A DNA stretch of 64,000 nucleotides, from assembly GCA_017526585.1 (NCBI GenBank), contig JAFXRC010000057.1:1-64000 (forward strand), read 5' to 3'. Of the stretch, positions 1-64,000 are shown piece by piece. Within the stretch, counting starts at the first letter, position 1. Each line of letters starts with the position of its first letter. The notes beneath the pieces were generated by a model. That model worked only from the letters and a program-made list of their open reading frames with translations. It was not told the origin of the DNA and searched no databases. Origin of the DNA: Fibrobacter sp. (GTDB lineage: Bacteria > Fibrobacterota > Fibrobacteria > Fibrobacterales > Fibrobacteraceae). The translations under genes and the position numbers were made by a program.

Positions 1-1
1 G

Positions 2-3000
2 AACGAACAGCCTGATTTGGATTGCCTTGAAGACGATGACAACTGCAATGGCCCTTACGACATCAAGGAAAATTCTCCGACGGGCACGACGATTCACAAG
101 TTTGCCGTGAACGATGTGGATGCCGCTGACGTGCTTACGCTCGCCATCGAAGACACGAACAGTCGTGGTGCAGAGACGCTCTTTGATATCAAGTTCAATG
201 GTGATTCGACACAGATGGAAATTTTCGTGAAGGACAGCGCCAAGCTCGATTACGAAAAACTTGATCCGTCCTACGTGGTGCGCCTGATCGTTACGGATGC
301 AGGCGGTCTCGCCGATACGCTCGTCCGCGTCATCAATGTCATCGACGTGAACGAAGCTCCGGAAATTGCCGATGCGAACTTCAATGTGGATGAAAATTCC
401 GGTGTGGGTTCCGAAGTGGGCGTCATGACCGTGACCGATCCCGACAAGGATCCGAAGTTCCGCCAGCTGGTGTACAATGTTGTCGACCAGGATGTTCCCT
501 TCCGCATGGATTCCAATGTCGTGAAGGTGAATGGCCCGATCAACTTTGAAGAAACGACGACCTACACCTTCAAGGTGGCCGTGAAGGACAAGAACGACCC
601 GAAGTTGACCGATACGGCAACCGTTACCGTGACCATTGACAATGTGAATGAAAAGCCGGATATCAAGTGCGTCGAAGGAGACAACGACTGCAACGGTCCG
701 TTCCGCATCGCTGAAAATTCGAAGACCGGAACGCCGATTCATGCATTTGCGATTACCGATGTGGATGCCGCCGACCAGGGCAAGCTTACTGTGACCCTTA
801 CCGACAAGAACGGCAAGAATGCTGCTGAACTGTTCGATGTCACGCTGAATGCCGCGAAGACTGAAGTGAACGTTGTGGTGAAGGATAGCGCGAAGCTCGA
901 CTATGAAAAGGTCGACTCCATCTACACGGTGGTTCTCACGGTGATGGATTTGGACAGCCTGACCGATACGCTTGTCCGCGTCATCAAGGTCATCGACGTG
1001 AACGAAAAGCCGACGGTGAAGGATATCGAGAAGGATGTCGATGAGAACCTGAAGAACGGAACGGTCGTTGCCGAAGTGGAAGCTAAGGACCCCGACACGA
1101 TTCATAAGACTGAATTTGCTCAGTTGACGTATGCCATTACGACCCCGGACATGCCGTTCGACATGAACGGCAACAAGGTGGTTGTGACGGATTCGTCCAA
1201 GCTGGACTTCGAAACCAATCCGAAGTTTGAATTCTATGTCAAGGTGACCAACTGCGAGTACGACTCGAAGGGTAAGCTTGTCGCTGGTGCCGCCTGCCTT
1301 GAAGATTCCGCGAAGGTGATCATCAATCTGAACGATGTCAACGAACGCCCGAAGATTATCATCGATGATCCGGACGATGACGATGATGACGATGATTCTG
1401 ATTCCCTGTGCGTAGCCCATTGCGACACGACGAACCGTGGAAGTGGCGATCATGGCAAGGATATCTTGACCGTGGGTGTGAATGAAAACTCCCCGAAGGG
1501 CAAGGTCGTGTTCGAGTATGTCGTGTATGACGAAGATGCTGGCGATATGGAATCGCTCAAGCCCTCTATCGAACAGTTCAGCTCCAATGTTTCTGGTAAG
1601 AAGGCTGAAGATCTCTTCGAAATCACCAAGAAGAAGGTGGGCAAGAACAGCCAGGGTAAGGACAAGTGGAAGATTATCGTGTCCGTCAAGGATAGCCTCA
1701 ACTACGAAACGCTCCGTAACGCAAAGTCCAATAACGATCCGAATCCGCAGTTCACTGTGCGAGTCATCGTATCGGATCAGTCGGGCAACGGGGTGGAATT
1801 GAAGGATACAATCCTCCGCGTGATCGAAGTCCACGATGTGAACGAGTCTCCGCTCTTCGACGTGTGGCCGTGTGAAATTGCCGAAAACAACGATATTGGC
1901 GATTCCATTGGCAAAATCGAGCACCCGAGCGACATTGACTCCATGGCAAGGCCGGAACATGTCGACTTCTATGACAACCAGTTCAAGCTGGTGGGTGGCG
2001 ATACCGCCCTGTTCGACCTGGAATATGGTGGACCGCTCAATATCAAGCTGGTGGCTAAGGTCAAGTTCGACTGCGAGTCTGAACCGTACAAGGATCGTTG
2101 CGGCGTCAAGGACGCTTTCAGCGTAGTCCTGGATTACTATGACAAGCAGGATACGTCTATCAAGATGACAAAGACGGTGCCGATTACGCTTATCGATGTG
2201 AACGAGCTGCCGGAAATCAAGACGGAAGTCATCGAAGTCGTCGAAAATGCGAAGAAGGGAACTGTCGTTGATACGATCAAGGCCGAAGACGTGGATGTCT
2301 ACGACACCGTGCTGACCTACTCGCTCGCTGAAGACAACAGTAAGTGCTTCGACATTGGCAAGAACAGTGGCATTGTCACGGTGAAGACGGACAAGTGCCC
2401 CTCTCTTGACTATGAAAAGAATACGGAACTTCCGATCAAGGTGAAGGTCACCGACACCAAGGGCGGCTCTGTATCGAAGGTTATCCGTGTGAAGATCAAG
2501 GATGTCAACGAAGCCCCGAATCTTGACAACAAGACCATCACGGTCAAGGAAGATACTCCGGTCGGCACTGTTGTCGACAAGGTGGTTGCCACCGATCCGG
2601 ACAAGGCTCCGGAATACAGTGATCTGACCTACAAGGTTATCGGCGGCGATACGACGATGTTCTCGATTGATCCGAAGACCGGTGAGGTGACCTTGAAGGA
2701 TACGCTCGACTATGAACTCAAGGCTCATAGCTACAAGCTGATCGTTCAGGTCGATGACCATGAATACCCCGATATTGCAACGCTCACAATCAATATCAAG
2801 AACGTGGAAGAATGGAGCGACGTGGTCATTACCAAGTACGACAACATCGATTCTACCTGGAATTACCCCGATACGATCTACACGAATCAGCCCGAAGGCA
2901 CGATCACCTGGAAGCAGGATGGCGAAATCATGTCGGTGGACACCACGCTCAAGAAGGGTAAGAACGTCATTGTGATTACCTACAAGGATCCGACCAAGGA

Positions 3001-4873
3001 TTATCCGGGTAAGGATACGATTGTCGTGATGTTCAACGACGATACTCCGGTGGTGACCGTGTCTGCTAAGGCTGTCGATGTCAAGGCGGAAAACGTCTAC
3101 ACGATTGTGGAACGCACCGACCTCGCGACCGAAGACACCAACATCTATGTCAACAAGCTGAAGGATTCGATCTATGTGACGGTTAAGGACAAGGCAAGCA
3201 AGCGCGATACGGCCTTTGCGGTCGAAATCAGCCTTGAACCTGTGACCATTCCGCAGGCGACCCTGAGCAAGGTCTCCGACATTTCGAAGAAGACCCGTCC
3301 GGTTGACGACATCAAGTTGAGCAACGAGGCAACTCGCATTTCGCTGAACGGCGACGAAATCAAGTTGACCTACAGCGAAGTCTATGGCAAGGATACGGTA
3401 ACGGTTTCCTATGTGACGGACAAGAAGGGTGAACCGGTCAAGGTGCCTGTGGTGAATGCCAAGGGCAAGATCGATTCCCTGGAAATCATCACGATTTCCT
3501 ACAAGACCGTCATCAATGGTGAAGAAGTGACGATTTCTTACCAGGCTGAAGCCAATACGGGTGAAGTCCTCGCCAAGGGTCCGTCGGGTGAACTGATGGT
3601 GCAGGGCGCCTCGAAGAAGAGCTCTTCGAAGGACGGCAAGGAATCCTCTTCGTCCAGCTCGGATGTCGTGGGCAAGATGGCTTCCGAAGGCATCTTTACG
3701 GTTGTGTCCGAAAAGGCTGACACCTTGGGTAATTCGACGGTCGTGTCTTACGCAATCGACGAAAAGGGTGTCATGGTGAAGAACGAGGAAGGCGACATTG
3801 GCTATGCGGTTACCTACACCTATGTGAACATGTATGGCAATGCGGCTTCTCAGTCGGTGTTCATCGTGCTCGACCAGGTTGGTCCGAAAGTCGAAATTAT
3901 TACGCCTGCAAACGGCAGCGTGGTTCGTTCTAACTACGTGACCGTGGAATGGATGGTCAATGGCATCAAGCAGGATACTCTGACGCTCCAGGGCCTTGAA
4001 AAGGGTGCTAATGTGATTGTCCGCTTCTTCCGCGACAAGGCTGGTAACGAAGCGTCTGACACTGTGTTCGTCGTGATGAAGGATAGCAAGGATGTCGATC
4101 TCGCGGTCGAAGAACCTGTGACCGAGATTACCAAGGAAAAGGTGGAAGAATACTATGCGATCAATCCGCCTGAAGAAGGCCAGACCTTCGCGGTTAGCGT
4201 TCGTAACCCCACCACGGGCGAAGAAAAGGAAACCTTGATTGGCGGCAAGTTCGAAACGAAGGACGGCAGCGGCAAGGAACCTTATCCGGGTGTGAAGGGC
4301 TCCAAGCACTTGGGTCCGACGCTCACGATGGATGTGAAGCTCCCCGTGATCAATGCCGTGGGTGGCCTTGCAACGATGGATGACCTGGTCAGCTCCGATG
4401 GCATGATCCCGCTGGAAGGTGTTGACGCAGAGAATGCAACCAAGGTTACTGTGGAGCAGTACGTGGAAGACTACTGCGAAGACGGCTTCAAGCTCAACGG
4501 AGACCTCTCGCAGGTGAACATGTACAGGTCCAAGATGCATGTGCAGATTTGGATTTACACGTCTCTTGGCAACTTTGTGGACTACTATGCCTTTACTCAG
4601 GATTTGAACGATCCGAGCTACACGAACGAAGCCGGTCTCCTCGAGATGTATTTCGAAATGAAACCGGATAAGGATGGCTTTGTGAAGGCTGACAACGGTA
4701 AGCTCTATGCAACCGGTTCTTACCTCTACAAGGTGGAAGCGTCTATCCGTTCGGAACTCCGTTGTACGCTCCCGCCGGTGGCTGATCCCACGGGTAAGAA
4801 GTTGGGCGACAAGGTCAAGTCTGGCGACGAACTCTTGAAGTCCTTCGGCTACAAGAGACCGCCTAACAAGTAA
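2..4873 (+). CDS. Large cadherin-repeat surface adhesin (5' end outside window)
   Basis: The reading frame is open from the first base, so the N-terminus lies outside the window; about 1620 residues are visible. The first ~930 residues carry a run of cadherin-type repeats of about 100 residues, each ending in a linker such as VIDVNEAPE, IDNVNEKPD, VIDVNEKPT, LNDVNERPK, VHDVNESPL, LIDVNELPE or IKDVNEAP, the DxNE calcium-binding signature. An aspartate tract lies near residue 460 and a serine-rich stretch near residue 1210. The C-terminus contains a FlgD/Ig-like segment (VQIWIYTSLGNFVDYY). These features fit a calcium-dependent extracellular adhesin, perhaps for attachment to plant fibre; that role is inference. 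I see no obvious C-terminal sorting tail. A hairpin terminator follows. Confidence 0.85.
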   Translation, partial: NEQPDLDCLEDDDNCNGPYDIKENSPTGTTIHKFAVNDVDAADVLTLAIEDTNSRGAETLFDIKFNGDSTQMEIFVKDSAKLDYEKLDPSYVVRLIVTDAGGLADTLVRVINVIDVNEAPEIADANFNVDENSGVGSEVGVMTVTDPDKDPKFRQLVYNVVDQDVPFRMDSNVVKVNGPINFEETTTYTFKVAVKDKNDPKLTDTATVTVTIDNVNEKPDIKCVEGDNDCNGPFRIAENSKTGTPIHAFAITDVDAADQGKLTVTLTDKNGKNAAELFDVTLNAAKTEVNVVVKDSAKLDYEKVDSIYTVVLTVMDLDSLTDTLVRVIKVIDVNEKPTVKDIEKDVDENLKNGTVVAEVEAKDPDTIHKTEFAQLTYAITTPDMPFDMNGNKVVVTDSSKLDFETNPKFEFYVKVTNCEYDSKGKLVAGAACLEDSAKVIINLNDVNERPKIIIDDPDDDDDDDDSDSLCVAHCDTTNRGSGDHGKDILTVGVNENSPKGKVVFEYVVYDEDAGDMESLKPSIEQFSSNVSGKKAEDLFEITKKKVGKNSQGKDKWKIIVSVKDSLNYETLRNAKSNNDPNPQFTVRVIVSDQSGNGVELKDTILRVIEVHDVNESPLFDVWPCEIAENNDIGDSIGKIEHPSDIDSMARPEHVDFYDNQFKLVGGDTALFDLEYGGPLNIKLVAKVKFDCESEPYKDRCGVKDAFSVVLDYYDKQDTSIKMTKTVPITLIDVNELPEIKTEVIEVVENAKKGTVVDTIKAEDVDVYDTVLTYSLAEDNSKCFDIGKNSGIVTVKTDKCPSLDYEKNTELPIKVKVTDTKGGSVSKVIRVKIKDVNEAPNLDNKTITVKEDTPVGTVVDKVVATDPDKAPEYSDLTYKVIGGDTTMFSIDPKTGEVTLKDTLDYELKAHSYKLIVQVDDHEYPDIATLTINIKNVEEWSDVVITKYDNIDSTWNYPDTIYTNQPEGTITWKQDGEIMSVDTTLKKGKNVIVITYKDPTKDYPGKDTIVVMFNDDTPVVTVSAKAVDVKAENVYTIVERTDLATEDTNIYVNKLKDSIYVTVKDKASKRDTAFAVEISLEPVTIPQATLSKVSDISKKTRPVDDIKLSNEATRISLNGDEIKLTYSEVYGKDTVTVSYVTDKKGEPVKVPVVNAKGKIDSLEIITISYKTVINGEEVTISYQAEANTGEVLAKGPSGELMVQGASKKSSSKDGKESSSSSSDVVGKMASEGIFTVVSEKADTLGNSTVVSYAIDEKGVMVKNEEGDIGYAVTYTYVNMYGNAASQSVFIVLDQVGPKVEIITPANGSVVRSNYVTVEWMVNGIKQDTLTLQGLEKGANVIVRFFRDKAGNEASDTVFVVMKDSKDVDLAVEEPVTEITKEKVEEYYAINPPEEGQTFAVSVRNPTTGEEKETLIGGKFETKDGSGKEPYPGVKGSKHLGPTLTMDVKLPVINAVGGLATMDDLVSSDGMIPLEGVDAENATKVTVEQYVEDYCEDGFKLNGDLSQVNMYRSKMHVQIWIYTSLGNFVDYYAFTQDLNDPSYTNEAGLLEMYFEMKPDKDGFVKADNGKLYATGSYLYKVEASIRSELRCTLPPVADPTGKKLGDKVKSGDELLKSFGYKRPPNK

Positions 4874-4895
4874 CGCTCACTGAATTTGACGAAGT

Positions 4896-4917
4896 CCCGG
4901 CAAAGCCGGGGCTTTTT
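4896..4917 (+). terminator. Rho-independent terminator after the cadherin gene
   Basis: CCCGGC, a 3-base loop and GCCGGG form a perfect GC-rich 6-bp stem, followed by GCTTTTTC. It lies 22 bases after the stop codon. Confidence 0.85.
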
Positions 4918-4965
4918 CTATAATTTGGGTTGGATGCTTTAAATTACTTTGAAAAGGAGCTTTGC

Positions 4966-5295
4966 ATGGGTATAGAAGAACGTAGTACCTTGGTCTATTC
5001 GACGGCTCTGGGTGGCCGCGTCAAGGAAGAAAAGCCTAAGGCGACCCCGCCCAAGGGCGATGGAGTTGTGCGTATCCAGCTAAAAAGGCTCGGCGGTGGA
5101 AAAATGGCGAGCGTTGTTACGGGAGTCCCCCTTGAAGAAGACGAACTGAAGCAGCTTGGGCGCGAATTGAAGCAAAAATGCGGAGTTGGAGGCTCTGTCA
5201 AGGATTTTAACATCGAAATCCAGGGGGACAAGCGAAATGTCCTGAAAACCGAGCTGGAAAAACGGGGCTACACGGTAAAGCTAGCTGGCGGTTAA
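4966..5295 (+). CDS. SUI1/YciH-family translation initiation factor-like protein
   Basis: A 109-residue protein resembling bacterial YciH and the eIF1/SUI1 domain: a disordered basic/proline N-terminus (about 1-40), then the compact SUI1 fold with VRIQLKRLGGGKMASVVTGV, a middle helix, KCGVGGSVKDFNIEIQGD and a C-terminal strand. Bacterial members are thought to act at the ribosome in start-site fidelity, but their role is poorly defined. An upstream in-frame TTG at 4930 would lengthen it; I chose ATG 4966 because AAGGAG ends 6 bases before it. It stands alone between a terminator and the FecR gene. Confidence 0.85.
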   Translation: MGIEERSTLVYSTALGGRVKEEKPKATPPKGDGVVRIQLKRLGGGKMASVVTGVPLEEDELKQLGRELKQKCGVGGSVKDFNIEIQGDKRNVLKTELEKRGYTVKLAGG

Positions 5296-5396
5296 TACCG
5301 AGTTTCTTGGTTGATTCATATCACCAGGCAAAAAAAAATGAACCGCTTTTCGTAAAAAAAGTCTATTTTCTAGATAGATAGAGAAGAGGGCTTCAT

Positions 5397-7022
5397 ATGG
5401 TTAGGTTTGCTGATTATCGCAGAAAATTTTTATATGCGATGTTAATCGTTGCCGTTTCGCCGGCAATGTTGTTTGCGGCACCAGCTGTAGGCAAGGTGCG
5501 CATGACCTTGGGTGATGTGACCCGCTGGAAGTCGAAGCTGGACAGCTGGCAGGAACTCAAGCCGGGCGCCAAGCTCTACCAATCTGATAAAGTCCGTACC
5601 GGGGTGGAGTCCGAAGTGGTTTTCGGATTTCCCGATGGCAGCTCCATCTCTATTGCCGAGAAGACCGAAGTGGAACTCGTGCAACTGTTTGAACCCAACG
5701 ATGAGGGCGGTTTTGAAACCCATATTGACATTCATAAGGGGTTCTTGAATTTTGCCGTGCATAAGCTGAAGGACAAGAAGTCGAAGTTCTCCTTCAAGAC
5801 GGGAACGGCAACGGCATCGATTCGCGGAACCGAAGGCTATATTGGCGGTGAAGGTGTTTTCTTTGCAGGTTTGAAGACCGGTAAGCTTGAAATTACGCCT
5901 ATTGGTTCTGACAAGTCGGTCTCGATTATTGCGGGGGAAACGACTTTCGGAACGGATTCGCTGGTGGTGGTGAAGCTTGCGTCTTCGGGTGACGCCCGCT
6001 TTGCAAGAAAGCTTGAGAAAATTTTATCAGACAAATCCAAGTCGGTGAAAGCACTGCAGGAAGAAATCCAGAAGGCAGATACCGTTTTCCAGGAACAGCT
6101 GAAGGAAGAAGAGAAAAAGTCTGCGGCGAGTCTGCCTGAAAATGGCTTTATCGTGAAGACTGAGTCTCCGGTTGAAATCTGCGAAAACGGGTTTACCGTG
6201 GAAGGTTCGTATCGCACGTCTGATGAGTTGGCAACCTTGGTTGTCAAGGTTGGCGGATATACTTCGAACAACCTAATTCGTTCTTCCGATGGAAAAGCGC
6301 ATTCCTTTGCTGAGAAGGTTGTTGTGAACGACGAGACTGGGCTTTGGACTGCAGACAAGGCTATCCTTGAATTCAAGGGAGCGTCTGCGACCAGCTCCAA
6401 GACGATTGACCTGCAGGTGAACAAGGCGTGCACCGAAGTCAATACGAAGGCGCCGACCATAGCGATTGCGACTTACGATTCCCTTCGCTGTATCGCCAAT
6501 GTGTCCATCGGTGAAATGCAGAACGATGCGGGAATTTTTGTCGCCATGTCGGATGGAAGCCAGGTCCTTGAAGAAACGGTGACCAAGAATGCTCAGAAGA
6601 GGGTGAAACTGCAGAAGGGTCGTCATGAATATACGATTCGCATTGAGGACCAGGCGGGGAACCAGGCGGAGATTTCTAAGGTGATGGGTTGCTACCCGAA
6701 CAAGCATTTCCCGATAGAAGTCTTTGGACCTGCGAAGGAAGTGCTTAAGGTGCCGCCTCCGCCGAAAGATGTTCCTGATCGGATTGTGCAAACCCTCCAG
6801 TTTAGAATCCGAATTCCAGAAAATAATCCTGAATACCTGTACAAGGTAACTGTTCGACAAAACGGAAAAGTTATATTACAGGAATCTCTAGCGCAGATAC
6901 GCAGTCTGGATTACCAGATCCCGGTAATGCTTTTGCGTGGCGTGAGAAACCATATCGATATAGAAGTGGTTCACAAGAGTGGCTACGTATCGAAGGGTAA
7001 GAAGGATTACGAGGTCCGTTGA
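5397..7022 (+). CDS. FecR-domain periplasmic/surface protein
   Basis: 541 residues. A signal peptide (hydrophobic core LYAMLIVAVSPAMLFA) is followed by a FecR domain at about residues 28-200: threshold motif VGKVRMTLGDVTRW, FPDGSSISIAEKTEVEL, the FSFKTGTATASIRGTEGYI block and a closing LITA-like strand. A lysine/glutamate-rich, coiled-coil-like stretch follows (about 205-245), then beta-rich Ig-like segments to the end. GAGGG 6 bases before ATG 5397 supports the start. The stop codon overlaps the next start by one base (TGATG), so the two are translationally coupled. With no sigma/anti-sigma gene next to it, it is more likely an envelope ligand- or scaffold-binding protein than a FecR signal transducer. 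Confidence 0.75.
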   Translation: MVRFADYRRKFLYAMLIVAVSPAMLFAAPAVGKVRMTLGDVTRWKSKLDSWQELKPGAKLYQSDKVRTGVESEVVFGFPDGSSISIAEKTEVELVQLFEPNDEGGFETHIDIHKGFLNFAVHKLKDKKSKFSFKTGTATASIRGTEGYIGGEGVFFAGLKTGKLEITPIGSDKSVSIIAGETTFGTDSLVVVKLASSGDARFARKLEKILSDKSKSVKALQEEIQKADTVFQEQLKEEEKKSAASLPENGFIVKTESPVEICENGFTVEGSYRTSDELATLVVKVGGYTSNNLIRSSDGKAHSFAEKVVVNDETGLWTADKAILEFKGASATSSKTIDLQVNKACTEVNTKAPTIAIATYDSLRCIANVSIGEMQNDAGIFVAMSDGSQVLEETVTKNAQKRVKLQKGRHEYTIRIEDQAGNQAEISKVMGCYPNKHFPIEVFGPAKEVLKVPPPPKDVPDRIVQTLQFRIRIPENNPEYLYKVTVRQNGKVILQESLAQIRSLDYQIPVMLLRGVRNHIDIEVVHKSGYVSKGKKDYEVR

Positions 7023-10000
7023 TGTTTAATAGGGTTGGTTGGGTACTTTCCTTATTTGTTTTGGCAGCACTCCATGTGAGTGCTTTTGCCGTTGATAGGG
7101 AATTCCCCAAAGAGAGTGTTATTGGCGGACCGGTGGCGGGTTTCTTGAAGAAGGACCATTCTCCGTACCGTGTCAAGGAAACGCTTGTGGTTCCCGATGG
7201 AAAGGCGTTGATTGTCGAGGCGGGAACTGAGTTCTATTTTGACGAGGGGGCGGGCGTCGATGTCCGTGGCGGTTCGCTTGCCGTTATGGGCGAAGCGAAC
7301 AATCCTGTTGTCATGGCGCCTTTGGAAAAAGGAAAATACTGGAACGGTATTTCTGTAACGGGGCTTAAACGAGCTGAATTCCAAGGAGTCCATATCGAGG
7401 ATGCTGTTTTTGGCTTTGCCGTAGAAAGCGGAGCCCTTGAGATTCGCGATGCGATTATCTCCAACGCGAAGCGGGCGGGTGTCTATGTGCGGAATGCCTC
7501 GTTTGCTATGCAGTGGACCCAGATACATGATTGTAGGTCTATTGGCGTATGGGCGACTCATAGCGCGTCGGTCGACATCGATGCGTCGTCTCTATCGGGA
7601 AACCGTATTGCCTTGGTGGCGGGTGAAGGTTCCGACATTAATTTGCAGAGGTCTCATCTGGATGTAAATGAAGTCGCTATCCTCGATTTTGGCGACAACA
7701 AGCTGAAACAGCGCAATTCCGTAATCGAAGGGAACATTGTTGGCTTTGTTTCGAAGGATATTCCCTCGGATGACATCAAGCTTGCGATGAATAAAAACCA
7801 GAAGGATTTGTCCATCGATATAAACGATAATATCGATTTCCTGGGGGATGAACCGACAAATCCTTATGCCGACGGCAGAAAGTTTATGGGAAATCAGAAA
7901 GATGCTTCGCAGGATTCGGTTTGGTCTGTTTCGGGAAATGTCGGTGTCGAAGTGGGTTATCATAAGGTTTTGACGAAGCATCACCATGACGATGAGCCCT
8001 ATGTGTCGCAAGAAGATACGGTGTATCGTGGGGAACGCTATATCAATTATTTCCAGGTGCCGGGTTTCTTTACGAACTGGAATGCGAATATCTTGATGAA
8101 GTCTCCGTCGGGTGCCACATACGAATTGATTGCTGACATTGCGAGCGATTCGTGGGATCACTTTAAGGTCTATCAGTTCCAGGCGAGTTATACCGATGCC
8201 ATGCAGAGGCTTGTTTTAGGTGACTTCTACAACAATGCGGGCGAACTTTATATGGCGGGCTTTAATGCCTTTGGCGCTTCCTATGACATTAGCCTGTTCA
8301 AGAATTCCGCCCAGGATCCTTTGTTTGTCGGTTCTGTCTTTGTTGGTGAAGAATACGCCCCAAAGAAGGAAGGACGCCGTAATTACGATGTCTACAAGGA
8401 CTATGTGGATGACGGCGAAGCCCTTGCACAGCGGATGATTGCGGGTGGCAAGGTCCGCTGGAACATGCATCGTCGCTTTAACGGAACTTTAGGATTCATT
8501 ACCAGCAAGGATTACCTGGAAGATCCGATTTTTAGGGACGGAATGTCGTCGAAGACCAATACGGCAAATCCGTTGATGTCGTCGAAGAATATCTTTGCCG
8601 ATGGAAACTGGCTGTTCTTCCCGGGGGATATCAAGCTGAACGGACAGGTGGCTGTTGGCGGCGCTGATACGGTGAATGTCGCGAAAATTCGTGCGGTGAA
8701 CCAGGTGTTTTCGGATGCCGGACTGGATCCGTCGAATTTTGCGTTGCTGAACGAGTTGATGTCGAATCCTAACCGGGTGAATTCCTTGAGTGTTGAAAAA
8801 CTGGAATCGATATTCGGCGAAAATTCGATGAAGACTCCGTCGGAAATGCGTGCCGAATTGAAGAAACTTTTGGCGAAGGCGTCGGCAATCGCGAAGGATA
8901 CCAAGGTGGACGAGATGCGTCCTTCGCATGTGGATTTCTGGGGGCATGAGCATTGGGCGGTGTCTGGGGCATACCAGTGGTCCAATGCGAATACCTTTAT
9001 CGAAGGATACTTCCGCTATGTGGGTCGCGAGTATTACAGTGCGGGATCGCCGGATCTATTGCAGAATACGCGCATGATTGGCGGAAACTTGAAACAGAAA
9101 ATTTATGAATTCTGGAATCTCGGCTTTGGCTATACGATGAATGTCGAAAATGCGGCGGGCGAAGGCGATGCTTACAATATCTTCGGCATGGGTGAAGGAA
9201 CCCAGTGGGGTATGTTCTCGGGTGCAGAAAGCGATTGGCTGAAGGAGCATGAACAGGACCAAAACAGGACTCTATACATTCATGACGCCTACCTGAATAA
9301 TATGTTCAAGCTGAACGAGAAGGTGGGGCTTTCGTTCAAGTATGCGTTCAACTACAGGACGCGTAGCACTCCGCAGCGCCTTTACGCCAACTATTCCATC
9401 AGTTCTGGTGTCTATAAGGATCCCTGGTTTAAGGCTTCTGGCGGACGTCCGAGCCTAACAGTGATTGATGGGAGCGATACGGTTGAAATCGATTCCAGCC
9501 GCTGGATGCAGTATTATGAACTCGCGGACGAAGATTTCCTTGCCACGCAGTTTGAAGAAAAGCTGATGAAACATACCCTCGAATTGGGACTCTCTTTCAA
9601 GCTGCTCAAGAATGTGCTGAATGTGGGTGGCGTTATCGTGACGATGTCGGACATGTCGGAGTTTAAACAAGATGAGCTGATTGCGCCGTTTAGTTTTACG
9701 AACGAGACTTATGGAATCCTTGGTTACTATTTCCATGGCAGTGACTATTTTGAACAACGCTATCCGATATCCTTGACAACGTCCCTTGACGGAGCCCGCA
9801 ATATGTTTGCCGTGACGCCGCGCTATAAAATCTATAACCGTAACGAGATGCGCGAATTCGAATGGAGCGTGATGGACAACCTGGATGTCGAACTGTCTAA
9901 GGATTTGCTGGAACTTTCGTTGTCGGGTAGCTTGCGTCAAAACTTCCTGAGTTTTGAAATAGAAGAGGAAAAGTACGACGAGATGGAACTGGATATAGAA

Positions 10001-10144
10001 GCGTCTTCGAGATTACGCATACACCATACGCCTTCGCTCTATTCAGACTGGACGGTAGGGGCGCTGTTCAATTACCGCCCTGACAGTCGTGCCGACGAAT
10101 ATAAAGATTTCTATGTTATGGCGGCGTTAAATTACGACTTCTAG
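7022..10144 (+). CDS. Parallel beta-helix protein with C-terminal outer-membrane beta-barrel
   Basis: 1040 residues with a signal peptide ([19 protein letters not shown]). Residues ~25-260 look like a right-handed beta-helix of the NosD/PbH1 type: short repeated strands such as [42 protein letters not shown] and AGVYVRNAS. The remainder is rich in alternating aromatic strands and ends in VMAALNYDF, a terminal Phe as in outer-membrane barrels. ATG 7022 overlaps the FecR stop, so both are probably made together and may form one envelope complex (inference). Function unknown. Fusing a solenoid to a large barrel suggests a surface-exposed binding or transport protein. Confidence 0.65.
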
Positions 10145-10167
10145 TTTTAAGTTCTTTAAATAAGTCT

Positions 10168-10998
10168 ATGTTACATATCGGTTGTCATCTATCTTCTTCA
10201 AACGGGTTCCTTGCCATGGGGGAGACCGCCCTTTCGATTGGGGCGAAAGTGTTCCAGTTCTTTACGCGAAATCCCCGTGGTGGTGCTGCCAAGCCTTTTG
10301 ACAAGGCAGATGCTGCCGCATTGGTTGCCTTGCTCGAAAAGAATCACTTCGGTCCTATTTTGGCGCATGCCCCTTACACGCTTAACGCCTGTGCTGCAGA
10401 CGAGGGGCTTCGTGGCTATGCAGTAGAGGTGATGAAGGACGATATCTTCCGTATGGACCATTTTCCGGGAGCGATGTACAACTTTCATCCGGGAAGCCAT
10501 GTAAAGCAGGGCGTTGAAATTGGAATCGAGAAAATTTCCGATGCGCTGAACCAAATTTTGAAACCGGAACAACGGACGCTGGTGCTGCTAGAGACGATGG
10601 CGGGGAAGGGTTCGGAGGTCGGTCGTACCTTTGAAGAAGTCCGTGCCATTATCGATCGAGTGGAACTTTCGGATAAACTGGGTGTCTGCCTGGATACCTG
10701 CCATGTCTTTGATGGCGGTTACGACATCGTGAACGACTTGGATGGCGTCCTGGAACATTTTGACAAGGTGATTGGATTGAAGCGGCTTTCGGCGATTCAC
10801 TTGAATGATTCCAAAAATCCGATGGGGAGCCATAAGGACCGCCATGAGGTGCTTGGCGGGGGCTTTATCGGTCTTGAGGCGTTGTTGCGCGTCGTGAACC
10901 ACCCTAAGCTTAAAAAGTTGCCATTTTATCTGGAAACGCCTAACGAATTGCCTGGGTACGAAAAAGAAATAGCCCTGGTGCGAAAAAATTCGAAATAA
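10168..10998 (+). CDS. nfo: Endonuclease IV (AP endonuclease)
   Basis: 276 residues, full length for the family. It cleaves abasic sites in base-excision repair using a trinuclear zinc centre. Family motifs in order: [10 protein letters not shown] at the N-terminus, [61 protein letters not shown] and FYLETPNE, which provide the usual His/Asp/Glu zinc ligands. No clear Shine-Dalgarno precedes ATG 10168, but the family N-terminus begins exactly there. Confidence 0.95.
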
Positions 10999-11076
10999 GG
11001 CGCCTGTTTGCGGTGGTAAACAGATAAGTTGCCCCAGAGTATCCGATAGTTTCTTCGAAAAAGCTATTCTTTCAAT

Positions 11077-12882
11077 ATGAAGATCCCTGTCCGATACAAT
11101 CATGTGGGCTATGCTCCCGATGATGCAAAAATTTTCTTCGTGAATCCGGCGGAGTTGCCGGTGCAGGGGCGGATTATGCCCGAAGAATGTTTCTTTTGCT
11201 TGGTACGGCAGACGGTCAGAAGCGAAACGGTGTGGGAAGGGACTTTTTCGATGGGGACCTTTGAACATCGCGGAGCTTGTGAGTATACCGGCGAAGTTCT
11301 TTGGACAGGTAATTTTTCGGAAGTCCGTGATCCAGGATTGTATTCGATTCAGATTTGGCGGCGTGGCAGTGCTGAGAAGGAGACGCTGCTTTACGAGACT
11401 GCACCGTTTGAAATATCATCGGTGTGGTTTTTCCGCCAGTTAATCGCGAATATAAAGTCGTTCTACTACCAGCGAAGCGGTGTCGAGTTGACTCCGGATT
11501 TTGCGGGCAAGTGGGTGAGACCCGCGTCGCACTTGGATGACTCGATTAAGTTCCATCCGAGCATGGAACGGAGTGGCATTTGGAATGCGCATGGGGGCTG
11601 GTACGATGCTGGGGATTACGGCAAGTATATCGTGAATGGCGGCGTGTCGGTGGGAACCTTGCTTTTGGTTTGCGACATTGCCGAAACGGCGTCGGAAGGT
11701 TCCGGATTGAAGTCTTCTGCGGATTCTGTCGAATACGACCAGAGCTTTATGCTCGATAAGGTCATTCGTGGCAATGCTCCGATTGAGTTGCAAGACGGTC
11801 TCAAGATGTATAGCCTCAAGGAGGAAATCCGTTTCGAACTGGAATTTTTCTTGCGGATGCAGGATGCCGATGGCGGGGTGTTCTTCAAGGTAACCCCTGC
11901 GCATTGGGACGGCTTTATTTCTCCACGGGATTCCGATTTGCTACAGGAACGCTATGTGCTGGGAAAGTCGACGACTTCGACGCTTAATTTTGCGGGTGCC
12001 CTTGCGATGGCGAGCCGCGTGTATCGCGGGAGCGATGCAGCGTTCGCGGAACGCTGCCTGCAGTCCGCGGTGGCGGCGTACCGTTGGGCGGCTTCTCGCC
12101 CGTTCGTAGACTGGCCGCACAATACCGAAGGCAGCGGCGGCTATGGCGATGACCGCGCCGATGATGAATTTTTCTGGGCGAGAGCCGTGCTATACCGCGA
12201 ACTGCAGACCCGCGGCGCGGAATGTGGCGAATGGTTCGGCGATTTGACCGCGGAATCTCTCCGCCAGCAGCTTGTTGCCGAAATGGATGCTTTGCCGCCG
12301 AAGTTCGGGCTGGACTGGCGCGATACGCAGAATTTTGGCTGGATTGTGCTTGCCTTGCAGGATTTCGACAAGGAACTGCAGCAGCGTGCAAGAGAGTCTC
12401 TCGAAAAGACGGCGCTGCAGATTATCGATGCGCAGAAACAGGATGCCTATGGAATCTCGGTCTCCAAGTTCATCTGGGGCAGCAACGGTGAAGTAGCGAA
12501 TCATGCGCTTACGCTTGCAATCGTGAATCGCTGGACTCCAACCGTTGGCGGTGAATCGCTGAGTTTCTGGTGCCGTGAATTGGTGAACTTTATCTACGGT
12601 CGCAATCCGGTCGATGTGAGCTTTGTAACGGGCTCTGCGTGGAGCTCTCCGATGGATCCGCACCACAGGCTTAGCCATTCCGATGGTGTCAAGGAACCGA
12701 TTCCGGGGCTTTTAGTGGGGGGCATCAATTGCGACCGGCAGGACACGCATCGCGCCCCGCATTATCCGGGGGCCTTGCCGGGTTTTTCGTATACGGATGA
12801 ACGGTGCTCTTTTGCGAGTAATGAAACGGCTATCAACTGGAATGCTCCGTTGACAGCCGTGTTAGCGTTACTTTGTTTCTAA
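11077..12882 (+). CDS. Glycoside hydrolase family 9 enzyme without signal peptide
   Basis: 601 residues. An N-terminal Ig-like CelD_N domain (about 1-115, starting VRYNHVGYAPDDAK) precedes a GH9 (alpha/alpha)6 catalytic domain. Visible signatures are GGWYDAGDYGKYIVNGG with the paired catalytic aspartates, FIYGRNPVDVSFVTG followed by PHHRLSHSD, and the C-terminal NETAINWNAP segment bearing the acid Glu. The protein starts directly with mature CelD_N sequence and I find no upstream in-frame extension giving a signal peptide. It may therefore work in the cytoplasm on imported cellodextrins rather than on fibre; that is inference. It converges on the ydcF-like gene with six bases between stops. 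Confidence 0.9.
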   Translation: MKIPVRYNHVGYAPDDAKIFFVNPAELPVQGRIMPEECFFCLVRQTVRSETVWEGTFSMGTFEHRGACEYTGEVLWTGNFSEVRDPGLYSIQIWRRGSAEKETLLYETAPFEISSVWFFRQLIANIKSFYYQRSGVELTPDFAGKWVRPASHLDDSIKFHPSMERSGIWNAHGGWYDAGDYGKYIVNGGVSVGTLLLVCDIAETASEGSGLKSSADSVEYDQSFMLDKVIRGNAPIELQDGLKMYSLKEEIRFELEFFLRMQDADGGVFFKVTPAHWDGFISPRDSDLLQERYVLGKSTTSTLNFAGALAMASRVYRGSDAAFAERCLQSAVAAYRWAASRPFVDWPHNTEGSGGYGDDRADDEFFWARAVLYRELQTRGAECGEWFGDLTAESLRQQLVAEMDALPPKFGLDWRDTQNFGWIVLALQDFDKELQQRARESLEKTALQIIDAQKQDAYGISVSKFIWGSNGEVANHALTLAIVNRWTPTVGGESLSFWCRELVNFIYGRNPVDVSFVTGSAWSSPMDPHHRLSHSDGVKEPIPGLLVGGINCDRQDTHRAPHYPGALPGFSYTDERCSFASNETAINWNAPLTAVLALLCF

Positions 12883-12888
12883 TTAATT

Positions 12889-13734
12889 TTACTTGCTTTT
12901 TGCCGAGTCTACCTTAGCCGTATCGACCTTGGTCGTGTCGGCTTTTAGTGTGTCTGCCTTGACGGTATCGGGCTCGTTCAGCTTCTCTTCTACCTTGGGC
13001 AGGAGGGATTGCAAGTCGACGACAGGATTCTTTTCTGCTTCGTATTCTTTAGCGGAAATGATGGGCTTGTAGTAGCAGGAATCCGCTTCGGTCAGGACCT
13101 TTGCAGAGAACAGGTCTAAATACGAAGCGAAAAGCGCCGCCCAGCCACGTATCCATTCTTTGCGCCCCTCGCGGCTTGTGTACCAGGAGTCGGCGTTGTA
13201 TTGGTGATGATGGTTGTCTAGGGTGAGGTAGACGATTCCTTCTCCGGAAAGGGTCTCGAAAATGTTCTTGACGCGGTAGGTCGAGGCGGCACTCGTGAGA
13301 AGAAGGACCGTATCGGCGTTTCGTTTCTTGAGCCAGGGAATGATGGTGTGAGCTTCGCCGATGCTAGAGGGGTCGTCGTGGCGGACGATAAAGACGGCGT
13401 TGCTATCGTAGTTCCCTTGGCGTAAAAATTCCTCGAGGTAGAATTCTGAGTTGCTGCGGGTGCGTAGAATCCGGCGACCGAGAATCAGGACGGAATCTGC
13501 CTTGCCACTAGCCATGAGTTCTGCGGCAATGTCCGTGCGTTCCATGTCTGCAGTTTCGCCGTCGAGAACGACGACCCAGTCTACATGGTCAAATTCGTCG
13601 TCTTGTACAAGCCAGTGCCCGCTTTGCGTCATGACAAGGTAAAAGGCGATAATCGCAAAGACGGCGACCAGTGCCGATGCGCTCAAGATGAGTTTCTTCT
13701 TCTGAATCTGTTTTTTGGTAGGCAGTTTGGACAA
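12889..13734 (-). CDS. YdcF/SanA-like DUF218 membrane-anchored protein
   Basis: 281 residues. A basic lysine-rich N-terminus and one transmembrane segment (LILSASALVAVFAIIAFYLV) anchor a DUF218/YdcF-like Rossmann domain: WVVVLDGETADMERTDIAAEL, ADSVLILGRR, FIVRHDDPSSIGEAHTII and TVLLLTSAASTYR. The family is linked to cell-envelope and peptidoglycan-precursor functions (ElyC, SanA), without a settled reaction. The C-terminus is a degenerate tail of DTxKxDT/DSxK repeats. It is last in the ddl-tsaB-rimI operon, one base after rimI, which fits an envelope role. Confidence 0.7.
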   Translation of the reverse strand: MSKLPTKKQIQKKKLILSASALVAVFAIIAFYLVMTQSGHWLVQDDEFDHVDWVVVLDGETADMERTDIAAELMASGKADSVLILGRRILRTRSNSEFYLEEFLRQGNYDSNAVFIVRHDDPSSIGEAHTIIPWLKKRNADTVLLLTSAASTYRVKNIFETLSGEGIVYLTLDNHHHQYNADSWYTSREGRKEWIRGWAALFASYLDLFSAKVLTEADSCYYKPIISAKEYEAEKNPVVDLQSLLPKVEEKLNEPDTVKADTLKADTTKVDTAKVDSAKSK

Positions 13735-13735
13735 G

Positions 13736-14200
13736 TTAAACTCCTTTCTGCGATGGATCTATGTCGCTGCGGTTCTCGGTACGGTAAAGGGCAGCGTTTT
13801 CTCCGTCGGCGTAATATCTTTTGCGGATTCCGAACAAGGTGAATCCGTGATTTTCGTAAAAGCGGCGTGCCTTGAGGTTGTTTTCGCGGACTTCCAGAAA
13901 ACAGCAGTCGCTTTTTTCCAGGTCCAGCTGAGAAAGTCCCGATTGCAGAAGCTTGCCGCCTATTCCGCTTCGTTGAACGGTTTCGCGGACAGCAATCGAT
14001 AGTAGCTCGGAGTCAGCTCCCAGCAGATGGAATACCGCATAGCCTACGATATCGCCTTCGTTCTCATAGACGACGGCGTAGGTGTACGGCGCCTTGATTT
14101 CTTGCTCGAATTGTCTCTCGTTCCATTCCTGGAACGAAAGTTCGCCTTGAATTTTCAGCACGGCGGGAATGTCGGCGGAATTCATTTGGCGAATCGGCAT
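13736..14200 (-). CDS. rimI: Ribosomal-protein alanine N-acetyltransferase (GNAT family)
   Basis: 154 residues of GNAT fold: IRQMNSADIPAVLKIQ at the N-terminus, a central AVFHLLGADSELLSIAV strand, the acetyl-CoA loop RETVQRSGIGGKLL (R/QxxGxG/A) and FLEVRENNLKARRFYENHGF, the RimI-type motif with GFxxxGxRxxYY. RimI acetylates the N-terminal alanine of ribosomal protein S18. Its position directly after tsaB is a very common bacterial arrangement and supports the assignment; another protein substrate cannot be excluded. Confidence 0.85.
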   Translation of the reverse strand: MPIRQMNSADIPAVLKIQGELSFQEWNERQFEQEIKAPYTYAVVYENEGDIVGYAVFHLLGADSELLSIAVRETVQRSGIGGKLLQSGLSQLDLEKSDCCFLEVRENNLKARRFYENHGFTLFGIRKRYYADGENAALYRTENRSDIDPSQKGV

Positions 14201-14225
14201 GGCGCGTATCCTGGTTGCGAGAGAC

Positions 14226-14861
14226 TCAGCTCAGTTTTTCGAAATACGACGGCTGAATGTAGTTCGCTTCTTGCGTGAGGCTGGGCTCTACCTTGTCGAA
14301 AAGAATCTTCCACTTTGAAAGCGGCTGACCTTTCTCGTTTACGACTTTTGCCTGAACCTTTTCGATGTAGCCTGCAATGGACTCGTCGCTAAGGGCAGAA
14401 TCGTCGACGACAAGTGTCGATACATTTTGACTTTGCAGTTGCTGCAGGACTTCGGCAGTTTCGATAAAGCTTTCTTTTCCGTTCAGTCGCGTATACCAGA
14501 AACCCTTGCGGGCTCGGATGACGACGGCGGTGCTTTCGGTGGAGCTCGCAAAGCATTCGAGCGCCTGCAGCGTAGAAACGCCGTAGAGCTTGCGCTTGCC
14601 GCTGAAGCATAGACCTTCGCAGAAGGCGACTCCTGTGCGCAGTCCGCTGAAGGAGCCTGGACCTACCGTTACCATGACGCGTGTCACCTGGTCGAGGCTC
14701 GCGTGAGCCTTTTCAAGCAGGGCATCGAGCAGCGCCGATGCGGTTTCGCCGCGGGCCGATTCGTCGACGGTTTCCAGGTAGCAAGGGTCGGCGGCGTCCG
14801 ACTGGAGTAGCGCCATCGAGATACCCTTGCGCGATGTATCTACGAATAAATCGAAGGTCAT
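14226..14861 (-). CDS. tsaB: tRNA threonylcarbamoyladenosine biosynthesis protein TsaB
   Basis: 211 residues, ASKHA fold. Starts DLFVDTSRKGISMALL and contains VMVTVGPGSFSGLRTGVAFCEGL, the TsaB hallmark. TsaB partners TsaD and TsaE in making t6A at position 37 of ANN-decoding tRNAs. It is a non-catalytic scaffold paralog of TsaD. The gene starts five bases after the ddl stop and is followed by rimI. Confidence 0.93.
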   Translation of the reverse strand: MTFDLFVDTSRKGISMALLQSDAADPCYLETVDESARGETASALLDALLEKAHASLDQVTRVMVTVGPGSFSGLRTGVAFCEGLCFSGKRKLYGVSTLQALECFASSTESTAVVIRARKGFWYTRLNGKESFIETAEVLQQLQSQNVSTLVVDDSALSDESIAGYIEKVQAKVVNEKGQPLSKWKILFDKVEPSLTQEANYIQPSYFEKLS

Positions 14862-14866
14862 GGGAC

Positions 14867-15901
14867 TTAGCGCTTAATGTAGAGGCTCTTGTCGATGATC
14901 ATGTCGATCAGCTGGCTGTAGGTAATGCCGATGCTTGCCGCTTCGGCCGGCAAAATCGAGGTCGGAGTCATGCCCGGGAGCGTGTTCGTTTCGATAGCGA
15001 ACAACTGCTTGTCCTTGGTGATGCGGACGTCGGTACGGCTGTAGCCGGCACCGCCCAAGGCGTAATGGGCGTTCTTCACCAGTTCCTGGATGCGAGCAGT
15101 GAGATCGGGTTCGAATTCTGCCGGGGTAACTTCCTTGCATTCGCCGTTGTACTTGGCTTCGAAGTCGAAGTATTCGCGCGTGGTCATGCGCATTTCGGTC
15201 GGCGGGAGCGGCTTTTCGCCTTCGATGTAGCCGCAGCTTGCTTCTTCGCCGGCAATGAACTTTTCGCAGAGCAGACGGTTGGAATCCTTGAACAGATCCT
15301 GTGCGATTTTCCCAGCTTCGTCGAGGTCCTTCGCGATGCCGATACCGATGGAAGAGCCTCCCAGCGGGTCCTTGATCACCAGCGGGAATCCGAGTTCGTC
15401 GGAAACAGAGACGAGCGTATCGCCAGTAAAATCGTGCTTCCAGATGACGCGATACGGCGGAGTCGGAATGCCATTCGCTTTGTAAATTTCCTTAGTCTTC
15501 ACCTTGTCCATGGCAAGTGCCGATGCCAAGAGACCGCAACCGGTGTACGGAATGCCCCAGTTTTCAAGCATTGCCTGAATGTGGCCGTCTTCGCCCCATT
15601 TGCCGTGCAGGGCGAGGAATGCGATGTCGGCGTCGGGAAGTTCAGAAAGGGCCGGAGACTTTTTGCAGTTTGCAGCAGAGCCTTCGAGTCCGCGGAAGTA
15701 GTTCACCGAGAAATTGTCCTTCTGGTACGGAGAAAGTTCACGGGAGGACCAGTGCCAGGTGCCGTCCTTGTCGATAAGCACCGGGTGGATGTTGTAACGG
15801 TCCGGATTCATGGCACGAACGACACCGGTGCCACTGACAACGGAAACATCATGTTCGGTGGACGGACCACCCATCAAAACCAAAACGCGCATGCGAGCCA
15901 T
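14867..15901 (-). CDS. ddl: D-alanine--D-alanine ligase
   Basis: 344 residues, ATP-grasp ligase making D-Ala-D-Ala for peptidoglycan. Motifs: MRVLVLMGGPSTEHDVSVVSG (N-terminal loop), ALHGKWGEDGHIQAMLE, FPLVIKDPLGGSSIGIGIAK, ALGGAGYSRTDVRI and FAIETNTLPGMTPTS. The frame extends upstream to 15949, but ATG 15901 is preceded by AAGAGG with good spacing, and the upstream residues do not fit the family. First gene of the ddl-tsaB-rimI-ydcF operon. Confidence 0.95.
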   Translation of the reverse strand: MARMRVLVLMGGPSTEHDVSVVSGTGVVRAMNPDRYNIHPVLIDKDGTWHWSSRELSPYQKDNFSVNYFRGLEGSAANCKKSPALSELPDADIAFLALHGKWGEDGHIQAMLENWGIPYTGCGLLASALAMDKVKTKEIYKANGIPTPPYRVIWKHDFTGDTLVSVSDELGFPLVIKDPLGGSSIGIGIAKDLDEAGKIAQDLFKDSNRLLCEKFIAGEEASCGYIEGEKPLPPTEMRMTTREYFDFEAKYNGECKEVTPAEFEPDLTARIQELVKNAHYALGGAGYSRTDVRITKDKQLFAIETNTLPGMTPTSILPAEAASIGITYSQLIDMIIDKSLYIKR

Positions 15902-16009
15902 ATTAAGCCTCTTTAGTAAAAATCTTTGTGGATAATGTAGTAAATTCATTCCGATTGCTTGCCCAAGTCCCTAAAGGTTTGTATTTTGTAGGTATAGAGA
16001 GGTATATGT

Positions 16010-16930
16010 ATGCGTGTGTTTGTTACTGGCGGTACTGGCTTCATTGGTCACTATGTGGTCAAGGCTCTGCTTGAAAAAGGTCACGAGGTAGTGATTGCGA
16101 CTCGCCACCCGAATAAGGTCCCGACGCTCAAGGCGATGCCGAATGTCTCGTTCGTGGAATGCGCCCTGACGGATTTCGAACAGATGGCTGAAGGACTCAA
16201 AGGTTGCGACGCCTGTATCCATATCGCTCTCGGCTGGGGCGATACTCCCTCCGCCATGTTGATGAACGACACCAGGGCGACCGTGACGCTGCTTGAAAAT
16301 GCGGCAAAGGCTGGCTGCAAGAAGTTTATCTATACCAGTAGCACCGCGGCAATGGGCCGTATGCGCCCTTCGATGCGCGAAGTGACAAGCAACCTTCCGA
16401 TGGACCTTTATGGTGCCACGAAGGCGGCAGGCGAAGCGTTCGTACTCGGCTTTACGCATGGCTATGGAACCCAGTTCCCCGAAGTCAAGATGGCTCGCAA
16501 CATTATCCGCCCGGGCTACACCTTTGGTAACCCCGCCTGGGCCGACGGATGCAGCCAGCCGGACCGCCGTTTCTTTACTATGGCGCAGGCCGTTAAGGAA
16601 AATAAGGATATCAACGTCATCAAGAATGACGGCACGCAGTTTATTCACGCAAGCCAGCAGGCGCAGCTCTACATGAGTGTGCTCGAATCCGACAAGAACG
16701 AGGAAATTTTCCTGGGTCTTGGCGAAGTCTGGATGAGCTGGAAGGAAATTGCCGAAATGATGATTTCCCTGAAGCCCGGCTGCAAGTCGAAAATCGTAGA
16801 AACGGACCTCGGCTGGGCTGACGAGCCGATGCTCTTTGATGTGGGTAAAATCAAAGACCAGTTTGGACTGGCCTTCGATGCTCACGAGTTCATGATGGAC
16901 CACGTTAAGTGGACCTATGAACAGGTTTAA
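16010..16930 (+). CDS. NAD(P)-dependent epimerase/dehydratase (extended SDR)
   Basis: 306 residues. N-terminal Rossmann motif VFVTGGTGFIGHYV (GxxGxxG), FVECALTDFEQM, IYTSSTAAMG with the active-site Ser/Thr and YGATKAAGE giving the YxxxK catalytic pair: an extended short-chain dehydrogenase of the NAD-dependent epimerase type. Substrate unknown; likely a nucleotide sugar or a dihydroflavonol-reductase-like compound. GAGAGG lies just before ATG 16010. Its stop directly abuts the convergent purF stop. Confidence 0.85.
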   Translation: MRVFVTGGTGFIGHYVVKALLEKGHEVVIATRHPNKVPTLKAMPNVSFVECALTDFEQMAEGLKGCDACIHIALGWGDTPSAMLMNDTRATVTLLENAAKAGCKKFIYTSSTAAMGRMRPSMREVTSNLPMDLYGATKAAGEAFVLGFTHGYGTQFPEVKMARNIIRPGYTFGNPAWADGCSQPDRRFFTMAQAVKENKDINVIKNDGTQFIHASQQAQLYMSVLESDKNEEIFLGLGEVWMSWKEIAEMMISLKPGCKSKIVETDLGWADEPMLFDVGKIKDQFGLAFDAHEFMMDHVKWTYEQV

Positions 16931-18316
16931 TTAACCACAACGGGTCTTATTTGTATTGGTCCCGATGTAGTCGGGATAGTCGTTGTCGAAACAGGCGGCG
17001 CAGTAGTTCTCGCCTTCACCGGTGCATTCCTTCATGCCTTCGACGCTCAGGTAGCCGAGGCTTTCGACGCCAAGCATCTTGGCGATTTCTTCGGGTGTCA
17101 TGGAACTTGCGGCGAGCTCGCCCTGGCTGGGAAAATCCATGCCGAAGAAGCAGGGGTGTGCGACCGGAGGAGATGCGATGCGGATGTGGACTTCCAGGGC
17201 GCCAGCGTCACGCAGCATCCTTGAAAGAATTTTGAGCGTTGTTCCGCGGACAATGGAATCTTCGACGACGCAGACGCGCTTGTTCTTGAGCACGCCTTCG
17301 ATGGGGTTGAACTTGAGCTTGACTTTTTGCTCACGCACATTCTGCGTGGGATCGATGAAGGTGCGGCCCACATAGTGGTTACGGAGAAGTCCAATTTCGA
17401 AACGGATGCCGCTTGCTTGCGAATAACCTAACGCAGCGGTGGTGGCGCTGTCGGGAACGGATATCACGATGTCTGCATCAACGGGGCATTCCTTGGCGAG
17501 CTGCTTGCCCATTTTGCGTCGGATTTTGTCGCAACTTTGTTCGAAAATTTTGGAGTCGGGACGGCTGAAGTAGATGTATTCGAAAATGCAGTGGGCAAGC
17601 CTGTCTTTTTTCGTGAAGCGCTCGGAATGAAGTCCGTTCTTCGTAATGGTCAGGAATTCGCCGGGCTGGATGTCGCGAACATAGTTGGCGCCGAGCAGGT
17701 CAAAGGCGCAGGTTTCGCTTGCAACGCACCAGGCTTTGCCCATGCGCGCAAGTGAAAGCGGGCGGAATCCGAAACCGTCGCGCGCTACGAACATAGTGTC
17801 CTTGCTGATGAACACGAGGCAGAAACTGCCGGTGAATTTCGTAATGGCTTTCTTGATGGCGTCACCCAGGTTGTCTGCCTCGGTGCGTGCGATTTCGTGC
17901 AGAAGAATTTCGGAATCCGATGTCGTCTGGAAGATGTGTCCTTCTTCTTCCATTTCGGCGCGGAGCTCGTTCGCGTTGGTGATGTTTCCGTTGTGGGCAA
18001 CGGCGATCTGTCCCCACTTGCAACTCACGAGAATGGGCTGCGCGTTTGCCAAGGTGCTTGCTCCGGTAGTACTGTAACGCACGTGTCCGATGCCGGCAAA
18101 GCCGTCAAATTCGTTGATGTCGTGTTCCCGGAGAAGGGTTGATACGAGTCCCATAGATTTGCGGACGCGGATCTTGTCTCCGTCGGTCACGGCAAAGCCT
18201 GCGCTTTCCTGACCGCGGTGTTGCAGGGCATAAAGCCCCATGGTAATATTCCTTACGACAGTGTCGCCATTGTAAATGCCGATCACTCCGCATTCTTCGT
18301 GCAATTCGTCGAGCAT
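16931..18316 (-). CDS. purF: Amidophosphoribosyltransferase
   Basis: 461 residues; catalyses the first committed step of purine synthesis (PRPP + Gln to phosphoribosylamine). The N-terminal nucleophile hydrolase domain begins after a short propeptide at EECGVIGIY, with LYALQHRGQESAGF. The PRTase domain has the PRPP loop VCVVEDSIVRGTT. Cysteines in LAHCIFEYIYF, HPCFFGMDFP and YCAACFDNDYP match the [4Fe-4S] ligands of the Bacillus-type enzyme, so an oxygen-sensitive cluster is likely. AGAGGC precedes the start. Repeats and a hairpin upstream are listed separately. Confidence 0.96.
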   Translation of the reverse strand: MLDELHEECGVIGIYNGDTVVRNITMGLYALQHRGQESAGFAVTDGDKIRVRKSMGLVSTLLREHDINEFDGFAGIGHVRYSTTGASTLANAQPILVSCKWGQIAVAHNGNITNANELRAEMEEEGHIFQTTSDSEILLHEIARTEADNLGDAIKKAITKFTGSFCLVFISKDTMFVARDGFGFRPLSLARMGKAWCVASETCAFDLLGANYVRDIQPGEFLTITKNGLHSERFTKKDRLAHCIFEYIYFSRPDSKIFEQSCDKIRRKMGKQLAKECPVDADIVISVPDSATTAALGYSQASGIRFEIGLLRNHYVGRTFIDPTQNVREQKVKLKFNPIEGVLKNKRVCVVEDSIVRGTTLKILSRMLRDAGALEVHIRIASPPVAHPCFFGMDFPSQGELAASSMTPEEIAKMLGVESLGYLSVEGMKECTGEGENYCAACFDNDYPDYIGTNTNKTRCG

Positions 18317-18363
18317 AACGCCTCTTTGAAATGTATGTTCCCTCTACCTCGAAGGTCATAGCC

Positions 18364-18377
18364 CACCCGGACGGGTG
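18364..18377 (-). promoter_or_regulatory. GC-rich hairpin in the purF leader
   Basis: CACCC-GGAC-GGGTG forms a 5-bp stem with a 4-base loop, about 50 bases upstream of the purF start. It could be a leader structure or a protein-binding palindrome. There is no known purine riboswitch core that I can recognise here. Confidence 0.3.
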
Positions 18378-18420
18378 CAAGCAAAGGAACGGTCGCCCCT
18401 GTTAAGCAAAAAATGTGCCT

Positions 18421-18450
18421 AAATGGCGTTTTTGAACGGAAAATGGCGTT
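18421..18450. repeat. Two direct repeats AAATGGCGTT upstream of purF
   Basis: AAATGGCGTT occurs at 18421-18430 and again at 18441-18450, exactly 20 bases apart (two helical turns), about 105-135 bases upstream of the purF start. The spacing suggests a protein-binding array; the regulator is unknown. Confidence 0.4.
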
Positions 18451-18495
18451 TTAGAGCGAAAATAAGGTGGTTTAATGGTTCAAATAGAAAATTGC

Positions 18496-18512
18496 TTTAC
18501 ATTTGATGTAAA
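18496..18512. promoter_or_regulatory. Perfect palindrome TTTACAT-N3-ATGTAAA
   Basis: A perfect 7-bp inverted repeat with a 3-base centre; a further ATGTAAA half-site lies at 18536-18542, 30 bases on. It sits in the 242-base gap between the ubiA-like stop and purF, about 180 bases upstream of purF. It looks like an operator for a dimeric regulator. Confidence 0.35.
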
Positions 18513-18558
18513 ACAAAATCTGAAAAATACAGAAAATGTAAAATAAATGGAGCTGACC

Positions 18559-19452
18559 TTAGCAGCTTACGACCAGGGCGATGAGCCCAGCAAACATCGC
18601 CACCTTGACGAGCTTCTGGGCGCGGCGGTAGTTGTGCTTGTGCGCAAAAATCAGGATTGAAAGAATCGTGGGCGTAAAGATGGCGCCAGTGATAATCAGG
18701 AACAGCGTGGGGTAGTAGCCTTGCACCACAGGGAGAGGGAGTATTGCCCAACTAAAAATACAGATGAAGCCTGCAAGGCGCCTTGCGGTGGGGGCGCCTG
18801 CAATCAGTGGGAACGTCATGATGCCCGCCTTGAGGTCGCCCGTTTCGTCTTCCAAATCCTTGTAGATTTCGCGAGCAGTTGTTAGTAAAAAGGCGAACAA
18901 CATAGCGGGGTAGAGAAAGCCGATTTTATCGGCGGGCTCCATTGTGAAACTTTCTGTTTCGCTGATGCCTGCAGGGTAGAAGAAACAAAGAATCAGAGGC
19001 GTCACGCAGAGGAGTGCCACCGCCATGTTCTTGAGTAGCGGTATATGCTTCAGAAACTTGTTGTAGACGACGAGCAGCAGGCTCAGGAGTACAAAGAAAA
19101 TGGCTGCGGTCCAGTTAGTGCCAGAAACGATGCTGTCGGCGATGCCGCAGGCAATCGTCAAGACGAGAAAAATGATCCAGGCGCATTGCGCTGCCTTTAC
19201 CGAAATCGTTCCGCGTACGAGAGGGCGCTCCGGACGGTTAAGCCGGTCGCTGTCTAGGTCCCAGATGTCGTTCTGGATGTTTGCAAATCCGATGGCGAAT
19301 GCAAATCCGAGCGTCTGCAAGACGAGTGAACTCCAGGATATGCCGCCCTGCTGGACGGGCATGAACGAAAGAAGGTAGTAACCGATGGATAACGTCACCA
19401 TTGCGATGACGATGTTTACGGGTCTGGACATTTTGAATAGCGCAAGTAGCAT
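18559..19452 (-). CDS. UbiA-family prenyltransferase
   Basis: 297 residues, about nine hydrophobic segments. The two aspartate-rich Mg/prenyl-diphosphate motifs are present: NIQNDIWDLDSDRLNRPERP (NDxxDxxxDxxNxPxRP) and REIYKDLEDETGD. The relation to archaeal-type geranylgeranylglycerol-phosphate transferases and menaquinone-type enzymes cannot be settled from sequence alone; no quinone genes lie nearby. ATG 19452 is preceded on the minus strand by TATATTTG only four bases upstream, so the transcript may have almost no leader. Confidence 0.85.
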   Translation of the reverse strand: MLLALFKMSRPVNIVIAMVTLSIGYYLLSFMPVQQGGISWSSLVLQTLGFAFAIGFANIQNDIWDLDSDRLNRPERPLVRGTISVKAAQCAWIIFLVLTIACGIADSIVSGTNWTAAIFFVLLSLLLVVYNKFLKHIPLLKNMAVALLCVTPLILCFFYPAGISETESFTMEPADKIGFLYPAMLFAFLLTTAREIYKDLEDETGDLKAGIMTFPLIAGAPTARRLAGFICIFSWAILPLPVVQGYYPTLFLIITGAIFTPTILSILIFAHKHNYRRAQKLVKVAMFAGLIALVVSC

Positions 19453-19456
19453 GGCA

Positions 19457-19464
19457 CAAATATA
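19457..19464 (-). promoter_or_regulatory. TATATTTG -10-like box for the ubiA-like gene
   Basis: On the minus strand TATATTTG is followed by TGCC and the start ATG at 19452. It is identical to the -10 region of the tRNA-Asn promoter in this window and matches the Bacteroidetes-type TAnnTTTG element. No convincing -35 is seen. Confidence 0.4.
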
Positions 19465-19493
19465 AGTATTTGCAAAAAAGGTATATTATAGCT

Positions 19494-21341
19494 ATGAGAT
19501 CCCTTGTGCTGTCATTGATGCTTTTGCTGATGTTCTCGAACGACTTGTTTGCGGTACATGTTGCGGTTCTTGAGACAGTGGCTGATACGAGTGCAAGAGA
19601 AATGGCTCCGCTTTCTGCCCGCCAATACATGACGAATGTGTTGCGCGAAGTTGCCGTGAAGCAGCTCCCTGCCGAGCAGAACTTTACCATCATGACCCGA
19701 GAGAACATTGTCGAAATGCTTCCTCCGGGAAAGACTATCGAAGATTGCGAAGGTAGTTGCCTGACGGAAACGGGGCGAAACATTGCGGCGGATTATGTCT
19801 GCCAGGCGCGAGTGGGGCGTTTTGGGGCGTCGCTTACACTTTCTGCGGAACTTTATGAAACGGCGGGAAGCAAGCTTGTGGCGAGCTTTAACGGTCGCGG
19901 CTCTAATGTAGATGAGCTGCTCGAGGTTATAAAGCGGAAGGCTCCTGGCTTTTTTCGTACCGTAGGAGGGAAAACTTCCGGTATTGGTAATGTTTTGGGT
20001 GCGGAAGACTACAGTTTTGCGGGACCGAAGAAGTTTATCGTGGAATTGTCTTCTGATCCTGCGGGTGCGATTCCGACGATTGACGGCAAGGCGATTCCCA
20101 AGTGTACGAGTACACCCTGCAAAATACCGGTAGAAGAAGGTAGCCACCGCATCGTGATGTCGATGGACCGGTATGACGATGCAGAAACGTTCGTGGATAT
20201 TACGGAGAACAACCAGAATGTAACGCTTACGCTGGAACCAAATTTCGGCTGGCTTGTCGTTGCCCCTGCAATGCGTGGTCTCGCTAATAGAGGAATTCTG
20301 AAAGTTGTTGTCGATGGTCATGTGGTGATGGGGAAGACTATATCCCTTGATCCGGGCGAGCATCGTGTTCATCTGGAACATTCCTGTTTCGATCCCGTTT
20401 CGTTCTCGGTGACCATCGCTAGGAATAAAAAAGAAACTTTCGATGCGGAAATGATTCGAGGCAAGGGCGGACTTGAGCTGAATGCGGAATATAGGGGAGA
20501 GCCCCAGGCGGTTGACGTCTATATAGACGGAGAAAAATCGGGAAGTACCCCGTTTTCTGGTGAAGTTCCTCTGTGCGCATCCGTGGAACTGCGGGGGAAT
20601 GGATGGTCTGAGAAGGTTGATGTGAGACCGCTGTGGCATGCTGTTGTTCGTCATACCCATCGTCTGAGTCACAACCCTTTGTTGAATAGTGAACCCCGCC
20701 AAGAAAGCTATGTTTCGTATGATACAGACTATTCTGACGATTCGGATGATGTTGGCAGTAGAAATGGATTCAGCTCTTCGAACAAAGAGCCTTCAAAAGG
20801 TGATGATAATAACTATTATGGGTGGGGTTTCCTGATTTCGGCGGGTTATGAATATACCTGGATTTTGGACCAAAGCGGGTTGGAGAATCGGTATGATGAC
20901 ATTAATTCTGACGACCAGGATTCTCTTAATTGGGTCGTTATACCGATAGCGCTTAAGTTCAAGTACTATGGAAAAAGTGGCGTGAATTTCGGCTTTGGCG
21001 GCGGTCTGGCTTTGTCTTGGTTGAATTTGGGGTATATAGATGAGAATGGCGAATCTGACATTGATAACTTGGAAGGGTTCGTTTCGCCGCTTGTCACGAC
21101 AGAAGTGGGTGCGGGGCGTGTTTGGGAATTTGGCGCCCGAGAAACGTTTCTCCTGAACACGCTGGGTACCACGCTTCGCACGGGTGTGTTTGTTTCTGCT
21201 GGAGATTTATTGGGAGTGGAGCTTGGGTGGAGTTATACGGCTGGTGAGGCGAACGGCATCTATTTGTCCCTTTATGCGTCTGTTCCAAACCGATACATTT
21301 ATGAAGATATTGCAAGGCGGAAGCGTGAAGGAACATGGTAA
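19494..21341 (+). CDS. PEGA-domain lipoprotein/outer-membrane protein of unknown function
   Basis: About 615 residues. A signal peptide (MRSLVLSLMLLLMFSNDLFA) is followed by a CsgG-like periplasmic domain (VAVLETVADTS, FTIMTRENIVEML, NIAADYVCQARVG), which reads like a stress/secretion sensor. One or two PEGA domains follow (about 180-370), with IVELSSDPAGAIPTIDG and VDVYIDGEKSGSTPFSG. A serine/aspartate linker leads to a ~200-residue barrel-like C-terminus beginning YGWGFLISAGYEYTW. I chose ATG 19494; the upstream TTG at 19470 has no ribosome site. Function unknown; a surface-binding envelope protein is likely. Confidence 0.65.
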   Translation: MRSLVLSLMLLLMFSNDLFAVHVAVLETVADTSAREMAPLSARQYMTNVLREVAVKQLPAEQNFTIMTRENIVEMLPPGKTIEDCEGSCLTETGRNIAADYVCQARVGRFGASLTLSAELYETAGSKLVASFNGRGSNVDELLEVIKRKAPGFFRTVGGKTSGIGNVLGAEDYSFAGPKKFIVELSSDPAGAIPTIDGKAIPKCTSTPCKIPVEEGSHRIVMSMDRYDDAETFVDITENNQNVTLTLEPNFGWLVVAPAMRGLANRGILKVVVDGHVVMGKTISLDPGEHRVHLEHSCFDPVSFSVTIARNKKETFDAEMIRGKGGLELNAEYRGEPQAVDVYIDGEKSGSTPFSGEVPLCASVELRGNGWSEKVDVRPLWHAVVRHTHRLSHNPLLNSEPRQESYVSYDTDYSDDSDDVGSRNGFSSSNKEPSKGDDNNYYGWGFLISAGYEYTWILDQSGLENRYDDINSDDQDSLNWVVIPIALKFKYYGKSGVNFGFGGGLALSWLNLGYIDENGESDIDNLEGFVSPLVTTEVGAGRVWEFGARETFLLNTLGTTLRTGVFVSAGDLLGVELGWSYTAGEANGIYLSLYASVPNRYIYEDIARRKREGTW

Positions 21342-21358
21342 TTTTTTATCTTTAGCTT

Positions 21359-21643
21359 ATGCCGTTTTTTACCAAAAGCAATCTTGTGGACTTGAGGGCG
21401 GAAGCCGAACAGCTTTCGATTTGCGTGGAGCATTTTCTGTATGCGTCCGAGCGCGTGGTCGAGGGCGATTACAAGACGAAGGGCTTTTACGACAATTGCA
21501 TCGAAAAGTGCAACGGAAGGCTCAAGGCGATACACTTTTTGATGGAGTCGATTCGCCAAGATAGACCCGTTTCGGAAGAAGAGTTGGAAGGCACGCTGCC
21601 TGAATTTCTAAATTGCAAGAAAAGCGCTAAAGACAAAAAGTGA
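21359..21643 (+). CDS. Small conserved-looking helical protein, function unknown
   Basis: 94 residues, charged and mostly helical by composition, with three cysteines (ICVEHF, DNCIEKC) and a lysine-rich end. I do not recognise a family. ATG 21359 follows a TATCTTTAG box by only three bases, and there is no Shine-Dalgarno, suggesting a very short leader. Its TGA overlaps the rsgA ATG by one base, so it is coupled to rsgA and probably expressed with it. Confidence 0.6.
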   Translation: MPFFTKSNLVDLRAEAEQLSICVEHFLYASERVVEGDYKTKGFYDNCIEKCNGRLKAIHFLMESIRQDRPVSEEELEGTLPEFLNCKKSAKDKK

Positions 21644-22800
21644 TGTTTGATAGCGATTTCGAAGACGAACGCGAACCTAGACGCGTAAGGCCGACCCGCC
21701 GCGATCACCGCAGCAGGCGTATCGATGTAATGCGCGAAATGGAATCGGGCGTGGTAGACGAACGCCCGGTTAAGGAACGCTTTAGCCGCGAATTCAAGAA
21801 TCCCCGTATCAAGAAAATCAAGGATCCGCTTGAAAAAATCGACGAGAAGGATTGCGTCGAGGGCTTGGTGGTCGAAGTACACCGCCGCACTTGCGAAGTG
21901 CGCTTGCCGGAAGAAGGAACTGTCACGGCTATGTACCGCGCGACGACTTCGAAGGCGTTGGGGGAATTCCCGGCGGTGGGAGACCGCGTGCTTTTGGGGC
22001 AGGTGAACGAAGACGAAGATTCTGGCGAAGGTGTGGGTTCGCAGAAGTATTGCGTGGTGCGCGTGCTTCCGCGAAAGAGCGAACTTAAACGCCCCGGTCC
22101 TCGCGATAGCTTTAGGCGTAAACTCACCCTGGCAGCGAACATTGACCAGGTGGTGATTGTCGCGAGCGTGACCCAGCCGGAGTTCAATTACGGATTTATG
22201 GACCGTTTCTTGCTGGCGGCGAACCTCAACAACCTGCCTTTTGTGCTGGTGCTGACCAAGATGGATTTACTCCCGAACGGCGAAGCTGACCTGACTGACG
22301 ACATTCGCGACTTCATGAGCATTGTAGACAAGGTGATTCCCGTGAGCGTAAAGACGGGCGAGGGCTTGGAGCGCTTGCGCGAGGAACTCTTGGGTAAGTC
22401 CTCGGTGTTTAGCGGACAGAGTGGCGTGGGTAAGTCGACGCTGGTGAATGCGTTGGTGCCGGGTGCGGAACTCGAAACGGGTGCCGTGCGTGAACGCGAC
22501 GGAAAGGGTAGGCATACGACGACATCTTCGAGCCTGTTCGATTTTCCGGGTGGCGGCTACGTGATTGATACGCCGGGGATTCGAAGCATCGGTCTTGCCA
22601 ATGGCGAAGACGACATGGACGGTGAAACGTTGGCGAAGATTTTTCCGGGTTTCTTTGAAGGAGACTTGTTTACCTGCAAGTACAGTAACTGCAAGCACCT
22701 GAAGGAACCGGGTTGTTCTGTGCGCGAAGCGGTGGAGTCGGGGAAGCTTTCGCGGGCGCGTTATGCGAGTTATTTGAGAATTTTGAATTCAAGGAACTGA
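21643..22800 (+). CDS. rsgA: Ribosome small-subunit-dependent GTPase RsgA
   Basis: 385 residues. A circularly permuted GTPase of 30S maturation. After a long basic N-terminal extension (about 1-60, rich in Arg/Glu) comes an OB-fold, then the permuted motifs: VLTKMDLL (G4), VSVKTGEG (G5), FSGQSGVGKSTLVNAL (G1), RHTTTSS (G2) and VIDTPGIR (G3). The C-terminal zinc finger is present: FTCKYSNCKHLKEPGC. ATG 21643 overlaps the preceding stop. Confidence 0.95.
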   Translation: MFDSDFEDEREPRRVRPTRRDHRSRRIDVMREMESGVVDERPVKERFSREFKNPRIKKIKDPLEKIDEKDCVEGLVVEVHRRTCEVRLPEEGTVTAMYRATTSKALGEFPAVGDRVLLGQVNEDEDSGEGVGSQKYCVVRVLPRKSELKRPGPRDSFRRKLTLAANIDQVVIVASVTQPEFNYGFMDRFLLAANLNNLPFVLVLTKMDLLPNGEADLTDDIRDFMSIVDKVIPVSVKTGEGLERLREELLGKSSVFSGQSGVGKSTLVNALVPGAELETGAVRERDGKGRHTTTSSSLFDFPGGGYVIDTPGIRSIGLANGEDDMDGETLAKIFPGFFEGDLFTCKYSNCKHLKEPGCSVREAVESGKLSRARYASYLRILNSRN

Positions 22801-22807
22801 GGTGGGG

Positions 22808-23215
22808 ATGGAGATCGCGGTAAAAATTACTCTGGTGGCTGCTTTGGTAATGGTGGGGTATAACCTGCACCAGTTGGTGACTTCGTACGAGGCTATTTGC
22901 GAAAAGGTCAAGGAATTCAAGGCGATGGCTCAGGCGAATGATTCGGACGAAACTGCCGTGGGGCGTTCCAATTTCATTTTGACGGCGGTCCTTTCGGTGG
23001 TATTTGTTTTGCTGACATTCCTTTCGGGGATGGCATACTGGGTCGTGGCGGTTGTTGGTCTTAAGATGCTTGTTTCGATGTATTTTTCACATATGGAAAT
23101 CCGCCAGATTTTTAGAGAAGATTCCATCCGTCCGTCGCTGTTCAAGTTGACTAAGGTGGACTCGGTGCTCAATGTACTGACGGGGCTTGCTGTTGCGGTA
23201 ATCTCCATTTCATGA
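22808..23215 (+). CDS. Small inner-membrane protein, unknown
   Basis: About 135 residues with an N-terminal helix (VKITLVAALVMVGYNL), a charged helix (YEAICEKVKEFKAMAQ) and two further hydrophobic segments (NFILTAVLSVVFVLLTFLSG, WVVAVVGLKMLVSMYF). No family recognised. A GTG at 22802 is possible, but ATG 22808 has a better-spaced GAGGTG in front. It follows rsgA by seven bases. Confidence 0.6.
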   Translation: MEIAVKITLVAALVMVGYNLHQLVTSYEAICEKVKEFKAMAQANDSDETAVGRSNFILTAVLSVVFVLLTFLSGMAYWVVAVVGLKMLVSMYFSHMEIRQIFREDSIRPSLFKLTKVDSVLNVLTGLAVAVISIS

Positions 23216-23222
23216 GGCTGCT

Positions 23223-23816
23223 ATGAAACGACTGTTGTTTTTATTTGTTTTCTGTGCGCTCGCCTTTACGCAGGGCTTTGCGCAGACTGCAGATGGGGCT
23301 GCGATGCCGACGGGGGGTGGTGCACCGGCGTTTTCCGGGGTTCGGGTTCCTTTGATTGTGGGTGGTGCGCTTGGCTTCGGTTCGGGAACGGGAGTCGGTT
23401 CCGATCGAGGTATAGGACTTCGCCAGATTGAGCCGATGATCGGTGTTTGGTATCCGGGTATGGCTTTTTTCCGCGTAGGCTACGGCATGTATGGCTATGA
23501 AGAAGATTTCGAAGACGGCAAGGATTACGAAGTCGACCATTCCGAACTGGATTTTGAGTTGGGCGCCCATTTGTTTGGACTCCTGTACTTGATGGGCTCT
23601 TATTCGCGCGTCAAGGAACTTTCGGACCTGGGTGATGTGGCATGGAACGAATGGGGAGCCGGTTTCGGTTCGATTCTGTTTGTCTTTGCAAAGGCGATGC
23701 TGTTTACCGAAGTGGGGTACCGTTGGGTGTTGACGCATTACGACCCCTTCTTGGATAAAAAGGTCCACGGTGGCCGCTTGCAGCTTAATATTGGTTTCAC
23801 ATCTTTTGTATTCTAG
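23223..23816 (+). CDS. Outer-membrane beta-barrel-like protein, unknown
   Basis: 197 residues with a clear signal peptide (MKRLLFLFVFCALAFTQGFAQ). The mature part has alternating aromatic and glycine strands (MIGVWYPGMAFFRVGYGMYGY, LFGLLYLMGSYSRV) and ends in LQLNIGFTSFVF, a terminal Phe as for small outer-membrane barrels. It starts eight bases after the previous gene with GAGG before the ATG. Function unknown. Confidence 0.6.
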   Translation: MKRLLFLFVFCALAFTQGFAQTADGAAMPTGGGAPAFSGVRVPLIVGGALGFGSGTGVGSDRGIGLRQIEPMIGVWYPGMAFFRVGYGMYGYEEDFEDGKDYEVDHSELDFELGAHLFGLLYLMGSYSRVKELSDLGDVAWNEWGAGFGSILFVFAKAMLFTEVGYRWVLTHYDPFLDKKVHGGRLQLNIGFTSFVF

Positions 23817-23843
23817 ATAGCTAGGTTCTTTTAAAGGTTTATT

Positions 23844-24479
23844 TTGTCTGAGATGAAGAAAAATGTGGCGGTGTTGGGTGGAGCTTTCGATCCGGTCCAC
23901 ATGGATCACATTAGGGTGGCGAAAACTTGCCTGGAAAGAGGCTTTTGTGACGAAGTCTGGTTTATGCCGAGTCCTGACCGCTGGGACAAGAAGCTGAATG
24001 CAAGCCCCGAAGACCGCTTTGCGATGCTTGAACTTGCGATGGAGGGAAACCCGAAGCTTATCCTTTCGGATTTAGAGATACAACAGGGCGACTTTCGCGG
24101 TTCGTATGTATTCTTGTGCAATTTGCGAGAAAAGTTCCCCGATGTAAATTTTCGCTTGTTGACCGGTGCGGATACCTATGATGGCATTCCGCATTGGCGT
24201 GACCCGATGAATTTTTTTGGAACCAATTACAACGGTCACCTGTTGTTGAGAGATTTTGAGCTGATTATTTTTGCTCGCAACGGCTACCCAAAACCAGATA
24301 TCGCGGCGCACAAGGCGAAAGGCTACGCTCCGCTGTGGTGGCTGGGTCCCGAAGAAGGGTTCGAAGGCGTGTATTCCAGCACGGCGATACGCAAGGCGCT
24401 CCTTTGCGGAGAAGAGCCGAAGGGCTTGCACCCGAAGGTGTATGCGTATATTAAACAGCATGGGTTGTATAGGGACTGA
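23844..24479 (+). CDS. nadD: Nicotinate-nucleotide adenylyltransferase-like nucleotidyltransferase
   Basis: 211 residues of the NadD/cytidylyltransferase fold: VAVLGGAFDPVHMDHIRVAK gives the (T/H)xGH-type site, LTGADTYDGIPHWRD matches the central NadD block, and YSSTAIRKAL is the ISSTxIR motif. NadD makes nicotinate adenine dinucleotide in NAD synthesis. Start: TTG 23844 has AAAGG six bases upstream, while ATG 23853 would lack a spaced ribosome site, so I keep TTG. The stop overlaps the next ATG. A related nucleotidyltransferase of other specificity is possible. Confidence 0.8.
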   Translation: MSEMKKNVAVLGGAFDPVHMDHIRVAKTCLERGFCDEVWFMPSPDRWDKKLNASPEDRFAMLELAMEGNPKLILSDLEIQQGDFRGSYVFLCNLREKFPDVNFRLLTGADTYDGIPHWRDPMNFFGTNYNGHLLLRDFELIIFARNGYPKPDIAAHKAKGYAPLWWLGPEEGFEGVYSSTAIRKALLCGEEPKGLHPKVYAYIKQHGLYRD

Positions 24480-25519
24480 TGTCGCGTGCGCCTTCTGATA
24501 TGTATTTCGAGAGCGTGGTGCAGCCTGAGCATGAAGGCTGGCTGCTTCTCGATTCCCTCAGTAGCCGATTTACCTACCACAGTCGAGAGCTTTGGGGTGA
24601 AAAGCTTGCGGGTGGCTTTGTGTCTGTGAACGGTGCCGCGGCAACGCCTGAAACGGTAGCGCACCGTGGCGACAAGGTGGTGTACCATGTAACGAACTAC
24701 ACCGAACCCGAGGTCCCGACGGATTACGAGGTCGTTTTCGAAGACGACGAGTTTATGCTGGTGGCCAAGCCTGCCGGTGTGCCGGTGCACCATACGGGAC
24801 ACATCTTCTACAACACTTTTACCTCGATTGTGCGGCGTGGGACTGACTATGAGACGGCGACTCCGATGCACCGTCTCGACCGCGACACGGGCGGGCTGAT
24901 GCTTTTTGCGAAGTATGCCGAGTCGGCGGCGCGGTTTCAGAAGAACCTGGATCGTATCTTGCTTTCGAAGTTCTACTTGGCGGTCGTCCGCGGGGACTTC
25001 ATTATTGACGGAATGCCAGCGACCGAGCCTGTAGATTGCACGATGCCTTTGCGCGAAGACCCCGCGGACCGCTTGCGGCTCCGTATGCACCATTTTGAAG
25101 ATGGAAAGCCCTGTCACACTCGTTTTCGGAAGCTGGGTGGCGGCGAACTTTTGAACCCGGTCGGTGGGGAGTCTGTGTATTCTGTGGTCGAGGCGGAGCT
25201 TTTGACGGGCCGCAAGCACCAGATTCGGGCCCATCTTGCTGAACTTGGCTTCCCGATTCTGGGCGACCGCCTGTACAGCTTCGATGGAGTTTACTACGAG
25301 AAGATGTCTCGTTCCTGGTCCCGCGATCCCTCTGTCGATAATTCCGAAGCGGGACTGTCCGCCGAAGACCTCACGGCCCTCGGCGGTGCATCTCAGATGC
25401 TTTACGCCTACAAGGTGAAAATTCAGCTGCCCTACTGGAAGGAACCGAGGGTGTTTGAGTGCCGTCGGTACCCCGAAGAAATGAAGTTGCTCGTCGAAAA
25501 GGCGGAATGTGGCGCTTAA
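24479..25519 (+). CDS. RluA-family pseudouridine synthase
   Basis: 346 residues. An S4-like N-terminus is followed by the RluA catalytic block PMHRLDRDTGGLMLFAK, with Asp as the catalytic residue, preceded by DEFMLVAKPAGVPVHHTG. The binding segment RKHQIRAHLAELGFPILGDRLY follows. It isomerises uridine in rRNA or tRNA; the exact site cannot be read. ATGA overlap with nadD indicates co-translation. Confidence 0.9.
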   Translation: MSRAPSDMYFESVVQPEHEGWLLLDSLSSRFTYHSRELWGEKLAGGFVSVNGAAATPETVAHRGDKVVYHVTNYTEPEVPTDYEVVFEDDEFMLVAKPAGVPVHHTGHIFYNTFTSIVRRGTDYETATPMHRLDRDTGGLMLFAKYAESAARFQKNLDRILLSKFYLAVVRGDFIIDGMPATEPVDCTMPLREDPADRLRLRMHHFEDGKPCHTRFRKLGGGELLNPVGGESVYSVVEAELLTGRKHQIRAHLAELGFPILGDRLYSFDGVYYEKMSRSWSRDPSVDNSEAGLSAEDLTALGGASQMLYAYKVKIQLPYWKEPRVFECRRYPEEMKLLVEKAECGA

Positions 25520-25585
25520 ACGCAAAAAAACGCCATTGAGAAATAAAATTTTTCGAAAAAAACGCAAAAATTTTCTCTTTTCCCC

Positions 25586-25613
25586 TTGACAAAGAATCTT
25601 TAATATCTATATT
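25586..25613 (+). promoter_or_regulatory. Promoter of tRNA-Asn
   Basis: TTGACA at 25586-25591, a 16-base spacer and TATATT at 25608-25613, running into TTG (TATATTTG). It is the clearest housekeeping promoter in the window, about 58 bases upstream of the tRNA. Confidence 0.7.
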
Positions 25614-25671
25614 TGGAGCCGTCGATGAGAGTAATCTCAAAGGCGAAATCTGACGAAAGTTAGAGGCAAAT

Positions 25672-25744
25672 TGCTTCATAGCTCAGTTGGTAGAGCCCGC
25701 GACTGTTAATCGCGTTGTCCTTGGTTCGAGTCCAAGTGAAGCAG
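25672..25744 (+). tRNA. tRNA-Asn (anticodon GTT)
   Basis: A complete cloverleaf can be drawn. Acceptor TGCTTCA pairs TGAAGCA with discriminator G. The D arm is GCTC/GAGC. The anticodon arm CGCGA-CTGTTAA-TCGCG places GTT at positions 34-36. The T arm is CTTGG-TTCGAGT-CCAAG. CCA is not encoded. A promoter lies upstream and a terminator directly downstream. Confidence 0.97.
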
Positions 25745-25746
25745 TG

Positions 25747-25778
25747 AAAAAGGTTCCGATGAAAGTCGGGACCTTTTT
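25747..25778 (+). terminator. Terminator of tRNA-Asn
   Basis: AAAAAGGTTCCGA pairs TCGGGACCTTTTT across a short loop (13 pairs, one G-T), ending in a run of T; starts two bases after the tRNA. Confidence 0.85.
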
Positions 25779-25885
25779 CTGTTATGTAAAAAAAACAAAA
25801 GACTAATGTCTGTTGCTTGGATTTGGCTCCTTTTGCCTAGGGGCAATTTTATATATTTAGGGAGAATTTTTTTTATGGGGGCTTT

Positions 25886-26284
25886 ATGCTCAAAAAACTG
25901 ATTGCCGTCCTGTTTGCTGCTGCGGTCTTTGCTGTGGCGGATCCTATTTCTATCGAAGGACGATTGACTGAAATTCCGGGCAAGATGCCGAGCAACGACT
26001 TGTATAGCTATGTCTACGTGTTCAAGTACAAGGTCTTGAAGGTTGAATCGGGATCGCTCGATGCCAAGGATGTCCTGGTGGGCGTCTATAATCCGTTGAT
26101 TGCCCGTGGCAAGGTCAAGGACAAGATGGCTGATAAGTCCAAGGGCAATGTGGGCGAGTTCAAGGCGAAGGCAAAGCATAAGCTCAAGCTCGTGCCACTC
26201 GAAGGCAACTGGGACGGTGCCGTCGAGGATGAATACTTCGATGACGAATCCCCGCGTTACTTGGCGATAGAAGTGAACGAGTAA
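25886..26284 (+). CDS. Small exported protein, unknown
   Basis: 132 residues. Signal peptide MLKKLIAVLFAAAVFAVADP; the mature part is an all-beta, lysine-rich domain (YVYVFKYKVLKVESG, VLVGVYNPL) ending in acidic residues. It follows a TATATTTAGGG box. It precedes the MBOAT gene by three bases and so is probably co-expressed with it. No family recognised; a partner of the acyltransferase is conceivable but unproven. Confidence 0.6.
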   Translation: MLKKLIAVLFAAAVFAVADPISIEGRLTEIPGKMPSNDLYSYVYVFKYKVLKVESGSLDAKDVLVGVYNPLIARGKVKDKMADKSKGNVGEFKAKAKHKLKLVPLEGNWDGAVEDEYFDDESPRYLAIEVNE

Positions 26285-26287
26285 TTC

Positions 26288-27706
26288 GTGGTTTTCTCCT
26301 CCCAGATATTCCTGTTCTATTTCTTGCCGACTTTCCTGGTCGGCTACTTTGTGCTGTTGCGTTCCGGGGTGAAGCATTCCGGTCTCAACTTTTTCATTAC
26401 GATTTTCAGCTACATCTTTTATGGCTGGCTTGAACCTTGGCTAGTATTCCTGATGTTTGGCTGCACCTTGGTGGTGTATGTTGCCGGACGCTTTATCTCG
26501 GCGCCGGGAGCAAGTAAGCTTCAACGGAATGTGGCGCTCGGTGTTGCCGTCGCGGTGAACCTGGGGGCACTTGGCTTTTTCAAGTACTACATGTTCGGTA
26601 TGGGCATCATTAACGATGTGGTATCGAAACTCGGTTGTGAACCGTTCTCGGTGATGACGGTGCTCTTGCCGGTGGGCATTTCGTTCTATTCGTTCCAGTC
26701 GATGAGCTATGCGATTGATGTCTGGCGCGGCACGGCGCCTCCGGTCAAGAACTTTGCGACCTTTGCATGCTATGTGGCTCTTTTCCCGCAGCTGGTGGCG
26801 GGGCCGATTGTGCGCTACAATACGGTGGCAGAAGAACTTGAAACGCGTACCCATACGCTCGAAAATTTCATGCGCGGCATGGTGTTTTTCTGCTTCGGCT
26901 TTGCTGAGAAGATTTTCCTTGCCAACCAGGTGGGCATTATCGCCGATCGTGTGTTTGCCGCTGATGCTCCGGGTGTACTTAACAGCTGGTGGGGCTCGCT
27001 TGCTTACATGTTCCAGATATACTTCGATTTCTCGGCGTATTCGAACATGGCGATTGGTCTTGGTCTGATGCTCGGATTTCATTTCCCGCGAAACTTCAAC
27101 GGTCCATACCGTTCCAAGAGTATAACGGAATTCTGGAAGCGTTGGCATATTTCTCTGACGAGCTGGTTCCGCGACTACCTCTATATTCCGATGGGTGGTA
27201 ACCGAGTCGGGACTGCGCGACTCTATTTCAACCTGTTCTTGGTCATGTTCGTGAGTGGCGTTTGGCACGGCGCGAACTGGACGTTTGTCTGTTGGGGCCT
27301 TTATCATGCCTTCTTTATGATTGTGGAGCGTGCAAACAATAAGCAGGCGCTTTACTTTAAGGCTCCCAAGGTGGTGCAGCTTGCGCTGACGCAGGTGATT
27401 GTGCTGTTTGGCTGGGTTTTGTTCCGCGCCGATAATATTGGCGAGGCGTGGCGCATGTGGAAGTGTATGCTTGGCTTGAATGCGGTGAGTTCCGCCGATG
27501 CAATCCTTTCGGCTGAGATATTTACGCCAAGTTGTGTCGTGTTTATGGCGCTCGCCTTTATGCTTTCGTTCTGGCGTTTCCGCAGCTACGATTGGTGCGA
27601 CAGGGTATCTCCGCACCGGGTGGCTATTGTGCTAGCCATTTTTGTCCTGGCGGTCCTGGCGCTATTTACGCAGAGTTATAACCCGTTCCTGTATTTCCAA
27701 TTCTAG
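26288..27706 (+). CDS. MBOAT-family membrane-bound O-acyltransferase (AlgI-like)
   Basis: 472 residues, about ten membrane segments. GTG 26288 begins VFSSQIFLFYFLPTFLVGYF, the usual AlgI/DltB N-terminus. Signatures: FVALFPQLVAGPIVRY-like AFACYVALFPQLVAGPIV, FWKRWHISLTSWFRDYLYIP and FVSGVWHGANWTFVCWGLYH with the catalytic histidine. MBOAT enzymes pass acyl groups across the membrane to polysaccharide O-acetylation partners of the AlgJ/AlgX/DltD kind. An AlgX-like SGNH gene lies at 35241, though not in the same operon. Confidence 0.92.
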   Translation: MVFSSQIFLFYFLPTFLVGYFVLLRSGVKHSGLNFFITIFSYIFYGWLEPWLVFLMFGCTLVVYVAGRFISAPGASKLQRNVALGVAVAVNLGALGFFKYYMFGMGIINDVVSKLGCEPFSVMTVLLPVGISFYSFQSMSYAIDVWRGTAPPVKNFATFACYVALFPQLVAGPIVRYNTVAEELETRTHTLENFMRGMVFFCFGFAEKIFLANQVGIIADRVFAADAPGVLNSWWGSLAYMFQIYFDFSAYSNMAIGLGLMLGFHFPRNFNGPYRSKSITEFWKRWHISLTSWFRDYLYIPMGGNRVGTARLYFNLFLVMFVSGVWHGANWTFVCWGLYHAFFMIVERANNKQALYFKAPKVVQLALTQVIVLFGWVLFRADNIGEAWRMWKCMLGLNAVSSADAILSAEIFTPSCVVFMALAFMLSFWRFRSYDWCDRVSPHRVAIVLAIFVLAVLALFTQSYNPFLYFQF

Positions 27707-27741
27707 TCCGGTGAAGGCGTATTTTTCTATTTTTTAGGCTG

Positions 27742-28566
27742 ATGAAATTGTTTAGGCGTATTATTTGTGCATTTGGCTTTGTATCGCTTGCCTTGATGGC
27801 GGCTTGCGATGTTCCGTTTGTTAAAGAAGATCCCGTTGTCGTTTCGGTGGGGGACGCCAAGCTCCGTGAATCGGATATTCGCCGCGTTGCCCCGGAATGG
27901 GACTCCTGGGGCGATCGCGAAAAGCTGACCTTCCTGGAACACTGGATTGACGAAGAGACGATTTATCAGGAAGCTGTTGCGAATGGAGTGTTGAAAGATG
28001 AAACGCTTCAGGCGCAAATTCTGCGAACTGAGCGCAAGATGACGGTGGACTATTTCTTGCAGAGCTTTGCCGATACCATGATGGTGGGCGATGCGGAAAA
28101 GTTGGATTACTACCAGGCTCATCAGGAGCTGTTCCTGCGTGGACAGACCATGGTGAAGGGCGCCTTGTTGTATTTTAAGGACTGGCAGTCTGCGGACCTC
28201 TACTATAAGGGACACAAGAAGCTGGTCTATGATTCCCTGCCGGCAGAGCATTACCTGGTAAAGCGGATGGAAGTTTTTGATTCGGCGACGGTTACGCCGG
28301 ATAGCTGCATGATTCCGTCTATAAAGGATGCTGAACTAGGGAAGCTTTCGGTGATGAAGGTTTGCGGTGGCGCTCTCAAGATGGCGGTCGTGGTGTCCAG
28401 GCTGGATTCTGCGGATGTCCTGCCGTATGCAGAGGTTGCCGAAGATGTTGCTGAACGAGCCTGGGCAGAGCACCAGAAAACCGTACTTCAGAATTTGAAG
28501 AAGGAATGGAAGAAGGCTCGTCCGATATTCTCGCAGATGAACGTGTTTAGCGAAAAGGATAAATAA
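27742..28566 (+). CDS. SurA/PrsA-N-like lipoprotein
   Basis: 274 residues with a lipobox (FVSLALMAAC, Cys about 22). The rest resembles the N-terminal helical domain of SurA/PrsA chaperones: VVVSVGDAKLRESDIRRV, FLEHWIDEETIYQEAVANGVLKDE and a long helical C-terminus. No full parvulin domain is evident, so it is probably a chaperone without isomerase activity. TAATG overlap with the next gene, a SurA-type isomerase, supports a shared job in outer-membrane protein folding. Confidence 0.7.
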   Translation: MKLFRRIICAFGFVSLALMAACDVPFVKEDPVVVSVGDAKLRESDIRRVAPEWDSWGDREKLTFLEHWIDEETIYQEAVANGVLKDETLQAQILRTERKMTVDYFLQSFADTMMVGDAEKLDYYQAHQELFLRGQTMVKGALLYFKDWQSADLYYKGHKKLVYDSLPAEHYLVKRMEVFDSATVTPDSCMIPSIKDAELGKLSVMKVCGGALKMAVVVSRLDSADVLPYAEVAEDVAERAWAEHQKTVLQNLKKEWKKARPIFSQMNVFSEKDK

Positions 28567-29861
28567 TGAAGTCCCTTGCTACGATGAAGCGATTTGTTTT
28601 TGTGCTGCTAGGTTTTGCCGCCTTTGCCGTTGCTGAACCCGTGTTGATGGAAGGGGTCGCGGCGGTGGTCGATGGCAAGCCGATTATGCGTTCGGAATTC
28701 CTGAACAATCTGTACCGATTCCAGGAAACTCCGGAAGGCTCGGCGATGTCCGAGGCGGACCAGCGCAAGTATGTGCTTGACCAGATGATCGAAGAAAAGG
28801 TGCTGCTCAGCCGCATTGACCGCGACTCTATTGTGGTAAGCGATGCCGAAGTCGACCAGCGCGTGAATGCCCATTTGTCGCAGCTTGCCGCTAGCCAGAA
28901 TACGAATTTGGCGACTCTTGAAAAGGCGATTCGTGCCCAGCTCGGAATCAGCATGGCGCAGTACCGTGATCAGCTGGCGAAGCAGATTCGTGGACACATC
29001 GAGTTGTCCCGCGTGCGTCAGCGTCATGTGGGTGCCATTAATCCGACCAAGAAGGAGGTCGATGCCTTTTTTGCTGAATACAAGGACTCGATTCCTCAGC
29101 AGTTTAACTGTGTGCTTCTGAGCCACATCCAGCTTCCGATTCTGCCGGATTCTGCCATTGTGGATTCGGTGAAGCAGATTGCAGAAGCTTTGATCGATAC
29201 GCTTAACTTGGGCATGAGCTTTGAACTTTTGGCGAAGGCGCATTCGCAAGACACCTCTGCCGCGAAGGGGGGCGACCTCGGCTACTTTAAGCGTGGTCAG
29301 CTGGACCCGGCTTTTGAACGCGCTCTCGACCAGCTGAAAAACGGGCAGTATTCATCGAGTCCGGTGAAGACGAAAATCGGTTGGCACATTCCTCGCGTGC
29401 TCGGTCGCAAAGAAGACGGCGTTCGTTCGGCGCAGATTTTGCTCCGCACGATTCCGACGGCGAAGGATACGGCTGCGGTGATTGCCCTTGCAGATTCCCT
29501 GCAGAAGAACATCAAGACGGCGGAAGCTTTCGCTGCGGCTGCAAAGAAGTTTAGCGAGGACAAGTCCAGTAACTTTGCCGGAGGTCGTCTCGGCTGGTTC
29601 CAGCGCAACGAAATGGAACCTGCCTATGTGGACCCGGTGGCAAACCTGAATGTGGGCGAGGTTTCTGAACCTGTGCTGATTGACGGAGCTTATCACCTGT
29701 TCCGTCTAGATGATTCTCGCCAAACCCGCGACTTGAACTTGGAAGAAGACTACAGCAAGATCGAGCAGATGGCGGCGACGCACCTTGAAAACCAGAAGCT
29801 CAATGCGTTGGTGAAAAAGTGGCGCGACGAGGTTCATATCGAAATCCGCATGACGGAGTAA
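28566..29861 (+). CDS. surA: Peptidyl-prolyl cis-trans isomerase SurA-like
   Basis: 431 residues with a signal peptide (MKRFVFVLLGFAAFAVA). A SurA N-domain (EGVAAVVDGKPIMRSEF, VLDQMIEEKVLLSRI) is followed by two parvulin domains. The first is around VLLSHIQLPILPDSA to GDLGYFKRGQLDPAFERAL. The second runs from RSAQILLRTIPTAKD to GGRLGWFQRNEMEPAYV. SurA escorts outer-membrane proteins through the periplasm. The start could also be ATG 28584. It is coupled to the preceding SurA-N lipoprotein. Confidence 0.88.
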   Translation: MKSLATMKRFVFVLLGFAAFAVAEPVLMEGVAAVVDGKPIMRSEFLNNLYRFQETPEGSAMSEADQRKYVLDQMIEEKVLLSRIDRDSIVVSDAEVDQRVNAHLSQLAASQNTNLATLEKAIRAQLGISMAQYRDQLAKQIRGHIELSRVRQRHVGAINPTKKEVDAFFAEYKDSIPQQFNCVLLSHIQLPILPDSAIVDSVKQIAEALIDTLNLGMSFELLAKAHSQDTSAAKGGDLGYFKRGQLDPAFERALDQLKNGQYSSSPVKTKIGWHIPRVLGRKEDGVRSAQILLRTIPTAKDTAAVIALADSLQKNIKTAEAFAAAAKKFSEDKSSNFAGGRLGWFQRNEMEPAYVDPVANLNVGEVSEPVLIDGAYHLFRLDDSRQTRDLNLEEDYSKIEQMAATHLENQKLNALVKKWRDEVHIEIRMTE

Positions 29862-29873
29862 TGTCGTTCCCTT

Positions 29874-30563
29874 ATGATTCATTTTAACCACGTCACTAAA
29901 TCCTATGAGGACAATTGGAAGGCTCTTTCCAATGTGACGCTGCGTATTCATAAGGGTGAATTCGTGTTCTTGACGGGGCATTCCGGTGCTGGTAAGTCGA
30001 CGCTCTTGAAGCTGATTTACATGGACGAACGCCCCGATGAGGAACGCGGCGGTCAGGTGATGGTGAAGTTTACGGGCGACTGCCTTTACGACAGCAAGAA
30101 TACGCCCGACAACAAGATTCAGGCGCTCCGTCGCAAGATGGGAATCATCTTCCAGGACTTTAAGCTATTGCCGGATCGCAATGTCTTTGAGAATGTGGCT
30201 TTGGCTTTGCGCATTGTGGGGACTCCGAGCAAGCAGATTAATGCCGCTGTATTCGATGCTTTAGCTCTGGTGGGTATCAGCCAGAAACGTTTTGCCATGC
30301 CCTATACGCTTTCGGGCGGTGAGCAGCAGCGTGTAGCGATTGCGCGTGCCATGGTGCACAACCCGTACCTGCTTTTGGCGGACGAACCGACGGGTAACTT
30401 GGACCCGAAAAACGCCGAAGAAGTCTTTAAAATTTTCAAGGAAATTAATGCCCGCGGAACGACCGTCGTGATGGCGACGCATAACCCGGACTTCTACCTG
30501 AATAGCCCCTTCCGCCGCTTGGTGCTTGATCACGGCGAGCTCCTGACGAGAGACTTGATTTAA
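29874..30563 (+). CDS. ftsE: FtsE-like cell-division ABC ATPase
   Basis: 229 residues, single ABC ATPase domain: Walker [18 protein letters not shown]-loop [19 protein letters not shown] (FtsE-like), signature [15 protein letters not shown], Walker [14 protein letters not shown] and H-loop ATHN. FtsE works with FtsX to couple ATP hydrolysis to peptidoglycan hydrolases at the septum. No ftsX follows; the next gene encodes a small envelope protein. Confidence 0.85.
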
Positions 30564-30589
30564 TTTATCTTAAATTCAGAGGGGTGAAA

Positions 30590-31213
30590 ATGGGTACTTG
30601 GGTTAAGTGCATCTTTTGTTTGCTACTTGTTAGCTTGTCTGTGCTCGCCTCCGAAGAAGAATCGAAAAATGAGTATTGGCGAGAAAATCAAAGCCATGAT
30701 GTGTTTTATTTCGGTGCCGATGTCTCTACATGGTCGGATCATGTTGATTACAATATGGTTGCGGAGGGCGGAAAACCCATTTTAAATCGCCTTTATTTGA
30801 CGGCTGATTTTTTGAATCTCCATATTATGTCTGATAAAGACAGGGAAGATTCGGATTCGACTGCAAGAATAACGGGCATGAGTGGCCTTGTGTCGCTGTT
30901 TTTTTTGCCATTTGTTATGTCGGGCAATGAGTCTGAAAATACCATGTTCGGTGTCTTGGCCTTGATGAATCCGACTTTGGAGTATTATTTTTGGGAAGGT
31001 TTTACGACCCTGTCGGTTGGTGTGGGGTATAAGACGGATTGGTTTGCTTTTAGCCCTGGGCATGAATTTTATTTTAGACCGCACGCAGATGTGAATTTAA
31101 ACGTCTTTATAGTTAGGATTTCTGCATCGTATGCGTATGTGGTCAAGGAAACCTATGACCTGAAAAAAGGTTCCAGATTTTATCTGAGAATCTACATGGG
31201 TTTCTGGTATTAG
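30590..31213 (+). CDS. Exported protein with barrel-like C-terminus, unknown
   Basis: About 207 residues. Signal peptide with core WVKCIFCLLLVSLSVLAS. The mature protein has alternating aromatic strands and ends RFYLRIYMGFWY, suggesting a small outer-membrane barrel. ATG 30590 has AGAGGGG five bases upstream, preferred over GTG 30584. It converges on the RsuA-type gene with no gap. No family recognised. Confidence 0.55.
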   Translation: MGTWVKCIFCLLLVSLSVLASEEESKNEYWRENQSHDVFYFGADVSTWSDHVDYNMVAEGGKPILNRLYLTADFLNLHIMSDKDREDSDSTARITGMSGLVSLFFLPFVMSGNESENTMFGVLALMNPTLEYYFWEGFTTLSVGVGYKTDWFAFSPGHEFYFRPHADVNLNVFIVRISASYAYVVKETYDLKKGSRFYLRIYMGFWY

Positions 31214-31984
31214 TTAGACTTGAATGGCGCGGATTTCGCCGGGTTTTAAATCGTCGAGGACGTATTTGTCGAATTGAATGCGCATGAGTCGCATGACTTC
31301 GTAGCCTAAATGGGCGAGCATGCGACGGATTTCGCGGTTCTTGCCTTCGGACAACGTAATTTCGAGCCAGCAGTTCTTTTCGCCTTCGCTATGGAACACG
31401 ACGCGCTCGGCGTGCATGAATTCTTCTTTTTCTCCGAACACGCGGGCCGCGACGTAGAAGCCTTTTTCCATCTGCGCAAGTTCTGCGGCGGTGGGCTTGC
31501 CGGCGACTTGCACGCGGTAGATTTTTTTGCGGCTTGCGTCGGTAAGGACGCGGTCCGCCCAGGCAGTGTCGTTGGTAAACAGCAGCAATCCTTCGCTCGC
31601 GGCGTCGAGGCGGCCTACGGGCGCAATGTGCGGCATTGGCTTGCCGGGAAACATTTTGGCGTACTCTTCGCGGAATAAATCCATCACGGTCTTGCGGCCT
31701 TTTTCGTCGCTTGCTGTCGTGACGATTCCGCGGGGCTTGTTCATGGCGAAGTAGACGAATTCGCTTGCGGTAACGGGGGTGCCGTCGACAAGAATTTCGT
31801 CGTTTTCATAGGCGGGCGATTCGGGGTCGCGTACGGGCTTGCCTCGGAGAATCACGTGGCCTTCGCGTACCAACTTTTCGGCTTGGCTGCGGCTGCAGTA
31901 GCCGCGCTTGGATATCACGCGGGCGACGCCGTGGGCGACTTGTTTACTTGCTTTGCCGAAATTATTGCGGTTATTGAACGCCAT
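31214..31984 (-). CDS. RsuA/RluB-family 16S/23S pseudouridine synthase
   Basis: 256 residues. An N-terminal S4 RNA-binding domain (RVISKRGYCSRSQAEKLVREG) precedes the catalytic domain with YFAMNKPRGIVTTASDE and PVGRLDAASEGLLLFTND, where Asp is catalytic, and SEGKNREIRRMLAHLGYEV. It modifies a uridine in rRNA. Its start overlaps the end of the arginase-fold gene by 14 bases. Subfamily (RsuA, RluB or RluE) is not resolved. Confidence 0.9.
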   Translation of the reverse strand: MAFNNRNNFGKASKQVAHGVARVISKRGYCSRSQAEKLVREGHVILRGKPVRDPESPAYENDEILVDGTPVTASEFVYFAMNKPRGIVTTASDEKGRKTVMDLFREEYAKMFPGKPMPHIAPVGRLDAASEGLLLFTNDTAWADRVLTDASRKKIYRVQVAGKPTAAELAQMEKGFYVAARVFGEKEEFMHAERVVFHSEGEKNCWLEITLSEGKNREIRRMLAHLGYEVMRLMRIQFDKYVLDDLKPGEIRAIQV

Positions 31985-32786
31985 GGATCCCCGTGAGCAA
32001 GTGGAAAAGTTTTTCGTTCAGCGTGTTGTTCAGGGTGTCTGCTGCGGCGGTGTCTGCTAAATCCATGTCGCGGGAGCGTTCCCCGCAGATGTCCACTCCG
32101 ATAATTTTGTGCTGTTGCGCTAATGCGTTGATAATTGCCGTCATGTGCTCCAAGCGTAGCGTTCCTTGATCCCAGTTGGTGGTGGCGTAGGTGGGTGCGA
32201 GAGCATCCTTGTCAATGGATAGGTAGATGTTTTGCGAAAGCGGATGCTCTAGGTTTTTCAAGCCTAAGATGAATTTTTCGAATTCGCCGGGCTTGCTTAT
32301 CATCGCGTTGTATTCGTCTTCGTGAATGTAAGAAACCTTTTTATGGGATGGATTTTCCGCGGTGAGGATTTTTGCAACTCCGATGATGACGACATTGTCG
32401 ATGAACTTGTTTTCCTCGATGACTTTCTTGACCCAGCCACCGCAGCTCAAGATGTTGCCGAATCGCGGTTCCTGCATGTCGGGGTGGTGATCGAAAACGA
32501 CGAGCGAAAAGTTTTCCTGCACCATGTCCGTCCAGATTTTGCTCATGTAGTGGTAGTTGCCGTTGTCGAAGAAATGGATGCCACGTGCGTCCGTAACGCC
32601 CGCGTCGGCGATGCGCTTGCGGATCACTTCGGCGGCTTCGTCGTCGCAGTAGCAGTCTGTGCCCGGAATGTCGGCGCAGTCTATGTAAAGGGTGTTCGCA
32701 TCTTGGATTGCGGCAGAACGCAACCCTTGCATAAAGGGCTGCTCGGTGTAAACACCTGTAAAATTCTGTATCGTAACTGTGCTCAT
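31971..32786 (-). CDS. Arginase/agmatinase/histone-deacetylase-fold protein
   Basis: 271 residues of the ureohydrolase superfamily. FDHHPDM and LSIDKDALAP provide the DHHxD and DxD manganese ligands, and GVDICGE provides the acidic partner. The Gly-His loop is shortened. Substrate unknown. The frame runs on to 33005, but upstream residues are encoded by a REP-like repeat and by the end of the radical SAM gene, so ATG 32786 (MSTVTIQNF) is the likely start. No good Shine-Dalgarno is seen; see the repeat at 32791. Confidence 0.8.
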   Translation of the reverse strand: MSTVTIQNFTGVYTEQPFMQGLRSAAIQDANTLYIDCADIPGTDCYCDDEAAEVIRKRIADAGVTDARGIHFFDNGNYHYMSKIWTDMVQENFSLVVFDHHPDMQEPRFGNILSCGGWVKKVIEENKFIDNVVIIGVAKILTAENPSHKKVSYIHEDEYNAMISKPGEFEKFILGLKNLEHPLSQNIYLSIDKDALAPTYATTNWDQGTLRLEHMTAIINALAQQHKIIGVDICGERSRDMDLADTAAADTLNNTLNEKLFHLLTGIHGVQ

Positions 32787-32790
32787 TTCG

Positions 32791-32828
32791 CTAGAGATTG
32801 CCGCGCCACGTTGTGGCTCGCAATGACG
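32791..32828. repeat. REP-like dispersed repeat
   Basis: On the minus strand it reads CGTCATTGCGAGCC, nine variable bases, then CGCGGCAATCTCTAG. The same blocks recur at 49656-49694 and, in degenerate form, three more times nearby. It fills part of the gap between the radical SAM stop and the arginase-fold start, ending four bases before that ATG. Confidence 0.75.
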
Positions 32829-32865
32829 TGCTTGTGAATTTGCATGGCTTTCATAAAATATAAAC

Positions 32866-33786
32866 TTATTTGCCGAAACGCTTGCAAAAGGTGCAACTTT
32901 GGCAAAGCGGGTGGCGCAATTCGTGCTTTTCGAAGCCTTCACGGAGGCTTTTAGCGGTGGGCGAGCTGAGAATTTCGACAAGGCTTTGGTCGGCAATGTT
33001 TCCAAGGGTCATTTGACCGCTGTAGTCTAGGCAGCAGGCGACGACGCGACCATCGTGTAGTATTGCCACATGAGTGTCTAGCGCGCGACAAGAACCTGCG
33101 GTGGATTTTACACGAGTTTCGTCTAGTTCGGGCCATTCGAAGCGGGAATCCTGATGCAGGTAGATTCGACCAGTGATATTGAAGCTTTTGTGGCGACTGC
33201 AGAAATGTGAGAGTGAAATTTGCGTGCCGGATGCGGCTTCTTCGGAATTGTTGCCTAGGATTTCGCGCACTTTGGCAAGGAATGTCTCGTTCCAGGAATT
33301 GCTGGTGGCGTCGCCGACATTCCAGAGCCTTAAATTGACATACATGTCGGGGCGAGTGGCGTTCGCCGTCTTGCAGAATTCGAGAACATTTTGGAGATGA
33401 CGCATTGCTGCGTCCCGCGGCAGTTCTGCATAGGCGTGCGTTGAAAAGTTCACCTGTCTTACGGCAGGGCATTCCAAGATGCTCTGCGAAACCCGAGCGA
33501 TGGTGGTGCCGTTGGTGGTCAGGTTCAGCTTGAGAGGGGTCTTTTCCAACTTCTTTAGGAATTGTCCGAAGTCGGGGTGCAGCGTTGGTTCACCTAAGAC
33601 ATGAAAGTAGACATTGTCAGCGACGGTAGCGGATTCTGCGATGCACCTTTCGAAAAGTTCTGCACTCATGAACATGCGGTGCTTTTCTAGCGAAATCGGC
33701 GATGCTTCTGAAGCGGCTTTGCCGCAGGGGCAAAAGCTGCAGCTCAAGTTGCAGGCGTTCGTGATTTCGATGTAGACTGCATTCAT
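32866..33786 (-). CDS. Radical SAM protein with SPASM-type C-terminus
   Basis: 306 residues. EITNACNLSCSFCPCG carries the CxxxCxxC cluster motif; VYFHVLGEPTLHPDF and LNLTTNGTTIAR follow the radical SAM barrel. The C-terminus has GSCRALDTHVAILHDGRVV, ACCLDYSGQMTLGNI and PLCQSCTFCKR, fitting a SPASM/Twitch domain with an auxiliary cluster. Such proteins often modify peptides or act as anaerobic maturases. No obvious precursor peptide gene lies beside it. It is four bases after the CLC gene. Confidence 0.85.
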   Translation of the reverse strand: MNAVYIEITNACNLSCSFCPCGKAASEASPISLEKHRMFMSAELFERCIAESATVADNVYFHVLGEPTLHPDFGQFLKKLEKTPLKLNLTTNGTTIARVSQSILECPAVRQVNFSTHAYAELPRDAAMRHLQNVLEFCKTANATRPDMYVNLRLWNVGDATSNSWNETFLAKVREILGNNSEEAASGTQISLSHFCSRHKSFNITGRIYLHQDSRFEWPELDETRVKSTAGSCRALDTHVAILHDGRVVACCLDYSGQMTLGNIADQSLVEILSSPTAKSLREGFEKHELRHPLCQSCTFCKRFGK

Positions 33787-33789
33787 GCT

Positions 33790-35172
33790 TTATTTGATTC
33801 TCAGCTTCTTCTGTGCGTAAATGCTTTGCCCGCCGTTGCAGACATAGGCAAAAATGCAGACGATGAAGAAGGCGGGTAGATTGTCGAATCCGAAAATTTC
33901 TGCACCGATGAAGATGGGCGCGAACAGCGTGTTGGTGGCGCCGCCAAAAACTGCGGCGTAGCCAAGGGCTGCGGCGAGTGGCAGGGGAACGCCGACCATG
34001 GCGGCGGTAGCGGCTCCGAAGGTTGCCCCGATGGCAAATAGAGGTGTGACTTCGCCGCCCTTGAAACCGACGGCGACCGTAACGATGGTGAGGATGAATT
34101 TGAAAATCCAGTCGCAGGCGTAGACGGATTCGGCGGAGTTGATGCTTGCCGAGGTTCCCGCGAAGCAAAGGTCGATGAGGTTTGTACCAAGTCCCGCGTA
34201 GCGTCCTTGCCAGAGTAGGAGAATCACAAAACTCAAGGCGACACCTACGAATGCGATACGTTTGTAGGGATTTGAAATTTTCTTTGCAAATAGGTTCTTC
34301 GCAAGCGAAAGCACCTTTGCGAAACCGCCACCGACGATTCCAAAGAGGATGCCTAGGATGGCGAGTTTTAAAACGAATTGGATGTCGAGACCATTTTCGT
34401 TCCAGAGAAGACCGGCGACATTCCAGTCGGGGAATAGGGCGCTCAGGTCGACGGAGAATTTTTCGAGACCGAGTAGTTCCGAAACCTTGTAGGCGGTAAA
34501 GGCGGCGACCGTTGCGGGTAAGAGTGCGGCAAGTTCAAGGTGCCCTACTAGCAAAATTTCGATAGCGAGCGCAATCGCTGCGAGTGGAGTCTGGAAAAGT
34601 CCGGCAAAACCTGCTGCCATGCCTGCGACAAGTAAAATTCGCCCCGCATTTTCAAGATGGATTTTTTTGCTGATGTTGTGTCCTAGGGTGGCTCCAATCT
34701 GCATCGCAACCCCTTCGCGTCCGGCACTGCCGCCGAACAGGTGCGTCATCCAGGTGCTTACGGCGACCATCGGAATCATCCGCAGCGGAATTTCGCCTTC
34801 TTTGCCGTGTGCCACGCCAAAGACCATGTCCATGCCGCGGTCAGATTCCTTTCCAAATTTACGGTAGGCTAGAATAATTGCGATTCCAGCGAGGGCAAGA
34901 CCCGGAATCCAGTAGATTGGGTGGGCATCGCGGAGAGCACTTGCTGCGAGCAGGACTTGCCCGAAGAATGCGGTGAGTGCTCCGACAAGGGCTCCAAGGA
35001 ATACTGCCACAATGGTGAGAATGGGGAGCGAAAGCCATTTTTGTACAAAGGCCGTCATTCTCGCTTTCATCTGTTCCTTCGCCATGCGCATCATCTGCTC
35101 CTTCATTTCGGGAGACATGCCGGCGAATTGTTCCTTGAACTGGTTGTATTTTCCAAAATCTTTGAAATTCAT
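33790..35172 (-). CDS. CLC-family anion channel/antiporter, probably fluoride (CLC-F) type
   Basis: 460 residues, about ten membrane helices after a methionine-rich amphipathic N-terminus. HLFGGSAGREGVAMQIGATLG is the GREG helix with the gating Glu; GFKGGEVTPLFAIGATFG replaces the GxFxP block of chloride-type CLCs. GGEVTPLF is the pattern I associate with the fluoride-exporting CLC-F clade. It exports halide in exchange for protons. A fluoride riboswitch is not visible upstream. First gene of a four-gene minus-strand operon. Confidence 0.85.
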   Translation of the reverse strand: MNFKDFGKYNQFKEQFAGMSPEMKEQMMRMAKEQMKARMTAFVQKWLSLPILTIVAVFLGALVGALTAFFGQVLLAASALRDAHPIYWIPGLALAGIAIILAYRKFGKESDRGMDMVFGVAHGKEGEIPLRMIPMVAVSTWMTHLFGGSAGREGVAMQIGATLGHNISKKIHLENAGRILLVAGMAAGFAGLFQTPLAAIALAIEILLVGHLELAALLPATVAAFTAYKVSELLGLEKFSVDLSALFPDWNVAGLLWNENGLDIQFVLKLAILGILFGIVGGGFAKVLSLAKNLFAKKISNPYKRIAFVGVALSFVILLLWQGRYAGLGTNLIDLCFAGTSASINSAESVYACDWIFKFILTIVTVAVGFKGGEVTPLFAIGATFGAATAAMVGVPLPLAAALGYAAVFGGATNTLFAPIFIGAEIFGFDNLPAFFIVCIFAYVCNGGQSIYAQKKLRIK

Positions 35173-35228
35173 AGATAAACCTTGTTTGCGAGCTAAATTT
35201 AGAAATTTAGTGTGAATGGTTGTTTTAG

Positions 35229-35236
35229 TATATTTG
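35229..35236 (+). promoter_or_regulatory. TATATTTG -10-like box for the AlgX-like operon
   Basis: TATATTTG, identical to the tRNA-Asn promoter -10, ends four bases before ATG 35241. If that ATG is the true start the mRNA is nearly leaderless. No good -35 is visible. Confidence 0.45.
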
Positions 35237-35240
35237 AAAT

Positions 35241-37205
35241 ATGAAATTTCAAGAATCCTGCCCTAAAAAAATGGCTCTTGCCATTTCGGTGATGTCCGCT
35301 TTTATCTGGTCGCTTTCGTCTTGTGCTTCGAGCAAGAACGATGCGGTGGTGGAACAGCCCACTGTTTCTGAAACGCAACCGTCTGTTCAGCCTTTGCCGC
35401 AGTCGGTTCCTACGACTCTGTTTGAAACGAAGAAGGTGGGTGACGATAGGCAGGTGCGTGTCGTGGAAAAGCCAACGCTTGCCGCCCTTGATTTTGCTGC
35501 GTATTACAGCAATCCGATTCGCTTGGCGGGTAAGGATGAAAAGCCCGAGAACTATACCGGAAAGATGGCTGCGGTAACCGTGGCGGAATATCCGTTCCCG
35601 ATGCTTAGTTCCGTGTCGGAAACCGAGCCTGCGGTGGTCGCAGGTAGAGCCCCCCTTGCGTGGGAGCCGCTTTCAAAAATTCTCTACGCCCAGGTGGGCA
35701 ATGATTCCCTGGGGGTCCTGCTCAATGCCGTCGAGTCGGTCAAGTGGGATGAACCCGAAGTCTTCCGAGCCTTCCAGACTGTCTCTCGATTGTGGGGCGT
35801 GCCCATGAGTGATGGTTCCGTGGAATGGTGGGTCGAGGTGACTCCGGCTGCTTGGACGGGGCGCAAGGCTTTCTACGGAAAACTCAACCTGGTTTCGCAC
35901 GGCGAAACGGCTGAAATTTTGAATTATTACCTGACGGCAGAAATGAATGCCGAAGATGCGATGAACTGGGCTCGCACACTATCTTCCTATTGGTATCCCA
36001 CCTTGAATACCGACCTGGAAGTGCATACGCCAGGTGCTCCGTGGGAATCTCTCGAAAGCAGCAGACCTTTTGCGGTGATGCGTGGAAACCCGATGGGGAC
36101 TCCGATGTGGATCGCCTTTGAAGTGCCGGACTTCCGCTTGAGTGACGAGGCCCTGCGTGCTCGTGCCGTGGCGGATTCTTTGGCGGCGGCAGGCGAGGTG
36201 GTTCCTGTGAACCGGACTCTTGATACGAGTTCCGCATTCCGCTTGCAGACCCTAGCTGCATTGGAAGGAACTTGCCCCGCAAATGATGCTACCGCGAAGT
36301 TCCGCGATGCCCTCAAGAAAAAACTTGCGAAATTGCCGAAGGAACAGAACGCCTGGGCTGCAAATGAGATGCTCTGGTTCCGCCGCAACGCGAATTACCT
36401 GCTTGCCGATAAGATAACGGCGCAGGATTCCCTGCACAATCCGCTTCCGCGCCTTCTGGAACTCAAGAAGTACCTGGATTCCTTGAATGTGCAGCTCCTG
36501 GTGGTGCCGGTACCCGTGAAAGAGGAAATCTACGGAGAACGCCTTGTCGAAGGCACTGCTGCAGACCTTTGCGTAAATCCGGCCGGTCGCGAATTTACCC
36601 GCGAAATGCTTGCCGCAGGGCTCGACGTACTTGACCTTTATCCGGCGCTGATGGCGGCGAAGTCGGGTGACGAGCCGCCGCACTATAGCTACCAGCGTTA
36701 CGATACGCACTGGGCTCTGCCTGGAATGCTTGCTGCGTTGGAACAGCTGGCGGCGCGCATCACGCAGTATTCCTGGTATGCTGAATCGGGCGCACAGCCG
36801 GGTTCGCTAACCATGCAGGAGATGGTGACACTTCGCGAAGGTGATTTGGTGGCGCACTTACCCGATGCCGAAAAGTCGAAGTATCCTGCTGACACCTTGG
36901 CGGCAATGAAGGTTTTCAAGGGCTCGGAACCTTACAAGGGCGGCAAGAATTCTCCGATCCTCTTGATGGGCGATTCCTTTACGGGCGTCTTTGAGTCGGT
37001 CGACCAGAAGTCGGGTGGTCCGGGTTCACTACTTGCCTTTGCGACGGGTCTCGATGTTCAGGTGCTTACGAGTTGGGGTGGTGGCCCTGGCGTGTATCAC
37101 CGCATGATGAAAATGAAGAAGGATATGCAGAGCAAACGCCTTGTCATCTACATGATGACCGCTCGTGATTTCTGGCAGTCCCCGATGGAATGGGACGCTC
37201 TTTAG
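35241..37205 (+). CDS. AlgX/AlgJ-like SGNH lipoprotein
   Basis: 654 residues. Lipobox in the N-terminus (MSAFIWSLSSCASS). The N-terminal ~330 residues are unfamiliar beta-rich sequence. The C-terminal half resembles AlgX/AlgJ/DHHW SGNH proteins: WFRRNANYLL, LNVQLLVVPVPVKEEIYG, YQRYDTHWALPGM (the DTHW Asp-His pair) and ILLMGDSFTGVF with the nucleophile Ser. Such proteins transfer acetyl groups to exopolysaccharide with an MBOAT partner; one lies at 26288. First gene of the operon with the TIGR02171 lipoproteins. A start at ATG 35271 is possible. Confidence 0.7.
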   Translation: MKFQESCPKKMALAISVMSAFIWSLSSCASSKNDAVVEQPTVSETQPSVQPLPQSVPTTLFETKKVGDDRQVRVVEKPTLAALDFAAYYSNPIRLAGKDEKPENYTGKMAAVTVAEYPFPMLSSVSETEPAVVAGRAPLAWEPLSKILYAQVGNDSLGVLLNAVESVKWDEPEVFRAFQTVSRLWGVPMSDGSVEWWVEVTPAAWTGRKAFYGKLNLVSHGETAEILNYYLTAEMNAEDAMNWARTLSSYWYPTLNTDLEVHTPGAPWESLESSRPFAVMRGNPMGTPMWIAFEVPDFRLSDEALRARAVADSLAAAGEVVPVNRTLDTSSAFRLQTLAALEGTCPANDATAKFRDALKKKLAKLPKEQNAWAANEMLWFRRNANYLLADKITAQDSLHNPLPRLLELKKYLDSLNVQLLVVPVPVKEEIYGERLVEGTAADLCVNPAGREFTREMLAAGLDVLDLYPALMAAKSGDEPPHYSYQRYDTHWALPGMLAALEQLAARITQYSWYAESGAQPGSLTMQEMVTLREGDLVAHLPDAEKSKYPADTLAAMKVFKGSEPYKGGKNSPILLMGDSFTGVFESVDQKSGGPGSLLAFATGLDVQVLTSWGGGPGVYHRMMKMKKDMQSKRLVIYMMTARDFWQSPMEWDAL

Positions 37206-37954
37206 TCTCTATGTGGGCTCGACTCTCCGCACTCGCAAAGCGCCTGTTTTGGCCATTGCTGCTGATTGTGCTTGCGACTTCGCTTGCGCTGGTACTTTGG
37301 AGTGGTCGCAGTGAGAAGATGAGTTTCCGCGATGCGGCCTGTACTTTTGAAGACAAGTTGCCAGGCTGCTTGGATGCAGTGCCGGCATGGAACGGCGGGT
37401 TAGCTTTTTATGACAGCGCTTTGAATGCTTCGGGCGACACCTTGCAGAGCCTAAGGGATTTGCTCTGGGGTTACTGGAACCTGGAATTTGCAGGGGCGGG
37501 CGATGCCGCGGTGACTAGGGATGCAATCCTTCCGCTTCGTGTTATCGAAACGCGAAAGTCGGGGTGCATGGGGCTTTCGTGGCTTGCGATGATGGTTGCT
37601 GAATCGCGGCAGATTCCGCTTGCGGTAATGATGCTTCCGGGACATGTGTTCCTGCGCTACGGTGAAGGTGTTTCGGCGGTGAATTTGGAACCCAACCGCG
37701 AAGGCTATGGCTATACAGATGCCGAATACCGCGAAAAGTACAAGGCTGGTCCTTGGACCGGTCTTGAATTTGTTCCGCTGACTTCTGCTCAGTTTGTGGG
37801 CCTTGCCGCATTCAACATGGGAAATGTTTATCTCGACAGCGACTTGCGCCGCGCTTTGACCTGGTACCGCATGGCTGAAACATTCTTCCCGGAGTATCCG
37901 GGAATCAAGGCGAACCAGGAAATAGCGAAAAGCCGTTTACCGGACCATCTTTAG
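37190..37954 (+). CDS. Transglutaminase-like membrane-anchored protein
   Basis: 254 residues. A membrane segment (LFWPLLLIVLATSLALVLW) precedes a domain like SirB1/transglutaminase-core proteins: RKSGCMGLSWLAMMVAES with the cysteine, PLAVMMLPGHVFLRYG with the histidine and NLEPNREGYGY. The C-terminus has a TPR-like helical pair (GNVYLDSDLRRALTWYRMAE). It overlaps the AlgX-like gene by 16 bases if ATG 37190 is used; ATG 37211 is the alternative. Its role is unknown. Confidence 0.65.
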   Translation: MGRSLVSMWARLSALAKRLFWPLLLIVLATSLALVLWSGRSEKMSFRDAACTFEDKLPGCLDAVPAWNGGLAFYDSALNASGDTLQSLRDLLWGYWNLEFAGAGDAAVTRDAILPLRVIETRKSGCMGLSWLAMMVAESRQIPLAVMMLPGHVFLRYGEGVSAVNLEPNREGYGYTDAEYREKYKAGPWTGLEFVPLTSAQFVGLAAFNMGNVYLDSDLRRALTWYRMAETFFPEYPGIKANQEIAKSRLPDHL

Positions 37955-37977
37955 GTGCTTCTGGGGGGCGAAAATGC

Positions 37978-37988
37978 TATTTTTAGGG
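37978..37988 (+). promoter_or_regulatory. TATTTTTAGGG box before the first TIGR02171 gene
   Basis: TATTTTTAGGG ends two bases before ATG 37991. It matches the recurrent TATNTTT box of this window, but AGGG could equally serve as the ribosome site. A secondary promoter inside the operon is possible. Confidence 0.3.
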
Positions 37989-37990
37989 TA

Positions 37991-40768
37991 ATGTTGATCG
38001 CGTTACTTTTCCTATCTATTTCTTTTTTGGCAGCCTGTTCTAATTCTGTGGGAGCGTCGGCTAGTCATGACGAAAAGCCTTTTTTTGAGAAAGACTCCTC
38101 TACGGAAATGGTTCCTGTGAATGCAGGTAATGCGTTGGCGGTTTTAGGAACCAATAGCGATCTTGCTAAAGTAAATGAACGCCCGCAAATGCAGGTTTCC
38201 CTGAATTACGAATTTTCGATGGGACAACATGAAGTGACCTGCGGAGAATTCAATGAACTGATGAAGACTTTTTCGGGGCTTGAGCTCGAATGCGATCATG
38301 ATAGCCTTCCTGCGACGAATTTGACTTTTTATGATGCGGTCCTTTTTGCTAATGAACGGAGCAAGGCTGAGCGCCTTGATACGGTTTATTCCTATAGCGG
38401 AGCGATTTTCGATAACGAAAGACATTGTACGAACCTAGAAGGCTTCGTGTTTCATCCAGAAGTGGACGCATACCGCTTGCCGACCGAGGCGGAATGGGTG
38501 CTTGCAGCGGTCCAGAACTGGAATCCGCAAAATGCTTGGACTGCCGAAAATTCGGATTATAAATTGCACAAGGTATGCGGCAAGGCTGATTCGACGGCGA
38601 AATTCTGCGACATGGTTGGAAATGCAATGGAGTGGGTAAACGACTGGCTTGGCGGCTTCCGCGATACGACGCTTTCGAACTATGTGGGTGCCCCCGATGG
38701 GGGATCGCTTGGTCAGCGTATTGTAAAGGGGGGTAGTTTCCGAAATGCGGCCAGTTCCATAACGCTTTATGGAAGGGGCGATGTCTATACGGTTACTTCT
38801 TCGACTCGTGCGGACTATGTCGGCTTTCGAATTGCAAAGGGTTCCATTCCTAGTGCAGTCTGGATGGGGACCGATGGCAAGGCGGCTGAAAGTAGAGTTG
38901 CCCTACTGGCTTCGTCGGCGACGATGCGTTCCGTGATGGGAACGTACAAGGTGAAGCTCGTCTTTAGAAACGACCTTTCGGGGAACCTTGCCTATGTGGA
39001 CTATTCCGGCGGAATCCTCTCGGTCGTGGAAATTTTGGATTCTATCGAAGTCTATCATCCGGAAATTTCCCCGGACGGGAAGCGCGTCGCTTTCTGCACG
39101 GGTCTCGAAGGTGTTTCGGGTAAGTCCGAACTTTATGTGCGCGACTTGAATGCGGATGGCTCGAACCTCGTGAAACTCAAGGTGGAAAGTGCCGCGATTC
39201 CGCGCTGGCGTGTGCTTGAAAATGGAGATACGGTAATCGTCTATGTGACCGATGCGGGTAACAACAAGGATGAAACCTCCTTCAAGTCCACATCTACTTG
39301 GCAGGTGAAATTCTCGAACGGCAAGTTCGGTACGCCACAGAAACTTTTCGATGGCGCTTACCATGGTGGCATCAGCGAAGACAATACCTTGGCCGTCACG
39401 GGGGCGCGCCTTCTGCGTGCCCGCATCGCAAAGAAAGGCTCGACGCTGACTAATGCCCGCGATACCATCTGGTACAAGGACGGTGTCAATGCGGAACAGG
39501 CCTGCAATGTATCACTTTCGAAGGACGGCAGCAAGCGTACTGCGTTTCTCGATTTCGGTGGCAAGACGGGGCGTGCCTTTGTCGGTAAAAGCTATGCCAC
39601 GCACGAACGCCTGCTGATTGCCGACAGCACCGGAACTTTGCAAATGTCCGTGGCGGCTCCTTCTGGATTTACTTTTGACCACAGCGAATGGGCAACCGGC
39701 GCGGAAAATAAGGTCGTAGCGACGCTCACGAATGTAAATGGGGCGCACCAGAAGGTTGTGCTTGTCGATTTAGCCGACAGTTCCGTCGTGGATCTTCTGG
39801 AAGGAGACGAACTCTGGCACCCGAGTTTGTGGGTGAATGGCGCGATGAGTGTCGTTAATGTTGTGCTCGATAAGGACAGCGCTGGATTCTATATGCGAGA
39901 AGGTGATGCTTGGGGCGTTGCTCTGATGCGCCAAAATATGGAATTGCTGTGGCAATATAAGGATTCTGTTGATGTAGCTGTAGTCGGTTCTTCCAGGTCG
40001 ATGTTCTCGACGATGCCTTCGTTGATGAGCGATGATTTCTTTATGGTGAACTTCTCGCAGACCCCGAATAGTATTCACATGTCCAAGGATTTTCTCGATT
40101 TGTATTTATTCCATCACTTGAAAAAATTGAAGTATGTGATCGTTTCTCTGGATTTTGACTTTTGGTTTAAAATGGGTGACGAAGAGAGTGATAACTTCTT
40201 CCAAAATACTTACCGTAGCTATCCAGGCTATGTATATGACAAAAATCATAATTATTGGCAGGACGGATACCCCGAGGGATTGCTTGAATATACGAAAAAT
40301 GATTTGAATGTAGAACCGTATTTGCAGTTTGAAACGGATCGGGGAGCTCTGCTAGAATATTTCTGTGGCGGATGGCGAGTGGATGATCCGCTTGTAGAAG
40401 TCGATACGACTGCATTTGACAGCCAACTTTATTTGTATGAAAATAGCCTGAATTCCCTGATTGGAATAATTGAAAGTGCTCAAAATAGGGGCGTTACCGT
40501 AATAGGTGTCGTCTTCCCGCAGAATCCGTATTATAAGAATACGGGCTCGTTTGGACGCTATGGCACTCGCCGGAGTCTTGCAGAAAAGTATATCTCTTAT
40601 TTTGAAGAATTAGCATCGCAGTATTCCAACTTTATTTTTCTAGATGAGAATAAGATGGGAAATCATGAATATCGTGCAGAGCTGTTTGCTGATGAAGACC
40701 ACCTATGCGTTGAAGGCGCGAAGGTGTTTTCTGCGAAACTTGATTCCCTGTTGAGAACATTGAAATGA
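37991..40768 (+). CDS. TIGR02171-family lipoprotein, copy 1 (FGE-like, propeller, SGNH-like)
   Basis: About 925 residues from ATG 37991, with lipobox ISFLAAC. Three parts follow. The first is an FGE/SUMF1-like fold at about 40-290: SMGQHEVTCGEFNELM, YRLPTEAEWVLAAVQNW, NAMEWVNDWLGG, VKGGSFRNAA and YVGFRIA. The second is a TolB/PD40-like propeller at about 310-620 (EISPDGKRVAFCTG, SELYVRDLNADGSNL). The third is an SGNH-like domain at about 645-925: VAVVGSSRS, VIGVVFPQNPYYKNTGSFG, FLDENKMGNHEY and DEDHLCVEGA. The FGE cysteines are absent. The family is known from Fibrobacter with no assigned function; surface attachment is inferred from the lipobox. Confidence 0.85.
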   Translation: MLIALLFLSISFLAACSNSVGASASHDEKPFFEKDSSTEMVPVNAGNALAVLGTNSDLAKVNERPQMQVSLNYEFSMGQHEVTCGEFNELMKTFSGLELECDHDSLPATNLTFYDAVLFANERSKAERLDTVYSYSGAIFDNERHCTNLEGFVFHPEVDAYRLPTEAEWVLAAVQNWNPQNAWTAENSDYKLHKVCGKADSTAKFCDMVGNAMEWVNDWLGGFRDTTLSNYVGAPDGGSLGQRIVKGGSFRNAASSITLYGRGDVYTVTSSTRADYVGFRIAKGSIPSAVWMGTDGKAAESRVALLASSATMRSVMGTYKVKLVFRNDLSGNLAYVDYSGGILSVVEILDSIEVYHPEISPDGKRVAFCTGLEGVSGKSELYVRDLNADGSNLVKLKVESAAIPRWRVLENGDTVIVYVTDAGNNKDETSFKSTSTWQVKFSNGKFGTPQKLFDGAYHGGISEDNTLAVTGARLLRARIAKKGSTLTNARDTIWYKDGVNAEQACNVSLSKDGSKRTAFLDFGGKTGRAFVGKSYATHERLLIADSTGTLQMSVAAPSGFTFDHSEWATGAENKVVATLTNVNGAHQKVVLVDLADSSVVDLLEGDELWHPSLWVNGAMSVVNVVLDKDSAGFYMREGDAWGVALMRQNMELLWQYKDSVDVAVVGSSRSMFSTMPSLMSDDFFMVNFSQTPNSIHMSKDFLDLYLFHHLKKLKYVIVSLDFDFWFKMGDEESDNFFQNTYRSYPGYVYDKNHNYWQDGYPEGLLEYTKNDLNVEPYLQFETDRGALLEYFCGGWRVDDPLVEVDTTAFDSQLYLYENSLNSLIGIIESAQNRGVTVIGVVFPQNPYYKNTGSFGRYGTRRSLAEKYISYFEELASQYSNFIFLDENKMGNHEYRAELFADEDHLCVEGAKVFSAKLDSLLRTLK

Positions 40769-43554
40769 GACTATTGTTTTTCATCCTAGTCTCATTAGTA
40801 GTTCTCGGCTGCTCGAATTCGGAGAGCGTTTCGGTGCCACCTCAAGAAGCGTCTGTTGATTTCTCCGAAGATTCCTTGTCAGGAATGATTCGTGTCAAGG
40901 CGACGGAATCGACAATTGTTTTGGGAACGACTCTTGTGGAGGCGCGCGCGAATGAACGCCCTGAATTGCAGGTAAAATTTAATTACGATTTTTCGATGGG
41001 TCGCCATGAGGTGACTTGCGGCGAATTTAACGCCCTGATGAAATCTGCGACGGGGCTGTCCTTGGATTGCGAAGGTGATGAAATCCCTGCGACGAACGTG
41101 ACTTATTACGATGCAGTCCTGTTCGCTAATGAGCGCAGCAAGGCGGAAGGCTTCGATACGGCTTATACCTATACGGTGGCGAGTTTTGACGCTGCGAAAC
41201 ATTGTACCAATTTAGAAGGCTTCGCTTACCGTTCCGAGGTTAATGCATACCGCTTGCCGACCGAGGCGGAATGGGTGCTTGCAGCGGTCCAGAACTGGAA
41301 TCCGCAAAATAGCTGGACCGCCGAAAATTCGGATTACAAGCTGCACAAGGTTTGCGGCAAGGCGGATACTTCGGCGAAGTCGGGAGAACTCTGCGACATG
41401 GCGGGCAACGCGATGGAGTGGGTGAACGACTGGCTAGGCAATTTCCGTGATACGACGCTTGAAAACTATGTGGGCGCCCCCGACGGTGGAGCGCTGGGGC
41501 AACGAGTCGTGAAGGGTGGCAGCTACCGCAATGCGGTAGAGGCTATCAACCTGTATAGCCGCGGCGATATTTATACGGTGACATCGTCTACGAGGGCTGA
41601 TTATGTGGGCTTTCGCTTGGCGTTCGGCGCTATCCCCGATGCGGTATGGATGGGAAACGATGGTCGTGCAAATGATTCACGCATCGTTCCTCTTGCAAGC
41701 TCCGCGACAATCCGTTCCCTCGTCGGCACCTACAAGGCGAAACTTGCGTTCAGGAACGAACTTTCGGGAAATCTCGCTTTCATCGACTATTCTGGCGGAA
41801 TCCTCTCGGTCGTGGAAATTTTGGATTCTATCGAAGTCTATCATCCGGAAATTTCCCCGGACGGGAAGCGTGTCGCTTTCTGCACGGGTCTCGAAGGTGT
41901 TTCGGGTAAGTCCGAACTTTATGTGCGCGACTTGAATGCAGATGGCTCGAACCTCGTGAAGCTCAAGGTGGAAAGTGCCGCGATTCCGCGCTGGCGCATT
42001 CTTGAAAATGGCGATACGGTAATCGTCTATGTGACCGATGCGGGCAATAATAAGGATGACGCTGCGTTTAAGTCGGCGGCTACTTGGCAGGTGAAATTCT
42101 CGAATGGCAAATTTGGCTCGCCTAAGAAACTTTTCGACGGCGCGTATCACGGCGGCATCAGCGAAGACAACACCCTTGCCGTGACGGGAGCGCGCCTTCT
42201 CCGCGCCCGTATCGCAAAGTCGGGCTCGACGCTCACGGAAAAAGCCCGCGATACCATCTGGTACAAGGACGGTGACGATGCGGAACAAGCCTGCAACGCA
42301 TCGCTTTCGAAAGACGGCAGCAAGCGTACCCTCTTCCTCGATTTCGGTGGCAAGACGGGGCGAGCCTTTGTCGGTAAAAGCTACGCCACGCATGAACGCC
42401 TACTGATTGCCGACAGCACCGGAACTTTGCAAAAGTCCGTAGCGGCACCTTCCGGCTTTACCTTCGACCATAGCGAATGGGCGAGTGGTACCGCCGATAA
42501 GGTCGTAGCGACGCTCACGAATATAAACGGGGCGCACCAGAAGGTTGTGCTGGTGAATCTCTCCGACAATTCCGTTGTAAATCTCATCGAAGGCGAAGAC
42601 CTTTGGCATCCCTGCTTTTGGGTGAGCGACAATTCCTTTGAAAACGATGACGTGCTGCTAGATTTGGATAGCGCCGGGGTGTACTTTAATAATCTAGGCG
42701 GCGAAGGGGCTATTGTCCTTCGTTACAAGATGGAGCTTCTTTGGAATTATAAGGATTCCGCTAATGTCGTTGTCGTGGGCTCGTCGCGACCGCTTGGCGC
42801 CATCAATCCGCTGGAAATGGGTGTACCTTTCTTTGTATTGAACCTGTCCAATGTTCCGAACATGATGGTTGTTTCTGAATACCTCTTGCTAAACTATGTC
42901 ATTCCGCATGTGAAAAATCTGAAATACATAGTTGTGTCTCTCGATATTGACTTGTGGTATCATTCAGAATACGAAAGCTACAATTTCTTCTATCAGGAAT
43001 ACCTGAATTATCCGGGATATGTGTATGACAGAAATCATAACTACTGGAAAGACGGTTTCCCCGAAAAGATAAGCCGCTTGACAGAGGAATCGCTTGGATT
43101 GGGTTATTATCAGAATAACCTTGTGGCGTCTCGCGGCTTTAATTACGAAGAATCGAATACATGGGAAAAGAATCCCTCCGTCGATAACGATAGTACTTGG
43201 ATGGATAACCTCTCCGCCAATTACGAGGCGAGCCTTGGACACTTGAAAAACATATTGCGCGAATCGGAACAGGCGGGAGTCTATGTAATAGGAGTTGTTT
43301 TCCCGCAGAGTCCGAATTTTAAGAAGACCGGTTCGTTTGGAAAATACGGCATTCGAAGAAGTGAAGCTCCTGCTTTGCTGGACGGTCTCAAAAAACTGGA
43401 AAAAGAATATCCTCATTTTGTTTTCTGGGATGAAAATAAAATGGGAGACCATGACTATACGGATGAAATGGCCGCGAATAAGGATCACCTGTGTGCCCTC
43501 GGTGCAACGCAGTTCACTTCTCGCTTGGATTCCCTTCTGCGAACTCTGAAATGA
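40765..43554 (+). CDS. TIGR02171-family lipoprotein, copy 2
   Basis: 929 residues with lipobox LVVLGCSNS. Same three-part architecture as copy 1. FGE-like and propeller regions are close to those of copies 1 and 3, including a 132-base stretch identical to copy 3. The SGNH-like region is more divergent but keeps VVVVGSSRP, VVFPQSPNFKKTGSFG, WDENKMGDHDYTDE and KDHLCALGA. ATGA overlaps at both ends couple it to copies 1 and 3. Confidence 0.85.
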   Translation: MRLLFFILVSLVVLGCSNSESVSVPPQEASVDFSEDSLSGMIRVKATESTIVLGTTLVEARANERPELQVKFNYDFSMGRHEVTCGEFNALMKSATGLSLDCEGDEIPATNVTYYDAVLFANERSKAEGFDTAYTYTVASFDAAKHCTNLEGFAYRSEVNAYRLPTEAEWVLAAVQNWNPQNSWTAENSDYKLHKVCGKADTSAKSGELCDMAGNAMEWVNDWLGNFRDTTLENYVGAPDGGALGQRVVKGGSYRNAVEAINLYSRGDIYTVTSSTRADYVGFRLAFGAIPDAVWMGNDGRANDSRIVPLASSATIRSLVGTYKAKLAFRNELSGNLAFIDYSGGILSVVEILDSIEVYHPEISPDGKRVAFCTGLEGVSGKSELYVRDLNADGSNLVKLKVESAAIPRWRILENGDTVIVYVTDAGNNKDDAAFKSAATWQVKFSNGKFGSPKKLFDGAYHGGISEDNTLAVTGARLLRARIAKSGSTLTEKARDTIWYKDGDDAEQACNASLSKDGSKRTLFLDFGGKTGRAFVGKSYATHERLLIADSTGTLQKSVAAPSGFTFDHSEWASGTADKVVATLTNINGAHQKVVLVNLSDNSVVNLIEGEDLWHPCFWVSDNSFENDDVLLDLDSAGVYFNNLGGEGAIVLRYKMELLWNYKDSANVVVVGSSRPLGAINPLEMGVPFFVLNLSNVPNMMVVSEYLLLNYVIPHVKNLKYIVVSLDIDLWYHSEYESYNFFYQEYLNYPGYVYDRNHNYWKDGFPEKISRLTEESLGLGYYQNNLVASRGFNYEESNTWEKNPSVDNDSTWMDNLSANYEASLGHLKNILRESEQAGVYVIGVVFPQSPNFKKTGSFGKYGIRRSEAPALLDGLKKLEKEYPHFVFWDENKMGDHDYTDEMAANKDHLCALGATQFTSRLDSLLRTLK

Positions 43555-46349
43555 TGAAGCTGATATTCGCCATTCTTGTTTTGCTGGTTTGCGCCTGCTC
43601 CAATTCGGAGAGTGTTTCTGTGGCGCATCAGGGCGATTCTGTTGATGTTTTGGAGGACTCGCTTTCGGGAATGCTTCGAATCGTTGCTTCCGGTGCGACA
43701 GTTGTCTTGGGAACGAACGCGGACAACGCTCCGGTAAGCGAACGCCCCGAGATGCAGATAAAGTTCGACTACGATTTTTCGCTGGGTCGCCATGAGGTGA
43801 CTTGCGGCGAGTTTAACGCGCTGATGAAATCCGCAGTGGGGCAGGGGCTGTCCTTGGATTGCGAAGGTGATGAAATCCCTGCGACGAACGTGACTTATTA
43901 CGATGCAGTCCTGTTCGCTAATGAGCGCAACAAGGCGGAAGGCTTCGATACGGCTTATACCTATACGGTGGCGAGTTTTGACGCTGCGAAACATTGTACC
44001 AATTTAGAAGGCTTCGCTTACCGTTCCGAGGTTAATGCATACCGCTTGCCGACCGAGGCGGAGTGGGTGCTTGCCGCATCGCAGAAATGGAATGTACAGA
44101 ACGGTTGGACCGCTGAAAATTCAGATTACAAACTGCACAAGGTCTGTGGCAAGGCGGATACTTCGGCGAAGTCGGGTGAACTCTGCGACATGGCGGGTAA
44201 TGCCATGGAGTGGGTGAACGACTGGCTAGGCAATTTCCGAGATACGACGCTTGAAAATTATGTGGGTGCCCCCGATGGCGGCGCGCTGGGACAGCGTGTC
44301 GTAAAGGGCGGCAGCTACCGCAATGCATCGGAATCTATCAGCTTGTATAGCCGCGGCGATGTGTATACGGTGACCTCTTCGACCCGCGCCGATTATGTGG
44401 GCTTTCGCCTGGCGTTCGGTGCTATTCCCGATGCGGTATGGATGGGTTCCGACGGTAGGGCGAATTCCAGCAGGGTAGTCCCGATTGCAAGTTCTGCGAC
44501 AATCCGTTCCCTTGTCGGTACCTACAAGGCAAAACTTGCGTTCAGAAACGACCTCTCGGGAAACCTCGCCTATATCGATTATTCCAGCGGAATCCTCTCG
44601 GTCGTGGAAATTGCGGATTCTATCGAAGTCTATCATCCGGAAATTTCCCCGGACGGTAAACATGTCGCTTTTTGCACGGGCCTCGAAGGTGTTTCGGGCA
44701 AGTCCGAGCTTTATGTGCGCGACTTGAATGCGGAAGGTTCAAACCTCGTAAAGCTCAAGGTGGAAAGTGCCGCGATTCCGCGCTGGCGCATTCTTGAAAA
44801 TGGCGATACGGTAATCGTCTATGTGACCGATGCGGGTAACAACAAGGATGAAACCGCCTTCAAAGCTGCGTCGACCTGGCAGGTGAAATTTTCGAATGGC
44901 AAATTTGGCTCGCCCAAGAAACTTTTCGATGGCGCGTATCACGGTGGCATCAGCGAAGACAACACACTTGCCGTGACGGGAGCGCGCCTCCTCCGCGCTC
45001 GCATCGCAAAGCTGGGCTCGACGCTTACGGAAAAAGCCCGCGATACAATCTGGTACAAGGACGGCGACGATGCGGAACAGGCTTGCAATGCCTCCCTTTC
45101 GAAGGACGGCAGCAAGCGCACCTTGTTCCTCGATTTCGGCGGCAAGACGGGGCGTGCCTTTGTCGGTAAAAGCTACGCTACGCACGAACGCCTGCTGATT
45201 GCCGACAGCACCGGAACCTTGCAAAAGTCCGTGGCGGCTCCTTCCGGCTTCACCTTCGACCATAGCGAATGGGCGAGTGGCACCGCCGATAAGGTCGTTG
45301 CGACGCTTACGAATGTAAACGGGGCTCACCAGAAAATCGTCCTGATTGACATCTCCGACTCTAGCCTCGTCGAACTCGTCCAGGGCGATGAAATTTGGCA
45401 TCCGAGCTTCTGGACGAGTGGAAAAGCCTTTGCCTCGAACGATGTGCAGCTGGACTTGGATAGCGCCGGTGCCTATATGAATCCCGGTGATGAGTGGGGG
45501 CCGGTCCTGATGCGTTATAACATGGAGCTTTTGTGGCGCTACCGCGACTCAGTCAATGTCGCCATTATCGGTTCTTCCCGTCCCTTCTATTCTTTGTCGC
45601 CAGGGGCCTTGTCGCCTGAATTTTTTGCGGTGAATTTGGCTCACACCCCTAATTCAATTTATGCTTCTCGCGATTATCTTGAAAAGTACCTGATTCGTCA
45701 CTTGAAGAACTTGAAATATGTCGTGGTTTCGCTGGATATCGATTTCTGGAATAAAGTCGATGGTCCGGAGGGTGATAATTTTTTTGCCGTTACCTACAAA
45801 AAATATCCCGGCTATGTGTACGATGAAAATCACGGATACTGGGATGAAGGCTATCCGACCGGTTTGCTGGAGTGTACCGAAAATTCCGTATCGGTGACCG
45901 ATGGCAATCTGTATCTGGATGACCGTGGTCGGTATATGGGAACATATTGCATTTCATGGGGTGGGACGCCCGAAGTAGAAATGGATTCCACTTATTTTGA
46001 TGATAGAATGTATCTGGTCGAAAATAGTCTGGAAGCTTTGAAAAGCATTGTTGAAGTCTCGTTAAATAGAAACATCCATGTGGTAGGGATGATTTTTCCC
46101 CAGAATCCCAGGTATAAGGAAACGGGGGCTTTTGGACGTTATGGGATGCGGCGTAGTCTGGCGAAGTCCTTAATTGACCGGTTCCACGAATTTGAAACAA
46201 TCTATCCGAATTTCACACTGCTTGATGAAAATAAGATGGGAAATCACGATTATTCCGACAGCGAGGCGGTGGATGCCGACCATCTGTGTAGTCAAGCGAC
46301 TCCTAAAATAACTTATCGCCTAGATTCCCTTCTGAGAACTTTGAAATGA
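43551..46349 (+). CDS. TIGR02171-family lipoprotein, copy 3
   Basis: 932 residues from ATG 43551 (43554 also possible), lipobox LVLLVCACSNS. The architecture is as in copy 1. The frame extends upstream to 43491, but that part would overlap copy 2 in another frame and lacks a signal peptide, so it is rejected. C-terminal motifs: VAIIGSSRP, MIFPQNPRYKETGAFG, LDENKMGNHDYSD and DADHLCSQA. This copy and copy 4 begin with almost the same signal peptide. Confidence 0.85.
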   Translation: MMKLIFAILVLLVCACSNSESVSVAHQGDSVDVLEDSLSGMLRIVASGATVVLGTNADNAPVSERPEMQIKFDYDFSLGRHEVTCGEFNALMKSAVGQGLSLDCEGDEIPATNVTYYDAVLFANERNKAEGFDTAYTYTVASFDAAKHCTNLEGFAYRSEVNAYRLPTEAEWVLAASQKWNVQNGWTAENSDYKLHKVCGKADTSAKSGELCDMAGNAMEWVNDWLGNFRDTTLENYVGAPDGGALGQRVVKGGSYRNASESISLYSRGDVYTVTSSTRADYVGFRLAFGAIPDAVWMGSDGRANSSRVVPIASSATIRSLVGTYKAKLAFRNDLSGNLAYIDYSSGILSVVEIADSIEVYHPEISPDGKHVAFCTGLEGVSGKSELYVRDLNAEGSNLVKLKVESAAIPRWRILENGDTVIVYVTDAGNNKDETAFKAASTWQVKFSNGKFGSPKKLFDGAYHGGISEDNTLAVTGARLLRARIAKLGSTLTEKARDTIWYKDGDDAEQACNASLSKDGSKRTLFLDFGGKTGRAFVGKSYATHERLLIADSTGTLQKSVAAPSGFTFDHSEWASGTADKVVATLTNVNGAHQKIVLIDISDSSLVELVQGDEIWHPSFWTSGKAFASNDVQLDLDSAGAYMNPGDEWGPVLMRYNMELLWRYRDSVNVAIIGSSRPFYSLSPGALSPEFFAVNLAHTPNSIYASRDYLEKYLIRHLKNLKYVVVSLDIDFWNKVDGPEGDNFFAVTYKKYPGYVYDENHGYWDEGYPTGLLECTENSVSVTDGNLYLDDRGRYMGTYCISWGGTPEVEMDSTYFDDRMYLVENSLEALKSIVEVSLNRNIHVVGMIFPQNPRYKETGAFGRYGMRRSLAKSLIDRFHEFETIYPNFTLLDENKMGNHDYSDSEAVDADHLCSQATPKITYRLDSLLRTLK

Positions 46350-49114
46350 TGAAGTTGATATTCGCTCTGATTGTTTTTTTGATTTGCGCATGCTCCAATT
46401 CGGAGAGTGTCTCCGAGACAGTGCCGAACGGGTCTGCTGATGTCAAGGAAAAATCTCTTTTGGGAATGCTACGCGTTGAAGCCTCTGGTGCGACGGTTGT
46501 CTTGGGAACGAATTCGGACAACGCTCCGGCAAGTGAACGCCCCGAAATGCGTGTGAAGTTTAGTTACGATTTTTCGCTGGGCGTGCATGAGGTGACTTGT
46601 GGAGAATTTAACGCCCTGATGAAAACCGCGACGGGACTGTCCCTGGATTGTGTCACGGATAGCATTCCCGCGACGAATGTGACTTATTACGATGCGGTTC
46701 TGTTCGCCAATGAACGCAGCAAGGCGGAAGGTTTCGACACGGCTTATACCTATACCTCTGCGTCGTTCGATGCCGAAAAGCATTGCATAAACATAGACGC
46801 CCTGGCGTATCACCCAGAAAAGAATGCGTACCGTTTGCCAACCGAGGCGGAGTGGGTGTTTGCCGCATCGCAGGATTGGAATGTTCTGAACGGCTGGACT
46901 GCTGAAAATTCAGACTACAAATTGCATAAGGTTGGTAGCAAAGCGAAATCGGGTGGCTTTTACGACATGGTCGGCAACGCCATGGAGTGGGTGAACGACT
47001 GGCTGGGCAACTTCCGCGATACGATTCTTGAAAATTTTGTGGGTGCACCCGACGGCGGCGCGCTCGGACAACGAATTGTGAAGGGCGGCAGCTACCGTAA
47101 TGCGGTGGAGTCTATCAACTTGTATAGCCGCGGTGATATCTATACGGTTTCGTCGTCAACCCGCGCCGATTATGTCGGCTTCCGCCTGGCGCATGGTAAT
47201 ATTCCTGGCGCGGTATGGATGGGTTCCGACGGCAGGGCGAATTCCAGCAGGGTAATCCCGCTTGCAAGTTCTGCGACAGTCCGTTCCCTTGTCGGTACCT
47301 ACAAGGCGAAACTCGCGTTCAGGAACGACCTTTCGGGAAACCTCGCCTTCATCGACTATTCCGGCGGAATTCTCTCGGTCGTAGAAATTGCGGATTCAAT
47401 CGAAGTTTATCATCCTGAAATATCCCCGGACGGGAAGCATGTAGCTTTCTGCACGGGTCTCGAAGGTCTGTCGGGAAAATCTGAGCTTTATGTGCGTGAC
47501 TTGAATGCTGAAGGGACGAACCTCGTGAAGCTCAAGGTGGAAAGTGCCGCGATTCCTCGCTGGCGCGTGCTTGAAAATGGAGATACGGTAATCGTTTATG
47601 TGACCGATGCGGGTAACAACAAGGATGACGCTGCGTTTAAGTCTGCGTCTACTTGGCAAGTGAAATTTTCGAACGGGAAGTTTGGTACACCACAGAAACT
47701 TTTCGATGGCGCTTACCATGGCGGCATCAGCGAAGATAACACCTTAGCCGTGACGGGTGCACGCCTCTTCCGTGCCCGTATCGCAAAGCCGGGCTCGACG
47801 CTTACGGAAAAAGCCCGTGATACTATCTGGTACAAGGACGGTGACGACGCCGAACAGGCCTGTAACGCATCGCTTTCGAAAGATGGCACCAAGCGCACCC
47901 TGTTCCTCGATTTCGGCGGCAAGACGGGGCAAGCCTTTGTCGGTAAAAGCTACGCCACGCATGAACGCCTGCTGATTGCCGACAGCACCGGAACTTTGCA
48001 AAAGTCCGTGGCGGCACCTTCCGGCTTTACCTTCGACCATAGCGAATGGGCGAGTGGCACCGCCGATAAGGTCGTAGCGACGCTCACGAATGTAAACGGC
48101 GCTCACCAGAAAATCGTCCTGCTAGACATCTCTGACTCTAGCCTCGTCGAGCTCGTTCAGGGTGATGAAATCTGGCATCCGAGTTTCTGGACGAGTGAAA
48201 AAGCCTTTGCCTCGAATGATGTGCAGCTGGACTTGGATAGCGCCGGCGTGTACTTGCAAGAAAGTTGTTTGAGCTCCTTGAGCACGCTCCGCATAAAGAT
48301 GGAAGCGTATTGGAAGTATTTGGAACAGACAAATGTCATTCTTGTGGGAAGTTCGAGAATGCAGAGAGGCGTCAATCCCGACCTTTTCCCGGAATGGAAA
48401 ATGCTGAATTTCGGGGTGCTGGGAATCGATCCCAATAGGGACTTGTACTTCATTGAAAACTATGTGATGAATCATCTGGATGAAATCAAGGCGATTGTGC
48501 TGAGCTTGGATTTTGATAACTGGCATGGAATTGAGGATCATCTGGGGTATCTTTTGTCTGCAGCTCCAGGGTTTATGTACGATGCGAATCATGGCTTCTG
48601 GAAAGACGGTGTTCCGAAGGGCTTTGTGGAAGCGGTTGAAAATTCGTATCCACCCCTTGAAGCGGAGCGTAAGACTTTTTCGGAACGCGGCAATATGATT
48701 AGCGAAGTTCACAGTTGGGATTTCCACGAAATAGAGGTGCTGAACGATTCCATGGTGACTGATCAACGCTGGGCTCTTGTCGATAACAGTATCGCACGCC
48801 TGGTCAATATCGTCGATGAGGTCTCCAAGAAAAATATCTATGTCATCGGCATCATTTTCCCGCAAGCGCCCATGTATAAAAAGACGGGTTCCATTGGCTT
48901 GTACGGATTCCAGCGGAGTGCCGCACGAAAGCTTATTGACCGACTTGATTCAATTGATCGTGTGAAAAGTCATTTTGTGTTGATGGATGAAAATAAAATG
49001 GGTGACCATGACTATACTGACGAAATGGCGCTCAATAGGGATCATCTAAGTTACTTGGGTGCGGAACGATTGACCAGACGCATTGATTCCCTGTTAAAGA
49101 CTCTGGAGTGGTAA
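46346..49114 (+). CDS. TIGR02171-family lipoprotein, copy 4, most divergent C-terminus
   Basis: 922 residues, lipobox IVFLICACSNS. FGE-like and propeller regions follow the other copies, though KADTSAKSGELCDM is shortened to a form without cysteines. The SGNH-like region differs most: VILVGSSRMQRGVNPDLFP, LSLDFDNWHGIEDHLGY, GIIFPQAPMYKKTGSIG, DENKMGDHDYTDEM and NRDHLSYLGA. The GSSR and DENKMG landmarks remain. It overlaps copy 3 by ATGA and is followed four bases later by the polytopic membrane protein. Confidence 0.85.
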   Translation: MMKLIFALIVFLICACSNSESVSETVPNGSADVKEKSLLGMLRVEASGATVVLGTNSDNAPASERPEMRVKFSYDFSLGVHEVTCGEFNALMKTATGLSLDCVTDSIPATNVTYYDAVLFANERSKAEGFDTAYTYTSASFDAEKHCINIDALAYHPEKNAYRLPTEAEWVFAASQDWNVLNGWTAENSDYKLHKVGSKAKSGGFYDMVGNAMEWVNDWLGNFRDTILENFVGAPDGGALGQRIVKGGSYRNAVESINLYSRGDIYTVSSSTRADYVGFRLAHGNIPGAVWMGSDGRANSSRVIPLASSATVRSLVGTYKAKLAFRNDLSGNLAFIDYSGGILSVVEIADSIEVYHPEISPDGKHVAFCTGLEGLSGKSELYVRDLNAEGTNLVKLKVESAAIPRWRVLENGDTVIVYVTDAGNNKDDAAFKSASTWQVKFSNGKFGTPQKLFDGAYHGGISEDNTLAVTGARLFRARIAKPGSTLTEKARDTIWYKDGDDAEQACNASLSKDGTKRTLFLDFGGKTGQAFVGKSYATHERLLIADSTGTLQKSVAAPSGFTFDHSEWASGTADKVVATLTNVNGAHQKIVLLDISDSSLVELVQGDEIWHPSFWTSEKAFASNDVQLDLDSAGVYLQESCLSSLSTLRIKMEAYWKYLEQTNVILVGSSRMQRGVNPDLFPEWKMLNFGVLGIDPNRDLYFIENYVMNHLDEIKAIVLSLDFDNWHGIEDHLGYLLSAAPGFMYDANHGFWKDGVPKGFVEAVENSYPPLEAERKTFSERGNMISEVHSWDFHEIEVLNDSMVTDQRWALVDNSIARLVNIVDEVSKKNIYVIGIIFPQAPMYKKTGSIGLYGFQRSAARKLIDRLDSIDRVKSHFVLMDENKMGDHDYTDEMALNRDHLSYLGAERLTRRIDSLLKTLEW

Positions 49115-49118
49115 GAGT

Positions 49119-50756
49119 ATGCGCCGGCTTGACATCGACAGGATGGTTCTCTTTTTGCCGGCTTTCTTGGTGGCGCTCTTTTCTGTTTTCCCGCTGACCG
49201 ATACCGATATCTGGTGGCATCTTGCCTGTGCCCGCGAGTGGGTGAATGCCTGGACGCCTGTGCGCACCCCCGTGGTGAATGTACACGAGTATTTTCAGGC
49301 CGTTGTCGCTTTTGTATACGGCGTTGGCGGCGCCCCTCTGCTGGTGGCGTTCAAGGCAGTTTTGTGGGGTGTCGTTTTTGCGCTGTTTTTATCTAATGGC
49401 AGCCGCGGCGCGGTTCTGGAAAAGAATGTCATTGCGAGCCCCACAGGAGAGCCTGCCACGAGCGTAGCGTGGTGGTGGCAATCTCTAATTGCAGTTTTTC
49501 TCCTTTTCGTTTTTCGCTATCATTTTGAGATTCGTCCGGTGCTTTTTACGCTCCTGTTTCTAGGAATTTATTGGAAAGTTTTGCCAGGGATTTTTGCTGT
49601 TCGTCATTGCGAGTCCCACGGGAACACTGATCTTGCTTTTTCTGGGTGTGTGAAACGTCATTGCGAGCCCCGTAGGGGCGCGGCAATCTCTAGAGGCTGC
49701 ACAGTGGCTTTAATTCTTGCAATTCAGTGGCTCTGGTGCAAGTGCCAGGGACTTTATATTCTGGGCCCGCTTTTTGCGCTGCTAGTGTTGCTGGTTTGCG
49801 TCTGGAATTCCCGACGGGTTGGGGAGAAACTTTCGACAGGTTCTGTTGCGTGGCGCGCTGCATTCGTGCTTGGCCTGTTTTCGATGCCGTTCCTGCATCG
49901 TGATGGACTGAACCTGTTTCTGTATCCGTTCGGGCTTTTGGACCGTCTGTTGGGACTTTCGCCTTCTGCAGCCGTTTTCGCCAGTGAAATCGCCGAGAAC
50001 CGTTCCCCGGTAACGCTTCTGGTGGCGGGGGAGAATACGCTTGAAAGCGTGCTGATGATTGCGCTGTGCTTCTTGGGATTTTTTGTAGGTCTGCGTCGCT
50101 TGCTGCGTCCTTCGCCTTGTATACCGCCACGAGCGACCGAAGGGAGCGAAGCAATCTCTAGAAGATTGATTCAAAATATCGCACTTCTTGTGACCGCAAT
50201 CCTCGCCCTTGTCGCCGAACGCAACTTTGTGCTGTTTTTGCCGTTGCTTTTAGGGACCGCTTGCGAGCTTCGTTTTGGGGGATGTGCTTTCGGAACAGCT
50301 CGGTGCAGCGGCGTTGTAAAGTATGCCTGCTTCATCGTCATCGCCTTTTGCTTGGGTCTCTGGGCGCGTTCCCTTGCCGCTTACGACTACTCGATGGTTG
50401 CTTGTCAGCGTGTCCCTGTCGATGCAGCGGAATGGATGCGGCAAAATCCTCATGCCGGCAGGCTCTTTAACGATGACCGCGCAGGCGGCTACTTGGCGTT
50501 TGTGAATCCCGCCGATTCGATTTACATGGATGGAAGGTTCATCTTGAAGACGGCAGAATTCTTTGGGCGGTATTTGGAATATGCAAATAATCCGTCGCTG
50601 TTCATCGCTGATGCCGACTCCTTGAATATCGATCGCGCTATCTTCCCGCTGCGCTATTACGCCCGCTGGGATGCCCTGCTGCAAGCCCTCGAAAACGCGC
50701 CACGCTGGCACCTTGCCTACCGCGACAACTACTTCGCCGTCTTCGATAAATTCTAG
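49119..50756 (+). CDS. Polytopic membrane protein with in-frame REP-like insertions
   Basis: 545 residues, about ten membrane segments. The motif PLTDTDIWWHLACAREWV after the first helix resembles GT-C-fold and related membrane proteins with an acidic pair in the first external loop. The C-terminal soluble part (PVDAAEWMRQNPHAGRLFND, GGYLAFVNPADSIYMDGRF) resembles that of the same group. Function unknown; sugar transfer to an envelope polymer is possible. Three regions of the coding sequence are REP-like repeats read as protein (residues ~104-123, ~162-192 and ~335-349), all in loops between helices. Last gene of the operon, followed by a terminator. Confidence 0.65.
   Translation: MRRLDIDRMVLFLPAFLVALFSVFPLTDTDIWWHLACAREWVNAWTPVRTPVVNVHEYFQAVVAFVYGVGGAPLLVAFKAVLWGVVFALFLSNGSRGAVLEKNVIASPTGEPATSVAWWWQSLIAVFLLFVFRYHFEIRPVLFTLLFLGIYWKVLPGIFAVRHCESHGNTDLAFSGCVKRHCEPRRGAAISRGCTVALILAIQWLWCKCQGLYILGPLFALLVLLVCVWNSRRVGEKLSTGSVAWRAAFVLGLFSMPFLHRDGLNLFLYPFGLLDRLLGLSPSAAVFASEIAENRSPVTLLVAGENTLESVLMIALCFLGFFVGLRRLLRPSPCIPPRATEGSEAISRRLIQNIALLVTAILALVAERNFVLFLPLLLGTACELRFGGCAFGTARCSGVVKYACFIVIAFCLGLWARSLAAYDYSMVACQRVPVDAAEWMRQNPHAGRLFNDDRAGGYLAFVNPADSIYMDGRFILKTAEFFGRYLEYANNPSLFIADADSLNIDRAIFPLRYYARWDALLQALENAPRWHLAYRDNYFAVFDKF
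49428..49487. repeat. REP-like repeat copy (long variant) within the membrane-protein gene
   Basis: Begins GTCATTGCGAGCCCC and ends GGCAATCTCTA, with an inner CCACGAGCGTAGCGTGGTGG block. It is read in frame as part of the protein. Confidence 0.7.
49602..49624. repeat. REP-like half copy within the membrane-protein gene
   Basis: CGTCATTGCGAGTCCCACGG, matching the left arm of the repeat; the right arm is absent. Confidence 0.55.
49656..49694. repeat. REP-like repeat copy (short variant) within the membrane-protein gene
   Basis: CGTCATTGCGAGCC, then CCGTAGGGG, then CGCGGCAATCTCTAGA. Both outer blocks are identical to those of the copy at 32791-32828 on the opposite strand. Confidence 0.75.
50125..50164. 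repeat. REP-like right-arm copy within the membrane-protein gene
   Basis: CGCCACGAGCGACCGAAGGG followed by AGCGAAGCAATCTCTAGAA. It shares CCACGAGCG and GCAATCTCTA with the copy at 49428. Confidence 0.6.
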
Positions 50757-50770
50757 CCTCGCCGAACATA

Positions 50771-50802
50771 AAAAAGGCCCGGCACGAATGCCGGACCCCT
50801 TT
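50771..50802. terminator. Terminator between the lipoprotein operon and the GH5 gene (bidirectional)
   Basis: AAAAAGGCCCGGCA-CGAA-TGCCGGACCCCTTT: a 9-bp stem with one mismatch, A-rich on the left and T-rich on the right. It can end both the operon and the convergent GH5 transcript. Confidence 0.75.
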
Positions 50803-50831
50803 CTCTCTCGTTGGTAAAACCAATTTCAAGT

Positions 50832-52190
50832 CTACTTGATCTGTATTGCTCGAACCATCTTGGACGAACCCTTTTGGATTCGTGCGAGATACTTGCCTGC
50901 AGGGAGGCTTGCGAGCGAAAGCGTTCCACTGACCTGGTCGATTCTCATAAGCTTGTCGCCCTTGATGGTGAAAATTTCGACCGTTGCAGCGCCTCCGGCA
51001 ATGTGCAGTGTGTTCCCGACAACGCTTACATTGAAGTTGAGGTCAGACTGGGTGAAAATAGGGGTTTCATTGCCACCGTTTCCGCACTTTGTATAACTTG
51101 TCGGGTTCGTGGCGAGGTAGCCCTTGACCATATTGCCGGAAGTGGTGTATTGGAGTGAGGTCTTGCTCGAAGAACCCTGGAATGCGGCGGTTCCTTCGCT
51201 AATTTTGGATGCGGACCAGTTCGCCCAGGAGAGCTTGTTGCCGTCTATCCAGTTTTGCCAGCCCGTGTTCTTGCTCTGGTCCGGTTCGCCACCGCCATCG
51301 GCGTTACCCGTACCCCATTCGGAAACGAACACGGAAAGACCCGCATCTATTGCCTGCTGTGCATTTGCGCCTTCGCAAGCAGATCCCCAAGAGGTCTGTC
51401 CGCTCCAACAGTGAGAATTGGCGTAATAATGGAATGTGTAGGCGATGTTTTCGCCAGAAACTGTATTGCCGATCGCTTCTTGCGGATTCTGGTCGTACTG
51501 CCTGTTGCCGACAAGAATCAGGTTGTCGGAATGCTGACGGATGACGGGAACAATTTTTTCGGCATAAGTCTTGATCTCGCTCCAAGATGTAGATATGGGC
51601 TCGTTATAAAGTTCAAAGATGACGTTGTCGTACTTACCCCATTTTTGGGCCATTTCGGTAAAGAACTTGGTGGCGTTGTCAACTTCAGTGTGTGCCTGGT
51701 GAGAATGCCAGTCAATAATGACGTAAATGTCGTTTTCGATAGCGGCTTGTACGACCGTGTTCATGAGGTTCGTCTGGAATTCCGCATCTGATGCGTAACC
51801 GGTAATATGGGCGGACTTGTCGTCTCCGCAGCTTTCCGAGCCGTCCTTGCAGCCCCACCAGTCATCGGTTGTTGTTGCCATGGCGGCGCGTACGACCTGA
51901 ATGTTCATGTCGCGGACCATAGTGGCAATTCCCTCGGATGTCCAGAATTCTGTTGCCTTGGGTAAAAGGCTCCAGTAAAGGCTCATGCCTCGCACCTGCA
52001 CTTCGGCGCCGTCCTTTACTCCTTCGCAGCTGCCGTAAATGCGGCCCTTGCCCTGCGAGTTCTTGCCGGTCATCAGCTGACCGTACTGACTGACAGGACC
52101 CACGCGGGTGGGAGTGATGTCTTGGGCGGAGGCGAAAGTTGCGCCTAATGCCAGAGCCGAAAAAAGTGCGATTTTTGAGAATTTTTTCAT
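50832..52190 (-). CDS. Secreted GH5 endoglucanase with type IX-like C-terminal tail
   Basis: 452 residues. Start at ATG 52190, with AAGGG nine bases upstream; the frame reaches 52382 but that part is not protein-like. Signal peptide MKKFSKIALFSALALGATFASAQ, then a GH5 TIM barrel: VVRAAMATTTDDWWG, VIIDWHSHQAHTE, NVIFELYNEPIS with the acid/base Glu, YTFHYYANSHCW and SVFVSEWGTG with the nucleophile Glu. The last ~70 residues (VVGNTLHIAGGAATVEIFT, SLASLPAGKYLARIQ, MVRAIQIK) resemble a type IX secretion sorting domain. It likely hydrolyses cellulose or mixed glucans outside the cell. Confidence 0.92.
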   Translation of the reverse strand: MKKFSKIALFSALALGATFASAQDITPTRVGPVSQYGQLMTGKNSQGKGRIYGSCEGVKDGAEVQVRGMSLYWSLLPKATEFWTSEGIATMVRDMNIQVVRAAMATTTDDWWGCKDGSESCGDDKSAHITGYASDAEFQTNLMNTVVQAAIENDIYVIIDWHSHQAHTEVDNATKFFTEMAQKWGKYDNVIFELYNEPISTSWSEIKTYAEKIVPVIRQHSDNLILVGNRQYDQNPQEAIGNTVSGENIAYTFHYYANSHCWSGQTSWGSACEGANAQQAIDAGLSVFVSEWGTGNADGGGEPDQSKNTGWQNWIDGNKLSWANWSASKISEGTAAFQGSSSKTSLQYTTSGNMVKGYLATNPTSYTKCGNGGNETPIFTQSDLNFNVSVVGNTLHIAGGAATVEIFTIKGDKLMRIDQVSGTLSLASLPAGKYLARIQKGSSKMVRAIQIK

Positions 52191-52263
52191 TATAAACATC
52201 CCTTTTTTACTTGAAAATAGGTTTTCTTCGCAAAAAACGGAAAAAAAAGAACTTCTTTTTTGT

Positions 52264-52277
52264 TTACATGCGTGTAA
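52264..52277. promoter_or_regulatory. Palindrome TTACA-TGCG-TGTAA between GH5 and the propeller gene
   Basis: A 5-bp inverted repeat with a 4-base centre in the divergent intergenic region, 74 bases upstream of the GH5 start. A similar TGTAA/TTACA pair lies 86 bases before the GH11 start. Confidence 0.3.
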
Positions 52278-52360
52278 TATGTGAGTTTTATCATGTTTTT
52301 GGGGTCTTGAGTGCCGTTTTTTAGGGGATTTTACTAGATTAGGGGAACTTTGAGGTTTAT

Positions 52361-53572
52361 ATGAACATGATGAAGTTTGCAATTCCCGCTTTGTTGGCTT
52401 TCTCGACCGTTTTTGCCCAGCAGGGTGCCCCGACGGGTGCCGCTGTCGATCCGACTGCCGATGAACAGAAGGCTTTAGAGGCGATTAAGGGTAAGCTGGA
52501 AGGCGCGATTGTTTGGGCGACAAGCCGAGCAAACTCGCATCATGATATCTGGATTATGAACGCCGACGGCACGAATGCCCATGCGCTCACGAGTGGCGAC
52601 AATGTGGACTGGTTCCCGCGCATTTCTCCTGATGGTTCTACGGTGCTCTTTAACCGCAGCAAGGGCGGTTGGGTGCCCGAAAACGACGCCAACTATCCTG
52701 AAAAGTGGGACTTGTGGATGGTTGACATTTCGGGTGAAAATGCTCGCAAAGTGGTGGACAATGCCACTTGGGGCACCTGGAGACCCGACGGCAAGTCTAT
52801 CGTGTTTAGCCGCGCCGGCAAGGTGTTTACTATGGACTTGGCGAGCAAGGCAGAAACCCTCGTGCTCGACGGTGAAAAAGCTTTCAACAAGTCCGGCGTG
52901 ATTTTGCAGGAACCGAACATGAGCCCCGACGGCAAGCACTTGGCGATTACGCTGCGCGGTTCCATGCGCGAAACGGGCGTGTGGGATTTAGCCAAGTCAC
53001 AGTGGACCAAGTCAGGTGACGGATGCCAGATTGACTGGAACTTTGATGGCAGCAAGCTTTACCGCGTGAATCCGACGGGTAACGGTGGCACGGCTGCCCC
53101 GAGCGAAATCCTCTGGTTCAGCGCCAAGGACGGCAAACAAATTGAGAAGGTGGGATTCTTCGGCATTCCTAAAAATGTGAAGCTGATGGACCTGCCTGGT
53201 CGTCGCAGTCACGAATACTTCCCGCGCCTCTCTCCCGATGGCAAGTGGCTCGTGTGGGGTGCAACCGATAAGGGTCACGACCACGACCTGTTCGACTACG
53301 AACTCTATATCTGGAAAATCGGTGAACCGGTGGAATCGGCAACGCGCATTACCTACCACAGTGGCAACGACCGCTGGCCGGATATCTGGCTGGGCAAGGT
53401 TCCGGTGAAGGAATCTGCTTCTGCGACAGAAGCCGCACAGGCTGCTGCAGCGACTGCTACTAATGCCGCCGCTGTTGTGCAGGGTGGTGTGAGCGAAGCT
53501 AAGATGAATGAACTCATCCAGGCCATCGACCGCCTGACCGAAGCGGTGAAGGCTCTGGCCCCCGCCAAGTAA
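52361..53572 (+). CDS. TolB-like WD40/PD40 propeller exported protein
   Basis: 403 residues with a signal peptide (MKFAIPALLAFSTVFAQ). A beta-propeller of PD40/TolB type follows: DIWIMNADGTNAHALTSGD, WFPRISPDGSTVLFNRS, GTWRPDGKSIVFSR, EPNMSPDGKHLAITLRG and YFPRLSPDGKWLVWG. An alanine-rich linker and a short coiled-coil helix (MNELIQAIDRLTEAVKAL) close it. GAGG five bases before ATG 52361 supports the start. Probably a periplasmic protein-protein interaction platform; partner unknown. The C-terminus could trimerise or bind the wall. Confidence 0.75.
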   Translation: MNMMKFAIPALLAFSTVFAQQGAPTGAAVDPTADEQKALEAIKGKLEGAIVWATSRANSHHDIWIMNADGTNAHALTSGDNVDWFPRISPDGSTVLFNRSKGGWVPENDANYPEKWDLWMVDISGENARKVVDNATWGTWRPDGKSIVFSRAGKVFTMDLASKAETLVLDGEKAFNKSGVILQEPNMSPDGKHLAITLRGSMRETGVWDLAKSQWTKSGDGCQIDWNFDGSKLYRVNPTGNGGTAAPSEILWFSAKDGKQIEKVGFFGIPKNVKLMDLPGRRSHEYFPRLSPDGKWLVWGATDKGHDHDLFDYELYIWKIGEPVESATRITYHSGNDRWPDIWLGKVPVKESASATEAAQAAAATATNAAAVVQGGVSEAKMNELIQAIDRLTEAVKALAPAK

Positions 53573-53576
53573 TTGA

Positions 53577-53631
53577 AAATTTAGCGCTGGGCGCTTCTCA
53601 AGCAGAAAGCCATAATCGCAAAAGCACCGGC
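53577..53631 (-). pseudogene. Displaced 3' end of a SpoU/TrmH methyltransferase gene
   Basis: Encodes AGAFAIMAFCLRSAQR and a stop on the minus strand, identical in protein to the C-terminus of the complete gene at 57218. The five base differences are all synonymous, and the first 24 bases are exact, including four bases beyond the stop codon. No upstream part of the gene remains. It marks one end of the 3.6-kb segment running to 57214. Confidence 0.75.
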
Positions 53632-53701
53632 TGACAATCGTGCTGGCCTATTTCTCAGCTTCCGTGAATGCGGGAGCCATGAAGGCTTGTTCGCTTCTTG
53701 A

Positions 53702-54016
53702 TTATGTTTTATCCTTGTGGTATTTCCTAAGGAGTTCGATGTCGCGGAGCTTTTGACCGAGTTCGTCATCGGCGGCTACTTTGAGCAAGTCTGAGTCCAT
53801 GCCGTTGATGGCGTGAAGGACTGCGGCGTATATCCCGATGGCGACTGCCGCAGAACCTTTTTCCACAGCCCAAACCGAGGCTCGGCTGACTGCCGCACGT
53901 TCGGCGACCAATGCGACCGATATTTTACGGCGCATACGGGCGAGACGGATTTGTTCACCCATCTGTTCGAGTATCTTGCTCGTCTTCGGCATTAAAACGA
54001 CTGCTTTCTTTCCCAT
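53702..54016 (-). CDS. XRE/HTH transcriptional regulator (HipB-like)
   Basis: 104 residues. An N-terminal HTH_3 domain: LEQMGEQIRLARMRRKIS, then VALVAERAAVSRASVWAVEKG, the XRE recognition helix region, then YAAVLHAINGMDSDLLKVA. It resembles HipB-like or stand-alone antitoxin regulators, but no toxin gene lies beside it. A TTGACA/TATATT promoter sits directly upstream, leaving a leader of only about three or four bases before ATG 54016; ATG 53992 is an alternative start. Confidence 0.85.
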   Translation of the reverse strand: MGKKAVVLMPKTSKILEQMGEQIRLARMRRKISVALVAERAAVSRASVWAVEKGSAAVAIGIYAAVLHAINGMDSDLLKVAADDELGQKLRDIELLRKYHKDKT

Positions 54017-54026
54017 GATGTTTGTA

Positions 54027-54055
54027 AATATATATACTTTTTAGGAAAATGTCAA
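54027..54055 (-). promoter_or_regulatory. Promoter of the XRE regulator gene
   Basis: On the minus strand TTGACA (54050-54055), a 17-base spacer and TATATT (54027-54032) followed by TAC. Ten bases separate the -10 from the ATG, so transcription should begin about three or four bases before the start codon. Confidence 0.6.
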
Positions 54056-54232
54056 TAAATATAGACGAAAATGTATGACGATTAAATGCGAGTATGTCAA
54101 AAAGTAAAAAAGTCCCCAAAAAAAGCGGAGTTTTTTCAGGTCGCGAATGCGCAGGAACAACCTTTTTCACGAAAAAGATGTATTTTTAGAGAAGTCCTAT
54201 TGTAAAAAGAATCCCCAAGAAGGAGCGCTTTT

Positions 54233-57073
54233 ATGAAAAATAAAGCCCATTCCCCCTTAGCTTACGTTTTTTTATCGGCATTTGTTACTCTGTCGTTTGT
54301 GCTTACGGCATGCGGAGAATCGACGGAGACGATAGTCGAAAAAGAATATGTTAGCGAGGGCCTTGAATCGGTCGACAAAGTTTCGGAGCTTCCAGAGTGC
54401 ACTTCGGAAAATGACGGTGAAATGGTGTGGGTAAAAAAAGAGCACGAAATACGGGTATGTGCAGATGGCAAGTGGTTCGGCTCGGTGGGAAAGGACTCGA
54501 TTGTAAACAGATCGGACACCGTCTACATTGCAGGGGATACCATCTATGTGATGTCTGATACCGTCTACGTTGTGGGCGACACCATTTACGTACACGACAA
54601 GGGTGATACTGTTTATTTGGCGAGTTCCGGTTGCGAGACTAAACCTCTTCCTGACGGACTTGGTCTCAAGGTGCTTTGCGGGGGAGATTCTGTGGGCGTT
54701 GTTTTTCATGGTCAAAAAGGTGAAGCTGGTGAGGGGTGTTCCCTGGAAACGCTGCCCTCGCAGATAAAGATTGCCTGCGGTGCTTCTGCGGTTTTACTCA
54801 ACCTTGATTCGACGGGATCTGTCAGTGGTGCCGAAACGGTTACGCTTGACTCCGAGAAGATTGCCATTTCATTGGATGGCGTTACGGGTGTAGTTCAGAA
54901 AGGACCGTTCCTTTTGGATTCCAAGGTGTTCTTTTATGAATTGGAAAGTGGTCGCACGCTTGCCCAGACGGATAAAGTTTTTAATGGGAAAGTTCTAAAC
55001 GATAACGGCGAATTTGAAATGTCTACACAAAAATTGGTGAGCCAGTATGTAAAGTTGTTGGCTACGGGCTATTATCGTAAAGAGATCACGGGGTACACTT
55101 CAGATGCCCCCATTACGCTATCTGGAATAGCCGACATGAATTTGCGCAACATGGTGAACATTAACCTTCTCACTCATTTGGAATATGAACGAGTAATCTA
55201 TTTGGTGACCCAGAAAAAAATGAAATTCAAAGCCGCCAAGAAACAGGCGCAATCAGAAATTCTGGATATTTTCCATATTGATGCAAGGGATTTTAGCTTG
55301 TCGGAAGATTTGGACATTGCCGGCCCTCACAATGATGATGGCGCTCTTCTTGCAATTTCCATATTACTACAAGGAACTCGTAACGCTGCAAATGTAACGG
55401 AACTGCTTGCTGAAATTTCGTCTGCTGTAAAGGAAACCGGAAAATGGGATGCCGCAGCTACGAAAATTGCTATTGCCGACTGGGCCGCTGCTTTAGATTC
55501 ATCGGGAGGGCTCAGTAGAATCCGTGAAAACATTGAGTCCTGGAAGCTTTCCGCAAGGGCTGCGAAATTTGAACCGTTCCTGAGAAATTATTGGTATCAG
55601 GAATTGGGCCTTGGCGTATGTGGAAGTCTTGCGGAAGGCTTATCTTCGATGGGCGATATCCCCGTGGCAAAGAATGGCGAGGTGCGTTATGTGACAAATG
55701 AAATGAGTTCTCATTATGCGAAAAGTCTCACCGATACAACCAAAACTAAGACCCGCTATATTTGCGTTGCTGATGATAATGGTGGCACTTGGAAGATTGC
55801 GAGCAATATGGCGAAGGATACTGCTACATGGGGACATGAATATACTGAAGGTGATGTCAAAAATGGCAATTTGAATACGGATTTTGTATATGTGTATGAT
55901 GGTCATAACTGGCGCCGTGGAACGACGCTAGATAGTCTGTTGCATAAGAATGGTGGGCTTGCCTGTGCACAGAAAAAGAATACGCAGTCGGGAAAAATCG
56001 CTGTATTGCACGATACGAGTTCGGTGAAGGTTAATGATGTTTATTATGTATGTTCAAAGAAAACGGCCACGTTGTCCGATACAGCTTATCGTTGGACCAA
56101 GGCTCCTGCCATCTATAACGATACGTATGAAGCTCGAAAAAATTGCAACGCACAAACGGATGGTGCTTTGATGAATGGGCGTATAGATGAAACCAACATT
56201 TATGTATGTGATTTCGTGGATTCCGATAAAGATAGTTCCTCCGGTTGGGAGCGTGCGTCCGCTTTGGAACAGCAGATTGGCGGATGTCGAGAACGTCTGC
56301 AGAATTCTATTGTGAGAGTGGATGCTATAACATATGGATGTCTTAATAACGTATGGACCGATATTACCGAATGGGACTGGAAATACGCTCTTGACCTAAG
56401 AATGAACCATGACTTGGTTTATGGCTCCATGACGGACGGGAGAGACCAGAAAACTTACAAAACCATAAAAATTGGCAATCAAGTTTGGATGGCGCAGAAT
56501 CTAAACTACGCTGATACATTAAGTGAGCCTAGCTTGAAAAAAATGTCCTGGTGCCATCAAAACAATGGTGCGTACTGCGAAATCGGGGGACGGTACTACT
56601 CGTGGGCTGCGGCTATCGACTCCATACGAATTTTCAATGAAACAGGAAAAAAGTGCGGCTACAAGGCTAGTTCCTGTGAATTGCCCCAAAAAGTGCGCGG
56701 GGTATGTCCCGAAAATTGGCATCTTCCGTCTATGGCAGAATGGGATACCTTATTCTCGGCCACGGGTGACATGAATACGGCTGGTAGGATGTTGAAGTCC
56801 AAGTCAGGTTGGGGTAAGTATAATGGTGAATCTCGTAATGGTACGGATGACTTTGGCTTTTCGATAATTCCCATGGGGTACTGGAATCAGACATCTTCCT
56901 CTGTTGGTTCTACGGCATATTTCTGGAGTGCCGATGATGAGAGTTATTCGGGTGATGTTGGTTTTACACTTGGTGCATCTTTCGATTACTCCGAAAAAGC
57001 GGGCAAGTCAAGCATGGCAAAAAGGGTTGGCCTTTCTGTGCGGTGTATTAAAGATTCTGGCGTGTCCGAGTAG
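54233..57073 (+). CDS. FISUMP-domain lipoprotein (Fibrobacter major paralogous domain)
   Basis: 946 residues. Lipobox FVLTACGES. Residues ~90-125 are a near-perfect GDTVYIA/GDTIYVM beta repeat, followed by a short GQKGEAGEG collagen-like motif. Residues ~200-480 form a helical domain of unknown type. The C-terminal ~210 residues are the FISUMP domain: TYKTIKIGNQVWMAQNLNY, YYSWAAAID, CPENWHLPSMAEWDTLF, GFSIIPMGYW and GLSVRCIKDS. This domain is typical of exported Fibrobacter proteins, function unknown. AAGGAG is spaced before ATG 54233. It lies within the repeat-flanked segment. Confidence 0.85.
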   Translation: MKNKAHSPLAYVFLSAFVTLSFVLTACGESTETIVEKEYVSEGLESVDKVSELPECTSENDGEMVWVKKEHEIRVCADGKWFGSVGKDSIVNRSDTVYIAGDTIYVMSDTVYVVGDTIYVHDKGDTVYLASSGCETKPLPDGLGLKVLCGGDSVGVVFHGQKGEAGEGCSLETLPSQIKIACGASAVLLNLDSTGSVSGAETVTLDSEKIAISLDGVTGVVQKGPFLLDSKVFFYELESGRTLAQTDKVFNGKVLNDNGEFEMSTQKLVSQYVKLLATGYYRKEITGYTSDAPITLSGIADMNLRNMVNINLLTHLEYERVIYLVTQKKMKFKAAKKQAQSEILDIFHIDARDFSLSEDLDIAGPHNDDGALLAISILLQGTRNAANVTELLAEISSAVKETGKWDAAATKIAIADWAAALDSSGGLSRIRENIESWKLSARAAKFEPFLRNYWYQELGLGVCGSLAEGLSSMGDIPVAKNGEVRYVTNEMSSHYAKSLTDTTKTKTRYICVADDNGGTWKIASNMAKDTATWGHEYTEGDVKNGNLNTDFVYVYDGHNWRRGTTLDSLLHKNGGLACAQKKNTQSGKIAVLHDTSSVKVNDVYYVCSKKTATLSDTAYRWTKAPAIYNDTYEARKNCNAQTDGALMNGRIDETNIYVCDFVDSDKDSSSGWERASALEQQIGGCRERLQNSIVRVDAITYGCLNNVWTDITEWDWKYALDLRMNHDLVYGSMTDGRDQKTYKTIKIGNQVWMAQNLNYADTLSEPSLKKMSWCHQNNGAYCEIGGRYYSWAAAIDSIRIFNETGKKCGYKASSCELPQKVRGVCPENWHLPSMAEWDTLFSATGDMNTAGRMLKSKSGWGKYNGESRNGTDDFGFSIIPMGYWNQTSSSVGSTAYFWSADDESYSGDVGFTLGASFDYSEKAGKSSMAKRVGLSVRCIKDSGVSE

Positions 57074-57125
57074 AAATCTGCCCCCGTCAAAAAAACATTT
57101 ATTCCCATACAGTGAGGTGTTTTTT

Positions 57126-57213
57126 ATGGGGCTTATGAATTTTTTTTTTCGGTGTTGTCGCGGGTTTGTTCCTGGCTGAAAATGCTGCCCCTGGCATGTA
57201 TCTTTTCCGCTAG
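57126..57213 (+). pseudogene. Frameshifted single-helix small ORF with a T10 tract
   Basis: TGAGG lies eight bases before ATG 57126. The frame reads MGLMNFFF and then shifts and stops at 57177. Read one base back across the run of ten T (57140-57149), it continues as GVVAGLFLAENAAPGMYLFR and stops at 57211. That gives a 28-residue (29 with slippage) single membrane-helix peptide, as small proteins of this kind look. The tract may be a true frameshift, a slippery site or a sequencing artefact. Confidence 0.45.
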
Positions 57214-57217
57214 AAAT

Positions 57218-57970
57218 TTAGCGCTGGGCGCTTCTCAGGCAGAATGCCATGATGGCAAAAGCCCCGGCGACGTTCATGCTCGCCTTGCGACCCGCCATAG
57301 GGATGGTCACTTTCATCGTCGCTTCGGCCATGAGTTCCGGGGCAATTCCCAGTTCTTCGTTTCCGAGAATGATGAGACCTTTTTCGGGCCATTTGACATC
57401 GTTGATGCTAGGAATGTCTTCGCCGGTTTCGAGAGCGATGATTTCGTAGCCGTTTTCCTTGTGCCATTTGACGCAATCGAAAGGGGATTCCCAGCGCTTG
57501 ATGGGAATCCATTCCTGACAGCCACGGGCGGCGCTCTTGACTGTTACATGGTCGGGTCCGCAGCTGTAGCCGCTTAGATGGACTCCTTCGAGTCCGAAGC
57601 AGTCCGTGCTGCGGATAATGGAGCCGACGTTGAAAGCGCTGCGCAAATTGTGCACCAGCACGGCGAACTGTATCGACTTTTCGTTCGCGACTTCGCGGTC
57701 CCCCGGTTCCTGCTCCAGGTAAACGTCGCGTTCGAATCCGAGTCCCGCGCGGGTACGGAACGTCTTGTACAGGTCAATCATCTGCGCCTGGTTTTTTCCG
57801 GTAAGGCGCTCGTTTTCGGGGAGCTTCATCCATTCGGCGTATGTTTCGAACTCGCGTTTTGCGCGGGGCACATCGTCGCCCAGCTGCAAGATGATGACGC
57901 GCAAAAGTTCGGCCATGCGCTTTGCCTTAGAAGTGTCCTTGGTCGCTAGAAATTTCTTTTCGGAAAACAT
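57218..57970 (-). CDS. SpoU/TrmH-family RNA 2'-O-methyltransferase
   Basis: 250 residues from ATG 57970 (TTG 57976 possible). SPOUT knot motifs in order: FAVLVHNLRSAFNVGSIIRS (NxxSxxR), LIILGNEELGIAPELM and VTIPMAGRKASMNVAGAFAI. The N-terminal ~100 residues are a helical extension of uncertain role. It methylates a ribose in tRNA or rRNA; the site is unknown. Its last codons are duplicated at 53577, suggesting an insertion event at this 3' end. Confidence 0.9.
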   Translation of the reverse strand: MFSEKKFLATKDTSKAKRMAELLRVIILQLGDDVPRAKREFETYAEWMKLPENERLTGKNQAQMIDLYKTFRTRAGLGFERDVYLEQEPGDREVANEKSIQFAVLVHNLRSAFNVGSIIRSTDCFGLEGVHLSGYSCGPDHVTVKSAARGCQEWIPIKRWESPFDCVKWHKENGYEIIALETGEDIPSINDVKWPEKGLIILGNEELGIAPELMAEATMKVTIPMAGRKASMNVAGAFAIMAFCLRSAQR

Positions 57971-58052
57971 GCTCAAAAGATAGCTAATCGAAGCGGTTTT
58001 TACCCCCCTTTTTGTGTATGTTTCTGTGAGATTTTTCTATCTTTTATATAAC

Positions 58053-58856
58053 ATGCAGAACAACTTAAAGACACGCGTCCTCATCGTGAATGATGACGGG
58101 ATTCAGAGCGGCTATATGCGCGTTCTGGCAGTCGCCCTTGCGCGTGTCGCGGACGTGTTCGTCTTTGCCCCCGAAGTGGAGCAGAGTGGCGTTTCGCAGG
58201 CCTTTACGGTCCGCCGCGGACTTTCGCTAAAGAAGGTGGATCTCTCCCAAGATGTGGAAGCCTATTCGCTGTCGGGAACCCCGGCTGATTGCGCCAAGTT
58301 TGCGCTCGGCCATTTTGCACTTCACGGGGTTACTACCGAGGGGGTAGGTCCGGGTCCGTTTGACGTGTGTTTTTCGGGTGTGAATGTGGGTGAAAATTCC
58401 GGCGTGTCGTCGCTCTATTCGGGGACGGTCGCAGGTGCCCGTGAAGCGGCCCTTTGGGGTGTGCCTGGTATAGCTCTTTCGCTCCGCGGCACAACCGCAA
58501 ATATGCTTGAAACCGCGAAGGAGTTCGCCGTGAAGGTGGTCAAGGACCGCCTGTTCGAACGGATTCCCGTGGGTGTGTTCTGGAATGTGAATTTTCCAAA
58601 GGCTACCGCCGAGACCTTCAAGGGTTACAAGGCGACCAGGATGGCCCTTGGAATGTTTACAGACCACTATTCCCATGAAAATGAATTGTGGCAACTGGAT
58701 GGCGATAAACTGTGGGATGAACAGCCCAAGGATAGCGACGACTATCTGTTGAATCAGGGCTATGCAACGATTACGCCCCACCGCATCGACCAGACCGACG
58801 AAGAAAGTTTAAATGAAATAAACGACATGCTGGTGGAAACACCGGTGGATAATTAG
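58053..58856 (+). CDS. surE: 5'-nucleotidase SurE
   Basis: 267 residues from ATG 58053 (the frame extends to 58014 without family support). Motifs: VLIVNDDGIQSGYM with the metal-binding DD, FAPEVEQSGVSQAFT, YSLSGTPADCAKFAL, FSGVNVGENSG and YSGTVAGAREAALWG. SurE dephosphorylates nucleoside monophosphates in stationary-phase survival. It lies divergent from the methyltransferase and ten bases before gyrA. Confidence 0.93.
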   Translation: MQNNLKTRVLIVNDDGIQSGYMRVLAVALARVADVFVFAPEVEQSGVSQAFTVRRGLSLKKVDLSQDVEAYSLSGTPADCAKFALGHFALHGVTTEGVGPGPFDVCFSGVNVGENSGVSSLYSGTVAGAREAALWGVPGIALSLRGTTANMLETAKEFAVKVVKDRLFERIPVGVFWNVNFPKATAETFKGYKATRMALGMFTDHYSHENELWQLDGDKLWDEQPKDSDDYLLNQGYATITPHRIDQTDEESLNEINDMLVETPVDN

Positions 58857-58866
58857 AGGAAAAAGA

Positions 58867-61584
58867 ATGTCAGAAGAATTGGTACCAGGTTCGCAAATCA
58901 GGTCCTTGATCGAAAAGGACATGCAGGATTGCTACTTGCGCTATTCCATGAGCGTGATTGTTGCTCGTGCCTTGCCTGATGCGCGTGACGGTTTTAAGCC
59001 GGTGCACCGCCGCGTGATGTACAGTATGCATAAGCTCGGCGTGGTGCCGAACAAGCCGACGGTGAAGTCCGCCCGTATCGTAGGTGACGTGATCGGTAAG
59101 TACCACCCGCATGGCGACTTCGCCGTGTACGAAACCTTGGTGCGTATGGCGCAGGACTTCTCGCTGCGCTACCCGCTGGTGTTCGGTCAGGGTAACTTCG
59201 GTTCTATTGACGGTGACGGCGCTGCTGCTATGCGTTACACCGAAGCCAAAATGAACAACATGGGCGCACTCATGCTCGAGGACCTGGAAAAGGATACCGT
59301 CGACATGGGGCCGAACTTCGACGAGTCGTTGGAAGAACCGAAGGTGCTGCCTTCCGCTCTCCCGAACATGCTGGTGAACGGTACCACCGGTATCGCCGTG
59401 GGTATGGCGACCTCCATGGCTCCGCATAACCTCCGCGAAATTGCAAACGCCATTCATGCGGTGGCTGAAAATCCGGATATTTCTGGCGAAGATCTTTTGC
59501 AGTATGTGTCTGGTCCGGACTTCCCGACCGGTGGCGTGATTTGTGGCCGCGCGGGCATTCGCGATGCATACCTTACGGGTCATGGCCGCGTGCGCGTTCG
59601 CGCCCGTACCGAAATTGATGTCGATAGCCGAGGCAAACCGCGCATTGTCGTGAGCGAAATTCCGTACATGGTCAACAAGGCGGAACTCTGTAAGAAAATT
59701 GCAGAACTCGTGAAGGACAAGCGCGTCGACGGCATTACCGACATCCGCGACGAATCTAGCCGCGAAGGCATGCGCATCGTGATTGAAATGCGCAAAGATG
59801 TCGTTGCTGAAGTCGTTTTGAATAATTTGTTCAAAAATACGCAGCTGCAGACGACCTTCAGCATCTATAACCTCGCTCTCGTAAACAACCTGCCGAAGCT
59901 CCTCACGCTCAAGGAACTCATCCAGGTTTACGTGGATCACCGCCTTGAAGTGATTACGCGTTCTACGCAGTTTGACTTGAAAAAGGCTGAAGCTCGTCTC
60001 CACATTATCGAAGGCCTGCGTATTGCAACGCAGAACATCGACGAAGTAGTGCAGATTATCAAGTCGAGCCCCACGACCGAAGCCGCGAAGATGTCTTTGC
60101 AGAACCGCTTTAACCTCGACGACATTCAGTCGCAGGCTATCGTGGACATGCGTCTTTCCCAGCTCACGGGACTCAATTTGGAAAAGTTGGAAAACGAATA
60201 CAACGAACTCGTTGCAACTGTTGCCGACTTGAAGGACATTCTCGCCAAGCGCGAACGCCGCGTGAAGATTATGCTCGACCGCCTCGATGCCATCGTGGAC
60301 AAGTGTGGCGATGACCGCCGTACTTCTATCGAAGACGCTGTCGACGACTACGATTACGAAGACCTGATTGCCGAAGAAGAACAGGTGATTACGCTCAGCC
60401 GCGAAGGCTACATCAAGCGCCTGCCCATCGATACCTTCAAGGCCCAGACCCGCGGTGGTAAGGGCGTGGTCGGTACCGGCCTCAAGGACGACGATGATGT
60501 AGACCAGATCTTTACAGCAAGCACCCATAGCTACCTGCTGGTGTTCACCAACAAGGGTCGTGCCTACTGGACCAAGGTCTACCGCCTGCCCGAAGGAAAC
60601 CGCAGCAGCAAGGGGCGCCCCATTATCAACTTTATCGGTCTCACCGAAGGCGAAAAGGTGCAGGCCATTGTGCCGGTGCGCAAGTTCGGTGGATGCTTCT
60701 GCCTGGTGTTCGCCACCAAGAAGGGTATCGTCAACAAGATGGATCTCACTCTCTTCAGCCGTCCCCGTAAGGCAGGCGTCAACGCCATTAGCCTGGACGA
60801 AGACGATGAATTGGTCAAGGTCCAGTTGGTGGGTATGTCCGCAGAAGAATTCAACGCTTCTCAGGATGGCGACGAAAACGAAGAATCCGCAGAAGCACAG
60901 GCTGCTGCACAGAACGCAGAAGCTGCAGACGCCTCCGCAGACTCCGATGACGCCGACGAAAATGCTGACCAGCCCATTGCCAAGGACCTCTTGATGATCG
61001 CCACCAAGAACGGTCAGGCTGTCACATTCCCCATTAGCTGCATGCGTAGCATGGGTCGTGGCACTCACGGCGTGAAGGGCATTACCTTGGCCGAAGGTGA
61101 CGAAGTCATCTCCCTCATCTGGCTCAAGGAAGGCAACAAGATCGTGACCATTACCGAAAACGGCTTTGGTAAGCGTTCTCTGCCGGGTTCCTACCGTGTG
61201 ACTAAGCGTGGCAGCAAGGGTGTCCGTAACCTCAGCGCCGATGGTATGGAAAAGACCGGTCCGGCAGTATTCGTGGAAAGCGTTGCTGACGACTACGACT
61301 TGATCATCACCAGTAAGGAAGGCCAGGTTATCCGTATCGAAGCTGATTCCATCCGCTTGACCAACCGTAGCGCAATCGGCGTGAAGTGCATCCGCCTGAA
61401 TGATGGTGACACCGTTCAGGATGCCACCGCACTCCCGAGCGTCGAAGATATCGAACAGGATAGTGCCGAAGCGAAGGAAACCTTTGACAAGGTCGAAGGC
61501 GTGGAAGTCGACGACGATTCTGTCGAAAAGATCGAAGACAAGCCGGAACAGCAGATCGGTGTGCCGGCAAACGACGAAGAATAA
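58867..61584 (+). CDS. gyrA: DNA gyrase subunit A
   Basis: 905 residues. MSVIVARALPDARDGFKPVHRR at the N-terminus, the active tyrosine in AAAMRYTEAKM, and the GyrA-box QTRGGKG at the start of the C-terminal wrapping domain, which marks it as gyrase rather than topoisomerase IV. The quinolone region reads HPHGDFAVYETLVRMAQ. An acidic insert of about 40 residues (around 655-705) interrupts the C-terminal propeller, and the last ~50 residues are acidic. AGAGG precedes ATG 58867. A terminator follows. Confidence 0.96.
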   Translation: MSEELVPGSQIRSLIEKDMQDCYLRYSMSVIVARALPDARDGFKPVHRRVMYSMHKLGVVPNKPTVKSARIVGDVIGKYHPHGDFAVYETLVRMAQDFSLRYPLVFGQGNFGSIDGDGAAAMRYTEAKMNNMGALMLEDLEKDTVDMGPNFDESLEEPKVLPSALPNMLVNGTTGIAVGMATSMAPHNLREIANAIHAVAENPDISGEDLLQYVSGPDFPTGGVICGRAGIRDAYLTGHGRVRVRARTEIDVDSRGKPRIVVSEIPYMVNKAELCKKIAELVKDKRVDGITDIRDESSREGMRIVIEMRKDVVAEVVLNNLFKNTQLQTTFSIYNLALVNNLPKLLTLKELIQVYVDHRLEVITRSTQFDLKKAEARLHIIEGLRIATQNIDEVVQIIKSSPTTEAAKMSLQNRFNLDDIQSQAIVDMRLSQLTGLNLEKLENEYNELVATVADLKDILAKRERRVKIMLDRLDAIVDKCGDDRRTSIEDAVDDYDYEDLIAEEEQVITLSREGYIKRLPIDTFKAQTRGGKGVVGTGLKDDDDVDQIFTASTHSYLLVFTNKGRAYWTKVYRLPEGNRSSKGRPIINFIGLTEGEKVQAIVPVRKFGGCFCLVFATKKGIVNKMDLTLFSRPRKAGVNAISLDEDDELVKVQLVGMSAEEFNASQDGDENEESAEAQAAAQNAEAADASADSDDADENADQPIAKDLLMIATKNGQAVTFPISCMRSMGRGTHGVKGITLAEGDEVISLIWLKEGNKIVTITENGFGKRSLPGSYRVTKRGSKGVRNLSADGMEKTGPAVFVESVADDYDLIITSKEGQVIRIEADSIRLTNRSAIGVKCIRLNDGDTVQDATALPSVEDIEQDSAEAKETFDKVEGVEVDDDSVEKIEDKPEQQIGVPANDEE

Positions 61585-61635
61585 CACTGTGCGGGGGCCT
61601 CGAATGGGGCCGATGCAATCCGTTATATAAATAAC

Positions 61636-61663
61636 GCTCCTCTCATGTTTGAGAGGGGCTTTT
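61636..61663 (+). terminator. Terminator after gyrA
   Basis: GCTCCTCTCA-TGTT-TGAGAGGGGC forms a 10-bp stem (one G-T) followed by TTTT; about 50 bases after the gyrA stop. Confidence 0.85.
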
Positions 61664-61720
61664 CTGTATCAAAAACAGGCTTTTTTACTCAAAAATCGCC
61701 GTTTTCCCTTTTTTTTTCTG

Positions 61721-61736
61721 TTGTAAAAGGTTACAA
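61721..61736. promoter_or_regulatory. Perfect inverted repeat TTGTAA-AAGG-TTACAA upstream of the GH11 gene
   Basis: A 6-bp palindrome with a 4-base centre, just upstream of a possible promoter (TTGATT at 61757, TATAAATTAG at 61778) and 86 bases before ATG 61822. Likely operator, regulator unknown. Confidence 0.4.
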
Positions 61737-61821
61737 CGGAATTTATCCAGTAGAACTTGATTGCCTATGTAGAATAGTATAAATTAGAAGGGAGTACAAA
61801 TAACCCCCTGAGAGGAAAAGT

Positions 61822-63528
61822 ATGAGTATCAAAAAAGTTTTAACAACAGCCTTTGCCGTGGCCGCAATTTCGTCATCCATTTCTTGGGGGCAGACCACCT
61901 ATAACTGCTCTAATGGTACATCCCAGAAAATGGGTAGCGAGGGTGGCTATGATTACGAACTTTGGAGCCAGAATGGAGCCGGTAACGCAACTATGAAGCT
62001 TAACCCAAGCACCGAAAATGGTGGTGCTTTCTCCGTTGAATGGAGTGGTACTATCAACATGTTGGCCCGTTCCGGAAAGCGCTGGGGGTCTAACTCCACT
62101 GTTACCGTACAGAATGTGGGTAATATTACCGCCGAATTTGACGTGGAATGGAGTTCCAACGACAACGTGAAGTATGTCAGTGTCTATGGCTGGGGCTATT
62201 ACGACAAGGCTGACATTCCCAGTGGTTTCAGCGATGAAATTGAATACTACATTGTCCAGGATCGCGGAAGCTACAATCCTACTTCGGGCGGAGAAAAGCA
62301 TGGTTCTGCAACTATCGATGGTATTGAATACGAGTTCTATACTACCAACCGTGTTCAGCAACCTTCTCTTTCGGGTACCAGCACCTTTAAGCAGTATTGG
62401 TCCATCCCGAAGAATACGAGCCAGCATCGTACCAAGGGTACCATTTCTATTTCCAAGCACTTCAGCGAATGGGCTAAAGCGGGTATGAAGATGGGTAGAC
62501 TGTATGAAGTTGCTTCCATGAAAATTGAATCCTACACCGGACAAGGTGGCAATGCACAAGGTCATGCTACCGTTAAGAAGAACATTCTGAAAATCGGTGG
62601 CAGTGCCGATGAACTTGGCCTCAATGTAACTGCATCTCCGGCTGCTGCAGGTACGGTGACAAAGAGCCCCAGCGCTAACTATTATGCTCCCAAGACTGCT
62701 GTACAGCTCACCGCCAAAGCCAACGAAGGCTGGAAGTTTGTGGGTTGGGAAGGTGATGCTACCGGCTCTACCGAAACCATTTCTGTAACCATGGACAAGG
62801 AAAAGTCTGTGGTCGCTAAGTTTGAATTGGTTGGCGAAACCACAGTGAACCTTCTTAAGGATGGTGATTTCCCGAGCAGCAACGTGATTTCTACAAGCCA
62901 AGATGCATCTTGGTTCCTGGGTCAGGGTACAAACTGGGGTAACTCTGCTGCAAAGACTTCTGTTTCTGGTGGCACGGCTACGGTTGACGTTACCACTATT
63001 GGTGCAGAAACTTACCAGCCGCAGCTTGTTCAGTACAATCTGGCTCTTGATAAGGGCATGAAGTACAAGTTGACCTTTAAGGCTAGCGCTGATGTTGACC
63101 GCAAGATTGAAGTTAATTTCCAACAATCCGTAGACCCCTGGGGTGCATACGCCACTAAGGAATTTGACATCACCACTACGGAAAAGGAATACACATTTGT
63201 CTTTGCTATGGAAGAAGATACTGATGAAGCCGCTCAGTTTGCCTTCAATTTGGGACAAGCTACAGGTACGGTCAAGATTAGTGACGTCAAGCTGGTCTTC
63301 ACCACTGGTAGCGAAGGTGGTGAACCCCAGGCAATCGCATCGACGCTGCGCTTGAACGCCGCTGGCAAGACTCTCCAGGTGTTCGACATGCAGGGCCGTA
63401 ACCTCGGCAAGGTCGATATCGCAAACGGTGCGTCCATTGCTGAAGCTCTCTTTGCCAAGTTCCAGAAGGTTGGAATCTACATGGTCAAGCAGGGTAGTAA
63501 GTTCCAGACGGTGCGCGTAACCCGCTAA
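61822..63528 (+). CDS. Secreted GH11 xylanase with CBM4/9-like module and sorting tail
   Basis: 568 residues. Signal peptide ending ISSSISWGQ. The GH11 jelly-roll domain (about 25-255) has YDYELWSQNGAGNATM, EIEYYIVQDRGSYNP with the nucleophile Glu in EYY, and MKIESYTGQGGNAQG with the acid/base Glu. A bacterial-repeat domain (~270-340, EGWKFVGWEGDATG) and a CBM4/9-like module (~345-495, NLLKDGDFPSSN, YQPQLVQYNLAL) follow. The tail LQVFDMQGRNLGKVDI, GIYMVKQGSKFQTVRVTR resembles type IX sorting domains. Hydrolyses xylan of plant walls. GAGAGG precedes the ATG. Confidence 0.93.
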   Translation: MSIKKVLTTAFAVAAISSSISWGQTTYNCSNGTSQKMGSEGGYDYELWSQNGAGNATMKLNPSTENGGAFSVEWSGTINMLARSGKRWGSNSTVTVQNVGNITAEFDVEWSSNDNVKYVSVYGWGYYDKADIPSGFSDEIEYYIVQDRGSYNPTSGGEKHGSATIDGIEYEFYTTNRVQQPSLSGTSTFKQYWSIPKNTSQHRTKGTISISKHFSEWAKAGMKMGRLYEVASMKIESYTGQGGNAQGHATVKKNILKIGGSADELGLNVTASPAAAGTVTKSPSANYYAPKTAVQLTAKANEGWKFVGWEGDATGSTETISVTMDKEKSVVAKFELVGETTVNLLKDGDFPSSNVISTSQDASWFLGQGTNWGNSAAKTSVSGGTATVDVTTIGAETYQPQLVQYNLALDKGMKYKLTFKASADVDRKIEVNFQQSVDPWGAYATKEFDITTTEKEYTFVFAMEEDTDEAAQFAFNLGQATGTVKISDVKLVFTTGSEGGEPQAIASTLRLNAAGKTLQVFDMQGRNLGKVDIANGASIAEALFAKFQKVGIYMVKQGSKFQTVRVTR

Positions 63529-63574
63529 GAATTTGTCTAATCCTAAAGCACTCCTATATAAAGGATGACAAGAG

Positions 63575-63603
63575 AACGCCCTGCCACACGGGGCGTTTTT
63601 TTT
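63575..63603 (+). terminator. Terminator after the GH11 gene
   Basis: AACGCCC, an 8-base loop and GGGGCGTT form a stem followed by a long T run. Confidence 0.85.
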
Positions 63604-63628
63604 GTATCTTTCCCCGTGAGGTTTTACT

Positions 63629-64000
63629 ATGAAATTCTTTGTGACAGGTGTGGGTGGCCAGCTGGGCCACGACGTAATGAATGAACTTGCAAAGCGTGGC
63701 CATACGGGCGTCGGCTCCGACATGGCTCCTGCCTACAGCGGTGTGGCTGACGGTTCTGCTGTGACCACGATGCCTTACGTGCAGCTCGACATTACGGACT
63801 CTGTCGCAGTCGATAAGGCTCTTTCTGAAATCAAGCCCGACGCCGTGATTCACTGCGCTGCATGGACCGCCGTTGACATGGCCGAAGATGATGCGAACGT
63901 GGCGAAGGTCCGCGCAGTAAATGCCGGCGGTACGCAGAACATTGCCGATGCCTGCAAGCGTCTCGGTTGCAAGATGACCTACATCAGCACCGACTACGTG
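63629..64000 (+). CDS. rfbD: dTDP-4-dehydrorhamnose reductase (3' end outside window)
   Basis: The first 124 residues are visible. FFVTGVGGQLGHDVMNEL is the SDR GxxGxxG motif with the GQLG seen in RfbD; VQLDITDSVAVDKALSEIKP, VIHCAAWTAVDMAEDD and YISTDYV follow the family closely. RfbD makes dTDP-L-rhamnose for surface polysaccharide. GAGG is spaced before ATG 63629. The gene runs out of the window. Confidence 0.9.
   Translation, partial: MKFFVTGVGGQLGHDVMNELAKRGHTGVGSDMAPAYSGVADGSAVTTMPYVQLDITDSVAVDKALSEIKPDAVIHCAAWTAVDMAEDDANVAKVRAVNAGGTQNIADACKRLGCKMTYISTDYV

Follow-up and report, generated by a model that had tools for sequence, protein, structure and literature searches.

A conserved Fibrobacter gene cassette with tandem TIGR02171 lipoproteins and its likely relation to MBOAT–SGNH O-acyl transfer systems

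The closest described relatives of the locus analysed here are the MBOAT–SGNH systems, such as AlgIJX, PatAB and WssHI. FXYXXF has been shown to be an acyl-shuttle motif in PatA (PMC12148441), and TDTHW and PxK are signature motifs of AlgJ (PMC4148444). For the TIGR02171 lipoproteins, four of which are encoded at the locus, we found no paper by family name, and the terms searched turned up nothing on them in the main texts of Fibrobacter envelope proteomics and genome papers; similarly, we did not find a phylum-wide envelope-modification cluster of Fibrobacterota described in the literature searched. Fibrobacter must be in close contact with cellulose to degrade it, and the cassette offers a way into the surface chemistry of such contact-dependent degraders. 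Judging by the observed gene content, gene order, motifs, SGNH fold prediction and co-occurrence, the cassette is probably the Fibrobacter form of a phylum-wide AlgI/AlgJ/AlgX-type MBOAT–SGNH O-acyl transfer system combined with a GT-C enzyme, to which the Fibrobacteraceae would have recruited tandem SGNH lipoproteins.

Gene order and transcription

The window analysed is a 64,000-nt stretch of Fibrobacter sp. GCA_017526585.1 (contig JAFXRC010000057.1, positions 1–64,000, forward strand). ORF calling places seven genes, all on the plus strand, at 35241–50756 (the cassette); these and the relevant neighbouring features are:

26288–27706, plus strand: MBOAT acyltransferase of the AlgI/PatA/DltB type (PF03062, E=5.8e-26)
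35241–37205, plus strand: gene 1, AlgX-like SGNH lipoprotein (PF16822 ALGX, E=1.3e-18)
37190–37954, plus strand: gene 2 (TGL), transglutaminase-like protein with an N-terminal membrane anchor (PF13369 Transglut_core2, E=1.4e-7)
37991–40768, plus strand: T1, TIGR02171 lipoprotein, predicted FGE fold, propeller and SGNH domain (1268 bits)
40765–43554, plus strand: T2, TIGR02171 lipoprotein, with the modelled SGNH domain at 42646–43551 (about 1320 bits)
43551–46349, plus strand: T3, TIGR02171 lipoprotein (1289 bits)
46346–49114, plus strand: T4, TIGR02171 lipoprotein (1257 bits)
49119–50756, plus strand: gene 7 (POLY), polytopic membrane protein, putatively GT-C-like (alignment, Foldseek)
50770–50805: hairpin between convergent genes
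52361–53572, plus strand: PD40/TolB-like propeller protein (PF07676, E=1.4e-16)

The ORF coordinates bear out the original prediction of seven co-directional genes that overlap or nearly touch: genes 1 and 2 overlap by 16 bases, a 36-base gap separates gene 2 from T1, the T1/T2, T2/T3 and T3/T4 junctions are ATGA overlaps, and gene 7 follows T4 after 4 bases. As had also been predicted, five of the seven products carry lipoboxes, namely gene 1 (LSSC, with Cys28 invariant in the alignment of 20 orthologues) and each of T1–T4, and the other two are membrane-associated, gene 2 by one N-terminal hydrophobic segment and gene 7 by about a dozen predicted long helices.

Random ordering of these families in related genomes was checked by neighbourhood comparison, and the order is kept: at the named Fibrobacter loci, with the genes adjacent and on the same strand, TGL directly follows AlgX in 18/19 cases, TIGR02171 follows TGL in 21/21 and POLY follows TIGR02171 in 22/22. 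The junctions of the Fibrobacter cassettes have a median gap of 6 nt, with overlaps at 30 of 87. The cassette is a genuine order-conserved unit of Fibrobacter, its gene order being beyond chance, and the seven genes likely share a single transcript. The terminator proposed to close the operon was upheld in part. The hairpin is present (−23.1 kcal/mol and z −4.35 on the minus strand; z −2.65 with the tail CTTTCTCTCTC on the plus strand), but since a strong U-tract is found on the minus strand only, it best suits the convergent cellulase gene. No plus-strand terminator was flagged after gene 7 by the terminator scan, and the promoter scan returned a promoter count not above chance.

Distribution and linkage to an MBOAT

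The window MBOAT, the only one detected in this genome by PF03062, has a WHG histidine motif and, at its C-terminus, the acyl-shuttle sequence FLYFQF, which closes every MBOAT orthologue read; its best solved relative is DltB (1.7e-26). It lies 7.5 kb upstream of the cassette in a separate gene group, with unrelated genes in between, and the AlgJ-like protein of this genome is encoded on a different contig, C39. Many Fibrobacter genomes carry the MBOAT and the cassette on separate contigs. In distant Fibrobacterota the MBOAT, AlgJ-like and gene-1 orthologues stand side by side (loci L138, L139, L140, L142, L143, L146, L147 and L149), and clusters there also hold POLY (L138, L143, L146, L149) and TGL (L138, L141, L149). 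The PD40 gene, which in the window is separated from the cassette by a minus-strand GH5 cellulase gene, lies beside cassette genes in six of the distant loci (L138, L140–L143, L146), and belongs to the cassette in those distant Fibrobacterota as a further member. Upstream of the ancestral cluster there are sugar epimerase and GT2 genes.

Presence and loss of these genes go together. Among 81 genomes of the genus, the MBOAT orthologue and AlgX are both present in 62 and both missing from 15, four have the MBOAT alone (these are 70–77% complete) and none has AlgX alone; TGL and POLY show the same pattern, at 98/168 genomes each. Over the phylum, full-length TIGR02171 tracks the core with p=6.6e-30, or 1.3e-7 when counted by genus. 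The genomes compared are not phylogenetically independent; most belong to one genus and most are MAGs. By genome, full-length TIGR02171 and AlgX are both present in 92 cases and both missing in 62, with 9 and 5 discordant; by genus the figures are 18 and 19, with 1 and 3 discordant. TIGR02171 occurs without the core in two Fibrobacter genomes (G101 and G148) and in G164.

The dominance of one genus and of MAGs in the comparison would suit a fortuitous neighbourhood, in which unrelated envelope genes stand together by chance or through recent common ancestry. This reading is largely contradicted, and we regard it as highly improbable: several other families of the phylum have the cassette genes side by side, at about 25–57% protein identity, and across genera the genes are jointly present or absent.

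Domains of the cassette proteins

In gene 1, the catalytic motifs D488-T-H490-W and G577-D-S579-F are invariant in the alignment, and the large N-terminal domain has no recognised fold. DTHW and GDSF/Y are present in every AlgJ/AlgX-like protein examined and PxK in nearly all, while the residues preceding DTHW are not always R/K-T. Gene 2 has the conserved Cys and His that mark the transglutaminase-like superfamily, C126 and H152 being invariant among 23 aligned sequences; its distant orthologues combine PF13369 with TPRs.

The TIGR02171 model has 912 positions and a curated cut-off of 544 bits. T1–T4 match nearly its whole length at 1257–1321 bits, and the four tandem TIGR02171 lipoproteins originally proposed are thus confirmed as members. 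Their predicted architecture is an FGE fold followed by a propeller and a previously unannotated C-terminal SGNH domain that forms the final third of each protein. The SGNH domain of T2 was modelled as an alpha/beta fold (AF2 pLDDT 96.4), and Foldseek matched the model to PAF acetylhydrolase, sugar esterases and PatB, with a probability of 1.00 for PAF-AH and GDSL acylhydrolases and a TM-score of about 0.65 by target length. The fold was settled by this structure search rather than by profile search, in which the best match of the domain against the PDB reached only E=0.21 (acetyltransferase entry 6vjp). Ser674 and His908 are present in 165/165 copies. Three positions before the His, Asp is found in 69/165 and Asn in 93/165, and distant members have Asp; the Ser-Asp-His triad is not strict, because Asn often takes the place of Asp. 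The Ser comes first and the His last, unlike the AlgJ/AlgX arrangement.

The Foldseek neighbours include the acetylxylan esterases Axe2 and PbeAcXE and a sialic acid esterase, as would be expected if TIGR02171 proteins were surface esterases that deacetylate dietary glycans such as plant xylan and owed their place in the cassette to co-regulation with growth on plant fibre. They are, moreover, lipoproteins of a fibre degrader, with GH5 or GH8 genes located after the cassette. We nevertheless consider an esterase role unlikely: full-length TIGR02171 is almost confined to genomes with the MBOAT–AlgX core, inside that operon, and profile scans found neither a carbohydrate-binding module nor a T9SS tail on these proteins.

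In the FGE domain, KGGSYRN stands where the Cys-bearing motif is expected, and the conserved cysteines are elsewhere. An active formylglycine-generating enzyme (sulfatase modifier) was rejected on account of the missing catalytic cysteines, as was membership of the T9SS GldK/PorK ring lipoproteins, given 26–33 bits against the GldK cut-off of 350. In PorK, an FGE fold likewise devoid of catalytic cysteines serves as a docking hub (PMC12421860). Together with the frequent Asn in place of the triad Asp, this resemblance lends something to a structural or adhesive role, in which a PorK/GldK-like FGE fold and propeller would carry an SGNH end that binds rather than catalyses. Such a role seems quite improbable to us, as the SGNH Ser and His are invariant in all 165 copies while the remainder of the domain diverges to 33–55% identity within one array.

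In the window array, the FGE and propeller domains are closest to those of their array mates (for the T1 FGE domain barely so, 0.72 vs 0.71), whereas each of the four SGNH domains has its nearest relatives in other genomes. For this array, plain tandem duplication without exchange is unsupported, the domains differing in their closest relatives. Over all arrays, a within-array preference is seen for 12/97 FGE, 18/97 propeller and 2/97 SGNH domains: the mosaic effect is marked in the window array and not universal. Nor is there support, past the repeat motif (E=0.012), for the TIGR02171 propeller being a copy of the PD40 gene. A more speculative and rather improbable reading is that the tandem proteins are modular acyltransferases on a common docking scaffold, in which gene conversion would homogenise the FGE–propeller part within an array while old, distinct SGNH tips persist; one MBOAT would feed several surface transferases of differing specificity, coupled to a GT-C glycosyltransferase. 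If true, this would be a new multi-tip envelope acylation architecture specific to Fibrobacterota.

Two motifs of gene 7 are invariant in the alignment: TDTDxWWH, which lies close to the N-terminus, and NDDRAGGY, which belongs to the C-terminal domain. The sequence-profile search gave no match; the top five Foldseek hits are all GT-C (DPY19, STT3), with a model pLDDT of only 66, which suggests a low-confidence resemblance to GT-C glycosyltransferases. The nearest of these folds are protein glycosyltransferases. The core could accordingly be a protein O-glycosylation or acylation system for secreted proteins, with gene 7 as oligosaccharyl- or mannosyltransferase, rather than one that modifies polysaccharide; the transglutaminase-like and propeller partners could point to protein substrates, and the cassette is without a polymer synthase. 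We hold this to be possible though rather doubtful, given the low confidence of the gene 7 model and the fact that the MBOAT–SGNH systems named in the literature consulted act on glycan polymers (PMC12148441). The nearby epimerase and GT2 genes are compatible with either protein or polysaccharide substrates.

Proposed mechanism and comparison with known systems

In the acylation explanation, the MBOAT would take an acyl group, probably acetyl, from a cytoplasmic donor and load it onto the Tyr of its C-terminal FLYFQF; the acyl group would then move to the catalytic Ser of the AlgJ-like protein and of the gene 1 lipoprotein, outside the inner membrane. These two proteins and, in Fibrobacteraceae, the TIGR02171 SGNH ends would acylate hydroxyl groups on a glycan or glycoprotein of the envelope, while gene 7 may take the sugar part of the same glycoconjugate from a polyprenyl carrier and transfer it. 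Accessory roles would fall to the transglutaminase-like protein and the PD40 propeller. The FGE fold and propeller of TIGR02171 would form a scaffold for docking; acceptor or site preference could differ among the divergent SGNH tips. The acyl identity, the acceptor, the activity and reaction direction of TIGR02171 and the role of the GT-C-like protein are what we infer here.

Several observations weigh against this explanation: in this genome the MBOAT and AlgJ-like genes lie apart from the cassette, in many Fibrobacter genomes the MBOAT is on a separate contig, the triad is loose, the SGNH order is not that of AlgJ/AlgX, TIGR02171 occurs without the core in the three genomes named above, the cassette is without a synthase for an acceptor polymer, the GT-C match comes from a low-confidence model, and the genomes are not phylogenetically independent. 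No processive glycan synthase of the alginate or cellulose synthase type was found among the window genes scanned. The earlier suggestion of one cell-surface machine, perhaps modifying or presenting a polysaccharide, is favoured as to a single, modifying machine by conserved order, joint presence and loss, the MBOAT link and the distant epimerase and GT2 links; presentation found no support.

TIGR02171 is a large lineage-specific Fibrobacter lipoprotein family, and the MBOAT–SGNH tie makes its biochemistry open to testing. The four window proteins all belong, at full length, to NCBIfam Fb_sc_TIGR02171, an entry whose name and description give no function, SGNH C-terminal domain or MBOAT tie. 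With GldK/PorK and GldJ of type IX secretion they share the nature of FGE-fold outer-membrane lipoproteins without catalytic cysteines, but score 18–33 bits against cut-offs of at least 350 and add a propeller and an SGNH domain. Gene 7 resembles the GT-C enzymes DPY19, STT3/PglB/AglB and ArnT in being polytopic, with an acidic TDTD near the first helix, a C-terminal soluble domain and Foldseek matches, but differs in having no sequence-level match, and its model confidence is low.

The locus has the components of the MBOAT–SGNH systems, namely an MBOAT, its FXYXXF motif and SGNH partners, with the genes linked in distant Fibrobacterota and 7.5 kb apart in the window. As in alginate O-acetylation by AlgI/AlgJ/AlgF/AlgX of Pseudomonas, an MBOAT with a C-terminal FXYXXF is accompanied by AlgJ-like and AlgX-like SGNH proteins with DTHW and GDSF-type motifs. 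Unlike the alginate system, the Fibrobacter cassette has neither alginate synthase nor AlgF, adds GT-C-like, transglutaminase-like and PD40 proteins and tandem TIGR02171, has its MBOAT unlinked in many genomes, and has as gene 1 a lipoprotein whose N-terminal domain is large. With the peptidoglycan O-acetyltransferase PatA/PatB it shares an MBOAT acyl-Tyr shuttle and an SGNH partner, PatB matching the TIGR02171 SGNH fold; while PatA/PatB pairs one MBOAT with one SGNH partner, the genome analysed here has SGNH proteins of three types, with TIGR02171 in at least six copies.

The seven-gene cassette and its order in relatives

The open reading frames agree with the seven genes, and with the overlaps and gaps between them, that the original prediction had described. 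The four tandem TIGR02171 lipoproteins score 1257-1321 bits (cut-off 544) over nearly the entire 912-position model, and Pfam matches bear out the AlgX-like and transglutaminase-like assignments of genes 1 and 2.

Features of the cassette and its MBOAT gene
26288-27706, plus strand: MBOAT, sole match in the genome search for MBOAT (genome 81% complete; a second MBOAT could be missing)
35241-37205, plus strand: gene 1, AlgX-like SGNH lipoprotein (ORF; PF16822 match, 1.3e-18)
37190-37954, plus strand: gene 2, transglutaminase-like protein, TGL (ORF; PF13369 match, 1.4e-7)
37991 to 49114, plus strand: four TIGR02171 proteins (ORFs; profile match)
49119-50756, plus strand: gene 7, polytopic protein, POLY (ORF)
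about 50770-50805, U-tract on minus strand: terminator hairpin between gene 7 and the convergent GH5 gene

While the hairpin claimed to end the operon is present, its U-tract sits on the minus strand, which weakens that claim: the hairpin best serves the convergent GH5 gene. This cellulase gene (50832-52382, minus strand) separates gene 7 from a PD40 gene (52361-53572, plus strand). In or near the GH5 slot, many other loci carry a GH8 family (a cluster in 17 loci) on the cassette strand; a type IX sorting tail is present on one of these proteins.

Gene order was compared across 66 loci from a scan of named genomes. In the Fibrobacter loci TGL directly follows AlgX in 18/19 cases, TIGR02171 directly follows TGL in 21/21 and POLY directly follows TIGR02171 in 22/22, always on the same strand and with a median intergenic gap of 6 nt; in the 17 loci where AlgX, TGL and POLY occur together, the TGL-to-POLY interval holds 1 to 4 TIGR02171 copies. 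The families are thus not randomly ordered, and the operon reading is not refuted. In genus g12 (loci L148 and L150) the order is AlgX-TGL-POLY-T-T, T being TIGR02171, and the TIGR02171 genes are therefore the movable part.

TIGR02171 proteins and gene 7

In the TIGR02171 proteins Pfam detects an FGE-sulfatase domain and, weakly, PD40 repeats. Their FGE domain lacks the catalytic cysteines, as does the FGE fold of PorK, which serves as a docking hub (PMC12421860); a binding role is a less favoured reading of the TIGR02171 proteins. Among solved structures the domain is most closely related to TvpA of Treponema denticola (2.6e-9) and to a CotH entry, TvpA being the nearest solved structure for the copy at 40765-43554. 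TvpA is a target of a diversity-generating retroelement.

The last 300 residues carry no domain annotation. Their AlphaFold2 model, built from 79 diverse members, is alpha/beta (pLDDT 96.4), and its PDB matches comprise PAF acetylhydrolase, GDSL acylhydrolases, sialic acid and xylan esterases, and PatB; that the proteins are esterases is another less favoured reading. All 165 copies share Ser674 (GSSR), Asn693 and His908 (DHL). Three residues before His908, 69 of them have Asp and 93 have Asn; Asp also stands there in each of the eight listed members that are distant or divergent. As in ordinary SGNH enzymes, Ser comes first and His last, whereas in AlgJ and AlgX the Asp-x-His motif stands before Ser.

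Identity among the four window copies is 87-94% in the propeller, 72-91% in the FGE domain and 33-55% in the SGNH domain, with a break near residue 600-620, at the propeller/SGNH border, and the same step at four-fold sites. The FGE and propeller domains of every window copy are nearest to other window copies, while each SGNH domain is nearest to a copy from another genome (T2: 83% to L066; T1: 67% to L071). This suggests domain-wise gene conversion, which would leave such a pattern, in the window array (37991-49114); the pattern is weaker across other TIGR02171 arrays.

Family profile searches with gene 7 gave no match. Its low-confidence model (pLDDT 66) matches GT-C enzymes in the PDB: the top five hits are entries for DPY19 and STT3, and AglB, PglB and ArnT rank lower. 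An invariant TDTDxWWH motif lies at the first helix, and the C-terminal soluble part is conserved; both would fit a GT-C enzyme, a lead rather than proof.

The MBOAT-AlgX core and its phyletic profile

The window MBOAT has the WHG histidine motif, and its terminal FLYFQF agrees with FXYXXF, which in PatA has been shown to be an acyl-Tyr shuttle motif (PMC12148441). A second AlgX-family protein (530 aa), AlgJ-like by its motifs, lies on another contig of the genome, C39. Distant Fibrobacterota families have MBOATs about 45-57% identical to that of the window, in a cluster with an AlgJ-like protein, a gene 1 orthologue, TGL, POLY and a PD40 protein; it is complete in L138, and in L139-L143, L146, L147 and L149 one or more members are absent or elsewhere. 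Several distant clusters have NAD-dependent epimerase and GT2 genes upstream. None of these clusters contains TIGR02171. The AlgX-TGL-POLY order is thus the old core, which TIGR02171 joined by recruitment in Fibrobacteraceae.

Among 81 genomes of the genus, 62 have both the MBOAT orthologue and AlgX and 15 have neither; the four with MBOAT only are all incomplete. TGL and POLY follow the same pattern. The presence of full-length TIGR02171 (E < 1e-80) agrees with that of AlgX (E < 1e-30) in 154/168 genomes of the phylum (Fisher 6.6e-30); the thresholds were chosen for this count, and at most four TIGR02171 candidates were scored per genome, so that some copies may be missed. As shared ancestry inflates genome-level p-values, we also give the genus-level count, 37/41 (1.3e-7). 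Clear exceptions are G033, G043, G046, G058 and G167, with the core and no TIGR02171, and G101, G148 and G164, with TIGR02171 and no core. The latter three have long TIGR02171 matches, and no AlgX, TGL, POLY or close MBOAT orthologue was found in them; they offer a natural test of whether TIGR02171 can work alone.

TIGR02171 genes also occur off the cassette. The window's genome has a second pair (contig C36:50166-55826). Solitary copies recur at a site near pheT-like and dnaX-like genes, judged on first residues (L074, L081, L086, L089, L092, L097, L111, L119), and between genes for GH16 and GGDEF proteins (L104, L105, L108, L109, L115, L118). In a Fibrobacteraceae MAG an additional FGE-domain protein lies upstream of the cassette (L113:4040-5461).

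A candidate acylation route and known systems

The cassette's parts, motifs, order and co-occurrence are established at the level of sequence. We propose that the MBOAT would feed gene 1 and the TIGR02171 proteins with a group that is probably acetyl, for transfer to an envelope glycan or glycoprotein, and that the TIGR02171 proteins may add the acyl group instead of removing it. This transferase reading is preferred over esterases or binding proteins, given that the distribution of TIGR02171 in the phylum tracks that of the MBOAT core.

Neither tandem FGE-propeller-SGNH lipoproteins nor MBOAT-SGNH combined with GT-C-like, transglutaminase-like and PD40 proteins were found in the open-licence papers searched, which is weak evidence of absence. 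MBOAT-SGNH acylation itself is already known from AlgIJX, PatAB and Wss.

Follow-up and report, generated by a model that had tools for sequence, protein, structure and literature searches.

What are the lipoproteins encoded between positions 37991 and 49114 of this Fibrobacter DNA, and what might they do for the cell? The region lies in a stretch of 64,000 nucleotides (here, the window) on contig C68 of G000, a Fibrobacter-type, rumen-type genome that is 81% complete. Fibrobacter is a main fibre degrader of the rumen. The initial annotation described lipoproteins that join an FGE fold, a propeller and a C-terminal domain, and this basic observation is confirmed. The region is not one gene; it comprises four contiguous genes on the + strand, each neighbouring pair overlapping by 4 bp:

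37991 to 40768, + strand: copy 1, 1268 bits to TIGR02171, with an FGE-fold domain, a TolB-like propeller and an SGNH head
40765 to 43554, + strand: copy 2, 1320 bits, overlapping copy 1 by 4 bp
43551 to 46349, + strand: copy 3, 1289 bits, lipobox CACSNS
46346 to 49114, + strand: copy 4, 1257 bits

Copy 1 starts in frame at the ATG at 37991, the mechanically called ORF beginning at an alternative GTG at 37955; likewise, the lipoprotein ATG of copy 3 is at 43551 and its mechanical ORF runs from a GTG at 43491. All four copies match TIGR02171 (NCBIfam, Fb_sc_TIGR02171 family lipoprotein) over the full length at 1257 to 1320 bits (cut-off 544), and Pfam FGE-sulfatase at ~ 1e-25, so the matches are far beyond chance. 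What had been read as an unusual surface enzyme thus belongs to an existing named family, a large one in Fibrobacter. Its members exceed the cut-off in 86 of 167 Fibrobacterota genomes but in no control genome out of 14. Ten of the better Fibrobacteraceae genomes were inspected and hold 6 to 18 matches each, counting FGE-only matches, and contig C36 of G000 carries two further full-length members. The lipobox Cys is present in 93 of 100 family rows, the remaining rows being gaps.

The literature search returned no paper naming TIGR02171 and no proposed function for the family. NCBIfam names it without a function, and neither its domains and operon nor its MBOAT link and evolution by modules appear to be described in the literature searched. 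Already known are the family name, the SGNH-MBOAT principle, and the FGE and TolB folds; new, within the literature searched, are the identification of the protein's three parts, its connection with an O-acylation gene set and the way in which stalk and head evolve.

Some family members depart from the standard form. Those at L106 (1404-3329, propeller-less) and L092 (from 8713) lack all or much of the propeller, and contig C21 of G067 (38415-39269) holds scattered TIGR02171 gene pieces with a stop codon, apparently a decayed copy. Elsewhere in the window, a protein with a FISUMP domain (TIGR02145), another large Fibrobacter family, is encoded near the cluster at 54233-57073. A 905-codon ORF lies antisense over the whole length of a gyrase/topoisomerase A-like gene (58867-61584 and 58870-61587) and is probably a codon-usage shadow.

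The FGE-fold and propeller stalk

Structures were predicted for copy 1 in full length and, separately, for the copy 4 head. The full-length model, built with 100 family sequences (pLDDT 91.4, pTM 0.88), places two domains ahead of the head:

38102 to 38851, + strand: copy 1 FGE-fold domain (residues ~ 38-287, counted from the ATG), PF03781 at 6e-25
38897 to 39841, + strand: copy 1 TolB-like beta-propeller (residues ~ 303-617), matching TolB (2w8b) with Z 22.8 over 263 residues

Residues 31-288 of the model match FGE-fold structures, namely TvpA (2y3c, Z 26.9), PvdO (22.9) and human FGE (~ 21). The initial annotation had proposed an FGE-fold domain without its active cysteines, and a TolB-like propeller; both proposals stand. 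RLPTEAEW, NAMEWVNDW, GGSFRN/GGSYRN and GFR each occur in all four copies, which share both fold and N-terminal sequence signature with the formylglycine-generating enzyme (PF03781) but, by sequence, lack its copper-binding pair of active-site cysteines: none of the four has a Cys between GGS and GFR, and among 100 relatives such a Cys occurs, at one point or another of this segment, in 8. FGE-fold proteins, such as GldK/PorK, PvdO and TvpA, usually lack the FGE cysteines, so the loss is no special sign. TvpA and PvdO, the nearest structures, likewise put the fold to other uses. Since TvpA leads the FGE-fold matches, we also weighed a diversity-generating retroelement, and dropped the idea because the matching stretch, GRGDVYTVTSSTRADYVGFR, is highly conserved. 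The propeller is borne out by the predicted structure, and a sequence profile also finds TolB for it in copy 1 (6e-5). The FGE-fold module and propeller together would form the stalk, or docking part, of an outer-envelope lipoprotein.

The SGNH head

A fold search with the full-length copy 1 model listed only FGE-fold and propeller matches, and none for the C-terminal head, so a head was modelled separately. The heads and the predicted catalytic residues are:

39872 to 40765, + strand: SGNH head of copy 1, placed by the counterpart domain model of copy 4
42664 to 43551, + strand: SGNH head of copy 2, placed by alignments; nearest head (83%) in another genome
45456 to 46346, + strand: SGNH head of copy 3, placed by alignments; nearest head (69%) in another genome
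48233 to 49111, + strand: SGNH head of copy 4, modelled alone (pLDDT 95.2, pTM 0.93)
39992 to 39994, + strand: Ser668 of copy 1, in GSSR, the predicted nucleophile (100 of 100 rows)
40700 to 40702, + strand: predicted catalytic His of copy 1 (DHL, residue 904; 100 of 100 rows)

The modelled head is predicted to have the alpha/beta/alpha fold of the SGNH superfamily. Its best PDB matches are SGNH proteins, PAF-AH with Z 13.8 over 190 residues and DltD with Z 13.2 over 245 residues, the longest structural alignment of the list; sialate O-acetylesterase, PatB (Z ~ 12), OatA (Z ~ 12) and TesA follow, the SGNH matches spanning Z 11-14. Because rows within 1 Z are tied, Z alone favours no SGNH subfamily. 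Three of the top VIA rows, 9hi4-9hi6, represent designed scaffolds, and we left them out of the comparison. The SGNH-like C-terminal domain suggested by the initial annotation is thus an SGNH fold in prediction, and the outcome that would have spoken against it, a fold unlike SGNH, did not appear.

That annotation had also pointed to the Ser of GSSR and the His of DH as landmarks. GSSR and DHL are present in all four copies; the second Ser of the former and the His of the latter do not vary among 100 family members from the whole phylum. Range arithmetic, which assumes a gapless alignment between the catalytic residue and the nearer alignment end, puts the catalytic Ser at S41 of the head via TesA and OatA and at 39 via PAF-AH, and the His at H271 via all three. 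We take the triads of these enzymes to be S10, D154 and H157 in TesA, S453, D575 and H578 in Staphylococcus aureus OatA, and S47, D192 and H195 in PAF-AH. The two landmarks accordingly coincide, by this arithmetic, with catalytic positions in all three enzymes, and the claim of a triad in the heads rests on this together with conservation. An Asn after strand 2 is kept in 99 of 100 members. At the block V Asp site (DxxH), 48 of 100 members have D, 49 have N and 3 have G; copies 1 and 3 of the window have D, copies 2 and 4 have N. An Asp directly precedes the His in 75 of 100 members, including all four window copies, and could replace the block V Asp. Ser-His dyads occur in the SGNH superfamily (PMC9487903). 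The heads also carry a YDxNH motif (window 40238-40249, copy 1 residues 750-753; D in 100 and H in 93 of 100), which is absent from the MBOAT-partner SGNH of L190.

A plain Pfam scan of the heads gave weak matches to Lipase_GDSL_2, DUF1574, ALGX, SGNH and DltD amid chance matches, and a sequence search against the PDB gave weak matches only, mostly to SGNH proteins. Several TIGR02171 ORFs of other genomes pass the gathering score of the DltD family (PF04914), with no match to it in the window's own genome. DltD works with the MBOAT DltB in moving D-alanyl groups to teichoic acids. The heads share with it the SGNH fold; unlike DltD, they are fused to an FGE-fold domain and propeller, lipid-anchored and present as many paralogues per genome, and no dltABC genes were noticed beside the array. 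The head profile did not match the profile of the AlgX-like protein of the operon (gene X below). This mismatch fits the circular permutation of AlgJ/AlgX (PMC4148444) and is not read as a lack of kinship.

Heads also occur on their own: as a 338-residue lipoprotein in two genomes (G060, at L148, and G067), and as a protein with the classic GDS motif in a third (G036). G154 has an SGNH gene and an MBOAT gene that overlap. The SGNH gene aligns to 276 columns of the head profile (98.7%, E 2.7e-16), GSSH facing GSSR and DHLG facing DHLS. It lies ~ 3 kb from a TIGR02171 gene, and this stand-alone relative of the heads is an apparent MBOAT partner.

Link of the heads to an MBOAT/AlgX-type gene set

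The array is flanked in the window by genes that recur with it:

25886 to 26284, + strand: small predicted secreted protein; in several lineages its homologues also immediately precede the MBOAT
26288 to 27706, + strand: MBOAT acyltransferase (PF03062 at 5.8e-26), C-terminus FLYFQF
35241 to 37205, + strand: gene X, AlgX-like SGNH lipoprotein (PF16822 at 1.3e-18)
37190 to 37954, + strand: gene T, transglutaminase-like (PF13369 at 1.4e-7)
49119 to 50756, + strand: gene G, polytopic membrane protein that regularly closes the array on its 3' side, with invariant TDTDIWWHLACAR
52361 to 53572, + strand: TolB-like PD40 propeller protein (PD40 at 1.4e-16), beside G or X homologues in deep lineages

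In X, a D/H/S triad (D488, H490 and S579) is invariant in 13 aligned sequences; in T, C126 and H152 are invariant or nearly so in 22. G is possibly GT-C-like; it gave no convincing Pfam match and none in a PDB sequence search. The operon order is X, T, one to six TIGR02171 genes, then G, and X, T and G stand beside arrays at 18, 26 and 28 loci, respectively, many loci being cut off at their ends. In another genus, g6, a chromosome (G144) has the order X-T-G-F-F. Many TIGR02171 genes stand alone, outside the operon.

The MBOAT is split from the rest in the window: it and the small protein occupy 25886-27706, ~ 8 kb upstream of the remainder (35241-53572). Across Fibrobacter genomes it is likewise not adjacent to the array, lying ~ 8-12 kb off or unlinked. 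Deep lineages bring the set together. In nine such genomes (G044, G006, G018, G016, G040, G146, G003, G031 and G020), X homologues lie beside the orthologue of the window MBOAT, accompanied by homologues of at least some among T, G and the TolB-like gene at 52361, and in G044 a TIGR02171 gene is within 10 kb of this MBOAT/AlgX-like cluster. The FXYXXF C-terminus is present in 13 of 13 MBOATs examined, including the FLYFQF of the window. FXYXXF is the acyl-shuttle motif of MBOAT-SGNH systems, and its Tyr carries acetyl in PatA and serves SGNH partners (PMC12148441). The TolB-like gene (also at L163, 5059-6273) lies near the operon and, in G067, near the stand-alone head gene, as though the two domains could function on separate polypeptides too. 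At L204 (142-1272), a propeller-only relative of TIGR02171 (~ 270 profile positions) adjoins T and G homologues, possibly as a separate form of the stalk.

The association extends to gene content across the phylum. Presence was set by hand from tables, as a best E < 1e-100 for TIGR02171 and the MBOAT orthologue and ~ 1e-30 or less for X, and kinship was handled by counting genera, not on a tree. On this basis, the presence of TIGR02171 matches that of X in 37 of 40 genera (p 6e-8) and that of the MBOAT orthologue in 34 of 40 genera (p 8e-6) and 154 of 167 genomes. A control, the ClC channel gene from between the two gene sets of the window, agrees with TIGR02171 in 24 of 40 genera (p 0.17). 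Five genomes have TIGR02171 without the MBOAT orthologue and eight the reverse, several of them incomplete. Thirteen genomes of the window's genus without full TIGR02171 are also without the MBOAT orthologue, X and G; five of them (G106, G107, G114, G115 and G124) keep ClC. The SGNH heads are thus linked to an MBOAT/AlgX-type gene set. With the alginate O-acetylation system AlgI/AlgJ/AlgX, this cluster shares an MBOAT with FXYXXF and one or two AlgX/AlgJ-like proteins; it differs by adding transglutaminase-like, polytopic and TIGR02171 proteins, and other alginate genes were not noticed beside it.

Evolution of the array and a possible role in envelope O-acylation

Stalk and head have different histories. 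Among the window copies, propellers are 89-95% identical (66-73% at four-fold sites) and FGE parts 71-89%, against 34-56% for the heads, whose four-fold sites (23-38%) are about saturated. The own genome holds the nearest relative of 13-15 of 151 stalk parts versus 2 of 151 heads, a weak test because close species are in the set; we therefore relied on identity-matched comparison and trees. Among 160 genes, same-array pairs with propeller identity of 0.80-0.95 have median head identities of 0.39-0.46, versus 0.75-0.81 for cross-genome pairs of equal propeller identity. Maximum-likelihood trees unite the propellers of the window in one clade (100/99) but place each of its heads with heads of other genomes or species; grouping the four heads together is rejected (p-AU ~ 1e-36), in a head tree that has long branches elsewhere. 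Stalks also group by genome at L042, L164 and L040 (trees) and L067 (identity-matched comparison).

With propellers in one clade and heads grouping across species, the stalks appear homogenised and the heads distinct. Such strong conflict between head and stalk trees would also arise had heads been replaced, by swapping or lateral gain, with no gene conversion of stalks. We give this alternative, which concerns the evolutionary part only, a small chance of being right: stalks cluster by genome in several independent genomes while heads keep their relatives across species, which makes repeated stalk homogenisation the simplest account. The simplest reading of the sequences is, then, that gene conversion has acted on stalks within arrays, and that the heads are old and separate.

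So, what do the heads do? On balance, and with moderate confidence, we read them as SGNH O-acyltransferases, or esterases, of a multi-headed envelope O-acylation system of the MBOAT/AlgX type. We infer a route in which the MBOAT would take acetyl, or another acyl group, across the inner membrane to the Tyr of its C-terminal FLYFQF. A periplasmic SGNH carrier (X, its AlgJ-like partner or a head itself) would accept acetyl from the MBOAT, and different heads may then pass the acyl group to different glycan acceptors of the envelope or surface, or strip such groups. A relay would be needed between the inner-membrane MBOAT and a lipoprotein of the outer envelope. Besides this gap, several observations count against the reading: the Asn at the block V site in about half the family, the distance of the MBOAT from the array in Fibrobacter, the genomes that have TIGR02171 or the MBOAT orthologue but not both, and the many TIGR02171 genes outside the operon. 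By keeping the stalks of an array uniform, gene conversion could allow many heads to dock on one machine. The fuller scheme, in which one MBOAT feeds many surface lipoproteins, gene conversion maintaining the uniformity of their stalks while their SGNH heads are diversified for different acceptors, is put forward tentatively and is, in our estimate, rather doubtful.

Alternatively, the heads might be surface esterases for plant fibre that deacylate hemicellulose during fibre breakdown, with no tie to the MBOAT. The lineage of Fibrobacter is fibrolytic, the SGNH matches of the head include acetyl-xylan and carbohydrate esterases (7toh, 7ddy), and a gene at 50832-52382 reads from its sequence as cellulase-like. 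We nevertheless think this unlikely, given partners that are AlgX-like, transglutaminase-like and polytopic, a cluster that is MBOAT-linked phylum-wide and is no glycan-breakdown locus, and a stand-alone head relative that is itself an apparent MBOAT partner. A non-catalytic envelope scaffold or adhesin, in which the head binds and the protein is structural as are GldK/PorK of the type IX secretion system, would suit a strongly conserved stalk whose FGE-fold part resembles PorK/GldK, where the fold is structural, but is quite improbable because the Ser and His of the head persist in 100 of 100 members across the phylum while head identity drops to 20-30%, as expected of an active site.

Regardless of which acceptors the heads might serve, most of the interest lies in the operon, the MBOAT link and the contrast between stalk and head, all absent from the initial annotation. 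MBOAT-SGNH systems are known from the modification of peptidoglycan, alginate, cellulose and teichoic acids, and the O-acylation reading would extend them by a branch that is anchored by lipid and bears a propeller. For TIGR02171, a first concrete, testable role follows from the operon and the MBOAT link. If that role is borne out, a single membrane donor would supply numerous surface enzymes in Fibrobacter, and module-wise gene conversion would illustrate how these enzymes stay compatible with the donor while their acceptors diversify.
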